NCBI GenBank assembly: GCA_036365455.1
Contig: JAWQUS010000010.1
Coordinates: forward strand, 13,648,501 to 13,712,500
Direction: 5' to 3'
Length of the DNA stretch: 64,000 bases
Source: Macrosoma leucophasiata
Lineage: Eukaryota > Arthropoda > Insecta > Lepidoptera > Hedylidae
This document shows positions 1 to 64,000 of the stretch, piece by piece. The notes beneath the pieces were generated by a model. The model was not told the origin of the DNA, did not search any database, and saw only the letters and a list, made by a program, of their open reading frames with translations. Within the stretch, counting starts at the first letter, position 1; each line of letters begins with the position of its first letter. The translations under genes and the position numbers were made by a program.

Positions 1-239
1 AATTTACCATACCTAAATTAACTTTTTAACGGTTTTACGTAGTCATCCTTTATTGCACTACATTATATTGTACTACATTATACATTGTTATCTTTTTCTT
101 TTTTGTTATGTATTGAATCTTCGATAACAAACATTTATTTGTGCACATTGTATGAACTAAACAAACGTACAATTCTACGGGGCAACTCAAACTACAAAAA
201 TACTATTCTATTCTAATCTGACAATCATAAATACTGAAT

Positions 240-465
240 ATAATTTCTACTGGTGTAAGCCACCACGTTACCTAATTTACTTGCTGATCCGGTCTGGTGG
301 TAATGTAGGGCTCTGAAATTTCCGACATAGAGGCATATCATCTTAGGCTGCAGGTGTGGTAACGCATCTATTCAATTTTTTATGTAGATATTTATAGATA
401 CAACCTTACCATCAATGTGAATTTCATGCTTGTTCGCAACTTTCACAACTTTAAAAATAAAAGAA
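240..465 (+). repeat. Diverged R1 repeat copy
   Basis: Degenerate copy of the R1 family, best seen at 56178-56470. It keeps in order the 'caccac..ttacctaat..acttgc' block, 'tctggtggtaatgta', 'tttccgacatagaggcat', 'ggtggtaacgcatct' and the A-rich 3' end. Most likely a retroposed short element (SINE or LINE 3' tail). Non-coding. Confidence 0.7.
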
Positions 466-848
466 TCGTAGTGTGTCTTGCTCTTTTGCCCCTACAGTAA
501 TATAAAAAAATGTAACACTCGCTCTCTTTCTATCTTCACTAACTTATATCATTTCACACTGGTGGTCACACTTCTCGTAACACTCTCACCAGCTTCCCCA
601 AATCAGGCGTGCATTAAGAAGTTTCACTTCAAAAATAAATCTTAAACCCAAATATTGGTGCACAACACAATGTATCAGTGTTGCATGTTACATCCATCCT
701 ATCAGCACTTGTAATCGTGTCTTATGTAAATAGCTTCCTAAGTGTAGCCGCGTGCAAAATCTCATCTCAATTGATTACCTACTATGAGTAGATCATGAGT
801 GATGGGCGTAGTTTGTTTGCAATTAATTTGGTTAAATGTCTTAGCGCG

Positions 849-963
849 AGATTCACAGACCGCGTTACGACTTTATCTACCTTCAGCAAAGTATGCCAGT
901 AAAGTTTTGACAATTCAAAGCGTACTTTGCTCAAAGTAAAGTCGTAGTGTGGTCTGTGAATCT
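849..963. repeat. Foldback element, 115 bp
   Basis: Outer arms 849-875 and 937-963 are inverted copies (24 of 27 bases pair by eye, starting 'agattcacagacc'). Pairing continues inward around 'agcaaagtatgc' and 'gcgtactttgct', leaving a short loop. Looks like a MITE-type relic. No transposase and no clear target duplication seen. Confidence 0.6.
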
Positions 964-1355
964 GATCCTTTGACTATATGTACATGAAGATGTAAAAACT
1001 CGAACTCAAAAATTTATTTAATCACTTGGAAATAATAGAATTTGCTTGTGATAGGTCAAATTACAAAATATAAAATGAAAGCGAATAACAACTGATACGT
1101 TGATAAATGTATCAAAGTAAACAAAAATAAAATAAATAGTCGTCCAAAAATACTTAATAATAAAAATAGGTATCAACAGAATGTTCCATACTCACTTTTA
1201 CAAATGGCAAGATAAGAATAAATAAAAGAATATGGGATATTTTTTGACATTCACTGGCAGAAAAAAATTACCTTTATTAAAACCTAAACCATACTGAAGC
1301 CATACCACCATCTCAAAGTACTTTAATTGAAATTTAAACGAGTAAGTTAGGAATA

Positions 1356-1607
1356 ATGTCGAATGAGCGAATGACTAAACAGATATACAATGCGAATGTG
1401 GATGGTTGCAGAGGCCCAGGAAGACCAAGGCTGACCTACCATGACCAAATAGGTCGAGTTCTGTCTGATGGTGGTGTCAAAAGTCTTAGGAATCGGCGTG
1501 CATGTATGAAGAGAATGATGAAGGTAGACGAGGCACGAGAGATTTGTCAGAACCGGGATGTCTGGCGCTCTACACTCTCTGCCTACCCCGTTAGGGACCT
1601 GGCGTGA
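1356..1607 (+). pseudogene. Retroelement-derived ORF fragment (83 codons)
   Basis: Open frame with the pattern 'GRPRLTYHDQIG', 'NRRACMKRMMKVDEAREICQ' and 'DVWRSTLSAYP'. I recognise this arrangement as the extreme C-terminal tail of an ORF often carried by lepidopteran non-LTR retroelements; that assignment is from memory. The same tail recurs, broken, at 19508-19620 and 58430-58515, which supports a dispersed repeat rather than a host gene. No upstream reverse transcriptase is present, so this is a 5'-truncated relic. Confidence 0.55.
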
Positions 1608-1689
1608 AGATACATATATACATATAAGTTAGGAATAAGTCGTTTGTTATACCTCAAAACGAAGTAAGATTGAAATAAGTCTGCCATAG

Positions 1690-1795
1690 AGATAGTATAA
1701 TAGAAAGAATAGAATAGAAAAACTTTATTTGTAACAACATAAAAAAAAAACTAAAACTAAGAACACAAAATCAAAGTTGTTACAAAAAAAAAATG
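1690..1795 (-). repeat. Retroelement 3' tail, minus strand
   Basis: On the minus strand this reads as a 3' end with an AATAAA signal and A/T-rich tail ('aaaaactttatttgtaacaa' on the + strand, flanked by A-runs). The A-rich 'agaaagaatagaatag' side is its simple tail. Family not identified. Confidence 0.45.
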
Positions 1796-2689
1796 GTAAG
1801 CGACAAAATATAATCTTTAAAAATAATGCTTTTCTTGATCACACACGAATAGATATGAAAGGTTAAAATTTTACGTATCTATCAATATTAAAAATACATT
1901 TAATAAAAATATTCTACTAACAAACCTCTTAAATTCATACATTGAATTATTAAAACATAGTATCGAAGAGCGTCATACCTAATTTCTTAATTATGTAGGT
2001 ATTACTTTTTGTTGCAAAAGCAAGTGAACATTAAGTTTAATGTGAATCATTAAATGCTTAACAGTAATTGAGGTAAATAAGTATATAAACAAGTCACAAC
2101 AGAACTCTCGAAAAAGTCCTGCAAAATTTGGAATTCGGTAACATTTTTCATTTTAACCGAATGTTCGACCGAAGTTTGTATTCGATCCAATAGCATTCGG
2201 CCCATCACTACTAAATATGAGTCATCACATCCGTAAGATACGATACGATATGCATGTTAAACCAGTGGATATGGGAATATTTACCCCTTCTAAAGACACC
2301 ATCTTCAGGCGACATTTTGTAAATTGGAAATATGATGGATGGGAAAATACGATAGAATACTATGGTACATTTATAAGGTAAGATTTGCTTTTTTTCTGAA
2401 AACACAAGTGCACAATATCTTTGCGTCAAAATATTTGATTGTCATTATTTATTTTCTGGATTGCAAATGCTTTTTCAAATGAGCTTATAAATTGTTATAA
2501 TAGGTAAAGCTCTGATGAGGCAGCTTAAGACCATAAGCATTTCAGCATCGCTAATATGTACACCTACGTCTAACTAGTTGTGTTCTTTGCTATACTGTTC
2601 CGGTAGATAGGTGCGTATTAAATGTAATTGCTGGCATAAAAGAAAACCAGCAAGAAAGAAGCAATGGCGATTCGTCTACGTGAAATCGA

Positions 2690-2860
2690 AGTTTTCATAT
2701 TTTTTATGTAATAAAGGTAGCCAACATAGGTAGCATGTTGTTCACATTAAATTTAAATGATGACTGCAGCCTATACACACCCACGCAAAGACCAGAGGTC
2801 AAACGGCAGAAGCGTTGCCACCCCCGAGACCTTTGTTGTTATGTCTCTGCCATAGGTATT
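2690..2860 (-). repeat. R1 repeat fragment, minus strand
   Basis: Reverse-oriented 3' half of R1: 'gatgactgcagcctata', 'acccacgcaaagacca', 'gttgccacccc', 'gttatgtctctgcc'. The 5' half is missing, so it is truncated. Confidence 0.7.
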
Positions 2861-3804
2861 AAAACACTTTCTCGATGTTTGATTGTAAGCAATGGTAAGC
2901 AAATTGCTTTATTTTATAGAAAGAAAGTGATAATAAATACATAATATACATATCAGTTCGTCCATTGTTGTTTGTTTTGAATTTAATCATAATCTTATTG
3001 TTATTTAATTTCCATTTATTTGCTAATTAAGTATTTTGTTCAAATTGTTATAATAATTTTTAGTTTGTCCAGAATAACATACATATCCATAACCTGCACA
3101 GAAACATGGAGCTAAATAGAAATAAGCAAAATAAATTCCATAACATCAAAGTGATACACGCCCGCTAGTTACTTTTATCGCATAAAAGAAATACTAACTA
3201 CCAAAGTAGTAATAAACTACTCATTAAAATCGTAACACAGAGTAGGTCGGAGCATAGAACACAAGCTCTGACAACGGACGCAATCAATTCAGTTAACTGG
3301 TTAATTATGTATCAGTAATAAAATTGTTGATGTACAACCACATGTGGTCAGTTAAAACAAAACCGCTATAAAATTTTGCATCAAAGAAAATTTTGTTGTT
3401 GTGTTTGAATGTTAGCTCGGATGTATCGAAAGATAAAAGAAAATTCTAGTTGTACTTTTGCTACCTGGCTGTTTCATAAATCATAATACCTCTACAGATT
3501 TACTTTGACTTTCAAACAAAAATGTCACGTATGTCTATGATCATAACATGTTTATTACAGTAAATTTCACCCGGAATATGCGTATAAAATGTATGCGTAT
3601 ATGCGTACAGTTGTTGCTCATGCATATGATTTAATTTACATAGTTAGTGTGGATATCTGAACTCAATTGGAGTATAGTTGTTCCATTTGCCCATAACCAT
3701 ACCTTCCACCGTAAGGAGCAACACACACATGACATTTTTAGCATCGGCGAAGAACGCATATGTACATAGATTGTAGTAAATTCTGTAACACATACCTAAC
3801 TACC
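2861..3804. other. AT-rich intergenic stretch, nothing recognised
   Basis: No ORF with protein-like composition, no tRNA and no tandem array. Short alternating purine-pyrimidine runs ('gtatgcgtatatgcgtac', about 3590-3610) are the only texture. Confidence 0.5.
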
Positions 3805-4010
3805 ACGATTGCCTTAGTGGCGAAATGGTAGCAGACCACTATTGCTATGATGGGATCCAATCCCCTATCATAAGTATTGTTGTCATTTTCCCATTTTCTG
3901 AAGTTTCTTAATGCCACCCTCGGAATTTGGTTATGTGCCTGGGGATGTCATACATGAGACAAAATGTACGAGTAACTGGCGAATCGTGTGTTTTTACATG
4001 TTACTATTTT
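3805..4010 (+). repeat. tRNA-derived SINE-like element (R6 family)
   Basis: The head has an A-box-like 'tggcgaaatgg' and a B-box-like 'gggatccaatcccc', as in tRNA-derived SINEs. The body ('ccctcggaatttggtta', 'gtgcctggggatgtca', 'taactggcgaatcgtg') recurs at 30655-30910 and 32820-32960, showing dispersal. The folded tRNA part is degenerate, so this is a repeat and not a functional tRNA. Confidence 0.6.
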
Positions 4011-4274
4011 TGAATGTGTGCATTATACAAGATAAAAGTGTTAAGTTACGTACAAAACTATCTTCGGTCTAACGTTGTTGTGTTGTGTTCCTAATTGAAT
4101 AAATTATGCAAAGTGCTATTTTATAAAACGATAACGAAAAATTTGTGTCCAGTGAATTTAATCTTATAGAATACTTGCTGCCCCGAAATCGCTTCTTTTC
4201 TGATAATTTAGACAGCATTCTTATTGTGTTATATTGGTTCTATGTCGCCGTTAATTGACTAATCGTGTTCCTAT

Positions 4275-4575
4275 TTTTTTTTATATAATGCTAGTGGCAA
4301 ACAAGCTTGCAGTTCACATTGATGTTAAGTGATAACTGCAGCCTATAGACATCTACACAAAGACCAAGGTCAAAATGCAGATGCGTTACCACTCCTGAGG
4401 TCTAAGGTGTTATGCCTCTGTGTCGGAAATTACAGGGCCGTATATTACTACCTGACCGGAACACGATAGTGCTGTACACGATAGTGCGTACTACTATTTA
4501 GCGGCAAGTGCATTAGGTAATGCGGTGGTGCCTAGGCCCGCGAGCTCCATCACTAGAGCTCTACCACCAGTAGCT
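4275..4575 (-). repeat. R1 repeat, near full length, minus strand
   Basis: Begins with a T-run (its A-tail on the other strand) and ends with 'agctctaccaccagta', the reverse of the R1 5' end. Contains a small internal duplication around 'cacgatagtgc' (about 4460-4490). Confidence 0.8.
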
Positions 4576-4986
4576 ATAAAATTATATATTAAAATTCAAG
4601 TACTTATCGTTTTCAGCGATTTAGTCGCTGAATCGCAGACGCAGAACTAAAAGTACCGTGTGTGCAATGGCCTTAAACAAATTCGTGAAACTTGGCACGC
4701 GTCACCACAGTAATAACAATTTTCAAGAAACCTAGTCTGCAAAATGAACACATTTCTTTTATTCACAACGAGTGGCTGTGAAAATAACATATTTTTTTCC
4801 TTATTCGTTTAATTTATCAAGATAAACCTCAAATGCAATTAGTTACTTTTTATAAAACAAGGGTTCGAGTATTGAATTACAAAACAGAAATATTTCAATG
4901 TTGTATTGCGCTGTAACCAAACAAAAGCAAGGGTCCAGACAAACTCAGTTCTGTGGCACGAAGGAACAGTGAATCGAATTTGTGTC

Positions 4987-5035
4987 ATGGACTTCATTCA
5001 TGTTATTATTATTGTACTAATTTTGGAGATCAAAG
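4987..5035 (+). CDS. Candidate signal-peptide exon of the LRR gene
   Basis: ATG followed by 'MDFIHVIIIVLILEIK' and then a GTAATC donor, ending in phase 1. A short charged start plus an unbroken hydrophobic run is what a signal-peptide exon looks like, and the same layout (short signal exon, phase 1) opens the cadherin gene at 27027. It lies 5.8 kb upstream of the first certain LRR exon, which begins in phase 2. At least one intermediate exon, expected to carry the N-terminal cap, is therefore needed and was not found. Assignment to the LRR gene is inference from position and strand. Confidence 0.35.
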
Positions 5036-5085
5036 GTAATCACTTTCAGATTACATACTTACGGATAAGATAATTTATAAAATGT

Positions 5086-5260
5086 TCAATTTACTTTCAT
5101 TAATCGGTGAAAGTAAATTGACCTTTTATGTGCACGTAATTTTTTACCCATCCACCTACGCGACGATGAATTCGGGGCTAGAGTGCTTTGCTCCGAATTT
5201 AGACGTCGTAAAAAAGGTTGGATAGGTAGGTTCTGTGTGCAATAAAAATATTTTTATTGC
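5086..5260. repeat. Cluster of three palindromes
   Basis: 5086-5099 and 5108-5121 are perfect 14-bp inverted arms. An imperfect hairpin follows at about 5139-5230 ('gacgatgaattcggggc' against 'gctccgaatttagacgtc'). 5239-5260 is a perfect 22-bp palindrome ('gcaataaaaata...attgc'). Possibly a decayed foldback element. Confidence 0.55.
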
Positions 5261-6610
5261 ATATTGCATGTTTAGTTTTTTATTCATGAAAATTGTATAT
5301 CTCTAGGCGGGTCCAGATATCCGATCATATTTTATAATTTGCCGATCACCGAATCCGTACCATGATCACCTTTATTGAAATAAGATTTGTAGTGATTGTT
5401 TAATACGAAGTACTTAAAATTATAAACACAACATTAATTACCTAGTACGAGTAATGAGAATGTATAGATCTTTGATAATTATTGACTCTTAGAATAATTT
5501 TAAATACCTACTTACTCTGAAAATAATATTACATCGACAACATTAATTTAGGAAGAGAATTTGTGCGTGGGTAATCAAACAAAAGCTTTTGCTGCCTAAA
5601 CAGTCAACATACCCTTTGTGGTGTCTATTATAACAATGTATATAAATAAACTATTTACATTAAATACCAACAGTTTCAACGCTTTTAGTTGGTAGGTACC
5701 TACCGATGGTGAGGAAACGTTTAATTGTGTATTTCGTACCGACATATTTGTTGTTTTCTTATAACGTTATCGCGTAAAATTATCGTCCGTAAACCGACTT
5801 TACCGACAACCATTTTTTTACGTATTATTTAAGAAGTATATTTATTAGTATTCTGCACTCGATGTGTATATAAACTACCTATAACTAATGATGTTCTTTA
5901 CACTATGCTGTAACTGTGTCCAAATTCTTCCGTTCGCACAATCGTCGTAAAAAAATGTATAAATCTTTTCTTTCATGTATTGTTATCATAACATGATAAT
6001 GTGTCAATTAATCAGTAATATTAACCAATCAATTTGTCAACGGGAGTTTCAAATTAGTGAAAACGTCGCACTTTCTCACTTACATCAGTTGTATTAAGCC
6101 TTCCTTTATGTTTGACTGAAACCAATATCGGAAAAATTTATAGTCTCATACCTACATAAGTAGTTGAAAAGTCAAAACGTTCATAAATCAATCGGTCCGT
6201 ATGTCTACCGGGAATCGATTTAATGGGAAACGAAAAACGATTCCGGATTCCAGGTAATGATGAATGTGAAACTGGAGCTTCTAAATCAATGTTTTTTTTT
6301 TGTAAAATAGGTACGTACTATTATTTTTATTATTGAATTTATCTTGAACAGTAAATTGTATCTAATGAGTTGACATTAAGGCCGCCCACTGTAGCGCCGG
6401 AGAGGATACGCACGTAGGCCAAGCTTCCAAGTAAACATATGAAATTGTGTCCACTACAACTATGCATGAATTGACACACGTGGCTTGGTCGGATAAGTGC
6501 GCGTATAGCTCAACGCCAGCGACACTATACACGCTGTACACGCGGTACACGGAAGCAGAGCCGGGTGGGTGGACAGGAAAGTCAATTCCGATAACATTTT
6601 ATAAATTTAC
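5261..6610. other. AT-rich stretch, no gene recognised
   Basis: No supported exon. I looked here for the missing N-terminal LRR exon (phase 1 in, phase 2 out, cysteine-rich) and did not find a convincing one. Confidence 0.45.
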
Positions 6611-6862
6611 TAGCTGACCCGGCAAACTTCGTATTGCCTCAGAATGAAATAATGTGTCAAAGGTTTGATAGATACGGACTATATGTTGGGGAAAATTAAA
6701 TTGTGGTTTTTACTATTCCCTTCAATTTTTTCATATTTTCATACCTTTTAAACCTTCCCTGGACTTCCAAAAATCATTCAGAACCAAAATAGCCAAATCG
6801 GTAAAGCCGTTCTCGAGTTTTAACGAGACTAACGAACAGCAGTTGATTTTTATATATATAGA
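6611..6862. repeat. R2 repeat (Helitron-like 'tagctgacccggc')
   Basis: Starts 'tagctgacccggcaaacttc' and ends 'gagactaacgaacagcag...tatatata'. Copies or fragments: 37678-38320 (interrupted), 43423-43530, 53080-53245 and 58572-58650. Ends of this type are common in lepidopteran non-autonomous Helitron-like elements; exact family not assigned. Confidence 0.65.
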
Positions 6863-7078
6863 ACTCGAAATGCGTGGATTCCACAAGACTATAATTTAAA
6901 TCTATGCATAGTCGTGACTTTTGTGTTAATATTCGTGTAAAGCGTGTGCTACAGTGTAAATGCTTGTCAAATAAATGAACTCATGCGTCGCGTGCCCGGG
7001 CACAGCGTGTGCTGAGGTGGATCCGCGGTTTTAAAGTTTCCGAACAATCAAAGTCGTAATCTGTCTACATCCGCGACA

Positions 7079-7200
7079 TAATTACTACCTACAAACGTCA
7101 CACAGGTAAAGTGCGAAAGGGATAATGCTTTACAGACCCGAAATAAGCAGAAGTCTTCTTCCTAAGGTCGATGTGCAATATTTCTTGTTGGATTCTGTAC
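7079..7200. repeat. Single arm of the 18512-18765 foldback element
   Basis: Shares 'gcgaaag', 'ctttacagacccgaaataag', 'cagaagtcttcttcctaa' and 'gcaatatttcttgttg' with the right arm of the inverted-repeat element at 18512-18765. The partner arm is absent. Confidence 0.55.
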
Positions 7201-7454
7201 TTACAAGTCTAATGAAATGTTGTGGTCACTGGATGCACCAGAGTATGGATGTCCAGAGTATCGTGCATCGGTACAATCAAGTGTCCAATTTCTAAGATAG
7301 ACATTCATACATTTTAGTATTATTATGTTATCAAGTGCAATTTTCTACGATAGTTTAAAGTGATGCTGGTTATAGTGTATTTTATTTCATAAACATACCT
7401 ATATGCATTTAACTGTTTTACTTACATACCTAATGACTAAATATACTTACCTAC

Positions 7455-7580
7455 ATTACTTATATCTATACAAATAAATAAAATTGGAGTGTCTGTTTGT
7501 AATATTAAAATAACCGCTTTTTACTAAATGCATATGTATGTATACAAGGTACATATACCAAAACAACATTTTTTATATTT
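7455..7580. repeat. R3 Helitron-like fragment
   Basis: Carries 'acaaataaataaaattgga', 'ccgctttttact' and 'taccaaaacaacat', matching the end of R3 copies at 8628, 23290, 57485 and 59865. Truncated where the 7586 hairpin begins. Confidence 0.65.
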
Positions 7581-7585
7581 TTCAA

Positions 7586-7650
7586 GCTCCAGTGACAGCA
7601 CTGCATAATCAATCAAATAGATTAGATTATGCAGTGCTGTCACTGGAGCT
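7586..7650. repeat. Perfect 26-bp inverted repeat
   Basis: Arms starting 'agctccagtgacagcactg' (7586-7611) and ending '...ctgtcactggagct' (7625-7650) are perfectly complementary around a 13-nt spacer. The outer bases and the following 'ctaccacta' match the R1 5' end, so this looks like an R1 end copied in inverted orientation. Confidence 0.75.
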
Positions 7651-7884
7651 CTACCACTAATAAACTTGATGTAAATATCAAGGCAATACTTAAATATACA
7701 AATAGTATTCCAGATTGGATCAGCAGAATGCGCGTTAACGGCTTGCGAGGTAGTGGATATGTTATCGCGGGGACAAGGAGCCGAGCACGGGCCCACGGGA
7801 GGTTGCACCGCCGATATACATTGGCGGCAGCTCGACAGAAGATTACGCGCTATAGAGCAGCCTGGTAAGCGTATTGCTAACGAT

Positions 7885-8243
7885 TTTTTTTATGTTAAGG
7901 AAGTGGCAAACAAGCTTGCAGTTCAGTGATGGCTGCAGCCTATAGACAGCCAGACAAAGACCAAGGTCAAAATGCAGATGCGTTACCACTCCTGAGGCCT
8001 AAGGTTTATAAGGTATATATTTCTATGGGCCTGTTGTTTAATTTAATCAATTTTGTTGCCTGTAATAAATGGATAAATAGAAATAAATAAATATGCCTCT
8101 GTGCCGGAAACTACAGGGCCGTACATTACCACCTGACCGGAACACGACAGTGCTGAACACTACCATTTAGCGGCAAGTACATAGGGTAATGCGATAGTGC
8201 CTACGCCCGCGAGCTCCGTAACTAGAGCTTTACCACCAGTAGA
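7885..8243 (-). repeat. R1 repeat with an 85-bp internal insertion
   Basis: Minus-strand R1 from T-run to 'gctttaccaccagtag'. About 8006-8092 ('ataaggtatat...aataaataaata') is extra relative to other copies and ends in a simple A/T tail, consistent with insertion of a small retroposed fragment. Confidence 0.7.
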
Positions 8244-8627
8244 ATACGTCCAGTCTTGAATGGGACAGTTCCTCACATCGTCCCGGTGTCCCCAAAGAAA
8301 CCTTTGATTTGTAATTGATCCGTTTTCTGGTAAAATCACCAAATCACCAAAAGCATGTATGTATTTTCACCGCAAGTCCCTTGCGGGGAAGACGGAGAGC
8401 GTGGCGCACTCAATATCCGAGTCTTCCCTCTTCTACACCGAAAGTATGTTACAGGAAATAGAGATAAAGAGTGAATAGATATCGATCGATAGAATTGTCA
8501 GTTAGTCAAACAGAGTTCGGCAATTCTGATTATCCTTTCATTCTTACCCATAGGGCGCAAAACCGTTTGCACAAAGATAACCGATAGTAACCCTTCCGCG
8601 GAAAACTACCCTTTCCCTTGTACCATT

Positions 8628-8985
8628 TATCTATACAAATAAATAAAATTGGAGTGTCTGTTTTTGTAATATAAAAATAACCGCTTTTTACTCATGCATA
8701 CATATGCATTAGTAAAAAGCGGTTATTTTAAATGTATACATTTAAAATAACCGCTAACGGTACATATACCAAAACAACATTTTTTACTATTTTTGTCTGT
8801 CTGTCTGTTTGGCGGGGCTAATCTTGGGAACGGCTGGACCGATTTAGACGGGACTTTCACTGACAGATAGATGATGTAATAACGAGTAACTTTTATACTA
8901 GCTGCGCCCACGACCTTCTCCGGTTAGATACTGAACAATCATCAATTCTCACGCAGGCGAAGTCGCGAGCACAGCTAGTATTATT
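8628..8985. repeat. R3 Helitron-like element with internal palindrome
   Basis: Runs from 'acaaataaataaaattgga' to 'gcgaagtcgcgagcacagct'. The terminus 'actagctgcgcccacgac' with its inverted partner near 8975 is the R3 signature. A perfect 38-bp palindrome sits at 8718-8755, formed by two head-to-head copies of 'agcggttattttaaatgta'. No transposase or helicase coding is visible. Confidence 0.65.
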
Positions 8986-9227
8986 TAAAGTCCCGTTTTT
9001 AATGATAACAAAAACTAATACTTTATTTTTCAAGTGGTCTAAGGTATTCGAGAGCAACACTAATTGAAATATAACTTTATTTTTTACCAAGTCCTAATGG
9101 AAAATCAAAGATGAAATTTCAATCCGATGACTTTTTAAGGTGACCTAGAGGTATTAGTATTAGGCTTATTTGTCGTAGTAGTTACCATAATATAGACATT
9201 AGGTTTTTTGTCCATTGTCTACGATAC

Positions 9228-9664
9228 TTATAAGTAAGGCGGCCAACCGTCCCGGACTTAGCGGGACCGTCCCATAATGCTGGATGTAATCCCGCTTTGT
9301 AAGAATTAATAAAATAGTCCTGAAAAACGATGGATGCGTCCCGCATGTCCCGCATTCGATGCATTGACGTACCTGCCTACCATGGCTATTTTTTTTCAAG
9401 CTATTTCACAACTACACAGTCACACACACACACACAAACACATAAAACACGCTCTACACTACACCCACACACGCATGCAAACAACAGCGGTTTGTGTGTG
9501 TGCATATGTGATCGCTTTGTTCCATTTGTACTAAGTTTGTAAGTTTTGTGTTTTTATGTAATTTTGGTACGTATACTGACAAAACTTCATACTTCGCATT
9601 CACCCTATCTATCCACAAAAAGTCCCGCATGGTATTTTCAGAAAGTTGGCCGCCTTACTTATAA
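9228..9664. mobile_element. 437-bp element with 20-bp terminal inverted repeats
   Basis: Ends are perfectly inverted: 'ttataagtaaggcggccaac' at 9228-9247 and 'gttggccgccttacttataa' at 9645-9664. The interior has several 'gtcccgcat/gggac' motifs and a CA-rich microsatellite (9418-9515). No transposase ORF, so non-autonomous. If TTATAA is the duplicated target, the element proper is 9234-9658; superfamily not assigned. Confidence 0.65.
9418..9515. repeat. CA/TG-rich simple sequence
   Basis: 'cacacacacacacac' followed by interrupted CA-rich sequence and a short TG run. The open frames here are artefacts of the repeat. Confidence 0.6.
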
Positions 9665-10803
9665 ACACCACCAAGGATAGTTTGCTAACTAACATAAAAT
9701 GAATCTAGGATCTGGCATATTTCAGTAGCAAAACTTAGAGTCATAACACGCTCGACCAGTCGCTTAACTTCAACTTTGAGATCGTTAAAAAGAGCGTGTG
9801 GGACGAGGTATCTGATGAAATTACATTCACATCAGGCTTAAACGTAATTACTTGTCACTATATCACAAAGACGCATCGAAACTATTTATTATTTTGCACG
9901 AAGAATTTTTGACATATTAACGGAACCACTAAAAAATTGGGAACGAAATCATAGTATTTGGGAGTACTGATGATAACATACATTATTTTACAGGATGAGT
10001 TATTCGACTGTTTTGATGTTATAATAATTCAAAAATGTTATTATAATTCAAACTGAACACAAAGTTTACTTTAGGAAGCAAACTATTGTCGCAGGTAGCT
10101 CGTCAATCAACTGACTTAAGGGCTTCATGCTGACATAAAACATGTTGCTTCCAGCATGGACAATAAGTTACGGACAGGCGCGTTGGCGTCAATGCTCCAA
10201 AAGTACGTGCCGTTGTGACGCGTCGCATCGATCTCTGAATTGTTGGAGATCTGGGCTCACAGCCCTTACTCCTGACCTTGTAGTGCCGGCTGATCTATTC
10301 ACTATGTAAGTATAACTCTAATGATACCAGATCATTACGACTGTACTGTAATTTAGGGTTCGATCGCGGGATCTACTGTACCCGATCAATTCGATCCCCG
10401 GCAATATTGGGATTTTTCATTCCCAAAAAATTCCAGTGGTATACCTGTATTTTGGAAATATGAATATAGACATACTCGTTGCCAATTAGGTACTGCCTTA
10501 AAACGTATAACATGCATGCATGCATGCACGACATACATTTGTATGTATGATAATCAAAAAAACATAATTGAGGAATCGTGAGTGTACTTACACATAAATA
10601 TAAGGTATACCGACCTATGCCTCTGCCTTCCCCTTCTAGGATAGGTAGGTATACAAGCGCGAAATTATGTTTCATGTTATGTCTCATAATAACTATCTAT
10701 TTTACATCTCACAAGTTTGTACTGAATTTATTCCATTTCTTGACCTTTAGGCTAGGCACTAAGTTATTCCCTATTGCCAACAGAAAGATAAACTTTCTTT
10801 CAG
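9665..10803. other. Gene-free stretch before the first certain LRR exon
   Basis: No supported exon or complete repeat. A 'catg' tetranucleotide run at about 10511-10530 is the only tandem texture. Confidence 0.45.
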
Positions 10804-10947
10804 AGATTTGGGAACGAATAAACTACGAACTTTGCACAAAAGCACATTTAAGGGAATGCGCTCATTAACAGAGTTGGACATGTTTGATAATCATGTGGAA
10901 TATTTGCCGTCGGGCATTTTTGATTCACTCGTCAATTTGCGAATATT
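10804..10947 (+). CDS. LRR gene exon a (two repeats)
   Basis: Acceptor 'ctttcag', then 1 nt, 47 codons and 2 nt before a GTGAGT donor: a 144-nt phase-2/phase-2 exon. Visible repeats include 'DLGTNKLRTLHKSTFKGM' and 'TELDMFDNHVEYLPSGIF'. Because it starts mid-repeat in phase 2, another coding exon must precede it. Confidence 0.85.
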
Positions 10948-13900
10948 GTGAGTATGTCATATCGGTACATAGCAATAGATATAAGTAATTTTCATTTCAT
11001 TGGGTTTTTTCGAAACGAAGTTCCTTGTTGCGCTGTAGTAGTAGTAGTAGTAATATTAGCGCGCTGGCTAAGAGGGCTAGGCGAGCGTCACGAAAAATCC
11101 TCACGATACTTTTGCTATAGTGCATAGCGCTCGGAGAGAGGGCAGGCCGACTATAGGATTCGACCTATTCGTTCTCTTTCTCTCTGTCGCTCTCGACAAT
11201 GACAAGCCACGCGACGCGCGCGTTTCTTGTGTATGCGTACATTGTTTTGTCGTGTTCGTGTGTGTGTAGTTTTAGTTATTTTAAAAAATAAACAATGGAT
11301 TGTGAAAGTGGTTCATTAGAAGTTGAAGAGGAACTTCGTTCCAATCGGGTGTCCCACATTTGACACCTCAGCTCAGACAGTTTTTTTTATTTTACAGCTT
11401 TTCTTATTATATTCTTATTAAATCTATTTTAGGTTAAATCCTTTAGTTGATTTCAAAATAGGATGTTATAATATTATAGGATTTAATTTAAATATTTAAA
11501 CGACATTGTAGTCCATTCGTCTCTCTTTGAATTACATTTTTTGCAAATAATATGAAGTACGTAAGTTTTTCGTATAATTATTATTTTCTATAATTGGAAC
11601 ACATTTGAGACCACAAAAATATTATTAATAAGACCAAGATTTGATAAATACAATAGAAGTGCTATTAGCGCGTGACATTGTTGTCTCTCCGGCACTAATT
11701 CCGGTGATCTGTCAATTCTTCTCATTAACACAAATATAAGATTTATTGTATGTATGATATTAATAAGCTAAACGATAGAAGATTTTGAACCTACACGAAC
11801 GCGTTTACGGCTCACTTTCTCTTAATAGTATATCCATTACTACTACTAATGATACTAAGGTTATTCGTTAAGAACAGTTGTACAAACCATAGCTCCGTGT
11901 GTGAACATTGTTTAAAAACAATATAGTGCAAGTTTCAAGTGTTTTGTGATGAAATTTCGTTAAACTAATATTTATAATCCAGGACAATAAATAGAACTCA
12001 AACACTAGAACACTAAGAAATCATCCATTAAATCTTTCATAATTCTGTGTTAAAAACTAATTGTCAAATTCAAGTGACAGCCCATTGACAGTGATTGACA
12101 TTTTTTTTTTGTTATGGCATCGCTATTACGCATATTGCCAGTGTCAAGTAAAACGATATTCCGTATTTATTTAAGCAGCGTAAAAGTTAGTATAATATAG
12201 TATTATATGTAAGTATTAAGTATATAAGTTATCAAGTATAATATGTCAGTCAAGTGAGTTACAATCAAGTTATTCGAGTAAAGCGATGGCTACTTTACCA
12301 GAACATTTACAATGAAGTTTTGAAGGCAACCTGAAAGGTCGTGTTTTCGCACTGTTATTCTATTTCACTATACATGGGCACTGTAATAAACTTATATCAA
12401 ACAAAATGCCACCAACTTTATTCAATATAACTTAAAAATACACCAAGAAAATGAAATAAAATAAGAGCACCATACGCCTCTTTCAAGGTTCCCGCCAAAA
12501 CCAGTGATTGACATTGTGCATAAACAACCAACTGTCAACCACAGAGTGAACAGAGCCCTTTTACGTTCCATCATACGCATAGTAATTGGGTAGCTACAGA
12601 TTAAATAAAGCATAACAGTTCGATTACTATCAAGTCTCCGCCTGTTGAGTAGTGCCATACATATAGACTAGAGAAGTAGTGCTAAAAAATGATTCTCTGT
12701 GACATTACAATATGTCACTGTCAAGCCACTCGACGACTAAACTCCGGTGTTACTCAAATTCCGACCCAGCACAATCAGACACTACACAAAATATTACGCA
12801 GCGGAAAAGGAAACAGACAGATAATGAGTTGAGCGACGCCTTTCTGGCGTTCACGGACGAGATAAAACTGACTTTGACAGAATGGAAAAAGGATTTTGAT
12901 AAGCAATTGGATATCATTAGTGGCATTCAATCCAACACTGACAACCTTACGGCAGCCATCGCGGAAATCAAACAAGACATTAGCATCTTGAGCAGTACTC
13001 AAAAGACTCTTAAGACACAGATAGACACTATAACAACTAAACAAACAGCGATGACGTCAGAGATAACTTCGCTACAAACTCCAACTCGATTCATCATCAG
13101 CAAGAGGATCTACTAACACGTGTCTCCAAAATAGAATCCATGCGCAAGGACGAACTACAACTAAATGGAAAGGTGGATCATCTGGAAGCTAAAATTGAAA
13201 CGATTGAACAGCAAGCTAGACTTAACAACATAGAAATCAGTAATCTACCGGAGAGAAGAAGTGAAAACCTAATAAACATAGTAAAAGAAATAGGCAACCT
13301 GATCAAGTAAAATATCGATGAAAAAGATATCATGGCTGTACACCGAGTACCACATGCGAAACAAAACGACACAAAACCTAAGAACATTATTCTAAAATTT
13401 ACATCTAGAAACATGCGAGATGAAGTTTTGAGCGCCTATCGGTCTTACAAAGGTTTGAAATCAGATCAACTTAATATCTCAGACACGCAACACGTAATTT
13501 ATTTAAATCAACATCTTACTCTGCCAAATAAAATTATTTTTCTCGAAACAAGACAGGCGGCAAAACTGCATCTCTTTTAGTTTGTCTGGGTTAAACATGC
13601 TACCATTCTTGTTCGAAAAGACGAAAACTCGCCTTTATTCGCAATTGGAGCTAAAACTGACATTGATAAAATTAAAAATTATAAAATCACAACTACTTCA
13701 CATCAAACATTTTGACACCGAACGTTACTTTGTTGTTTTTATTAATACTCACTATATGTCACTTGTAGTCATTCGAATCAGCTCAAGTTTACAAATAATC
13801 ATCATTAACAGTTTATTGAACCCTGTGAAACTTTTGGCTCCATATTTAAATTCATTAATTATGTTTTTGTTTAAAAATGGAATTTTTCTAGGCACGCTTT

Positions 13901-16900
13901 CCACATCATATTCCAACACAATTGATAATCGTTACATTGTATTTAGGAAAGATCGCGATCGAAGAACTACAAATAAACTTGATGGGGGCGGCTTATTGAT
14001 AGCGGTCCTTAAAGAATTCAAAGCTAATTCCTTAAATATACAATTTAACACATTGCCATCTTGTGTAGAATACCTGTTTATAGAGATAAGTATAAACAAA
14101 ACACATTGTTTAATTAATGCTACATACATACCTCCAGATACAAAAACTGATATTCCTATTGAATATCTAAAAAACCTAAGAGATAGATTAATAAATATTA
14201 AAAATTTCATCATAGCAGGTGATTTTAACTTACCAAAACTAGAATGGAATACGAAATCTGTTAATGGCCAGGGTCTTACTTGTTCGGGTAATTCAAATAT
14301 AGATATAGAATTTTCTAATTTTTTAAGCAGTTTAAATGCTACTCAAATTAACTACATCAAAAATAGCTTACATAGAACCCTTGACTTGCTTATTACTAAT
14401 TTCGATTGTGATGTGACACAACCTCAAGTAGCATTTACAAAAATTGACGCACCTCACCCACCTGTTGTAGTCTTTTTCTCCTTAGGGGTGAACACTAATT
14501 ATAATTCGCGCAGATCAATTATTAAACCAAACTTTTATAGAGCAAACTATGAAGACATTAATGACTGCCTAAATAAAACTGATTGGAATTTCACCTTTAA
14601 AGATTTATCCGTTAATGAAGCTGTCTCATCATTCTACGACAAACTGTATAATATAATTAAATTACACGTCCCTGTCACGACTCGTAAAGCAACTAACTTT
14701 CCTACATGATTCCCACCTTCACTAGTTCATATTTTCAGAAACAAAAATAGGGCCTGGATAAAATATAAAGTATACAAAAATGAAAACGCTGGAGAGCGTG
14801 CACCGCTCCACGCACTCATGCACCTTTACGATAAATTCTTCGTAGACATTGATCTATTTGCACTGTCTGAACTTGCATTTAAAAGATCAGTAGCACTTGC
14901 TATCACACAAACATGAAATAAATTAGCTTTGTCGATTACCTCTCATACATTTTAAGACACACATTATAGTAACTTACCTGTGGATGACGTAGTTGGTTGC
15001 ATATTTATTATAACAAAATATGATATTGATACTCATTATGTAACACACAATATGTAACTGTTTGTTGTTCCCAATAAAATAAAATAAAATAAAAATTAAG
15101 TACCAAATATGTTAGCATGAGTACGTTGTTATTGTCATTGAATGTAGTAGTAAATATACAAACCGGCGACACTTTCCGATTAATTTCAATAACCTACCAT
15201 TTCTATTGCCTTGTTACTCAGATTTCCGTGGTTGTAACAGAATCTATTAACAGATATTATTCGTAGTCTGGTCCTCATAGATATTAGTGGTTCTTAGAAA
15301 TGCGCCTACTTGGTTCTATTGTGCCATGTTGTTGGATTTGAGTTGATTTAGTTATATTGTATTTTATGAAAGACTAATTTTTGCTCGTGACTTTGTCCTG
15401 TAATTAAAAAAACAAAACTAGAGTTAAAAAATATCAACGTTAAGAAACACATATTGTCTTAGTACCTATAGTTAAATAGCAATACATTATATGTGTAGAG
15501 AAGTCGGCAGCTTATATTAATAAAAAAATGCAAACACAATAATAATAGGGAATATTCATGATTTTTTTTTTCGTCTTAAATTAATCATTTACTTATATAT
15601 ATCGTAGAAAAATTATAAATAGGCCTGAAAATATTACAGTTATTTTTCAAAGTGAAATTTAAAACATTTAGTAAATTTGAGCTCTTCAAACGCCGTCATT
15701 TTGACGACGTGTGTTGTGTCACGTCACGTCACAACACACGTCGAGTGTTTTTTACTCTAAACTTTTGTGTTACTTCATACGTATTTTCAATTTTAATTGC
15801 TCTACAAATCATGGAAGAAGCAACTGAGCCATCTTACAAGTATTGTATAGTACCTAAGTGCAAAAATAGTATTAGAAAAACACCAGAAAAAGTGTTATTT
15901 CGTCTCGATCAATGGCGGCGCGTTTTGGAAGTTTGAATTTCGTTCCCTTATTTTGCACTATTTACATATTATTTAATGGCATTAAATAATTAGTAAATAA
16001 AAAAAAACTTTGTAATTATAATATGACGTTGATTAGTATTCGAGAAAAAATATTTGAGACAATTTTAAATTTTATGCATATTCCCTATTAAGATATACTA
16101 AATAAACAAAATACAAATTAATGCAATAAATAACTCAATGTACGACAAAATAATAATTCAACTTAGATAAAATGGTATTTTTGATGAAAGTATGAAAACT
16201 ATAGATATGGAACATATTTAAATGATTAAAAGTAAAGAATGATTTCACTTTTTAATGCGCACTTAAATGTAGGGTTATTATTAAAAAATGTTACCTTTTC
16301 AGACGCCTACAAAGAAATCACCTGGAAGAGATCGACAGCGAATCATTCAGAGGCACGAAAAAACTTTTTCATGTGGATTTATCCAATAATTTCCTGTATA
16401 CTCTCCCTGAACGTTTGTTTGCAAACAATACATTTTTAGAAACAATTGATATTTCTAGCAACCAAATAATATATATTCCATCCGACAGTTTTGTGGGCTT
16501 GGAATCACTTTCAATTTTAGATCTATCTAAAAACAAAATTCAACGTATTGAAAATGGAACGTTTTCGTTGGAAAATCTGCAGATTTTGAAGCTTTCTGAT
16601 AATCGCATTTCCAACATCTCTGAGAATGCTTTTGAAAATCTTTTATCACTAGAAACGTTATTAGTGGATAGAAATAAACTGTATAGTGTGCCTGCAAAGT
16701 TATTTTGCAATCTTAATTGCTTAACTTTTTTGGATTTATCGCACAACAATTTGTTGAGTGTAAGTATAAATAAATGTATTGTAAGTATAAATAATAACTT
16801 CTTAAAGTTTTAAATTGTACGCTGAGAACTTATTTAATTGGATATTCTTTGTGTACAAGTTGTAATTTGAAAATAGTAAGTCGATAAAATAAAAAGAAAG

Positions 16901-19900
16901 CCGTGTTTTATAATTGTCTACCATTTTTCTTGAGATGAATAGAGAGAGATGGCTTCATTGTTATCTGATAAAAAATATGTTAACTTTTGCCTTTATAAAA
17001 TAACTAACTGTTGACATAAAATTGGTTTCATTCATAAAGTTTTACATGAAAACTGAGATTATGGCCTCGCGTTATATTAATATAAGCAACCAACCTATCT
17101 GAATTGAATAAATGTTGCCGCTATATAATTTCACATCCCTCACTAAAGAAATTTAATCTGTGTTTCACATATCAAATATATCTAATAATATGGTCCTGTA
17201 ATGACTGGTAGTGCAGTGAACCGACCCTAAATGTGGCAACATATTTTTCTTCAAGCTTTTAACCATTATTCATAAGATACAGTATCGTGTATTCTCTGGT
17301 TATAGTCCACCGTAAATTTGTACTTTTGATATTTTGTTGATATAAAATTATCGAATGTTACAAATGTGTGCTTTTACTTTTTACAATTTAGGTACATAAT
17401 AATTATAATACCTACACATGATGTAAAGTTAATGATTGAATTATTACCCCCTTATTCATAAACGTATTTTAGCTAAAGTGTTTCTAATCTCTCCTTTGTT
17501 TTTTTCTATCCTGCACATTTAACAATGCATCTGACAAAGACAAAGCATTCTATAGCTAAAACGTATCTAATGTACGTTTATAAATGAGGGGGTTAGTATA
17601 CAGGTATTATATATGCATATTCATATTTTTTTTAACTATTTGAAAACTACTAACGACTAAAAATGTTTCAGTTGAGTGGAATGGAGTTTCAAAAGCTAAC
17701 ACTATTGCGTAATTTGGATTTAAAGGAGAACGCTATTTCGAAGCTGCCAGATGACACGTTTACGAACTGTTCGAGCTTAGAGAAATTAGATTTGTCGAAA
17801 AACAAATTGCGGTTTTTGAACTTATCCGCATTCAGTGGACTGGAAAATCTCACTTCGCTAATTTTATCGGATAATCAAATATATGAAGTGCACTTCAAAA
17901 CTTTTGCTCACTTGAAGAACTTAACTACTCTGTTAGTTGTATTTTATTTTGTTGTGACCGATCTAATAGTTCAGTGCTCAGGTTAAGTTTTCAATTGCTC
18001 CTTACTTACAATGTGGTAACTTTCAACATTGTATTTCCTCGGCACCTGTGTACGCGTATTCTTAGATCCAATTTCGCGTTCCATTTAATAGCATTAATGT
18101 TCTCAAAGTATATTCTGTGTATCTTTAATATACTTGGCTTTTAAAAGCTCTCGTTACCAACTTTGAGTGCCACCTTATTTATCTGCTAAATGATATTGTT
18201 TCACGCTACATTGTCCCGAGGTTGACAGGCCTCAGGCAAGGCTCAGGAGTGGCAATGTAACATTAAGTATTATAAGTTTTATATTAATGTGGCTCCAGGC
18301 TCCATGTTTAATATAAAACCTACAAATAAGTTTATTATTCATTGATGGTAAAGTTAAGGGCGGCCACACAAAACTGCGATGCGATGCGATGCGACGACCC
18401 ATCGCAGGCAATGCATTCGTAATTGTGCGAGCTCGCAGATATTTGCGATGTGATGCGAATTCGCAGTAATGTGTGTACCCTAATCTGTAACATCTAGGTA
18501 CAGTAGGTACTCAACAATTAATATTGCACGTCGAGCCTGCGAAAGAGATGATCGGCTCGTTTCGACTTCGTAGAGCGTTATCTCTGTTGCATACTGCCTA
18601 CGTAAGCACTGACAGTCCGGTATTGGTCAAAACTTGATCAAAATGGTCGACAAACATCAAATAGGTACGGTGCGAGAGAGATAACGCTCTACAGACCCAA
18701 AATAAGCCGAAGACTCCTTCCTAGGTTCGATGTACAATATTTCTTGTTGAGCATTGCACATAATTATATCGGCTGAATTGAAAAACCTTCTCCTTTTTGA
18801 AGTCAGTTAAAAACAACAAAAATGTTTCAATGTCATGCTTTGCAAAAAAAAAACCTACAGCTTAACCGAAATATGGACGCTTTAAACACTACCATTTAGA
18901 AGCAGGTAGATTAGGTGGTGCTTTCTGTACCTATACACTAAAGTTCCGTCACTGGACCAGATAAACTGAGCATATTTATGTGAAGTAATTTGCTAATTGC
19001 CATTGTCAACCAAATTTTAAAAAACAAAATTTTACTGGTGGTAAAGTTCCAGTGACGGAGCTCGCGGGCGTAGTCACCACCGCATTACCTAATATACTTG
19101 CAGCTAAATGGTAGTGTTCAGCACTATCGTGTTCCGGTCAGGTGGTAATGTACGGCCCTGTAATTTCCGGCACAGGGGCATAACACCTTTGGCCTGAGGA
19201 GTAGTAACGCATCTGAATTTTGACCTTGGTCTTTGTATGGGTGTCTATAGGCTATAGTCATCACTTAACATCAAATGAGCATGCTTGTTTGCCACTTCCA
19301 TTACATAAAAAAAAACTTACTTAATTCTTTATTCAGATATTTGGACAACAACATGTTCCCATCTCTACCCTCGCGGACACTGGACTATATGCCAAAGATG
19401 GCAAACGTCAAACTCTCCAACAATCCTTGGCACTGCGACTGTCATGCGCTCTACATATCCGCGTAAGTATCACTTCAGCCTATTTTATTACCGCACCATT
19501 AACATAGGAATCGGCGTGCATGTATGAAGAGAATGATGAAGGCAGACGAGGCACGAGAGGTATGTCAGGACCGGGATATCTGGCGCTCTACACTCTCTGC
19601 CTATACGCGTGAAGATACACACACACACCCTTATCATATTATAGCAATGTACCGCGCACATAACTTAACCCTTACATTGAAGTCAAATGTCTAGCGATAA
19701 TTAATGGCCTGTTTGATGAGGTTTGACTTTAATCTAAGAGCTCATTAAGTCCGCCAATTTTCTGCTGAAGTAGACTACGACCGTTTCGGGACAAACTGTC
19801 TACATACGTTCAATAATAAAAAGCAAAAAGTTGTTGAAACTTGGTTTAAACTAAACCAAGTTTCAAGTGTTAAGTGCGCTTTAATTAGCCATAACATTTT

Positions 19901-20943
19901 GAATTGTCTTCTAAGAAATATGAAACAAATTACTCAAATCAGTTCATATGCGAATGATTACAGAAAGTCTCTCCAATAGTTATAACGAAGCCATATATTA
20001 CCATCTAACTAGAACACGATAGTGCTGAACACTACCATTTGGAGTCAGATGGATAAGATAACGTTTACCTATTAATGTCAATTAATTGTATAAGATACGA
20101 GTAACATAATTTAATATTGATTATTTGTCAGATACATATACATATAAGGTATGAAACCATCCTGTACCTGACTTTAGAATATGAATAGTGATCAATTAAA
20201 TATCGAAAGTGTTTATTTGAGCAAATATTTTCATTGTTTATCAAATAGTCTATTTATTTGTAGGTATGCGCTCGTGTGGAATGGAAATGCGCGAAGTGAT
20301 ATCAAATATCTGTTGACTGTTATCACATAATTATGTATAAATTAATAAATACGTTTTTTTTTTTAATAAATAAATACGCTTACACTCACAGCTCCACATT
20401 AGGTATTATATAAACCTGTGTCGTAGATGCCGATGTATACATACAACAAATACACAAACCAGAACCACCCAGAAATACCCAGACCCGAAACAAATATATG
20501 TAGGCCATACAAGTATTCGTTCCGGTGCGGGGATCAAACCCGCGACCCTTCCAATCAAACGGTGGTTTCGCACCGTTGGACTAACCGGGTCGTCAATCTC
20601 GTATTAAGCTTAAACTATGCATTTCAATGTTTAGTCACTTTTAATTTATATTTGTGCTTATATTTTTAAAACGTATTGATAAATTTATTGCAGTTGGGTC
20701 CGACTTAACGAAATGAAGATATGGGATTACTCTCCAACATGCGTATCGCCTTGGTACCTTGAAGGGCACTTCTTAAAAAAACTCAAATTTCCTGAACTGT
20801 GCGCTGGGCAGTGGGCAAGTATGGTGAATCTGTCTCCACGTCTTCCAATGCAACAGCTATTGGCTCTCAACGTCACCGTGAATAGAAAACCACAAGACAG
20901 TATGGAACAGAATCATGAAGATACTCAGACTGACTCTTGGTAG
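10804..20943 (+). CDS. Secreted leucine-rich-repeat protein (spliced, 5' incomplete)
   Basis: Five exons join in frame: 10804-10947, 16303-16759, 17672-17931, 19337-19462, 20694-20943 (412 residues from the first visible codon). All have AG acceptors and GT donors (gtgagt, gtaagt, gttagt, gtaagt). The product holds about 14 extracellular-type LRRs with 'LxxLDLSxNxI/L' cores, then a C-terminal cap 'NPWHCDCHALYI...' with later cysteines in 'PTCVSP' and 'ELCAGQW'. The tail is hydrophilic and ends 'TDSW' at TAG. No transmembrane segment or GPI-like hydrophobic tail is visible, so a secreted protein is likely. Family resemblance is to insect secreted LRR proteins (slit/LRRC15-like ectodomains); no ortholog is claimed. 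The N-terminus is missing. Confidence 0.88.
10948..12059. other. LRR intron 1, 5' part
   Basis: Holds a GTA trinucleotide run (about 11037-11052) and a GC-richer block (11060-11250) leading to a short ORF beginning 'MDCESGSLEVEEELR' at 11294. Short inverted 'aacgaagttcct' motifs near 11018 and 11330 bracket it, so it may be a transposon remnant. I cannot name it. Confidence 0.35.
12060..12700. repeat. R5 repeat copy
   Basis: Shares long blocks ('tatggcatcgctattacgca', 'cgatggctact..ccagaaca', 'gggcactgtaataaa', 'gccaccaactttatt') with the composite element at 27679-29720. There the same blocks are split by a retrotransposon insertion. Here it abuts the 5' side of a LINE. Confidence 0.7.
12712..13580 (+). 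pseudogene. Decayed non-LTR retrotransposon ORF1
   Basis: The first open frame (12712-13116) is hydrophilic and predicted coiled coil (heptad-like I/L spacing in 'LSSTQKTLKTQIDTITTKQ'). After a frameshift near 13085 the coil continues ('VSKIESMRKDELQ', 'HLEAKIETIEQQARLNNIEI'). A basic RNA-binding-like domain follows ('MAVHRVPHAKQ', 'NIILKFTSRNMRDEVL'), broken by stops at about 13308 and 13578. This coil plus C-terminal domain order is the ORF1p type of lepidopteran LINEs, a domain also related to the baculovirus FP family. Not functional. Confidence 0.6.
13582..14709 (+). pseudogene. Non-LTR ORF2, endonuclease part only
   Basis: The apurinic-type endonuclease region is recognisable: 'RYIVFRKDRDRRTT', 'GGGLLIAVLKEF', 'INATYIPPDTKTD', the catalytic-type 'IIAGDFNLPKLEW' and 'RTLDLLITNFDCDV'. 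The expected 'SDH' near the end reads 'APHPPVVVFF', i.e. altered. The frame stops at 14709, and the reverse-transcriptase domain (YADD-type core) is absent. A short ORF2 C-terminal-like tail follows at 14725-14900, so the RT was deleted internally. Confidence 0.65.
14710..15103 (+). repeat. 3' end of the LINE
   Basis: After the residual ORF2 tail there is an untranslated stretch ending in an AAAAT/AATAA microsatellite-like tail at about 15074-15095 ('ataaaataaaataaaa'). This fixes the element as + strand, about 2.4 kb long and internally deleted. Confidence 0.6.
15104..15650. other. LRR intron 1, nothing recognised
   Basis: AT-rich, with only short homopolymer runs. No repeat family or exon identified. 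Confidence 0.4.
15705..15743. repeat. 14-bp perfect inverted repeat
   Basis: 'cgacgtgtgttgtg' (15705-15718) and its reverse complement (15730-15743) flank an 11-nt loop. It lies 68 bp upstream of the THAP-like ATG and may be part of that element. Confidence 0.6.
15811..15936 (+). pseudogene. THAP-like zinc-finger N-terminus, truncated
   Basis: 41-codon frame whose first half resembles the start of a THAP DNA-binding domain: 'YKYCIVPKCKNSIRKTPEKV' has the C-x4-C pair and following Thr/Pro. The expected 'FPxD...W', C-x2-H and AVPTIF-type end are missing and the frame stops early. It sits in an LRR intron and is probably a relic of a THAP-bearing transposon. Compare the fuller THAP exon at 59642-59819. 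Confidence 0.4.
16303..16759 (+). CDS. LRR gene exon b (six to seven repeats)
   Basis: 457 nt, phase 2 in and phase 0 out (GTAAGT). Repeats read 'RLQRNHLEEIDSESFRGT', 'HVDLSNNFLYTLPERLF', 'TIDISSNQIIYIPSDSF', 'ILDLSKNKIQRIENGTF', 'ILKLSDNRISNISENAF', 'TLLVDRNKLYSVPAKLF', 'FLDLSHNNLLS'. These are textbook 24-residue extracellular LRRs. The frame runs on only 51 nt past the donor. Confidence 0.9.
16760..17671. other. LRR intron 2
   Basis: AT-rich. A weak inverted pair 'ccccttattcataaacgta' (about 17448) and 'acgtttataaatgaggggg' (17573) brackets 17448-17594, likely a small foldback/MITE copy. Confidence 0.45.
17672..17931 (+). CDS. LRR gene exon c (about four repeats)
   Basis: 260 nt, phase 0 in and phase 2 out. 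'NLDLKENAISKLPDDTF', 'KLDLSKNKLRFLNLSAF', 'SLILSDNQIYEVHFKTF' are clear. I chose the GTTAGT donor after 'ctactct' because it joins exon d to give 'LTTLYLDNNMF', a perfect LRR core; the nearby GTTGTA and GTATTT sites would break phase. Confidence 0.85.
18375..18475. repeat. GCGAT-rich repeat block
   Basis: 'gcgatgcgatgcgatgcgac' followed by dispersed 'tcgcag' and 'gcgatg' motifs in both orientations, unusually GC-rich for the region. Possibly part of a MITE. Confidence 0.4.
18512..18765. mobile_element. Foldback/MITE element, about 250 bp
   Basis: The left arm ('ctcaacaattaatattgcac...cgtagagcgttatctct') is repeated inverted on the right ('gagataacgctctacagac...caatatttcttgttgagc') with moderate divergence over about 80 bp per arm. 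A single-arm relative lies at 7079-7200. No coding. Confidence 0.6.
18860..18960 (-). repeat. Degenerate R1 fragment
   Basis: 'cactaccatttagaagcagg', 'attaggtggtgc' and 'gttccgtcactgga' are the reversed R1 5' half. Confidence 0.55.
19030..19314 (+). repeat. R1 repeat abutting LRR exon d
   Basis: Full R1 from 'actggtggtaaagttcc' to 'cattacataaaaaaaaa'. Its A-tail ends about 22 nt before the acceptor of exon d, so the insertion lies where branch site and pyrimidine tract would be expected. Confidence 0.85.
19337..19462 (+). CDS. LRR gene exon d (last repeat and start of cap)
   Basis: 126 nt, phase 2 to phase 2. Encodes 'YLDNNMFPSLPSRTLDYMP' and 'VKLSNNPWHCDCHALYIS'. 'NPWxCDC' is the hallmark of the LRR C-terminal cap. 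Donor GTAAGT after 'tccgc'. Confidence 0.88.
19505..19625 (+). repeat. Fragment related to the 1356-1607 ORF tail
   Basis: Near-identical to the 3' part of that ORF ('atgtatgaagagaatgatga', 'ctacactctctgcct'), ending in a CA run. Lies in LRR intron 4. Confidence 0.7.
20345..20605 (-). repeat. tRNA-derived SINE, minus strand
   Basis: On the minus strand: a tRNA-like head with B box ('gggtttgatcccc'), then a unique body, then an ATTT-type tail ('aataaataaata' on +). Sister copies at 22385-22605 and 36025-36245. In LRR intron 4. Confidence 0.7.
20694..20943 (+). CDS. LRR gene terminal exon
   Basis: Acceptor 'ttgcag', phase 2. Completes the cap ('WVRLNEMKIWDYSPTCVSPW', 'PELCAGQW') and adds about 40 hydrophilic residues ending 'TQTDSW' at TAG. 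One possible N-glycosylation site ('NVTV'). No membrane anchor. Confidence 0.85.
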
Positions 20944-22261
20944 AAATTACAGGGCCGGTGTCATGTCGTCTTAAAGCAATTGCCTTAATTGGTCATTCTC
21001 CAGATAAGATATAGTTCGTCGCCTAATTTCCGTACCCTTTTTCATTTCCTCGTATAGGTATTCAAATGATATGTTTTTAAGAAGAATCACTGTTAAAACC
21101 GGTCAACTGCAAGTTGGACTCACATTTACATAGGTTTCTCTGTAACCTATAAGTAAAGGAATATTTTGTATTATGGTATTATCGAAACATAACAATTAAA
21201 ATTTTAAGAATTTATCTTTCAAATAATTTAAAAATGATCATCACCTCCAAAAATTGAGCCGAGATAGTAATTTACGAAAATTAATTACATACGTTACTTT
21301 GCTACGTATCTACTACTTCAACTACCATATTGCACGCATACATCCGTCGCACACTGCCGTGCGGAACCGGCAAAGTGAAGAAAACAGATAATTTATATAA
21401 TTTTCAAAGCAAAATAACCTCAAGTGCTTAATAATGATAAGGCATAATTACTAAAAAAGAATTTATTATATCGATTATACTTACTACCAAGACAAAATGA
21501 TTTTGCTGCGGGAAAACCAATATAATTTATGCGTATATGTATGTATATGCGACTATAAAGAAACGAGGCAGTTTAGGTTCATAATAAAAACTCACGTTAT
21601 GCCCTCGAAACACTCATTTTACAAAACAAATATTAGCTAATGACAATTTCAAGCAATCAGTTAGCGGCACGTATCATTGTGTCTCGTTTGTTCGTTCTTT
21701 AAATATGGAGATTTAAGTAAGCTATGATAAGCTAAGAAGTCAGTTTCATATTGACAAAACCACTAATAATAATTTATCGAATAAGTTTAACTATTATCAA
21801 CGTACTCTGAAAAAACAAGTACGGCGGTCTACCGCCCCCAATCGCATATGTCTTATGTATCGCAGAGCAGCACAGCAGAGGTGCGGACCTGCAGGGGTGT
21901 CCCTTAGGCAGTGCGCTAAATTTATTAAGGCCGAGAGCCCTCTGCGCTCGTCAATTAATTTCCCGGTGAAATAGAGTAGTGCCGCCTATATAAACACATT
22001 CCACAAAAAAAAAGTACTGCGATTTAAATACTGCAACAAATGCTATGCTATATTCTATGTGTAACATAAAGATAAAAAAGAACTAGAATTACAATAAACT
22101 TTCACTGTTAGTATTTATTTTAAAACTAAGCCGTATATCTTTTTACGTATCTGTAACAAATTGTATTATGTGTAAGTATGTAGTCGAATTGAAAATTCGA
22201 TTAATTTAGAATGTAAGAATGATAACATAAACTGTAGGTATTAGCCTGGGTTGGTCTTTTT
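20944..22261. other. Intergenic, 3' of the LRR gene
   Basis: The 'acagggccggtgtcatgtcg' motif just after the stop (20948-20970) and AT-rich DNA follow. No obvious AATAAA close to the stop; the nearest A/T-rich signals lie further down. No gene seen. Confidence 0.4.
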
Positions 22262-22627
22262 CTAAGCCTGGGTTGCACCACTTGCATCACTATATTTGTT
22301 AAAGTTAGAGTTATTGTAACATTTTAGGTCCTTCTCTAACTTAAATAAATCTGTTAAAGTAAAAGAATGATGTGAAATGTTAACAAATAAAAAAATAAAA
22401 TAAATAAAAACGCTTACACTCACAGCCCCACACTAGGTATAAACCTGTGTCGTGGGTGCCGTTGTACACACACAACACATACACAGACAAATCATCAGAA
22501 ACAAATATCTGTAGGCCATACATATATTTATCCCGGAGCGGGAATCGAACCCGCGACCCTTCGAATCAAACGGCCGTCTCACACCGCTGAACTAGTCGGG
22601 TCCCAAGGCCCGGCAACCCAGGCTTAG
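22262..22627. mobile_element. MITE with 15-bp inverted ends, SINE-interrupted
   Basis: Perfect ends 'ctaagcctgggttgc' (22262-22276) and 'gcaacccaggcttag' (22613-22627). The subterminal 'atatttgttaaagttagag' resembles the left end of the 27679 composite. A tRNA-derived SINE occupies about 22385-22605, accounting for most of its length. Confidence 0.7.
22385..22605 (-). repeat. tRNA-derived SINE nested in the MITE
   Basis: Same family as 20345-20605: tail 'ataaaataaataaa', body 'acactcacagccccacac', B box reversed as 'gggaatcgaacccgcgac'. Confidence 0.75.
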
Positions 22628-22844
22628 TAAAAGATATACTTACATCGCTTAACAAAGCTAAACAACCTAGGAGCCTACATTTGCCTTATTAAAACAACGG
22701 TCTTATCACCACCTAAAAACTTAGTGACTTTATGATAAGCCCCATTGCATAAAGTAAATACACTCGCTATCAATTTATAAACAACTTAATTCGTTTTTTT
22801 CATCTCCTGGTTTTATCATACAAGTGTTCACGGATTTTTTTACT

Positions 22845-23137
22845 GGTGGTAGAGTTCTAGTGTAGGGACTCGAGGGCGTAGACACCACCGCATTAGCTTA
22901 TTATTATATTATTAATATATCTGCCGCTAAATGGTAGTGTTCAGTACTATCGTGTTCCGATTAGATGGTAATGGCCCCGTGATAACTACCACAGAGACAT
23001 ACCTAACACCAAAGGTCTCAGGGATGGCAACGCATCTGCATTTTGACCTCTGGTTTTTGTGTAGAAGTCTATAGGCTGCAGTCATCATTTAACATCAATG
23101 TGAGCCGTATGCTAGTTTGCCACCGTTCTTACATAAA
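22845..23137 (+). repeat. R1 repeat
   Basis: 'tactggtggtagagttcta' to 'cttacataaaaaacaa', with a short ATTATT expansion near 22905. Confidence 0.8.
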
Positions 23138-23188
23138 AAACAATTCATCATCAAGCGTGATCATAGATACCTCCACCATACAACAGAG

Positions 23189-24481
23189 AATTGGGTTTTT
23201 GAAAAAAAAAATTTTGGCGATAAATAGAAAAATCGATTTTTTTTTGTTGTGAAGATCATTTCGATGTTATTAACATTATTTTTATTACTTACTAGCTGTG
23301 CCCGCAACTTCGTCCACGTGAGAAAAAATATGATTGTTCAGTATTTACCCGGATGAAGTCGTGGCCGCTACGCTAGTATAAAAGTAGCCTAAGTTACTCC
23401 TTATTACATCAGCTATCTGCCAGTGAAAGTCCTGTCAAAATTGGAGACACTCAAATTCTACTTATTTGTATGTAGGTATGTATGTATGTATGGTTGTATG
23501 GAGATAAAAGTAGCCAAAATAACTCCTAATATTACATCAGCTACCTACCCGTGGGAGTCCCGTCAAAGTTGGATACACTCCAATTCTACTTATTTGTATG
23601 TAGGTATTTATGTATGTATGGATATACGAAGATAAAAGTGACCTAAATTACTCCTTATTACATCAGCTACCTACCCGTGGAAGTTCCGTCAAAGTTGGAT
23701 ACACTCCAATTCTACTTATTTGTATGTAGGTATGTATGTATGTATGGATGTATGGAGATAAAAGTAGCCTAAGTTACTCCTTATCGCATCAGCTATCTGC
23801 CAGTGAAAGTCTGGTCAAAATCGGTCCAGCCGTTCCATAGATTAGCCTCGCCAAACAGGCAGACAGACAGACAGACAAAAATTGTAAAAAAATGTTGTTT
23901 TGGTATATGTACCGTGTATACACACATATGCGTTTAGTAAAAAGCGGTTATTTTAATATTACAAACAGACACTCCATTTTTATTTATTTGTATAGATATG
24001 TATAGATTAAACTTACTTACTTACTTACTCGAACTTAAGCAGAATTGAACCGAACATCATTTGTCAAAAAATTGGTTGTCATAAAAGGCTGATTGGTCTG
24101 TGTCATAAATATATCAACATCAGGAATATTATCAGACCTTGCCTTTATAAATCCTTTGTCACACATACCTACACGGAATCAACTAACAATTTTTTTAGCA
24201 ATTTCGATATTATTGTCAAGTCACATGTAGGTTATTGCCGTAAACGCTGTACTATTCTTGAACAGCTATAACATTATGACGTCACAATTAGGGGTAACCA
24301 ATCGTGGCGCGTTCATAGTCACGTGATTTTTATTTAAATTTTATCAACTTTTAATTGCTGATAATTAAATGAAAAAACTTTTTTTTTTCAGTTTTTCGCA
24401 TGACACATCAATATAATTTATAACGAAGTTTTATAAAACATAAAAAAAAACAATACATTTTTTAATTTCAAATTCCCAATT
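23189..24481 (+). mobile_element. THAP-bearing DNA element, copy 1 (1.29 kb, deleted)
   Basis: Shares left end 'aattgggttt', 'ggcgataaatagaaa', the THAP end 'FFCCEDHF' (about 23232-23262), a nested R3 Helitron-like element and the entire right arm (24007-24481) with copy 2 at 59360-61128. About 390 bp including the THAP start is deleted here. Ends are short imperfect inverted repeats ('aattggg...' and '...cccaatt'). Confidence 0.65.
23290..24006. repeat. R3 Helitron-like element nested in copy 1
   Basis: Begins 'actagctgtgcccgcaactt' and ends '...tttatttgtatagata'. Contains three tandem ~127-bp units beginning 'attctacttatttgtatgta' (23453, 23581, 23708) with internal 'gtatgtatgtatg' runs. 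No coding. Confidence 0.7.
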
Positions 24482-24626
24482 ATCCAGGTAGAGAGAAATC
24501 ATCATCATCACTCCAGCCGAATAACTTATACTACTGGACAAGGCCTTCCTCAGAGACGTCCATTAGAGTGATGTGCGTCATAAGGGGAGAATATGCCATA
24601 ATCGCCACACTTGGCAGGCGGATTGA

Positions 24627-25499
24627 CGATCGCCACGGAATAGATAAATAAGGATGGAAAGGCCTTTGCTACAATTTAGTATTAGAACCAGTGTCGCCGC
24701 TATTCTCCCACCGTGCAATTTCTTACACAAATGCAACACCATCCCGACAATCACTTACACATGAATCCTCAGGGCAGGGCAGCTATTCGTTTGCGTTAGT
24801 TTGCACACTAAGACAACGCCCGCAGACAGTAAGCACTCGCACGCACACAACAATATACTCACAAGGAGCTCGTACGTCAGTAGTCGAAGTGTAGCGGACG
24901 CATTACATGCGGTACATTGCAAGCGGAGACAGTAATAGCGTTAATTGAGCGAGTGCTTAACGAGCAATGTATTCGCTAGCACTAACATTTAAATAATGCA
25001 GTTTAACCACCATAAGGCAATGCAATAAATGTGAAGGAAAGATTTGACAAATCGGGCAGGACTTCGGTAGCTCAGTTGGAAGAGCGGCTGGACTAAATTC
25101 CCAGTGGCCGCGAGTTCGAGTCTCGCCTGAAGTCAAATTTTTCTTTCCATTTTTCTTTAAAACAAATGCAGTTTAAGTTCGAATATTCATATTCCTTTGT
25201 ATATTTTTTACAAATATTATAACAAGAAATGTTATTTGTGACTTACCGATAAGAAAATTGAAAGAAAGATATGCCTCCTCGCTTTATACTTGAGGTCTGA
25301 CATTTTATATTACATGTTAAAATTAGCACTACACGGTATTTTTACCAAGAGGTGTGTCGTTCGAAGCAGTCTATACGACACTACGAGCGGCGAACGAATG
25401 GTTCGGCCGAACTGTACTTGTTCATACATGTTGCGGCGTGCTTGCCACGCCCACATTACCATTCCATCTAATATATATTTATCTATTCCGTGGCGATCG
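24627..25499. mobile_element. Possible TIR element (873 bp) enclosing a tRNA-like sequence
   Basis: 24627-24650 and 25476-25499 are perfect 24-bp inverted copies ('cgatcgccacggaatagata' at the left). The interior is GC-richer than its surroundings and holds the tRNA-like sequence at 25061. No transposase. The pair could instead be two independent copies of one repeat. Confidence 0.45.
25061..25134 (+). tRNA. tRNA-like sequence, probably pseudogene or SINE head
   Basis: Acceptor 'acttcgg' pairs with 'ctgaagt', D arm GCTC/GAGC, T arm 'gcgag ttcgagt ctcgc' perfect, B box intact. The anticodon arm does not close normally: either a 9-nt loop on GCTGG/CCAGT, or a 7-nt loop 'ctaaatt' (anticodon AAA) on a stem with an A-C mismatch. 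Isotype therefore not assigned; no CCA expected. Confidence 0.5.
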
Positions 25500-27026
25500 C
25501 AGTGGCAGTAGTTTTATCGCGGGACGCTGCTATCCAACCTGCGTTATTGCAGTTACTACCGCGCTAATAAAATAGTTTGACCACCACTGGTCGGTTGACT
25601 TACAGTTACTGCACGGCTATAAAATTCTTTTCCACGAGACTTTTCCATCACGTCCCTAATCCATACAAAAAACTGTAAAAATCTTTACGGAGGTTTTACT
25701 CTATCTGAGGACGTCTTTCGGCTGAAATGATTAATCATGATCGAGGTAGATACTTCTTCCAGTCACTAATTAGCATCTAGTAAACGGTCATGCATTGTTG
25801 GAATGACCCATCCTGTATTTTCAATAAAGGAGTGTGACTGCGTTACCAAGAAAAAGTATGTCATCGTGCACTGACTGATAAATTTATTTTTCAGGCTGTA
25901 GTTCTTTCAGTGTGTTTATAAAATAATTATCTTAATTTGCAAGCAATTTCAGACATTCAATTCAACAGTCTTTATTATATAAGTATCTAATTCCTAAGCA
26001 TTTTATTACGATAACGCCATTCGTATTTGTAGCAGATACATTTGCTTTCAATTTCGTGGGAAATATCGAAAATTTGTATTTTTACAGCGGCACTACATTA
26101 TCACAGACAGCTTAGTTGATTTTTTTTTTATTGTTATCAGATAAATATTCAATCACTTCCATTAACAGTTTAACCAATATGTAATTTATTTTAACAAGGG
26201 ATTTCCCTATTCATTCAATATCAGTAACACAAAAATCATATATTCCACTTTTTTGATTTTTGCAATGTGGTAGTAAGCTACTATTGCTAGTGTTGGGGTA
26301 GCGGGAAATAAATGATATTGTTTTTCGAAATGTCAATGGTACATACCTATTCCCGGAGGTACAAGAGTTTGGAAATGTAGGTACCTACCCATTTGTAATG
26401 TAATTACTCACTCGCTATAATTAAATATGAAACCCAAAGATTAATAATATCTTACATGTATTTATTTATCATCCTTACGCGGATATATTATAATAGGTAG
26501 TCGATGATGGATAAAATATAGAGGTGTGTAGGAGTGGATATTAATGTATAATGTTATCATATGTTTACAAATGCCTAAAGCATAGCGTAACGAATTAATT
26601 TGTACCTCAATTATTTGTCTATATGACATGTTTATATATGTATAAGAAGATAAATTATCAGGTAATTTCCTTGCAAAGATTACAATCGATAGATTGGAAG
26701 GTAATAATCGTCATCACTTTAATCTAAGCATAAACTGATATGATAATGTCAATATTATACTTAGTATTCTTAACATTTTCAACAAAATTGACGTATTTGT
26801 GAAATATTTCAATACTTTAATTCTATTCGGTAGTGTTAATCATAAACAAATAGTTCGTAATAATTCTGTTATTTGTAATTGTGTTTTTGAAGAGCTTAAT
26901 AATTATTAAGTAAATTTGTAAAAGATAAAAGTTATTGCAATTTTATTGTGATACAAAGAACAAATGTTGTTTCATCGATCTCTGACAATAATTATATTAT
27001 TATGATATGGTCACAAAAAAAATAAA
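25500..27026. other. Upstream region of the cadherin gene
   Basis: Very AT-rich, no ORF or repeat recognised. Presumably contains promoter and 5' UTR. I cannot point to a TATA box or initiator with confidence among many AT-rich matches. Confidence 0.4.
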
Positions 27027-27093
27027 ATGGGTCTTGGAAGTTTCGGCTTGTTTTTATTGATTGGAATTGGATTAACTCAGCACAAAAGTCATG
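27027..27093 (+). CDS. Cadherin gene exon 1, signal peptide
   Basis: 'aaaATGG' start context and 'MGLGSFGLFLLIGIGLTQ', a hydrophobic core of about 11 residues. GTAAGT donor in phase 1. Joins exon 2 as 'SHGCQIEG', with cleavage plausible near that Gly/Cys. Confidence 0.75.
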
Positions 27094-30000
27094 GTAAGTA
27101 TTTCAAGGTTACTGAGATACATAACAGTTTTTTTTATAGGTATTATTAAATTAGGTTCTTAGATATAACAAGAAAGACTTTTCTTACAACCTTTAGGTTG
27201 ACTGTAAGAGAATGCCTTGTGGCATTGAGTCCTATGCATATAAATGTAAATAAATAAATATAAAAGGATTCGTCAAACATGAAAAGGTATGAAACTACTT
27301 ATAACTTTATCTTCGTTTCATATCATTTGCAATAATAATTTACAATCGTGATGACGATGAATTGATATGTCAACTAATAATTAACAAATGACAAATTCTA
27401 GATACATATGAATCCAGTAAATGATAATAATCTATTAATCTATCTATGCTTCTTTTTTATTATTAGGGAGTGCATCTCTACATTACATATTCTCTGCTAA
27501 TACTGTAACAGCGCACCTGTTCAGATTTAAATAGATGCATACCTATTAGGATAGGATCCCACTGCAGAATAATTTAGTTCATGCAGATATACTGCAAACC
27601 TATTTTTTAATATAGCAAATTTATAATCTAGAGAAGAATATATTATTATATCCACTAGGTTGCCTCAGGTCGCCTATCGTAAGGTTCGGTTGCACTGAAA
27701 TATTTGTTGAAGTTACAGTTATTGTCAAAAATGTAACAATAACAGTAACACTGTTTGTTTTTAATTTAAAATGGCATCGCTATTACGCATATTGCCAGTG
27801 TCAAGTGAAACGATATTTCGTATTCGTATAAAAGCAGCGTTGAAGTTAGAATCAGTCAGTCAGTTAATTATTTGTAATGTCAGTCAAGTGAGTCACAGTC
27901 AGTAATTCGAGTGAAACGATGGCTACTTTGCCAGAACACTTACAATGAAGTTTTGGAGGCAACCTAAAAGGCCGTGTTTTCGCACTATTATTCTATTTCA
28001 CAATACACGGGCACTGTAATAAACCTATATCAGAAAGAAAGAAAGAAAGAAAGTAAACATTTATTTGGACAGCACAGAGACATGACGATACAAATTGCCA
28101 GACGATTGGTACACAGCTACCTACAATTAAACAAAAAGCAAAAACAATAACAAGAAAAAAAAAAAAAAGAGATTAAGTCTCACGGCTGGTCCAAATGGGA
28201 ACCCAGATCAGCTTCATGTCAAGTCGATAACATCAATCGACTTGACGCTGATTTTCATCTGGGACCCTGGTGTTTCACGGATGTCAAGCAGATCAAACAA
28301 ATTAAATTAATAATGGTTAACAATATATACTTACATATTTTATCAGGAAAAATAATATAGCGTATTTACGATAATTATACATGTATTCTTATTATACCAT
28401 ACATAAAAATAAATGTTTACAATGAATATTTTTTACATATATCAAACAAATTTATATAGGTTTAAAAACTTTTTGCCATTCACAACAAAAAAGTTCCTGG
28501 TTCAAGCCCTTTTTCTGCCCGTTATTGACTATGCAGACGCTTGCTATCCCGACATATCTCAGGTACACCTGAACAAATTGGATCGCTTTCTCAATAATTG
28601 CATCCGTTCCATTTTTGGTGTGCGCAAATTCGATCACATTTCTTCCTATCGCTCTAAGCTAAAATGGCTTCCTATCCGTCAGAGAAGATCCGTCAGGATA
28701 CTTTCTGCACTTTTCAATGTTCTTAATGATCCATGTTCTCCTAATTATCTTATCTCTTATTTTCAAATTCTGGGCAACTCACTTAATCTCAACCTTCGTT
28801 CTTCGAAAAATCACCCTTCGGAATTATCCTACATTTCCCTCGTCATAACGCCTGCTTTCTTTCTGAGTCCTACATTGTTTCGGCAATAAAACTTTGGAAT
28901 TCGCTTCGCGTGACTATCAGGAAATCAACCTGTAAGTACTCATTTCAGCGGAAAATTCGGGAACATTATTTTAATTTGGTAAATTAGAAGCTGACATCGC
29001 AAGTCTGACATTAATTGAGATATTTTTAATATAATTTTATGTATTTATCATATCTATTTAGCCATATGTTTATATATTCATAATATTTAAATATGTACAT
29101 ATGTAGGTATTTACGCATATATTTGTTATATATTCGTCATTTTGTTTTTAAGAATGTATTTGTTTTTATTTTACCATTTTCAAATATTTGTACCAATGCT
29201 GCATCTACTTTCGTTGTTATCTTAACTACTACTAAGGTTGACTGGTAGAAAATGCCTAGTGGCGTTAAATCCGCCTTATGTTTAATTTTTGTGCATAAAA
29301 GATTAAATAAATAAATTAAAAACATGCCACCAACTTTATTTATTACCTATAACTCAAAAATACACCGAGATAACCGAGAAATTAAAATAAGATAAGAGCA
29401 CCACACGCCTCTTTCAAGGTTCCCGCCAAACCTCCGTAACACTGATTTTAACAGATACTGCAGAATGCCTCTTTAGAATGTCAAAAATACGCTAGTGCAA
29501 CACTAACATATTTTTGGCATTGTTAAAGTTACCAGGCTTGACGGATTCCCTGATCATCTGACAGATAATTGTGAGGTTAAATTCAACATTAACCAGAGTA
29601 TCTCGGCCAGTTACGGTTAAAGTTATCACGTTATTTATCAAATTTCAAATGGTACCATTTTTTTTTAACTTAACCGTTATTTAAAAAAAATTGTTAATGT
29701 TAAAGTAATATGATGCAACGCAGCCTACGACTTCTCCATCACCAGTCCATGCTTGCTTGAAATAATTTTACAGGATGTCAAATTGAGGGTGTGTTCAACT
29801 GGCTGGTACCGACACAGGAGGAAATCTTAGACACACAGAGAGGAGTTTTCTTTAGTCGGAATACATCAAACATTTTAGGTTTGATAATTTTCTTATTTCT
29901 TGTCATTTCATTGTATTATATGATTTCTTTTTACTTATGTCTAAAATCCTTTAGAATCAAGACGGACTATGTAGATGAGTACTGACTAGTAGAGTTGTTT

Positions 30001-33000
30001 TACGAGTAGGTTTACGTGAAGTCTATCTTCCAGTTACGAGTGAATGAAAACGTTGTGATATAGATATTTACCATCAAAGTGAAATGTATTTGTTCGCCAC
30101 TTCCTGACAAAACAATTTCAATTCAAAACACAAAGGTTTTCTTCCGGAATTTGCAAATATTCCATATAGACTGAGAGCCCATCGACCGGTGAAGTCAGAT
30201 GCGGCAGAATCGAGACGAGTTAGTAAGTAACAAGAACACACATCTTTAAAAAACAAAGATGCATGTCAGTAATAGGCCTGGCTTAAAAACTGTTAAGTAA
30301 TGAATAGCGAGTATATGCGTGAATGCGTGAATTCAACGTCTTTTGGCAGATCTGTTACCTAAATGTCATCCGTATTTCAGGTATAAATTCGGTCACAATA
30401 ACAGCAGGTCTGAATGGAGGACCTTACATTGCTGTGTCGCTTGCAAACTCTCAGCTAAATATCACCACGACTGGTGCCTTCGAACAATACGAAGAAAATG
30501 AGACCGCCCAACAAATAGGAGTTACTGTTATTTTGAATTGCCTTGGTGGCAGCACTGTCAATTTTGTAAGTATACAACATTTCTTTATCATTTCTATACG
30601 AGAGAGAAGAAAGAAAGCAGACTATTACTGCAACGCGCTACGCGGTGGCACGACCCCCGCGTAGCGTCTTTAGTGCTTTTGGGGTCTTTTCCGTATTACG
30701 GCAATTTCCCAGTGTCACCCTCGGAGTTCGTTAATGTGCCCAGAGATGTCAATAAGCTCGCCACCTATGACATAGAACAAAACGTAACTGGCGGATGGCG
30801 TTGATGTTTGCATGTACTCGTATGTTCCAGTGCATATTTTGTCATTTACCTTCCCCTTTCGGGAATACGTCATTTTTAATACGTCGAAGTTACGTTATTT
30901 TACGCAGTGTACGTTATTAGGTTACGTTACGTACGTAGAAACGTTATTTTACATTGTGAGTAAAGTGATGGGACAATAGCCTGCATTGGTGCATTTACTA
31001 TAATGTTACCACAGTATAAGTACATACAGTAGTTTATCGCCTTTGAAGTTTTGCAATATGCCGCCTTCACCCATAAAAACGCAAAATCATTAAGGTTGTC
31101 ACGTTTTTGGTTTTTATTGACGTTGCTTGTAACGCGTCAGTATACGTTGAACATATATAAAAATCCTAAAAACATGACGCCTGTAATCCCCTAATGGGTA
31201 AGGAGAGGTAAATCGGATTCATGCATACATCCTCGATTCGCCGGTCAAGTTTTGGCCCATGCAACAGGCGGCGAGCCTGTTGACCAGACAAACCAGAAAA
31301 TAGAAAAATCTATCATACTATAAATATCTCAACCTATTAACAATTTACCAGTTTATCATCAATCTACCAGTATTCCAGTTGGGCGGTCTATCAGTACGCC
31401 AGAATTCTAACAATAATAATGTACCGATCCTAATATTCATCCACACCTTTTAACTCCGTCCAATATAATTCGAATATCAAATACATACAAACAAAAAAAA
31501 TTTTTAGAGTTTTCTTTAAAGATTTTTTCGTTTTGTGAAGTAAGTATTGTACATAAAGTGTAAAATATAACAGACATTATTATTAAATGAAAATTAGAAT
31601 AAAATATTAACAGTAAAGTTGACATCAAATTTTTCAATATCATCTTTCCAAAAACTTGTAAAATAAATTTTAAATCTCGCACCTCTTATCGCTAAGTCCC
31701 AAGTAGATGACAGTTTTTGTATGGGCTACTTGGTACCGCCCCCTCCGTCCCTCGCGTCGCACGCCCCGCACGATTGCTCTGACATTACACGTTCGTTGGA
31801 TGACTGTAGGTAATTAACACGTTCGTTTTCTTTAGACTGTGATGTTACTATCATTATTCGAATAATTTGACCGCCATTGTGCGGTTGACTGACTGAAATA
31901 GCGGAAAAATACGCCTCCACTAACGCGATATATAGCATGGACGCATACATGTGTTAAATGGAAAATAAGTTATTTGGAACTAATTAGAATTTTACTTTCA
32001 GATTGTGCAAGTAAATATAAAGGATACTAACAACAACGCTCCACAATTCAGGCCAAGGGACAATTATGAATTTACAATCGCACCACCTGTGCCGCCTGGG
32101 TTCCGTGTCACTGATTGTATAAACGATATTATGGTTAGAGATATAGATCTTACCACTAGCGCAATTATATTCAATATCGAGCCAAACGATTATTTTGAAA
32201 TAGAGTATGAAGACTCGACTACATCTAAAGAGTTTAATGCTATTTTGAGAACTACAACTTTTATTAGAAATATACCAGAACCTATTACGCTTTGGATAAC
32301 CGCTACAGTAAGTATTGTATAAATGTTATGATACTTCAGCGATTTTGATTCTTAAATCAATTGACGTAGTAACATAATTAATATATTTAATTATAATCTT
32401 CCCGTTAGCTATCATAACAAACGAAAAATATTATTATTATATTCATTCCAAAATCAGAACTTTTAAGTTCGCTGCATAACTATTTCTACTAGTTATAAAA
32501 ACATACGTAAAAAAAGTAGGTAAATTAAAACTGCATATTATTTTCTTTCTTGAATATGAAATTATGCAGGATGTCGATGACACTGGTGATCCGCCTCTTA
32601 CAACCAATGCAACGTTGCGAATATCTGGCGATACCCAATTCGCACTTCCAGATGATTTAATATTTTCCCGAACATTCTATTTCGCACAATACACTACAGA
32701 TAACGCAGTGGAATTGCAAGAAAATATATATTTGGTACAAGGATATCACGAGGAAGTTCAATTCAATCTAACAGGAGGTATGTGCAACACAGATTATTAA
32801 ATATTTACAAAAAAAATGTCAACAGGGTCGCCACCTGTTACATGGGCCAAAACGTAACTGGCGAATCGTGGGTGTTTGCATGTATGCTTGAATGCATGCA
32901 TTTACCTCTGCCTACCCCTTCGGGGATTACAGGCGTGAAGTTACGTTTTTTTTTTTTTTTTACAAAAAAAAATGTGTGATATTCTAAACTGCATGTAAAA

Positions 33001-36000
33001 TATGATATACTTAACTAGAATAAATTTCAAATTACCTACTCTACTTTTATTGCCATATTTATGTAGGTACTTCTTATTTCATAATATTCTAGTACATTTT
33101 ACATGTTAGAATAACCAAGGAACCTATAATAATATAATAATAATGGCAACCTATTATACGTCCCACTGCTGGGCACGAGTCTCTCCCCTTTTTGGGGGGT
33201 AGGCCTGGACCTTACTCCACCACGCTGCTCCAATGCGGATTGGTGGAGGTGGGTGGGTTAGTGGCCAACCCACTGTCGGATGTTTTCAAACCGCCCATAA
33301 GGCCTCCGACAAGGTTTAACGACTGCTATCCATCGATAGCAACCGGGACCGACGGCTCAACGTGCCCTCCGAAGCACGGAAACGCGCATTTAATTTGCCA
33401 CTAGCGGTCATCCATCACACTACCCGACCGCGCCCGTAGTGCTTAACCGAGCAGATCGCTTACGATCTACACCAGCCGCTGGGCTATGCGCGCAAGGAAC
33501 CTATGACGTACCTAAAATGATAAACATAAAATACGATAGGTCAAGTACAATTAATTAATTTTAACTAACCACCTTGTTACAGAATATGCCCTTTATTTTG
33601 AACTGGTAAGGAATGTGAATCAAGTATCAATTCGTGTTGCATCGCCTGTACCTACCGAAGTGTTTAGAGAGAGGGAAATATACCTAGCGGTGAGGGCCGA
33701 CAGGGAATTTATAAGTGGCACTTCTGCTACTGTAATATTGCAACTCCCTGAAGGTAAGGATTTCATTTCGTATCCCCAATTCTAGAAATATGTTCCGCGA
33801 AATCGAAATTCATGCTTGTAGAACGTAGGTAGATGTACGCTTTTACGATATAAAATATATATAAACTAATAGTGTTCGTTCAATGCTTTATTTACAGAAG
33901 AAAATTTGGAATTCGAGCAGGCGCTTTATGAGGGATTAATTGTGTATAATACACTACAACTATCACAATTAGTATTAAGCCAAGGATATGGCAATGAACC
34001 TCTTTCCATCAGTATTGTAAACGGTGAGTGAAATAAATATTGAATGAGTTAAAACTATTTTGTAACTATTTTAGTCCTAATATCCCATTTTCATCGCTTG
34101 TTCTCATTCCGGTAGGAATAAACTGTTAAATGGTAACTAGAAGTAGGTCTCCAAGAAACGTAAATACTTCTGAAAATGTATTTTCGTGTATAAAAATAAC
34201 TATGACTGAATATAAAACAAAAACATCTATCTCATTTTTTATTTTTAGAACACTCTTCGTTTTTCACGGCCAGTGTGCAAGACAGTGTGATAACACTGAC
34301 AATGGTGCCTCTAACTACAGCTATAATTGAAGAAAACAACGCTATAAATCTGAAAGTAATTGCTTCTACCAGCAATAGTGCAGCTTTTACTATAGTTGCT
34401 TTAGATATAATTAAAGACGATCATGTGACACCCGTGTTTGATCAAGTCTTATACAATGGAACGTATGATCCAATTATTGGGTTGGAGGTCGCCCAAATAA
34501 TAATGATACAAGGTTATGATGACACTGTTAGAGTTTTCTTAAGTGGAGGTAAGGTTGACTTTTACTTATGTACGTGTTTCTTTCCTTGGATAAGAAATAT
34601 GCTTCTTGTCTTTTTCTATATAAACATGTTTTCTATATATGTTACAAATAAGTCACATATATTTTTTACGAGTCAGTTAAGAAAATTGCCTCCGCAAAGA
34701 TTAAATTACGTCTGATATACATTTTGATAAGTCAGCTGGATAAAACGGCTTGGTGTAGCAAGTACCTCTTTCGTGAATTTTGGTGTATTGTTTTTTAAGT
34801 GATCTGTCACTTTAAATTAACAACGTATATTTCCAGAATATTCCACATACTTCAATATCGTTCAAGATGGAACTACGTTCAGTTTAAATACCCCAGGTTT
34901 ACCGCAGCAAATTCTTAGTGAACAGCATTTACTTCTTACAATACAAGCCACAAAACCAAGGACTGTGGGAGCAACTGCTGTGATACACATTGCATTACCT
35001 GCAGGTAAAAATAATGCACTAAATCATATTAAAATTAAATATAATTAAAATTAACATATGATTCCTGTGAATGATGAAAGACAAAATGTTTGTGATTTAT
35101 CTCATGATCATTATCAGAATTGATTAATGAGACAAAAATAATTACACAATCATTTCAAACGTAGTTAATTAGTATTATTATAGCACAAAAAATAGAATTA
35201 TAAAGGACGAAAACCACATGAATAAAAATGTTAAAAGGTTAGTATTGATAGATAATAGCACAACATTATTTATCTATATAAGTATAAATATTTTATAAGG
35301 TATCAACGGGTAAGTATTATTTTATTTTCACATTAAAGTTACAATGTTTTCTCAACACTGCAAAGATAATCTTACTTTTATATTTTTCGTTTATCTACCT
35401 TTACCAATCTCTATACTTTTCTTGAATGTCCGTATTTCAGCCAGAGAATTAAGTTTCGAAGCTATTACTTACAGTGGCACTTTAGAAAGTAATGTTTTAA
35501 GCCTTGAAAATATAGTCCTGACCGTGGGATATGACGATAATGTGATATTTGAGCTAACCGGCGGTAAGTTTGTTTTATAGCAGTGTAACATATCAACGTT
35601 TTTGCTTGCTTCAGTGTAACAGGAGTCGCTATAACATTACGCAATATATTTTTCTAAGTGTTTTTCTTTATGTTTTAGATTACGCAAATAGTTTCATTGT
35701 TTCGCATGTTAACAATGTAGTCTCCATTAATCTACTTTCGCAGTTGCCCGAGAATTCGATTCTAGAAAACTCTCACATTGCATTAATTCTTAGGGCTACT
35801 GGGTCGAACGCAGTACCAGCCACAGTTCCAATTTTTATTGAGATAATAAAAGATGATTTAAATACGCCTTTATTCGATAAATCTATTTATAACGGAACTT
35901 ATGATCAAGAGAGTGGATTAAATGTGGAAAATATTAGTATCACACAAGGATACGATGACACAGTGAATGTAACTTTAGAAGGAGGTATGTTACCCGCTTT

Positions 36001-39000
36001 ATAAGCTTTAATTGTTTTATATTGATTATTTAAATAAATAAATATGCTTACACTCACAGCTCCACTACCAAGTATAAACCTGTATTGTGGTGCCGTTACA
36101 CACACACACACATACAACACATATCCAAACACCCTGATACGAAACATATCCGTAATCGATACAAATATTTGTCCTGGTGTGGGAATCGAATCCGCGACCT
36201 TTGAATCAAGCGGTTACCTTACAGCGCTGGTCTAATCAAATCATCGATTTCATTTTTATTTAGGTCCTCGGATCACGTGCTGGACGTATTTGAATTTATT
36301 ATAAAGTATTTTACTTTTTCAATATGAAATAGATACGACATCATCAGAACATTAATCCTGTCCTATACTAGTATCTTAAGCATACTTATTTCGTGTTTTG
36401 TCTAACATATGTAACAGAAAGACGAAAATATTATATTTTTATTTAACGGCATATTTACTATTTTTCAGAATATGCTGGATATTTCGAGTTGAAGCAAGAA
36501 GACAATGTTTTTAATATTGCGGCGATTTCTGAACTTCCTTCTCAAGCTATTATTGTAGATAATATAATCCTTTTGATTGAAGCCACAAAGCCGTGGACAG
36601 TTGGAGCCAGAGCTGTAGTTAGTATAGCTTTGCCGGCAGGTAATTTCACACATTAATATGAGTAAACTGATATTGATGAAAAACCAGTGGAAGGTAGTAT
36701 TTTTGTTTAATTTTAAAGCAATATTACTTATAATAGGTATGTTATTCACCGATATCAGTTAAGTACCTATGAAAGCTGTAGATTATTAATTTAATTTTCT
36801 ACGAGAACTATTAAATATCATTAACGCCTTCTAACCCTCCAAATTAAATTTGATTTCTATTATATGTAAGCATTTTCTGTTCAACTTTTACATTTCATTA
36901 AATTAAAATAACTTTAACATAAAAAGCAAACTAAGATATTTTTTAAATTGATACAAAGAAGAGTTATCGAAGTTGATTGAGTACTTCGATATCCCTTAAC
37001 TTCGAGTAATTACTTATTGAAAGCTATTAGGTTTCAATGCAAAAATCTTCTGCATCATCTGACGATGAATCCAATCGCTAATGTGTAATCGTATACATTA
37101 CGATTATACAAAGCTGTTTTCTGTTATGACACTATCGCATCTCTTAAAGCTTCTCTTCATAATATTTATAATTTGACAGCAAATAATAAAAATCATCATC
37201 AAGTTCCATACCATTATATATTAAAAAATCACGTTTGTTGTATAGAAGCCCCAACAGACAGACGAATGGACGGACGAACAAACGAACAGATGGACGAACG
37301 AACGGATAGACAGTGGAGTCTTAGTAATAGGGGGTATAACTCTAAAATATTCTATTGAACATTATATTCTATTGTACTCGTACATAATAATATATTGTCA
37401 TTGTATATTGTGTCAATATGTTATTATGGATTCGTAAAATGTTATTTTGCACTATTTTGTCAAATCAACGCTTCTTCGTGATTTCCTTATTTATGAAATT
37501 CACGATGTTTTCATTCGCCGAAAAACAAACGCAACTATAAGCTGCTAATAAAACAATATTTTTGCTTCTACTTCCTGTATTGATAATCAATAATATACTT
37601 ATATTTATGTTTTTGATCCCATAAGGATATAAAAATATATCTACGTATATGCAACATGTAAAATAATATATTTAAACTAGCTGACCCGGCAAACTTCGTA
37701 TTCACTGACAATGAAATAATGTGTCAAAGGTTTCAAAGATAGATGTACGGAAAAATGAAATTGTGTTTTTTACTATTTCCCTTGAAATAGTAAAAAACAC
37801 AATTTTAAGCGCACATGGTCCAGCGACTGGTGTAGATCGTAAGCGATCTCTCGGTTAAGCACTACGGGCGCGGTCGGGTAGTGTGATGGATGACCGCTAG
37901 TGGCAAATTAAATGCGCGTTTCCGTGCTTCGGAGGGCACGTTAAGCCGTCCGTCCCGGTTGCTATCGATGGATAGCAGTCATTAAACCTTGTCGGAGGCC
38001 TTATGGAGCGGTTTGAAAACATCTGACAGCGTGTTGGCCACTCACCCACCCACCTCCACCAATCCGCATTGGAGCAGCGTGGTGGAGTAAGCTCCAGGCC
38101 TCCCCCCAAAAAAGGGGAGAGACTCGTGCCCAGCAGTGGGACGTATAATGGGTTGCCATTATTATACTATTTTCCTTCAATTTCTTCATATTTTCTTACC
38201 TTTTAAGCCTTCCCTGGACTTCCAAAAATCATTCAAAACCAAAATAAGCCAAATTGGTTTAGCCGTTCTCTAGTTTTAGTGCGACTAACGAACAGCAATT
38301 GATTTTTATATATATAGAAGATAATAAATAGGTGTAGGTTATAATAGAAAAGTTTTTATCACCATTTGTTTCAAATGCATTCGAAGTTCTCAAATCTAAT
38401 TGGTTATTTTTTGTAAATAATAATAATTACATGCAGTTACAATAGGTATAAAATTGCACGCAATCTTTGTTTCAGCAAGAGAACTAAAATTTGATAATCT
38501 TTCTTATAAGGGTTCTATAGATACGAGTAATAACACTTTAATTCTTGACACTATAATCTTAAGTGTTGGCTACGAAGAAGATGTGATATTTAATCTACTG
38601 GGAGGTAGGATAATAATTTTTTTTCTCTTAAATTTATCATTATCTAATAATTCTTCTTACAAAGTGTTACATAAGCTTATTTTGCTCTGAACATTTGTGA
38701 ATATTCTATTATTTTTCGCTTTTTTGACAGCGCACGGTGACGTGCGTGCACACTAGTCTAAGTAGTACTGTCGATCGATAAGGTAATTACTATCATATCT
38801 CACGTTTTCAAGTTCATTATTATTTTTAAAATTACTTGATCAAAAAAATGTTTTGTATGTTTTAATAATCCTACGATGTGATTTGCCTTCAGAAAATTAT
38901 TCTGCTGTGGGAAAACGAGTGTCGAAATTTCACCCTGTAATAAGGCATTATGATATTGAACTTGATAAATAGTAATATGACTCCTGTTTATTTTTGAGAT

Positions 39001-42000
39001 ATGAATCTACATACAATCAAAATTAAGTTATGTTCACGTACAAAATCGATATAATTTCATTGATTTTTGTATTTTTGGTCGCTGATAATTAAGTAACTAT
39101 AATAATTATTTATAATAATGAAATAACTTAATAGCAGTACAATTTTATTTCAGATTCCGCCGATTATTTTACCGTGTCTAATTTTGAAAATGAAGTAACC
39201 ATAGAATTAATAACACAGCTTCCCGAAAATGTTATTTTTGATAACAATGTCGTTATATTGACTCTTCTCGCTTCCGGAATAAATTCCGTACCGACTTCCA
39301 CCACTATTGCGCTTAGGATAATAAAAGAAGACATTAACACACCAGTATTCAGTCAAAATATTTACGAAGTAATATATATAAATTCATCCCAAATTGATAT
39401 ACCTCTCATTCAATTAATACAAGGATATGATAGCAGTGTCTCCTTTAATCTTCAAGGAGGTAATTATATAATTATATATCATCCATACGTTTATTTAACC
39501 CAATCCAAAGATATAAAACAAAAAAATAATAATCACTAATCTGTTCTGTTACAGACCATGCGCAATATTTTAACATTGTGAATGAAGAAAACATTGTTAC
39601 AATTGATATGGAAGCTACAATACCAGACGAATTGATTTTTGATGAAAAAGTGCTCTTATTTAATATTTTGGCTGTTAAACCAATGACCGTGGGTGCTTAC
39701 ACCACTGTATCTGTAAAATTCCCTCCAGGTAAATAAAGTAAATTATGTATATCCAGATCAACTCCTTTGGTCCTGCCTAACATTGATGTGGGTTTGTTTT
39801 AAGTAACTTTAAATTATCACAAGATAAAATACGAAGGTTTATTTAGTTCTGTGACCTAAAAATATTGTAAGTAGGTAGGTATGCACAAATGTTTATTGAT
39901 AAAATTAAATTAGCTTACAAAATGAAATACCTATTATTTTATATCGTATACGTCTGATAAAATAAATTAAAATGCGTGAAATTCATATTAACACAATGGT
40001 ACTCACCGACTAACCCGTCTTTAGTTCAGTTGGTACCCACCCTAGTACCCATAGGCGTTGTAATTTCAGCGTTACCATTTGATTTTGTATTTTTCTTTTT
40101 CAGTGCTCACTGAACCCGCAGTAATGACCTTCTCACAAAATACATACATAGGAACGTTAGAAAATGATGTATTATCAATTGACAATCTTGTAATAGAAAA
40201 TGGATATACACCAGGAACTGACTTCCTTATAACTGGCGGTATGTCCATAGTTGAGGAATTGAATTTCTAAATTAGTTATTGTGAAGAAGTTTGGCCATCC
40301 AAGTATTAATATACATATTATTTAAAAATTGTTCAACTAAGTTTTGTGGTGCAATAAACGTTATATAATAAATAATTATGTAACGTATCAATATACACAG
40401 CCAATTAATAAACGTCTTCTGTGCAGTCCCAGAAGACCTTTGATAAATATTCGATGGTAATTGTGAAGTAGTTCGGCCACGTTCCACGCAACATTATACC
40501 TATTATTTAAAAATGATCAAATTTTTGTGGTGCAGTACTGTATACGTTATGTAATAATTATAAAACGTATCAGTATACGCAACCAATCAACAAACTTCTT
40601 TTATACAGAAGAACCAAAGGTCTGCTGTGACTGTGCAGGAAGGACTTCTTGATACGATGAATTTATGTATAATTTTTTTTGGAATACTGAATATGTATGA
40701 GCGAGTTATTTTTGTCTTTACACCATAACTCATTAGAAATATCAATTTTTGTTCGTTCTCATATTATCTGTCTCTTGTCGTATTTAAAATTATCGATGGT
40801 GTGTTAATTTTGAAAGAGTTTGAAGTAACCAGTTGTGCATTTATCTATTTCTATATTCATTTTCACAGAGTTTGCTCATTACTTTATCCTCTCAAGTTCT
40901 GAAAATATAATTACAATTACTCTGGCAAATATAGCAAACATTGAAAGTCTGAGGAGTCACAAGTTCGTTTTGCTAGAAATAGAAGCACGGAGGAAAAGAG
41001 CCGTGTCAACGTCTACGACAGTCATAGTTGATGTAATAGAAGCTGGCATGGTAATATTACCTGTTTTCGATAGACCGTTTTATGGCGGTCTTTATAGTAA
41101 AGAATATGGTCTCCAATTTGATGAAGAGATTTCCTTAATCCTTGGATATGACGATACTGTCACCTTTGCTTTAGAAGGAGGTATATTTTCATTTGAATAA
41201 TTCATAAATATTTAAGTGACGCTGGGCAATGCTCATATTAAATTATTAATATTTATTTCAGAAAATGCAGAGTGGTTTACGGTTATTCCGGAAAATAATT
41301 CAGTTCGAGTTATAGAGAATGCCACCAACATAGTTCCTGATCATATATTTAATAGTAATAATCACATACTCTTTACTATAGAGGCGCAAAAACCCGCGAC
41401 CATAGGTGGACGAGCCGCTATATCCATCGAATTTGTCAAAGGTTTGATATAAACACATTTCGCACAATCTCTATCTTATATACCATATAAATAAAAAATA
41501 CTGGACAACGGCTGGACCGATTTGGTTAATTTTAGTTCTTAAATATTGGTAAAATTCCATGGAACGTTTTAAAGGTGAAAATTATGAAGAAATTGTGAGG
41601 AAAATAGTAAAAACCACAATTTTATTTCCTCGTACATAAAATTTGTACGTGTCATTTTCTTGACACATTATTAAACATAGGGCTGCGCAAAGTTCGCTGG
41701 ATCGGCTAAGTTTCTCTTCTCTATAAAGATATATAAAATTCTCGTGTCACAAAGTTAGTAACTATACTCCACCGTAACGGCTGGAGCGATTCTCATGAAA
41801 TTTTGTGTGCCTATTGGGTAGGTATTAGAATCGGCCAACATCTATTTTTCATATCCCTAAGTGATAAGGTGATTCTCACAAAATATTTTATTTTCGATTT
41901 TTTGGATATTTTTTTCATTTAATATCTCTAAAGCAATACGAAGTTCGTCAGGGCAGCTAGTATAATAATAATAATATTGGCAACGCTGGATACGTCCCAC

Positions 42001-45000
42001 TTCTGGGCACTAGTCTCTGCCCTTCTTGAGAGGAGGCCTGGAGCTTACTCCACTACGGGTTGGTGGAGATAAGGGTTAGTGGCCAACCCGTTGTCGGATG
42101 TTTTCAAACCGCCAATAAGACCTCCGACAAGGTTTTAACGACTGCTATCTATCGATAGCAACCGGGACCGACGGCGTAACGTGCTCTTCGAAGCACGGGA
42201 ACGCGCATTTTAATTTGCCACTAGCGGTCACCCACATATCACACACCCAACCGCGCCCGTATCGCTTTACCGAATAGATCGCTTCCGATCTACACCAGCC
42301 GCGGGGCCATGCGCGCTTCTGGGCAGCTAGAAATATATAATAATTGTGAATAAATGATAATAATATTCAAAATATACGAATAATTATTGACAGTTCAGGA
42401 CCAAAAAACAGCACAACTTAAAGATTGCAGTTACTTCACTATCACATATAATATAATTATATTTTTTCGTCACATAATAACACATGTCATGTGAGTCAAA
42501 CTATATACAAACTTATAAGAAAAATAGAGAGAAAAAATTGACTTCAGGCGGAAGTCCAACTCCGACCGCGACCTCTGCGACTCCAGCGTAGACGTTCGAC
42601 TAATTTTATTAACAAACAAAGTTACACTTGACTGTCAAATTATAGCTTGGGAAGGCGGACTTATTTTTATTTAAAAATCTGTACTACTGTTGGGTACAGT
42701 ACAGTCACAGTCAGGCGACAGATATTATTATTAGGTACAGTCAGATAATTCAGGAGAACCCGATTATCTGTTCAATTGTATTGTAATACTAGCTGTTTCC
42801 CGCGGCTTCGCCCGCGTGTATGTCTATTAAGAAATTATTTAAATTTTACGATCCCGTGGACATGTTCTAATCAAGTTTCCCGTCGCGTACCTACCTCCTT
42901 GTGGAGTACTGATAGCATTATTCACGTCTATAACTTTAAAAATCTCTATTTAATTAGAGCCTGTTCAGTAATGACATAACACCTTGAAAATTTCGGAAAG
43001 TCCCATACCAATTTCTCTATCCATTTTTTAGGGGTTTGGGGGAAGATTTTTCGTGCATTATAAACTGACAAAATACCCGTACAAACTATCGCCTCCTCTC
43101 TTGGGTTGAGCGCACAATTCCAAACAAAATAAAATCTTAAGAACGCTCAACCTAGTTTTCTTTAGTATGAATTTTTGTATAGCGGTAATAAAGTGCAAAT
43201 TGACTCTTTGACGTTAGGAACACACCTAGATTGCTTAGACAACAGTGAGTGCTTTTAATTTAATACGAACTTTATATAATAGCAGTAAAGCTTCAAATGA
43301 CTACGTTTTAGTTAGGAGTTCAAGGAACATTTAAAAAAAGAATTTGCCAAGTTGGTCCAGGCATTGTTGAGTTCTGCGCTAACCAACACATTTTGCGATT
43401 CATTTTTATATTATAGACTAAGCTGGCCCGGCAAACTTCGTATCGCTTTAAAAAATAATAAGAATAAAGATAAAAAATACACTACAGTTTTAGCGAAACT
43501 AACAAACAGCAATTGATTTTTGAAAATTGTCTATCCTGTCCAGTTTCGGTAATAATTTAATGACATTTATTAAAAATGAAATATGTACGTCGTAATGACG
43601 GGCTTTGACATTTGAATTTATGAAATTATTGATTTTATTTTACGAATTATCAAAAAATACGAATTTGGCGGATATGTTCTCGACTCAGAACAATTATTTT
43701 TTTACGATCTTTAATTGTAAATAGGTTTCGATCGAGTCTACCGTAGATCTGTGGCAGAAAATATGACATGTAATGTCTGTGCTTAGGTTCATAATGGCGG
43801 ATGTGTAAAATTGAATATTAACGTTGTGCATTTTTAACCACTAATGCCACCAATACTACCACTACCATTACCACCATCGTCACCACCACCACCACCAACG
43901 CCATCAACGCCACCACCAATACCAACATCACTAAACATCTACGCCACTAACGCCTCCAAAACTACCAACAACACCACCAACGTCACCAACGCCACTAATG
44001 CCTCCATCGAGACTAAAAACCACCACCACCAGTGTCACCATCAACACCTACGCCACCAACGACACCAATGACACCAATGACACCAATTACACAAATAACA
44101 CCCACGACACCAACGACACTAACGACACCAACGACACCAACGACACCAACGACACCAACGAAACCAACGAGACCAACGACACCAACGACACCAACGACAC
44201 CAACGACACCAACGACACCAACGACACCAACGACACCAACGACACCAACGACACCAACGACACCAACGACACCAACGACACCAACGACACCAACGCCATC
44301 AACGCCACCAACGCCACCACCACCACCACCATCAACACCACCAACACCACCAATGCCATCAACACCACTTACGCCACCAATTTTGTTATTTCTTGTATTT
44401 AATTTAATCGTTGCAGCGGTAACAGAAATACATAATTTGTGAAAATTTTAGCTTTCTAGCTATCACTGTTTATGAGATACAGCTTGGTGGACGGACGGAC
44501 AGACAGCGGAGGATTAGTAATCCGTATGGCCCGTTTTTACCTTTTAGGTAGGAAATCCCCTAAAAGATAGAACTAAGGTACAGAATATCTAAAAAATATG
44601 TAGTATAAATGTTAAGTGAAACTTACCACAATATATTAATGAAAGATCGGCAGATCAAATAAGCCGTTTCTGAAATAAGCGTGCACAAACACACAGACAA
44701 ACAGACATTTTTCCGGGATAAAAAGTACCCAGTGTTGTGCGCCAAAGGTTAAAGTATAATCATACCAAGTTTCATTGTAATCGGACCGGTACTTTTTATG
44801 TGATGCTTGAACAAACAGACAGACAGACAGACGGACAAAAATTTTTCTAATCACATATTTGGGTTCGGTATCGATCTAGTAACATCCCCTGGTATTTATT
44901 TTTTCAATATTTTTAATGTACATAATTTACACTTCTACAGTTTTATTATAAGTATAGATTATGTCATGCATTTTATAACATTTATTTCAGAATCCAATGA

Positions 45001-48000
45001 TTTATTGCTTCTTGGTTTTGAAAATATAAGCTACATGGGATCAATCAATCAAACGGTTCTTGAATTGGAACCCATCACTCTCAATGAGGGTTATACCGCA
45101 AACGTGATATTCTCTTTGCACGGAGGTATAGTTTTAAATACTTACAAACTTACAAACATACACTTTACTTTTTTATAACGAAATATGCCTGATGCAAGTG
45201 AATGTTCCAGATCTAGCATCTTACTTCACTTGGTCGTCAGAGGGACCTGTCGTCGCCATAACGATGCAAGGGTCCATACCTGAAGACTCCATACCCAGAA
45301 ACAGAATAATAGTATTGGAACTACGGGCCTCTGCTCCAGAATCTCTGCCGGCATTTGCCACCATAATCTTGAATGTTCTGCGTTCAGAAATATCGCCGAT
45401 GGAAATCCCGCTAGTTTTCTCGCAAACATATTACACAGGACAATACACAGAAGCCAGTGGTCTCGTCTTTGAACAGAATATTTCTCTAGCAACCGGTTTC
45501 GACGATAGCATTGAATTCGCTCTTGAAGGAGGTCAGTACATATTCAACTGATGGACACTAAGATTTATTATAATATCTTTTATGTGAGAATACGAGGGAT
45601 TCATATTTATACTTGACTTATATTTCAGACAGCTCCATTTGGTTCGACTTATCGGTGTCTGGAAACTCGGTATCTCTCGTTCTCACCGATCCTATACCCG
45701 CTGCAGTTCTAGCAAATAACCAAAAACTCTTATTCGTGGTCAGAGCCCGTCGGTCTGACACTCTCGATGCAAGTTCGACAGTCGTGATTTCGTTGACAGA
45801 AGGTATGTTTTTATAGCATATTTACTTTCATGATCCAAACTCTTGCTGTCGTGGTGAGGACCTCTTAAAAATATTGCGACGTTTTTGTTTCAGATCTCAC
45901 TAATGCAGCGCTTCTTGGTTTCGAGCATATAAGTTACTCCGGCTCGATTAATGACACTGTTCTTGAATTGACACCCATCACTCTCAACGAGGGTTATACC
46001 GCAAACGTGGTGTTCTCGTTGCACGGAGGTACAGTTTTAAGTACCTATTTACAAATATTACAACTGTTACTTTTTCACAATATGCTAAACATGCCTCATG
46101 CAAATTATTATTCCAGATCTAGCATCTTACTTCACTTGGTCGTCAGAGGGACCTGTCGTCGCCATAACGATGCAAGGGTCCATACCTGAAGACTCCATAC
46201 CCAGAAACAGAATAATAGTATTGGAACTACGGGCCTCTGCTCCAGAATCTCTGCCGGCATTTGCCACCATAATCTTGAATGTTCTGCGTTCAGAAATATC
46301 GCCGATGGAAACCCCGCTAGTTTTCTCGCAAACATATTACACAGGACAATACACAGAAGCCAGTGGTCTCGTCTTTGAACAGAATATTTCTCTAGCAACC
46401 GGTTTCGACGATAGCATTGAATTCGCTCTTGAAGGAGGTCAGTACATATTCAACTGATGGACACTAAGATTTATTGTAATATCTTTTATGTGAGAATACG
46501 AGGGATTCATATTTATACTTGACTTATATTTCAGACAGCTCCATTTGGTTCGACTTATCGGTGTCTGGCAACTCCGTATCTCTCGTTCTCACCGATCCTA
46601 TACCCGCTGCAGTTCTAGCAAATAACCAAAAACTCTTATTCGTGGTCAGAGCCCGTCGGTCTGACACTCTCGATGCAAGTTCGACAGTCGTGATTTCGTT
46701 GACAGAAGGTATGTTTTTATAGCATATTTACTTTCATGATCCAAACTCTTGCTGTCGTGGTGATGATCTCTTAAAAATATTGCGACGTTTTTGTTTCAGA
46801 TCTCACTAATGCAGCGCTTCTTGGTTTCGAGCATATAAGTTACTCCGGCTCGATTAATGACACTGTTCTTGAATTGGCACCCATCACTCTCAACGAGGGT
46901 TATACCGCAAACGTGGTGTTCTCGTTGCACGGAGGTACAGTTTTAAGTACCTATTTACAAATATTACAACTGTTACTTTTTCACAATATGCTAAACATGC
47001 CTCATGCAAATTATTATTCCAGATCTAGCATCTTACTTCACTTGGTCGTCAGAGGGACCTGTCGTCGCCATAACGATGCAAGGGTCCATACCTGAAGACT
47101 CCATACCCAGAAACAGAATAATAGTATTGGAACTACGGGCCTCTGCTCCAGAATCTCTGCCGGCATTTGCCACCATAATCTTGAATGTTCTGCGTTCAGA
47201 AATATCGCCGATGGAAACCCCGCTAGTTTTCTCGCAAACATATTACACAGGACAATACACAGAAGCCAGTGGTCTCGTCTTTGAACAGAATATTTCTCTA
47301 GCAACCGGTTTCGACGATAGCATTGAATTCGCTCTTGAAGGAGGTCAGTACATATTCAACTGATGGACACTAAGATTTATTGTAATATCTTTTATGTGAG
47401 AATACGAGGGATTCATATTTATACTTGACTTATATTTCAGACAGCTCCATTTGGTTCGACTTATCGGTGTCTGGAAACTCGGTATCTCTCGTTCTCACCG
47501 ATCCTATACCCGCTGCAGTTCTAGCAAATAACCAAAAACTCTTATTCGTGGTCAGAGCCCGTCGGTCTGACACTCTCGATGCAAGTTCGACAGTCGTGAT
47601 TTCGTTGACAGAAGGTATGTTTTTATAGCATATTTACTTTCATGATCCAAACTCTTGCTGTCGTGGTGATGATCTCTTAAAAATATTGCGACGTTTTTGT
47701 TTCAGATCTCACTAATGCAGCGCTTCTTGGTTTCGAGCATATAAGTTACTCCGGCTCGATTAATGACACTGTTCTTGAATTGACACCCATCACTCTCAAC
47801 GAGGGTTATACCGCAAACGTGGTGTTCTCGTTGCATGGAGGTACAATTTTAAGTACCTATTTACAAATATTACAACTGTTACTTTTTCACAATATGCTAA
47901 ACATGCCTCATGCAAATTATTATTCCAGATCTAGCATCTTACTTCACTTGGTCGTCAGAGGGACCGGTCGTCGCCATAACGATGCAAGGGTCCATACCTG

Positions 48001-51000
48001 AAGACTCCATACCCAGAAACAGAATAATAGTATTGGAACTACGGGCCTCTGCTCCAGAATCTCTGCCGGCATTTGCCACCATAATCTTGAATGTTTTGCG
48101 TTCAGAAATATCGCCGATGGAAACCCCGCTAGTTTTCTCGCAAACATATTACACAGGACAATACACAGAAGCCAGTGGTCTCGTCTTTGAACAGAATATT
48201 TCTCTAGCAACCGGTTTCGACGATAGCATTGAATTCGCTCTTGAAGGAGGTCAGTACATATTCAACTGATGGACACTAAGATTTATTATAATATCTTTTA
48301 TGTGAGAATATGAGGGATTCATATTTATACTTGACTTATATTTCAGACAGCTCCATTTGGTTCGACTTATCGGTGTCTGGAAACTCGGTATCTCTCGTTC
48401 TCACCGATCCTATACCCGCTGCAGTTCTAGCAAATAACCAAAAACTCTTATTCGTGGTCAGAGCCCGTCGGTCTGACACTCTCGATGCAAGTTCGACAGT
48501 CGTGATTTCGTTGACAGAAGGTATGTTTTTATAGCATATTTACTTTCATGATCCAACTCTTGCTGTCGTGGTGATGATCTCTTAAAAATATTGCGACGTT
48601 TTTGTTTCAGATCTCACTAATGCAGCGCTTCTTGGTTTCGAGCATATAAGTTACTCCGGCTCGATTAATGACACTGTTCTTGAATTGACACCCATCACTC
48701 TCAACGAGGGTTATACCGCAAACGTGGTGTTCTCGTTGCACGGAGGTACAGTTTTAAGTACCTATTTACAAATATTACAACTGTTACTTTTTCACAATAT
48801 GCTAAACATGCCTCATGCAAATTATTATTCCAGATCTAGCATCTTACTTCACTTGGTCGTCAGAGGGACCTGTCGTCGCCATAACGATGCAAGGGTCCAT
48901 ACCTGAAGACTCCATACCCAGAAACAGAATAATAGTATTGGAACTACGGGCCTCTGCTCCAGAATCTCTGCCGGCATTTGCCACCATAATCTTGAATGTT
49001 CTGCGTTCAGAAATATCGCCGATGGAAACCCCGCTAGTTTTCTCGCAAACATATTACACAGGACAATACACAGAAGCCAGTGGTCTCGTCTTTGAACAGA
49101 ATATTTCTCTAGCAACCGGTTTCGACGATAGCATTGAATTCGCTCTTGAAGGAGGTCAGTACATATTCAACTGATGGACACTAAGATTTATTATAATATC
49201 TTTTATGTGAGAATATGAGGGATTCATATTTATACTTGACTTATATTTCAGACAGCTCCATTTGGTTCGACTTATCGGTGTCTGGAAACTCGGTATCTCT
49301 CGTTCTCACCGATCCTATACCCGCTGCAGTTCTAGCAAATAACCAAAAACTCTTATTCGTGGTCAGAGCCCGTCGGTCTGACACTCTCGATGCAAGTTCG
49401 ACAGTCGTGATTTCGTTGACAGAAGGTATGTTTTTATAGCATATTTACTTTCATGATCCAAACTCTTGCTGTCGTGGTGATGATCTCTTAAAAATATTGC
49501 GACGTTTTTGTTTCAGATCTCACTAATGCAGCGCTTCTTGGTTTCGAGCATATAAGTTACTCCGGCTCGATTAATGACACTGTTCTTGAATTGACACCCA
49601 TCACTCTCAACGAGGGTTATACCGCAAACGTGGTGTTCTCGTTGCACGGAGGTACAGTTTTAAGTACCTATTTACAAATATTACAACTGTTACTTTTTCA
49701 CAATATGCTAAACATGCCTCATGCAAATTATTATTCCAGATCTAGCATCTTACTTCACTTGGTCGTCAGAGGGACCTGTCGTCGCCATAACGATGCAAGG
49801 GTCCATACCTGAAGACTCCATACCCAGAAACAGAATAATAGTATTGGAACTACGGGCCTCTGCTCCAGAATCTCTGCCGGCATTTGCCACCATAATCTTG
49901 AATGTTCTGCGTTCAGAAATATCGCCGATGGAAACCCCGCTAGTTTTCTCGCAAACATATTACACAGGACAATACACAGAAGCCAGTGGTCTCGTCTTTG
50001 AACAGAATATTTCTCTAGCAACCGGTTTCGACGATAGCATTGAATTCGCTCTTGAAGGAGGTCAGTACATATTCAACTGATGGACACTAAGATTTATTGT
50101 AATATCTTTTATGTGAGAATACGAGGGATTCATATTTATACTTGACTTATATTTCAGACAGCTCCATTTGGTTCGACTTATCGGTGTCTGGCAACTCCGT
50201 ATCTCTCGTTCTCACCGATCCTATACCCGCTGCAGTTCTAGCAAATAACCAAAAACTCTTATTCGTGGTCAGAGCCCGTCGGTCTGACACTCTCGATGCA
50301 AGTTCGACAGTCGTGATTTCGTTGACAGAAGGTATGTTTTTATAGCATATTTACTTTCATGATCCAACTCTTGCTGTCGTGGTGATGATCTCTTAAAAAT
50401 ATTGCGACGTTTTTGTTTCAGATCTCACTAATGCAGCGCTTCTTGGTTTCGAGCATATAAGTTACTCCGGCTCGATTAATGACACTGTTCTTGAATTGAC
50501 ACCCATCACTCTCAACGAGGGTTATACCGCAAACGTGGTGTTCTCGTTGCACGGAGGTACAGTTTTAAGTACCTATTTACAAATATTACAACTGTTACTT
50601 TTTCACAATATGCTAAACATGCCTCATGCAAATTATTATTCCAGATCTAGCATCTTACTTCACTTGGTCGTCAGAGGGACCTGTCGTCGCCATAACGATG
50701 CAAGGGTCCATACCTGAAGACTCCATACCCAGAAACAGAATAATAGTATTGGAACTACGGGCCTCTGCTCCAGAATCTCTGCCGGCATTTGCCACCATAA
50801 TCTTGAATGTTCTGCGTTCAGAAATATCGCCGATGGAAACCCCGCTAGTTTTCTCGCAAACATATTACACAGGACAATACACAGAAGCCAGTGGTCTCGT
50901 CTTTGAACAGAATATTTCTCTAGCAACCGGTTTCGACGATAGCATTGAATTCGCTCTTGAAGGAGGTCAGTACATATTCAACTGATGGACACTAAGATTT

Positions 51001-54000
51001 ATTATAATATCTTTTATGTGAGAATATGAGGGATTCATATTTATACTTGACTTATATTTCAGACAGCTCCATTTGGTTCGACTTATCGGTGTCTGGCAAC
51101 TCCGTATCTCTCGTTCTCACCGATCCTATACCCGCTGCAGTTCTAGCAAATAACCAAAAACTCTTATTCGTGGTCAGAGCCCGTCGGTCTGACACTCTCG
51201 ATGCAAGTTCGACAGTCGTGATTTCGTTGACAGAAGGTATGTTTTTATAGCATATTTACTTTCATGATCCAAACTCTTGCTGTCGTGGTGATGATCTCTT
51301 AAAAATATTGCGACGTTTTTGTTTCAGATCTCACTAATGCAGCGCTTCTTGGTTTCGAGCATATAAGTTACTCCGGCTCGATTAATGACACTGTTCTTGA
51401 ATTGACACCCATCACTCTCAACGAGGGTTATACCGCAAACGTGGTGTTCTCGTTGCACGGAGGTACAGTTTTAAGTACCTATTTACAAATATTACAACTG
51501 TTACTTTTTCACAATATGCTAAACATGCCTCATGCAAATTATTATTCCAGATCTAGCATCTTACTTCACTTGGTCGTCAGAGGGACCTGTCGTCGCCATA
51601 ACGATGCAAGGGTCCATACCTGAAGACTCCATACCCAGAAACAGAATAATAGTATTGGAACTACGGGCCTCTGCTCCAGAATCTCTGCCGGCATTTGCCA
51701 CCATAATCTTGAATGTTCTGCGTTCAGAAATATCGCCGATGGAAACCCCGCTAGTTTTCTCGCAAACATATTACACAGGACAATACACAGAAGCCAGTGG
51801 TCTCGTCTTTGAACAGAATATTTCTCTAGCAACCGGTTTCGACGATAGCATTGAATTCGCTCTTGAAGGAGGTCAGTACATATTCAACTGATGGACACTA
51901 AGATTTATTGTAATATCTTTTATGTGAGAATACGAGGGATTCATATTTATACTTGACTTATATTTCAGACAGCTCCATTTGGTTCGACTTATCGGTGTCT
52001 GGCAACTCCGTATCTCTCGTTCTCACCGATCCTATACCCGCTGCAGTTCTAGCAAATAACCAAAAACTCTTATTCGTGGTCAGAGCCCGTCGATCTGACA
52101 CTCTCGATGCAAGTTCGACAGTCGTGATTTCGTTGACAGAAGGTATGTTTTTATAGCATATTTACTTTCATGATCCAAACTCTTGCTGTCGTGGTGATGA
52201 TCTCTTAAAAATATTGCGACGTTTTTGTTTCAGATCTCACTAATGCAGCGCTTCTTGGTTTCGAGCACATAAGTTACTCCGGCTCGATTAATGACACTGT
52301 TCTTGAATTGGCACCCATCACTCTCAACGAGGGTTATACCGCAAACGTGGTGTTCTCGTTGCACGGAGGTACAGTTTTAAGTACCTATTTATAAATATTA
52401 CAACTGTTACTTTTTCACAATATGCTAAACATGCCTCATGCAAATTATTATTCCAGATCTAGCATCTTACTTCACTTGGTCGTCAGAGGGACCTGTCGTC
52501 GCCATAACGATGCAAGGGTCCATACCTGAAGACTCCATACCCAGAAACAGAATAATAGTATTGGAACTACGGGCCTCTGCTCCAGAATCTCTGCCGGCAT
52601 TTGCCACCATAATCTTGAATGTTCTGCGTTCAGAAATATCGCCGATGGAAACCCCGCTAGTTTTCTCGCAAACATATTACACAGGACAATACACAGAAGC
52701 CAGTGGTCTCGTCTTTGAACAGAATATTTCTCTAGCAACCGGTTTCGACGATAGCATTGAATTTGCTCTTGAAGGCGGTCAGTACATATTCAACTGATGG
52801 ACACTAAGATTTATAATAATATATTTTATGATGCGAATACGAGGGATTCATATTTATGCTTGACTTATATTTCAGACAGCTCCATTTGGTTCGACTTATC
52901 GGTGTCTGGCAACTCCGTATCTCTCGTTCTCACCGATCCTATACCCGCTGCAGTTCTAGCAAATAACCAAAAACTCTTATTCGTGGTCAGAGCCCGTCGG
53001 TCTGACACTGTCGATGCAAGTTCGACAATCGTGATTTCATTGACGGAAGGTATGTTTTTTTAGCATATTAAATATAGGTACGGACTATTTGTATGGGAAA
53101 ATAAAATTGTTCTTTTTACTATTTCTCTTACAATTTTTTCATATTTTTAATCTTTCCTTGGCTTCCAAAAAATATTCAAATCCAAAATTAGCCAAATTCG
53201 TCCAGCCGTTCTCGAGTTTCAGCGAGACTTACGAACAGTAATAAAAACAACAATCAAAAGTGACAACAATCCGTGTTCACTTCGTCTGGTTAAACGTGAA
53301 CTTACGTCTACGCGGTTTTATTTATACATCTGAATTAAACCTTATTTTTCTAACAGCAAAGTCTTATATTGTCCAGCTTCATAGAGGAAGTTTTTTTATA
53401 AAAGAAGAAGAATTATATATCTAAAGATAAACCGAAAAATAAACCAAGAGGAAAGTCTAGGCATAATTTTATTTTGAATTCAATCAATGTTACATTGTTA
53501 AACAATCGCTTAAGGTGGTAGTGACTGATTAAGGAACACTTACGTACACAAATTCTCAATTTTTCGAGAATGTACATAATATTATGTATTCAATATTTAC
53601 GAACCGACTGTTTCAATGGTTTCTGTCCCCGGTTTCTTTGACTCTCACCAGAGAATATGTAATAGTACTACGTATAGAATGGACACTTCGACGTCCCGCC
53701 CGATTTCCCTCCTCATCCAACCTCCTTCTCTCTTATGGGCGACGTTTGGTATTCTCTACGTGCTACGCACACAGGTGCACGTGTGTGTGTAGCACGTAGA
53801 GCACGTCACTGATTGATGGCTGTGTAATAGAGACCAAATTAAGCGTTTGTATAGAATTTTGGCGGAGTGTCCGAGGGGTGCTCTCACCGAGTTTAAAATA
53901 TTCGGACCAAGCAAAAAAATCCCTTTCCTCTACAATAGTAATTTCAATGTATGTAGATATGTGTGTTTGTTATTTTTTACTGAACATTCGTTTAACTTAT

Positions 54001-57000
54001 GGGTGTTGAATAGTGCTTGACTGTTCGGTGCAATAGTATAATAACAATTCATTAACAAAATTGCTTAAAATTACTTATTAAATAAACAGTGAAATTGAAT
54101 ATCCAGAACCTTAAATAAATGAATATCTTTATCAAGCTGGCTGTAGTGGCCATATCACCATCGTAGATAACCACTATCAGTTATTTTATCACCTTTTAAA
54201 GATCTCAATTGCTGTCTATTATATTTATTTTTAACACAGTAGTATTGTTGTTGTAGCCTTCTCTACGAAGGGCTTCAGTTATTTAAACGCACATTTTCAT
54301 TGCAGCTTAGAACGTTTTTTAACTTGTGGTTTTCGTCCTATCTTTTGATTTGTAGTGTTTAGGGTTTAAGTTAGAATAATAAGTAGGAAATACGCCATTT
54401 TGTTCAACCCATTAATGCGATATTTTATATTTTCAGGTACAGATATTATTATATTTTTTGAAAGAGTACTGTATAATGGGAATTTGCGATCCGGGCTTGT
54501 ATTTCATGAAGCCATAAGAATTACTGGACCGACTGTCCCAAATATTAGAATAGTGGGAGGTATGTTGCTTCGTATTTCGCAATATAATAATTATTGATAA
54601 AAAGTTGTCGTTTCAAAAAACTCGTTGAGGCATTTTTCTGCAAAACGTAGATCGAGAAATACCTAATAGGTAGGTATAGCAACTGCAATTTTAAAAAGTC
54701 ATCTTTATTGAAAATGTAAGAATGTAATTTTAAATCAAAATAAAGACCTCATTCTATTAAGTTCATATTGATACTTCGACATCGAAAAACATTTTTTTTC
54801 GAATTTCTTTTCTAAATTTTTTTTGTTTATAAAATAATTCTTAGTGGCTTATAAAAAGTAGAAATAAATTTGTCATTAAGTAAATTTACCAATTAAAATT
54901 CAAACGCACAAAATATTTCCTTACAGAATACAGCGAGTTGTTCGAAGCAAATTCTTCTGACGGTTCGGTTACTGTGCAAACGGTGAATCCAGCGATTATA
55001 CCGCAGAATGTGACACATATCGCCGTAGAACTACATGCGGACAATGCAAGAGCAGTACTCCTACTTGATATCATTGATTCAGGTAAGCTATCATAATAGG
55101 TTGGGGAAAAAGTCTTTTCGCATTATAGTATGTATGAACTTGTAATAAAATCTCTTTGGCTGTAGTTTTTGTATCTGGCCGGTTTTGGTATCATTGAAAG
55201 TTAAAATTTTTAAGAACATAATTCCAAATTCAAATTAGCCAAATGTGTGATTTTCATTTGTTTTTCGTACTGTCAAGATGAGTGAAACTAATGAAGAAAT
55301 TCGATACATTTTAAAATTTTACTACACAAAAGGTAAAAATGCAACGCAAGCGGCGAAAAAAATTTGCGATGTTTATGGACCTAGTGCAGTGTCTGTGAGA
55401 GTAGCACAAATTTGGTTTAAGCGTTTTCAATCAGGAAATTTTGATGTCAAAGATGCACATCGCTCTGGTCGCCCTATTACGCATTTTCGAAAAAGTAGAG
55501 CAAGATCGACATATCAGTAGTTACGACGTAGCTGAAGAACTGAGAATTGATCACAAAACAGTTTTGGCGCATTTTAAAAAAGCTGGGTACAAAAAAAAGC
55601 TCGATATTTGGGTACCTCACGAGCTCACTGAAAGAAACCTAATGAACCGTGTACTCATTTATGATTCTTTATTACGACGTAATGAAACCGAATCATTTTT
55701 GAAGAAGCTGATAACTGGTGATGAAAAGTGGATCACGTACGACAAGAACGTGCGAAAAAGGTCGTGGTCAAAGGCCTGTCAGGCTTCACAGACTGTGGCG
55801 AAACCCGGGTTAACTCGCATTAAGGTGATGTTGTGTGTATGGTGGGATTGGAATGGCATTATTCATTATGAGCTATTTCCACCAGGCAGGACTATCGATT
55901 CTGAACTCTACTGCGAACAACTGATGAGATTAAAGCAAGAAGTTGAGAGAAAGCGGCCGGAATTGATCAACAGAAGGGGTGTGGTGTTTCATCATGATAA
56001 CGCTAGACCTCACACATCTATAGCCACTCAGCAAAAATTAAGAGAGTTTGGCTGGGAGGTGTTAATGCTTCCGCCGTATAGTCCTGACCTTGCACCTTCA
56101 GATTTCCACCTGTTTCAGTCTCTTCAGAATTCTTTATGCAATGTTAGGTTAACATCACGAGAGGACTGCCAAATTCACTGGTGGTAGAGCTCCAGTGACG
56201 GAGCTCGCGGGCGTAGGCACCACCGCATTACCTAATATACTTGCCGCTAAATGGTAGTGTTCAACACTATCGTGTTCCGGTCAGGTGGTAATGTACGGCC
56301 CTGTAATTTCCGGCACAGAGGCATAAGACCTTAGGCCTCTGGAGTGGTAACGCATCTGCATTTTGACCTTGGTCTTTGTGTGGGTGTCTATAGGCTGCAG
56401 TCATCACTTAACATCAATGCGAACTGCATGCTTGTTTACCACTTCCATTACATAAAAAAAAAAAAAAAAAATCCACTTGTCGCGGTATTTTGATGAGAAG
56501 TCCCAAAATTTTTATAGCAATGGGATCATGTCCCTACCTACAAGATGGCAAAAGGTTATCGAACAAAATGGTATATACATGCTTTAGTTAAATTTAAATA
56601 AACTATATTAAAAAATGTTTTGAATTATCTTAAGAAATGCGAAGAAACTTTTTCCCCAACCTTATACATACAATATGTTAGGTACCTAAACGAATTACGT
56701 ACTTTTAAAGTTTTATTTTCAGTTATCTATTCCGATATCAAAAATAGATTCTAATTTTTCAATAATACCGCGTCGTAATTATGTGCGCATAAATTATTAC
56801 GTTAAAAATAATAAAATACTCTACCCCTTCCTGGACATACTCGTATTAGAAGAAGAAAGTCGTTTGTTTGGCGCTTAGCCGAGAATTTTCTTATTTAATG
56901 TAAATTCAGCCTCAGACCTCATATTTTTAAGTTCTGCCGACATTAACATTATAATATTGATCATTCCATTTCCATTTAAATTCCATCCTAAAATGTTATC

Positions 57001-60000
57001 CGTGTGAATTATATCCTGAACAAAAAGTAGCTCACGATCATGTTGCTAATGCAATCAGCAGTCACGAGCTTAAAATTAGGTACGTATTTTATTTAAGAGA
57101 AACGGCCTTATTTCGACTAATTAGCGACTATCCTGGAATCACTTTGTCGTAACTTCACACTTTTATTTCCGCGAAGGGTTAGCAGAACTTAATACCTACA
57201 TTCATGTACGGTAAGGCTAACACCCACATTTTTTCATTTTTTATTCGATACTATATAAAACATCAAAGTGTAAAATGGAGTGTATGAGGCTTTATTAGTG
57301 TATAACGGACACAAAGAAAAAAACTTTTTAACTGTGTATCTTTTTGACAAAAAGAAATAGGTATTTAACACTTTCTCTAAGGCCGCGCATAGATAAATGT
57401 GTAGACTAGTGCCGTCCCGAAACGTACCGCCTACATACAGCCATCCTAAAAAAACTGACGCAGTTTTTTAAAGAGTATCTATCTCACATCTGTACAGATA
57501 AATAAAATTGGAGTGTCTGTTTGTAATATAAAAATGACCGCTTTTTACTAAATGCATATGTATTTATACACGGTACATATACCAAAACAACAATATTTTA
57601 AAAAATTGTCTATCTGTCTGAACGGCTTTACCGATTTTGACGGGACTTTCACTGGCAGATAGCTGATGTAATAAGGAGTAACTTAGGCTACTTTTATACT
57701 AGCTGCGCCCACGATTTCGTTCGGTTAGATACTGAACAATCATAAATTCTCACGCGGGCGAATTCGCGGGCACAGCTAGTCTCACATAAACTGTATCGGT
57801 CTTATGGGTAGAGTCTTAAAGGGCATGGCACCTCTCACCAAAAACCAGATACGAGAAGAAGAAGTTCATCCAAAAAAGTGTGTAAAAAAGTCACATTTAT
57901 GCAAATCATGACTCACAAATCCCCCTACCCCAAAATCTGTGTCTAGGACCGCAAGTGTAGTGAGTAGTACTCATCTACCATTCATGTGAAGTGAATGTTT
58001 GATAATTACTCCCATAATTCATAAATGACTATGTTCGTGGAACATAATAATATGAAATCTGTTTCATATTATTATATTTCACATTATTATGTTAACAATA
58101 GGGGTGACAGGTGGGGTTTTTGTTGAGAGGTCCTTCTATTCATCCAGCGCTTTTGCACCTCGTTAAGGTAATAGTAAAGGTGATTCTATATAAGTCATGT
58201 ATTTTGTTATTGAATGTATAGATTCAATCTTTCAAGAAAGCTATTCATCTCGTTTATTTTTTTTGTTATTATTCACTATTACATGTAGGTATAACTTTAT
58301 CATGCTTATCGCGTGTGATACACGCATCATATGACAAATACTGACACATCAACGACCTAGCATACGACAGTAGGTACCCTAACAACTTCACCTATATCTA
58401 CTACAATATGGATTACTTGATACAAAAAGAAGTGGCATGAGAGGTATGTAAGAACAGGCACATTTGGCGCTCCACTATCTCTGCCTACCCCGTAAAAGAC
58501 TTGGCGTGAGGATATAACATGATAATATACATAAGTCCATTTAAAAGTGTTCATGTGGTTAAATGTAGAAGAGCTTGAAAATTAACCAAATTGGTCCAGC
58601 CGTTCTCGAGTCTTAGCGAGACTAACGAACACTAATTGATTTTAATATATAAGTGTAAATAGATACCACAAAGGGTAAAAACTTAAATCTTGAACTATTT
58701 TGTTGCCTCAACGTCATGATTATAGGTACGTATTATATAAGCAGTTGCATTATGAAAATGAATAAGCGCATAGCCGCGTCATTATCCACTCCCGCCGTTA
58801 ACCCCAGCAAGAAACCTTGCAGTGTTCCAGGCAACATATATTTTCAGTTTACGATGTTTGTATTTATTCACGATATATTCCAAAACATCTATGTGTACAT
58901 ATATTTTTGTTTCCAATACGTACGAACCTGAAAATTATGAAAACCAAATAAATCCTGCTTAATAAAGAATGTTTATTTAATTTGTAAGAAAGAACATATG
59001 GTTATCATAATTACTCAATAAAGGATTAACGGCTTAACATGTTTTCCGCCCTTTGATTACTTGTTTATTTATTCATAATCTAAGGTAGATGATAAATACA
59101 TTTTCATGGCTGTGTTTTACCTTCGGATCCATACACCTAATCCATACACAATAGTGCTGAATATTCCTTCGAATAGATTAGATTAAGTAATTAATACTTT
59201 AGTGCCTGCACTATTGAGCTCTAATAGATTTCTGATTAAAATTAACATAAACCTATGCTTTATGGAGAAATACAGTCATTCGTAATAATATCTCTTATTA
59301 TCTATATCTCTCTAATAATATATAGGTATATCAAATTCTCGTGACACAGTGTTTGTAACAATTGGGTTTAAAAAAAAATATTTTTTGGCGATAAATAGAA
59401 AGATTATATTTATAATATTATATTGATTATATTGCAATAATTCTTAAGTCATATCAAAATAAAAATAAGTTTTTGAATCCAGTACCGAAGACACGCCGAC
59501 AGCTCCCGAACAAACCAGAGTGCATGTGACGTCATAATGTTAGTTTCCACTCATAGCAATTGATACAGAGACAATACGTACAGTGTTTTGATCTAATTAA
59601 TTCTGTTGACATTGATATAAAAACACAAATTTATATTGAAAATGTCGAATCTTAAAAGTTATCGTTCTTGTTTTGTACCATTATGTACGAATACTACAAA
59701 AACAAATGTTTATAAATGTTCCCCAAGATGAAAAACGTCGAAATAAATGGTTTCAAGCAGTGCACCGTGATAATCCAAAAACAAAATCGATTTTTTTTTG
59801 TTGTGAAGATCATTTCGATGTAAGTACGAGTATTTCATAACATTATTTTTATTACTTACTAGCTGTGCCCGCGACTTCGTCCACGTGAGAAAAAATATGA
59901 TTGAAATAAAACTATTTTTACGGATTTATCTCGCGTATATTAAACTAAAATGATTTTTAAAATCAACCCGACGTTTCGGTCGCTTTTCAGCTTCCGTGGT

Positions 60001-62828
60001 CCCGGGCAGACTAGGATTACCGGGCGGATTAGTTTAATATACGCGAGATAAATCCGTAAAAATAGTTTTATTTCAATGAGTGTAGCTCGCGAAAACCTAA
60101 GAAAAATATGATTGTTCAGTATTTACCCGGATGAAGTCGTGGCCGCTACGCTAGTATAAAAGTAGCCTAAGTTACTCCTTATTACAACAGCTATCTGCCA
60201 GTGAAAGTCCCGTCAAAATCGGAGACACTCAAATTCTATTTATTTGTATGTAGGTATGTATGTATGTATGGTTGTATGGAGATAAAAGTAGCCAAAGTAA
60301 CTCCTAATATTACATCAGCTACCTACCCCTGGGAGTCCCGTCAAAGTTGGATACACTCCAATTCTACTTATTTGTATTTAGGTATGTATGTATGTATGGA
60401 TGTATGGAGATAAAAGTAGCCTTAGTTACTCCTTATCGCATCAGCTATCTGCCAGTGAAAGTCTGGTCAAAATCGGTCCAGCCGTTCGATAGATTAGCCT
60501 CGCCAAACAGGCAGACAGACAGACAGACAAAAAATGTAAAAAAATGTTGTTGTGGTATATGTACCGTGTATACATACATATGCGTTTAGTAAAAAGCGGT
60601 TATTTTAATATTACAAACAGACACTCCATTTTTATTTATTTGTATAGTTATGTATAGATTAAACTTACTTACTTTCGAACTTAAGCAGAATTGAACCGAA
60701 CATCATTTGTCAAAAAATTGGTTGTCATAAAAGGCTGATTGGTCTGTGTCATAAATATATCAACATCAGGAATATTATCAGACCTTGCCTTTATAAATCC
60801 CTTGTCACACATACCTACACGGAATCAACTAACAATTTTTTTAGCAATTTCGATATTATTGTCAAGTCACGTGTAGGTTATTGCCGTAAACGCTGTACTA
60901 TTCTTGAACAGCTATAACATTATGACGTCACAATTAGGGGTAACCAATCGTGGCGCGTTCATAGTCACGTGATTTTTATTTAAATTTTATCAACTTTTAA
61001 TTGCTGATAATTAAATGAAAAGATCATTTTTTTTCAGTTTTTCGCATGACACATCAATATAATTAATAACAAAGTTTTATAAAACATAAAAAAAATCAAT
61101 AAATTTTTTCATTTTCAAATTCTCAATTCTTCTCCGAAACGGCTTTACATGTCATTATGAAATTTTCTGTGTACTAATATTCGGTAGGTATGAGAATCGG
61201 TTGAAGTCTATTTTTATGTCCCTTAAAGGTAAGGGGGATCCTCCACAATTTTTTTTTCGATTTTCAAACACACATTTTATTTTAATTTTTAAGGTGATAT
61301 GAAGTTTGTCGGGGCAGCTAGTCAATAATATAAACACTAATAAAATAATTTTATTATCCGAAGAATATATTCGAGACCCAATCGCATAGGTTTATAATGC
61401 TATCAAATATATATAATAGTATAGGTACCCACCCAGTGTTCGGCAAAAATAATAATTGAGTCTCCTATTTTAACGAGTAGTGAAAGTCGGACTCGCGCGC
61501 TGAGCGTCCGGTACAAATAAGAATATCGTGCGCTAATTATCGGGCGGCCTGTATTATAGGTATTATTTAGGAAGCCGCTGAGTGTGAATAGTAGGTACGG
61601 TACACACTTCGCTTAAAATAGTGCTTCTTCTCAGTATGAACGCGATTATAAATATTATATTACGTCAAACTTGTATTTTCTTTAACATTTCATGTATACA
61701 CGCACCAACACACAGAAAAAAACAGTACAACTTATGAACTTCTATCTACTGTGGCGCTACGACGGAACTCCCTGCCACGCGTGTGTATTAAAAACACAAC
61801 CCATTCGAAATGACGCCAGGAATTTCGAGAAATTTGGTGCACTCGGTTGACCTGTTTAGGGATCCTAAAGCTCTGTTTCTTACTAGATCACCCTCTCCCT
61901 TTAGACGGTGCCTGAGAAGTAGTGTATTGTAACAGGCTTTTTTTCTTTTCATTGGGATTTTCCGATAGACAAGTCCCATCCCTCAATGGCACTCCCGGAG
62001 TCGGGTCGGTAAGGTGCCTGATGAATTTCAATAGTCTTACCACCTAACAATAGTAGGGATTTGCATATTAGTGGAGAAGATAGATAGCATTAGTATTTCG
62101 CTAGTGCAGTCAGTCAACCGAAAAATGGTGCTCCATCTGTACCAATAGGGAGCCAGTAAATGCAATGACCCTGGATGGGCAGCAGTGTCCCGCAATAAAA
62201 CTAGCGCCACTTCAATAACAATTATAATGACAATAGAAGTTGGCAATTATGATACATTGTTCGACGTACCTACAACCCTGTCCATCAGTGGACATCTTTC
62301 GACGGAATTGATAATGATTTATTTCTGCCTTCCCCTTGAAGAAAGACGTGAAGTTACGTATTATTCGATTAATAATACGTAACTTCAACTTTTTTTACTG
62401 GTGGTAGAGCTCCAGTGACCGAGCTCGCGGGCGTAAGCACCACCGCATTACCTAATATACTTACCGCTAAATGGTAGTGTTCAGCACTATCGTGTTCCGG
62501 TCAGGTGGTAATGTACGCCCCAGAGGCATAACACCTAATGCCTCAGGAGTGGCAGCGCATCTGCATTTTGACCTCTGGTAATTGTGTGGGTTTCTATAGG
62601 CTGCATCACTTAACATCAATGTGAACTGCATGCTTGTTTGCCACTTCTATTACATAAAAAAAAATATATTTTTACTCTTTACAGAATCTCCAGTGCTACC
62701 TTCGGTGACATTCAGTTCATCGTCGTACGTTATAAATGTAAAAATAACAAGTACTGGAACAATAGGGCAGGTGCTGGCTACTGCAGACAATGGCGAAACT
62801 ATCAATTATTCTGTGATCTTAGATGATG
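27027..62828 (+). CDS. Giant cadherin-repeat protein with amplified exon triplets (3' incomplete)
   Basis: 48 exons join in a single frame (9565 nt, about 3188 residues) from an ATG signal-peptide exon to the window's last exon, which ends in phase 1. Cadherin signatures: 'VNIKDTNNNAPQF' (interdomain linker) in exon 4, 'TATDVDDTGDPPLTT' across exons 4/5, and a standard domain start 'TFSSSSYVINVKITSTG' in the last exon. About 31 cadherin-like domains are visible, 26 of them in 13 three-exon modules. Almost all introns from exon 5 on are phase 1. No membrane segment or cytoplasmic tail has been reached. Large introns (41442-44990, 53050-54436, 55083-62684) are filled with repeats. Probably an extracellular adhesion or structural protein; ortholog not identified. 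Confidence 0.88.
27180..27262 (+). repeat. LINE 3'-tail fragment
   Basis: 'ggttgactgtaagagaatgc', 'ttgtggcattgagtcc' and an AAAT tail match the 3' end of the LINE at 29235-29322. In intron 1. Confidence 0.65.
28029..28390 (-). repeat. Minus-strand retroelement tail with hairpin
   Basis: GAAA microsatellite and 'taaacatttatttggacagc' look like an inverted 3' end. At 28215-28262 'gtcaagtcgat' and 'atcgacttgac' form a stem with flanking partial pairing. Confidence 0.45.
28440..28987 (+). pseudogene. LINE ORF2 C-terminal fragment
   Basis: Post-RT tail of a non-LTR ORF2: 'LPFTTKKFLVQALFLPVIDY', 'DACYPDISQVHLNKL', 'CIRSIFGVRKFDHISSYR', 'KLKWLPIRQRRSVR'. A frameshift near 28830 separates it from the final 'KLWNSLRVTIRKSTCK' block. 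5'-truncated, not functional. Its 3' UTR runs to the AAAT-type tail at 29322. Confidence 0.7.
29774..29878 (+). CDS. Cadherin gene exon 2
   Basis: 'GCQIEGVFNWLVPTQEEIL' onward, phase 1 to phase 1. The donor GTTTGA is weak; it was chosen because it joins exon 3 in frame ('NILGINSVTI'). First mature residues, with one Cys. Confidence 0.65.
30381..30565 (+). CDS. Cadherin gene exon 3
   Basis: Acceptor 'tatttcag', donor GTAAGT, phase 1 in and phase 0 out. Beta-rich: 'VTITAGLNGGPYIAVSLANS', 'QIGVTVILNCLGG'. It leads into the cadherin linker in exon 4, so it forms most of the first domain. Confidence 0.8.
30600..30910 (+). repeat. R6 SINE-like element with a 10-bp stem
   Basis: Contains 'cgctacgcgg' and 'ccgcgtagcg' as inverted arms (about 30636-30665), then 'accctcggagttcgttaatg', 'gtgcccagagatgtca', 'aactggcggatgg' shared with 3900-4000. 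Ends in repeated 'acgttattttac' motifs. In intron 3. Confidence 0.55.
30911..32001. other. Cadherin intron 3, remainder
   Basis: 31170-31280 is another R6-like/retroelement fragment ('cgattcgccggtcaagtttt'). 31690-31960 is a GC-richer block with 'tttgaccgccattgtgcggt', partly echoed at 25575-25610. No exon seen. Confidence 0.4.
32002..32307 (+). CDS. Cadherin gene exon 4 (linker and domain 2)
   Basis: 306 nt, phase 0 to phase 0. Begins 'IVQVNIKDTNNNAPQF', the DxNDNxPxF-type calcium linker of cadherins (here DTNNNAP). Continues through 'MVRDIDLTTS' and ends 'TLWITAT'. The strongest family evidence in the gene. Confidence 0.9.
32570..32777 (+). CDS. Cadherin gene exon 5
   Basis: 'DVDDTGDPPLTTNATLRISG' completes domain 2 in classical form. 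The remainder ('YLVQGYHEEVQFNLTG') is the first 'A-type' half-domain, the motif '..GY..xVxFxLxGG' that recurs in every later module. Phase 0 in, phase 1 out. Confidence 0.88.
32815..32965 (+). repeat. R6 fragment
   Basis: 'cgtaactggcgaatcgtggg', 'tacccctt-cggggatta' and 'gcgtgaagttacg' followed by a T-run. In intron 5. Confidence 0.55.
33127..33497 (-). repeat. R4 retroposon, about 370 bp
   Basis: 'aataataatggcaaccta' (TAA-type tail on the left, so sense is minus), 'cccactgctgggcacgagtc', 'gatagcaaccgggaccga', 'ccgatcta..accagccgc'. Copies at 37806-38164, 41958-42322, 63057-63418. Resembles the 3' region of lepidopteran CR1/Zenon-like LINEs; exact family not confirmed. Confidence 0.7.
33583..33753 (+). 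CDS. Cadherin gene exon 6 (C-type half-domain)
   Basis: 171 nt, phase 1/1: 'EYALYFELVRNVNQVSIRV' ... 'GTSATVILQLPE'. First standalone C-type exon; with the end of exon 5 it makes domain 3. Confidence 0.88.
33898..35004 (+). CDS. Cadherin module 1 (three exons A, B, C)
   Basis: A 33898-34023 (126 nt), B 34249-34548 (300), C 34837-35004 (168), all phase 1/1. A: 'QALYEGLIVYNTLQLSQLVL'. B: 'TPVFDQVLYNGTYDP' and 'IQGYDDTVRVFLSG'. C: 'EYSTYFNIVQDGTTFSLN' to 'GATAVIHIALPA'. Two domains, diverged from the later array. Confidence 0.87.
35441..36639 (+). CDS. Cadherin module 2 (three exons)
   Basis: A 35441-35563 (123), B 35679-35984 (306), C 36469-36639 (171). 'LSLENIVLTVGYDDNVIFEL', 'TPLFDKSIYNGTYDQESGL', 'ITQGYDDTVNVTLEG', 'EYAGYFELKQEDN'. 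The SINE at 36025-36245 lies in the B-C intron. Confidence 0.87.
36025..36245 (-). repeat. tRNA-derived SINE in module 2 intron
   Basis: Same family as 20345-20605, with tail 'aataaataaata', 'tacactcacagctccact' and a decayed B box ('gggaatcgaatccgcgac'). Confidence 0.7.
36640..37677. other. Intron between modules 2 and 3, 5' part
   Basis: AT-rich. 37245-37320 is a run of 'gacgaa/gacgga/gacaga' motifs, related to the 44490-44520 block, ending in 'ggagtcttagtaatagggg'. No exon. Confidence 0.45.
37678..38320. repeat. R2 repeat interrupted by R4
   Basis: R2 left part 37678-37783 and right part 38165-38320 read continuously once the R4 insert is removed. The 13-bp flanks 'tactatttccctt' and 'tactattttcctt' are the target duplication (one mismatch). 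Confidence 0.75.
37784..38164 (+). repeat. R4 retroposon with inverted 5' flank copy
   Basis: R4 sequence proper starts about 37806 and ends 'gttgccattattata'. Its first 22 bases (37784-37805) are the exact reverse complement of the upstream target (37758-37779), making a perfect 22-bp hairpin with a 4-nt loop at the 5' junction. Confidence 0.75.
38476..39728 (+). CDS. Cadherin module 3 (three exons)
   Basis: A 38476-38604 (129), B 39154-39459 (306), C 39555-39728 (174). 'LILDTIILSVGYEEDVIFNL', 'TPVFSQNIYEVIYINSSQ', 'IQGYDSSVSFNLQG', 'DHAQYFNIVNEENIVTI'. Phase 1 throughout. Confidence 0.87.
40104..41441 (+). CDS. Cadherin module 4 (three exons)
   Basis: A 40104-40238 (135), B 40869-41180 (312), C 41262-41441 (180). 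'AVMTFSQNTYIGTLENDVLS', 'LPVFDRPFYGGLYSKEYGL', 'ILGYDDTVTFALEG', 'ENAEWFTVIPENNSVRV'. The C exon donor is GTTTGA. B contains an unusual basic stretch 'ARRKRA'. Confidence 0.87.
41490..41958. repeat. R2-like fragment followed by R7 repeat
   Basis: 41495-41720 has 'cggctggaccgatttggtta' and 'gggctgcgcaaagttcgctg'. 41735-41958 is R7: 'aaattctcgtgtcacaaagt', 'cggctggagcgattctcatg', 'gaagttcgtcagggcagcta'. R7 also frames the 59.3-61.3 kb locus. Confidence 0.6.
41958..42322 (-). repeat. R4 retroposon
   Basis: 'ataataataatattggcaac' tail to 'cagccgcggggccatgcgcg'. Inserted at the end of R7. Confidence 0.7.
42323..43842. repeat. Helitron-like and R2 fragments in the pre-array intron
   Basis: 42788-43110 starts 'actagctgtttcccgcggct' (R3/Lep1-like end). 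43423-43530 is an R2 fragment ('ggcccggcaaacttcgtatc', 'actaacaaacagcaattg'). The rest (42323-42787, 43111-43422, 43531-43842) is unassigned AT-rich DNA. Confidence 0.5.
43843..44385. repeat. ACC/AAC-rich minisatellite, 9-bp period core
   Basis: The + strand is almost wholly A and C. Core 44100-44290 is a regular 9-mer 'gacaccaac' (over 20 copies), flanked by irregular 'accacc' and 'accaac' triplets. It creates long open frames in several phases ('TND' and 'TPT' repeats), which are not genes. Intron of the cadherin gene, about 600 bp upstream of the tandem exon array. Confidence 0.9.
44430..44990. repeat. Dispersed repeat fragments before exon A1
   Basis: 44440-44570 contains 'ggacggacggacagacagcg' and 'ggattagtaatccgtatggc', matching 37250-37330 in type. 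44640-44875 has two 'acaaacagacagacaga' blocks as in R3-like elements. The A1 acceptor 'tatttcag' follows directly. Confidence 0.5.
44991..45802 (+). CDS. Cadherin array unit 1
   Basis: A1 44991-45125 (diverged: 'SNDLLLLGFENISYMGSINQ'), B1 45211-45531, C1 45629-45802. B1 differs from all other B exons by Ile instead of Thr in 'SPMEIPLVF'. C1 has the GGA-AAC-TCG synonymous type. Confidence 0.9.
45894..46708 (+). CDS. Cadherin array unit 2
   Basis: A 45894-46028 ('LGFEHISYSGSINDT', 'GYTANVVFSLHG'), B 46117-46437, C 46535-46708 (GGC-AAC-TCC type). Residue 'LTPIT' in A. Confidence 0.92.
46800..47614 (+). CDS. Cadherin array unit 3
   Basis: A 46800-46934 (with Ala: 'LAPIT'), B 47023-47343, C 47441-47614 (GGA type). 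Confidence 0.92.
47706..48520 (+). CDS. Cadherin array unit 4
   Basis: A 47706-47840, B 47929-48249, C 48347-48520 (GGA type). Private silent changes: 'ggaccggtc' and 'aatgttttgcg' in B, 'catggag' in A. The C-to-next-A intron is 1 bp shorter ('gatccaactc'). Confidence 0.92.
48611..49425 (+). CDS. Cadherin array unit 5
   Basis: A 48611-48745, B 48834-49154, C 49252-49425 (GGA type). B-C intron has 'attataat' and 'gaatatgag' variants, shared with units 4 and 7. Confidence 0.92.
49517..50331 (+). CDS. Cadherin array unit 6
   Basis: A 49517-49651, B 49740-50060, C 50158-50331 (GGC type). The following intron carries the same 1-bp deletion as unit 4. Confidence 0.92.
50422..51236 (+). CDS. Cadherin array unit 7
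   Basis: A 50422-50556, B 50645-50965, C 51063-51236 (GGC type) combined with the 'attataat/gaatatgag' intron, i.e. a recombinant of marker types. Confidence 0.92.
51328..52142 (+). CDS. Cadherin array unit 8
   Basis: A 51328-51462, B 51551-51871, C 51969-52142 (GGC type, with a private 'cgtcgatct'). Confidence 0.92.
52234..53049 (+). CDS. Cadherin array unit 9 (edge unit)
   Basis: A 52234-52368 ('LAPIT', 'gagcacata' silent), B 52457-52777, C 52876-53049. More private changes than internal units: C9 reads 'SDTVDASSTIVISL' (Leu to Val, Val to Ile), and the B-C intron has 'ataataatat' and 'gatgcgaat'. Typical of an array edge escaping homogenisation. Confidence 0.9.
53050..54436. other. Intron after the array
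   Basis: 53080-53245 is an R2 copy lacking its start. 53754-53801 is a hairpin ('ctctacgtgctacgcacac' and its partner, one mismatch) in a GC-richer block. The rest is AT-rich with no exon. Confidence 0.55.
54437..55082 (+). CDS. Cadherin exons after the array (one A and one C half-domain)
   Basis: A 54437-54559 ('VLYNGNLRSGLVFHEAIRIT'), C 54927-55082 ('EYSELFEANSSDGSVTVQTV', 'HADNARAVLLLDIID'). Phase 1/1. A pairs directly with C to make one domain, showing that B is a fused C+A. Confidence 0.85.
55278..56573 (+). pseudogene. Mariner transposase, frameshifted and interrupted
   Basis: The N-terminal helix-turn-helix ('EIRYILKFYYTKGKNATQAA', 'VAQIWFKRFQSGNFDVKDA') reads to about 55480. A frameshift at 'SGRPITH' moves to the second frame ('IFEKVEQDRHISSYDVAEEL'). 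Catalytic motifs are intact in that frame: 'TGDEKWITY', 'HHDNARPHT' and 'PYSPDLAPSDFHLF', spaced as DD34D. R1 inserts at about 56178. The last residues ('LSRYFDEKSQ' to 'QNGIYML' stop) resume after it. Cannot make an intact protein. Confidence 0.85.
56178..56470 (+). repeat. R1 repeat inside mariner
   Basis: The clearest R1 copy: 'tggtggtagagctccagtga' to 'cattacataaaa' plus an A-run of about 20. Flanks 'attcac' and 'atccac' are a probable short target duplication. Insertion into a coding mariner fixes both ends and shows a poly(A) retroposition product. Confidence 0.85.
56662..57484. other. Cadherin intron, unassigned
   Basis: AT-rich, no exon and no recognisable repeat. Confidence 0.4.
57485..57785. 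repeat. R3 Helitron-like element, short form
   Basis: 'acagataaataaaattggag' to 'gaattcgcgggcacagctag'. Lacks the tandem ~127-bp units of 23290 and 59865. Confidence 0.7.
57786..59331. other. Cadherin intron with repeat fragments
   Basis: 58430-58520 is related to the 1356 ORF tail ('ggcatgagaggtatgtaaga', 'ctctgcctaccccgt'). 58572-58650 is an R2 3' fragment. 59095-59235 is a very decayed R1. No exon seen. Confidence 0.5.
59642..59819 (+). pseudogene. THAP zinc-finger exon, frameshifted
   Basis: ATG then 'MSNLKSYRSCFVPLCTNTT' with the C-x4-C pair. A 1-base frame change near 59700, then 'FINVPQDEKRRNKWFQAVHR' and 'KTKSIFFCCEDHFD' with the invariant Trp and C-x2-H. Ends at a GTAAGT donor. A full THAP domain is present but split across two frames. 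Confidence 0.7.
59865..60657. repeat. R3 Helitron-like element nested in copy 2
   Basis: Same insertion point as in copy 1 ('ttattactt|actagctgtg'). It has two ~125-bp tandem units (60234, 60359) where copy 1 has three. Confidence 0.7.
59904..60101. mobile_element. 198-bp element with perfect 45-bp inverted repeats
   Basis: Arms 59904-59948 and 60029-60073 are perfectly complementary. A 28-nt tail ('caatgagtgtagctcgcgaa...') follows the right arm. Flanked by a 13-bp direct repeat 'aaaaatatgattg' (59891-59903 and 60102-60114). Absent from the otherwise matching R3 copy at 23290, so the empty site is known. Confidence 0.85.
61323..62396. other. Cadherin intron, last part
   Basis: No exon. 62349-62387 is a perfect 16-bp hairpin ('tgaagttacgtattat' arms, 7-nt loop) at the end of an R6-like fragment ('tctgccttccccttgaag'). 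Confidence 0.5.
62397..62665 (+). repeat. R1 repeat abutting a cadherin exon
   Basis: 'actggtggtagagctccagt' to 'tattacataaaaaaaaa'. Lacks about 20 bp around 'acggccctgtaatttcc'. Its tail ends about 20 nt before the acceptor of the next exon. Confidence 0.85.
62685..62828 (+). CDS. Cadherin gene, last exon in the window
   Basis: 144 nt, phase 1/1: 'SVTFSSSSYVINVKITSTG', 'IGQVLATADNGETINYSVIL'. A more classical cadherin domain start than the modules. GTATGT donor; the gene continues past the window. Confidence 0.85.
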
Positions 62829-63056
62829 GTATGTACCTTATCTCTTAATATTGTTTATTGGTTTTAAAATTTTCACACAACAATTCTCATACAAAAATTT
62901 AAAATGATGACTTTATTAGAATTACCGCTGTTTCCGCTCGAACCCTGCCTACATCGTAAGGGACTTAGCGTGAAAATACATAGGTATTGAAATTGATCTC
63001 GGAGTTTCGTAAAACTAAAAGATTTACAATACCCCATTAATTTCTCTGATACATAA

Positions 63057-63418
63057 AATTGAAGCGCGCATCGCCCCGCGGCTTGTTTAGATCGGAAGCG
63101 ATCTTCGCGGTTAAGAAATACGGGCGCGGTCGGGTGTGTGATGGGTGACCGCTAGTGGCAAATTAAAATGCGCGTTTCCGTGCTTTGGAGGACACGTTAA
63201 GCCGTCGGACCCGGTTGCTATCGACAGATAGCAGTCGTAAAACCTTGTCGGAGGCCTTATGGGCGATTTTAAAACATTCGACAGCGGGTTGGTCACTAAC
63301 CCGTATCTCCACCAACCCGCATTGGAGCAGCGTGGTGGAGTAAGCTACAGGCCTCCCCCTCCTCCCAGGGAGAGACTCGTGCCCAGCAGTGGGATGTATA
63401 ATGGATTGCCATTATTAT
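63057..63418 (+). repeat. R4 retroposon
   Basis: 'agatcggaagcgatcttcgc' to 'ggattgccattattat'. It is flanked by 'tttcgtaaaactaaaagatt' both before (63006) and after (63418), a long direct repeat that looks like a target duplication of about 45 bp. Confidence 0.7.
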
Positions 63419-64000
63419 GTTTCGTAAAACTAAAAGATTTACAATACCCCATTATTTCTCTGTCGCATAAAATGGTCTGATTTTCTGCTCTGCTGCTTCT
63501 TCGAATCGTACAAGGATTTTTTCAAATCGTGACAGAAGCAAACAAGGATTCCTAAACGTCAAATTGATGGTAAGTGAATAAATATAAGAACAATTTTATA
63601 TTTCAATGTAGATCCGGAACCACATCAGAGCCCATTGTGTTATGCCCGTGTGTCGAAAATATCTGAACACTATCTTAAAGCGGCCAAAATATTAAGACAG
63701 CCATTCTCAAAGTGTGCTCCGCAAAGAATCTGTCGGGGATCCACAACAACAATGATTTTATTCGAATTTAATTACTTACAGGGCGCAACCTCATTTTCTC
63801 TATAAGCCTACATACATCGTAAAATAAAAATAATCAAGAAAACATTTACACTACCTACTTTAGCATCAGAAGTAATGTAGTGTGTTTTGCATCACACACA
63901 CATTTTGGTTGATCAAACTTTGCTTTATGTTGAAAACACAATTTTTTGTAAAAACTTTCCATCCTCTTGCCTATATTTGATTACTAGCTGTGCCCGCAAC
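63419..64000. other. Cadherin intron to window end
   Basis: 63605-63700 is a decayed minus-strand R1. The window stops inside a new R3 start ('actagctgtgcccgcaac', 63983-64000). No exon. Confidence 0.5.

Follow-up and report, generated by a model that had tools for sequence, protein, structure and literature searches.

A three-exon unit is repeated in tandem nine times at positions 44991-53049 of the window, the 64,000-nucleotide stretch of Macrosoma leucophasiata DNA analysed here. It lies within a gene that belongs to an unnamed lepidopteran family of the cadherin superfamily. We consider it likely that the array is an actively turning-over part of a single-pass cadherin-superfamily surface protein, in which exchange would homogenise the units, selection would keep the reading frame and the array would form an extensible stalk.

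Structure of the array

In all nine copies the unit consists of exons A, B and C of 135, 321 and 174 nt. Each of the 27 exons is open, in phase 1, preceded by AG and followed by GT, and the joined frame of 5670 nt, or 1890 codons, contains no stop. The units are as follows:

44991..45802, forward strand: array unit 1 (exons 44991-45125, 45211-45531 and 45629-45802), exon A and intron 1 diverged
45894..46708, forward strand: array unit 2
46800..47614, forward strand: array unit 3
47706..48520, forward strand: array unit 4
48611..49425, forward strand: array unit 5
49517..50331, forward strand: array unit 6
50422..51236, forward strand: array unit 7
51328..52142, forward strand: array unit 8
52234..53049, forward strand: array unit 9, intron 2 and 3' end slightly diverged

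The eight start-to-start lengths that can be measured are 903, 906, 906, 905, 906, 905, 906 and 906. Copies 2-8 have pairwise identities of 0.990-1.000, introns included and gaps left out. Of their 907 aligned columns only 11 are variable, seven exonic and four intronic, and the introns are therefore about as conserved as the exons. The array diverges at its edges, namely in the first exon and intron 1 of copy 1 and at the 3' end of copy 9: the highly similar stretch runs from approximately exon B of copy 1 (45211) to some 20 nt past exon C of copy 9, where similarity fades, and nearly all of the variable columns in exon A (30/135) and intron 1 (33/89) are due to copy 1. As 99% identity extends over 8 kb, together with the exon structure, an origin by chance or from simple low-complexity repeats is ruled out. 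The sequence-only reading had proposed nine near-identical copies of a 905/906-bp unit, with introns as conserved as exons and all 27 exons in frame. The last two statements are confirmed, as are the copy number and the coordinates; the unit length applies to seven of the eight measurable intervals, the other being 903, and the copies are not uniform up to the edges.

The gene outside the array

The gene extends from a likely signal-peptide exon at 27027 past the end of the window. Upstream of the array lie four older copies of the A-B-C module that had escaped the sequence-only reading and that are 28-42% identical, at the protein level, to one another and to the array. The parts of the gene outside the array are:

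27027..27093, forward strand: likely exon 1, with start codon, predicted signal peptide (MGLGSFGLFLLIGIGLTQHKSHG...) and donor ATG|GTAAGT
29774..29878, forward strand: exon 2, start of the mature protein (CQIEGVFNW...), resembling orthologue N-termini
30381..30565, forward strand: exon 3, region of the first cadherin-type domain
32002..32307, forward strand: exon 4, near-complete cadherin (EC) domain with linker DTNNNAPQF
32570..33753, forward strand: exons 32570-32777 and 33583-33753, end of the exon-4 EC domain and first repeat-type domain
33898..35004, forward strand: older module 1 (exons 33898-34023, 34249-34548, 34837-35004)
35441..36639, forward strand: older module 2 (exons 35441-35563, 35679-35984, 36469-36639)
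38476..39728, forward strand: older module 3 (exons 38476-38604, 39154-39459, 39555-39728)
40104..41441, forward strand: older module 4 (exons 40104-40238, 40869-41180, 41262-41441)
54443..55082, forward strand: terminal-module exons 54443-54559 and 54927-55082 (weak matches, 0.089 and 0.011)
62685..62828, forward strand: likely next exon (SPVLPSVTFSSSSYV...), after a 7.6-kb intron, fitting the family consensus PxLPxVxFxSxSY

Exon 1 was chosen from six candidate listings because its phase joins exon 2 and its product resembles the N-termini of orthologues. A Pfam scan of exon 62685 gave no family beyond two unrelated weak matches, and scans of two single exons gave none. For other species, most of the rows listed show positional pairing of the terminal modules. 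Each of the 12 orthologues examined carries a single strongly hydrophobic segment close to its C-terminus, and most begin with a signal-peptide-like sequence. In five between-family pairs, the transmembrane segment and tail are 57-64% identical, compared to 39-44% for the first 900 residues. Judged from these orthologues, the protein is probably a single-pass cell-surface protein with one transmembrane segment and a conserved tail, encoded beyond the end of the window.

Relationship to cadherins

Profile similarity and an EC fold both place the gene, for the protein as a whole, in the cadherin superfamily. A family profile built from 15 rows gave 101 matches to solved structures at E≤1 (best 7.3e-17), of which the 60 listed are all cadherins, including MCG133388 entries, which we take to be clustered protocadherins. 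The matching stretches lie at the membrane-near end, at the N-terminal end and, in one case, in the repeat region, and for the domain encoded by exon 4 (32002-32307) the matching folds are those of protocadherin EC2. The initial designation as a cadherin gene is thus borne out at the superfamily level. The designation of the array modules as cadherin-like is weak by sequence: Pfam gave no match in the window's array module, and the best hit of a module profile was Cadherin-23 at E=0.0021. Nine of the 11 matches of this profile up to E=10 are cadherins, the other two being MtrB. When 17 modules were scanned with Pfam, Cadherin was found in one (2.4e-4), and two unrelated families matched three and two modules at about 0.01. 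In the four family proteins scanned, Cadherin appeared below the cut-off only, and neither it nor any other family was found in the 1100 aa before the window's array. Searches with single modules were also negative: a protein search with one short module returned 1035 candidates, restricted to proteins of similar length, none at E≤1, whereas long queries did find the family, and a PDB search with one module returned two matches only, to an unrelated enzyme at E near 1. Foldseek returned nothing at E≤0.001 for either of the two models. Among 286 repeat modules the calcium motifs LDRE and DxNDN occur in none and in one, respectively, and judged by these motifs the array modules would not be calcium-binding cadherin domains.

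Tandem EC-type domains are shared by this family and the long cadherins (Cadherin-23, protocadherins and Fat). Most family models have DTNNN/DINDN linkers near their N-terminal and membrane-near ends, whereas the array modules, unlike long cadherin domains, lack calcium-binding motifs and are near-identical copies. Identity with H. zea cad-86C, described in PMC7202007 as a cadherin-family gene of Lepidoptera that shares little identity with the known Bt-receptor cadherins, is not supported. The DNTAT segment of cad-86C was not found in the four Helicoverpa family proteins checked, and by this segment check cad-86C appears to be a different gene.

Arrays in other Lepidoptera and probable concerted evolution

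The closest proteins in the database are labelled 'uncharacterized protein', 'protocadherin Fat 1-like' or 'Cadherin domain-containing' and include Amyelois LOC106133343, H. zea LOC124630244 and Plodia LOC128670467. In the parts used as queries (1310 and 1251 aa), these lepidopteran proteins are orthologues or close paralogues built of the same modules. The window's pre-array part reaches at most 44% identity, over 1034 columns, with any of 25 other rows, and 49% in a shorter match of 577 aa to Parnassius. No paper on this family or its array was among the matches listed from the openly licensed PMC literature, and six locus numbers also gave none.

We compared the window with 26 representatives of 67 returned proteins, two of them Cydia pomonella models; other isoforms, Vanessa, Parnassius, Iphiclides and Scirpophaga were among those left out of this set. 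Homogeneous arrays of a unit of about 210 residues, with 6-13 units, are present in ten of the 26 models, and their sequence and unit number vary by species. The sequence-only reading knew of no comparable homogeneous array in a cadherin gene, a view that these ten models, with at least six near-identical copies each, weaken. Its suggestion of rapid change in protein length agrees with the large differences in length among species models. Models with arrays in the same stretch of the gene come from what we take to be five families. The corresponding region of several nymphalid models is occupied by arrays whose unit has 93 or 95 residues, Scirpophaga has a 209-residue period with about two copies (0.76), and the Papilio and Battus models have no homogeneous array. 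By the count used, H. zea and H. armigera have 12 units each, the H. armigera model being 397 aa longer as well as irregular; across the H. armigera models, lengths vary between 2320 and 4608 aa.

Within a species the units are alike, between species they diverge, and the flanking modules are orthologous by position. This was assessed with 286 modules from 27 proteins (matches covering >85% of the model and scoring >80 bits). The nearest relative of a module lies in another protein for 27/27, 26/27 and 25/27 modules at positions 1, 2 and 3; from position 6 onwards this holds for 53 of 151. For the six amplified proteins listed, the identity of an array module is 96-100% with its closest neighbour in the same protein and 54-72% with the closest module of another genus. 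Each of the nine arrays tested, that of the window among them, forms a monophyletic group (support 0.78-1.0), the members of each array having been picked by hand. The tree did not include Choristoneura. Signs of exchange between units are also seen in the window, where copies 2-8 show eight four-gamete violations from five informative sites, about three of them independent and one an indel. Purifying selection is apparent from the variable codons, of which 6/7 are synonymous in copies 2-8 (P=0.0038, or 0.011 if a linked pair is taken as one, for an enumerated, transition-weighted neutral synonymous share of 0.300) and 11/14 in copies 2-9. We read this pattern as recurrent concerted evolution, via unequal crossing over or gene conversion and under purifying selection, that lengthens a receptor stalk. 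Instead of homogenisation, a fresh, independent expansion may have taken place in each lineage.

Discussion

We propose that the unit acts as a two-domain module of three phase-1 exons, each a multiple of three in length, and that the gain or loss of a unit therefore leaves the frame intact. Neighbouring units, introns included, would exchange by unequal crossing over and gene conversion, which would make the array homogeneous in any one species but different from one species to the next, while its outer edges would escape exchange and retain older sequence and selection would hold the coding units intact. The array is most likely an extensible stalk of cadherin-like domains free of calcium motifs, and we infer that its length would set the distance of the conserved domains from the membrane anchor and tail. 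As copies are in frame and the uniform arrays species-specific, protein length can change fast while the ends stay recognisable. A protein-coding tandem array with kilobase-scale units is also known from LPA, whose kringle IV-2 coding VNTR has 5.6-kb units and 1-40 of them per allele according to PMC11462820; the moth array is known from one sequence.

That the assembler multiplied fewer real units is very unlikely. Arrays of this kind are hard to assemble, and collapse or expansion is one possible cause of the length range of the H. armigera models, but copies 2-8 are all distinct, the closest pairs (2/6 and 2/8) differing at one site each, the window contains no N, and homogeneous units recur in database models of ten other species. 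A neutral, satellite-like expansion, in which recombination changes a length without function and the open frame is merely tolerated, would account for the uniformity of introns and exons, the wide variation in unit number and the models without an array, such as those of Papilio and Battus. We regard it as rather unlikely in view of the depressed nonsynonymous differences and the recurrence in the same gene stretch, although neither shows that length is selected, and it is mainly in the role of length that it differs from the stalk. The units might also serve isoforms of differing module number, which we think improbable: database isoforms do differ by 209 aa in T. ni (2742 vs 2533), by 211 aa in H. 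armigera (2531 vs 2320) and in steps of 95 aa in Maniola jurtina (1885, 1980, 2075 and 2170), but they are database models, and ambiguous mapping of reads to identical exons could create them.

It is likewise quite doubtful that turnover reflects a recognition arms race resembling that of abalone VERL, in which it would alter a binding surface facing a gamete ligand, a parasite or an ingested protein. VERL, a glycoprotein of the egg coat, has a fold unrelated to that of the lepidopteran protein, which is not known to act in fertilisation. The low identity of the first 900 residues might fit such a race; by contrast, for seven main pieces of an LRR gene lying upstream, matches to a tortricid model are at 50-94%. 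The repeat plan is similar as well, VERL being, according to PMC2704960, a large extracellular protein of 22 tandem repeats in which repeats 1, 2 and 3-22 are independent and 3-22 are homogenised by concerted evolution. Amino-acid change within the array, however, is rare.

One might speculate, although we think it unlikely, that array length is polymorphic and fast-evolving within populations and that the ectodomain is rewritten in each species in a VERL-like manner, which would set species- or strain-specific cell recognition. The gene provides a natural system for protein-length evolution, whose multi-exon units can be added or lost with the frame left intact, and amplification has been repeated in one stretch of a single gene across Lepidoptera. 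Since assembled genomes exist for several of the species with arrays that are pests or are kept in the laboratory, the length, expression and effect of the array are open to direct measurement.

Results

The array, at 44991-53049 of the window, consists of a three-exon unit in nine tandem copies. The exons of each unit measure 135, 321 and 174 nt; each of the 27 is bordered by AG/GT and joins in phase 1, and the spliced exons give 1890 codons with no stop. The eight measured unit lengths are 903, 906, 906, 905, 906, 905, 906 and 906 nt. Not counting gaps, identity among copies 2-8 is 0.990-1.000. They vary at 11 sites in 907 columns, seven exonic and four intronic, which is approximately proportional to the exon/intron share; the mean difference between copies is 0.44%. 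Exon A and intron 1 of copy 1 have diverged from the other copies, and the stretch of high similarity starts around exon B of this copy (45211) and fades about 20 nt past exon C of copy 9. This combination of a uniform centre and older edges is the pattern that unequal exchange leaves, and we infer that such exchange has acted here.

Using profiles built from the repeat halves, four further A-B-C modules were found 5' of the array (33898-41441), which are 28-42% identical to each other and to the array and are preceded by exons encoding the cadherin linker DTNNNAPQF. The gene model has 48 exons inside the window (3138 aa when the last exon is omitted), and the 3' part of the gene lies beyond the window end. 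Its other exons include:

27027-27093, + strand, likely signal-peptide exon, picked from six listings by phase and orthologue resemblance
29774-29878, + strand, exon that joins the 27027-27093 exon in frame
54443-55082, + strand, two terminal-module exons 3' of the array
62685-62828, + strand, likely further exon, which fits the family consensus and lies beyond a 7.6-kb intron containing a mariner-like element

Other elements in the window are:

7765-20925, + strand, exons of a leucine-rich-repeat (LRR) gene 5' of the cadherin-like gene
13507-14709, + strand, 400-aa open frame (Pfam Exo_endo_phos_2, endonuclease-reverse transcriptase, 3.8e-8), probably a non-LTR element
23378-23819 and 60156-60476, two tandem arrays separated by 37 kb whose 126/128-nt units are almost alike and which may belong to a mobile element family
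25060-25135, + strand, tRNA-Phe-like gene (anticodon read as aaa), possibly a tRNA-derived repeat
28413-28889, + strand, open frame with no Pfam match, which we take to resemble a non-LTR reverse transcriptase end
43881-44380, minisatellite with CACCAACGA-like units of 9/18/27 nt, within the intron directly 5' of the array
55281-56187, + strand, mariner-like transposase in an intron 3' of the array (Pfam Transposase_1, 1.6e-23, in 55405-56184), with an additional part 5' in a different frame, seen by eye

In seven main pieces, at 50-94%, the LRR exons match a Choristoneura model, P0037, over its first ~470 residues. As P0037 is a fusion of LRR and cadherin-like parts, this neighbourhood seems to be conserved; the LRR gene seems to evolve more slowly.

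Six of the seven variable codons in copies 2-8 are synonymous (P=0.0038, or 0.011 with the linked pair taken as one), as are 11 of 14 in copies 2-9 (P=0.00025). These P values are binomial, with codons treated as independent and a neutral synonymous share of 0.300, derived from every single change with transitions weighted and stops excluded. In the nine copies together, 33 codons vary and 14 of these alter the residue, with copy 1 alone accounting for 19 and 11 of them, respectively. Judged by its codons, the coding sequence of the array is evidently kept.

Of two long-query protein searches, one gave 29 matches (E<=1) and the other 52 (E<=0.001), in total 67 distinct proteins; all results outside the window concern database gene models. 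The named proteins carry lepidopteran names. P0067, a JGI metagenome protein of 2026 aa (23% identity), has a signal-peptide-like start and a tail with RRKSVQF, which suggests that the protein family may extend outside Lepidoptera. The conserved tail motif KS(V/M)VTFNENVEKI, to which the RRKSVQF of the distant P0067 is similar, is present in 11 of the 12 orthologue C-termini displayed (e.g. P0003, P0030, P0033). In a tree of the first part of the protein (26 rows, rooted for drawing purposes only), the window groups with Amyelois and Plodia (85/90), and these three with Ostrinia (99/99), a placement that would make a pyraloid moth likely. Achroia, Epargyreus, T. ni and Chrysodeixis form a separate group (85/97), which conflicts with species relationships and thus suggests paralogues.

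Homogeneous modules, defined as at least 85% identical to another within the same protein, were counted in the window and in 26 of the 67 proteins, these from 25 species, which makes 27 representatives. At least two such modules were present in 16 of them, and at least six in 11 (Amyelois 13; H. zea and H. armigera 12 each; Manduca 11; Plodia 10; window 9; Anticarsia and Epargyreus 8 each; Achroia 7; T. ni and Chrysodeixis 6 each). No homogeneous modules of the ~210-residue unit were found in 11 of the 27 (Plutella, Hyposmocoma, Papilio xuthus, Battus, Danaus, Nymphalis, Maniola, Bicyclus, Pararge, Ostrinia and Chilo); in Nymphalis and Maniola, the corresponding region carries arrays with a 93- or 95-residue unit. 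In the amplified proteins displayed, about two to five full modules come before the array and a terminal module of distinct sequence comes after it; the window is the exception, its terminal module being incomplete. Database models of T. ni (209 aa), H. armigera (211) and Maniola (95) include isoforms differing by whole units, which may be real or a product of ambiguous read mapping.

Among 286 full modules, the nearest relative lies in another protein for 27, 26, 25, 22 and 19 of 27 modules at positions 1-5, and the nearest module elsewhere has the matching ordinal position for 26, 23, 21, 16 and 13. From position 6 onward, the nearest relative is inside the same protein for 98 of 151 modules, and the nearest module elsewhere shares the ordinal position in only 33. 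Array modules of the six amplified proteins displayed share 96-100% identity with their closest counterpart in the same protein and 54-72% with the closest one from a different genus; between H. zea and H. armigera the figure is 97-99%, as expected of close species. Each of the nine arrays tested, which did not include Manduca and H. armigera, forms a monophyletic group, the support ranging from 0.78 (H. zea) to 1.0. In 14 chosen proteins, no array module falls within the group spanned by position 1, 2 or 3, and the groups of positions 4 and 5 extend over the entire tree.

Discussion

These comparisons are compatible both with repeated new expansion from one or two units and with old arrays kept uniform by homogenisation. 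Within the window, five informative sites in copies 2-8, about three of them independent (two pairs show complete linkage and one of the five is an indel), give eight four-gamete violations; either short stretches have been exchanged between units, or mutation has recurred at these sites. The mutation rate is near 2.9e-9 per site and generation in a butterfly, at which the 0.44% difference would correspond, as a rough figure, to 0.8 million generations between copies.

The matches listed from the openly licensed literature included no paper on this protein family. Known parallels are abalone VERL, an egg-coat protein, and the LPA KIV-2 (kringle IV-2) array; VERL and LPA have folds unrelated to this protein. 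By our comparison, the general plan of the gene is that of VERL, in which the first repeats are independent and the later ones homogenised (PMC2704960), and LPA has a coding array of kilobase units, as found here (PMC11462820).

Array length may be neutral. In the mechanism we consider most likely, recombination would both homogenise and resize the array, and gain or loss of a unit keeps the frame open because all unit exons are multiples of three and all junctions are in phase 1. The protein would be a single-pass surface protein, with the array as a putative stalk of cadherin-like domains lacking calcium sites. Linkers without calcium are flexible in known cadherins, and each cadherin-type extracellular domain is ~4.5 nm long, so that the 18 array domains would add some 80 nm.
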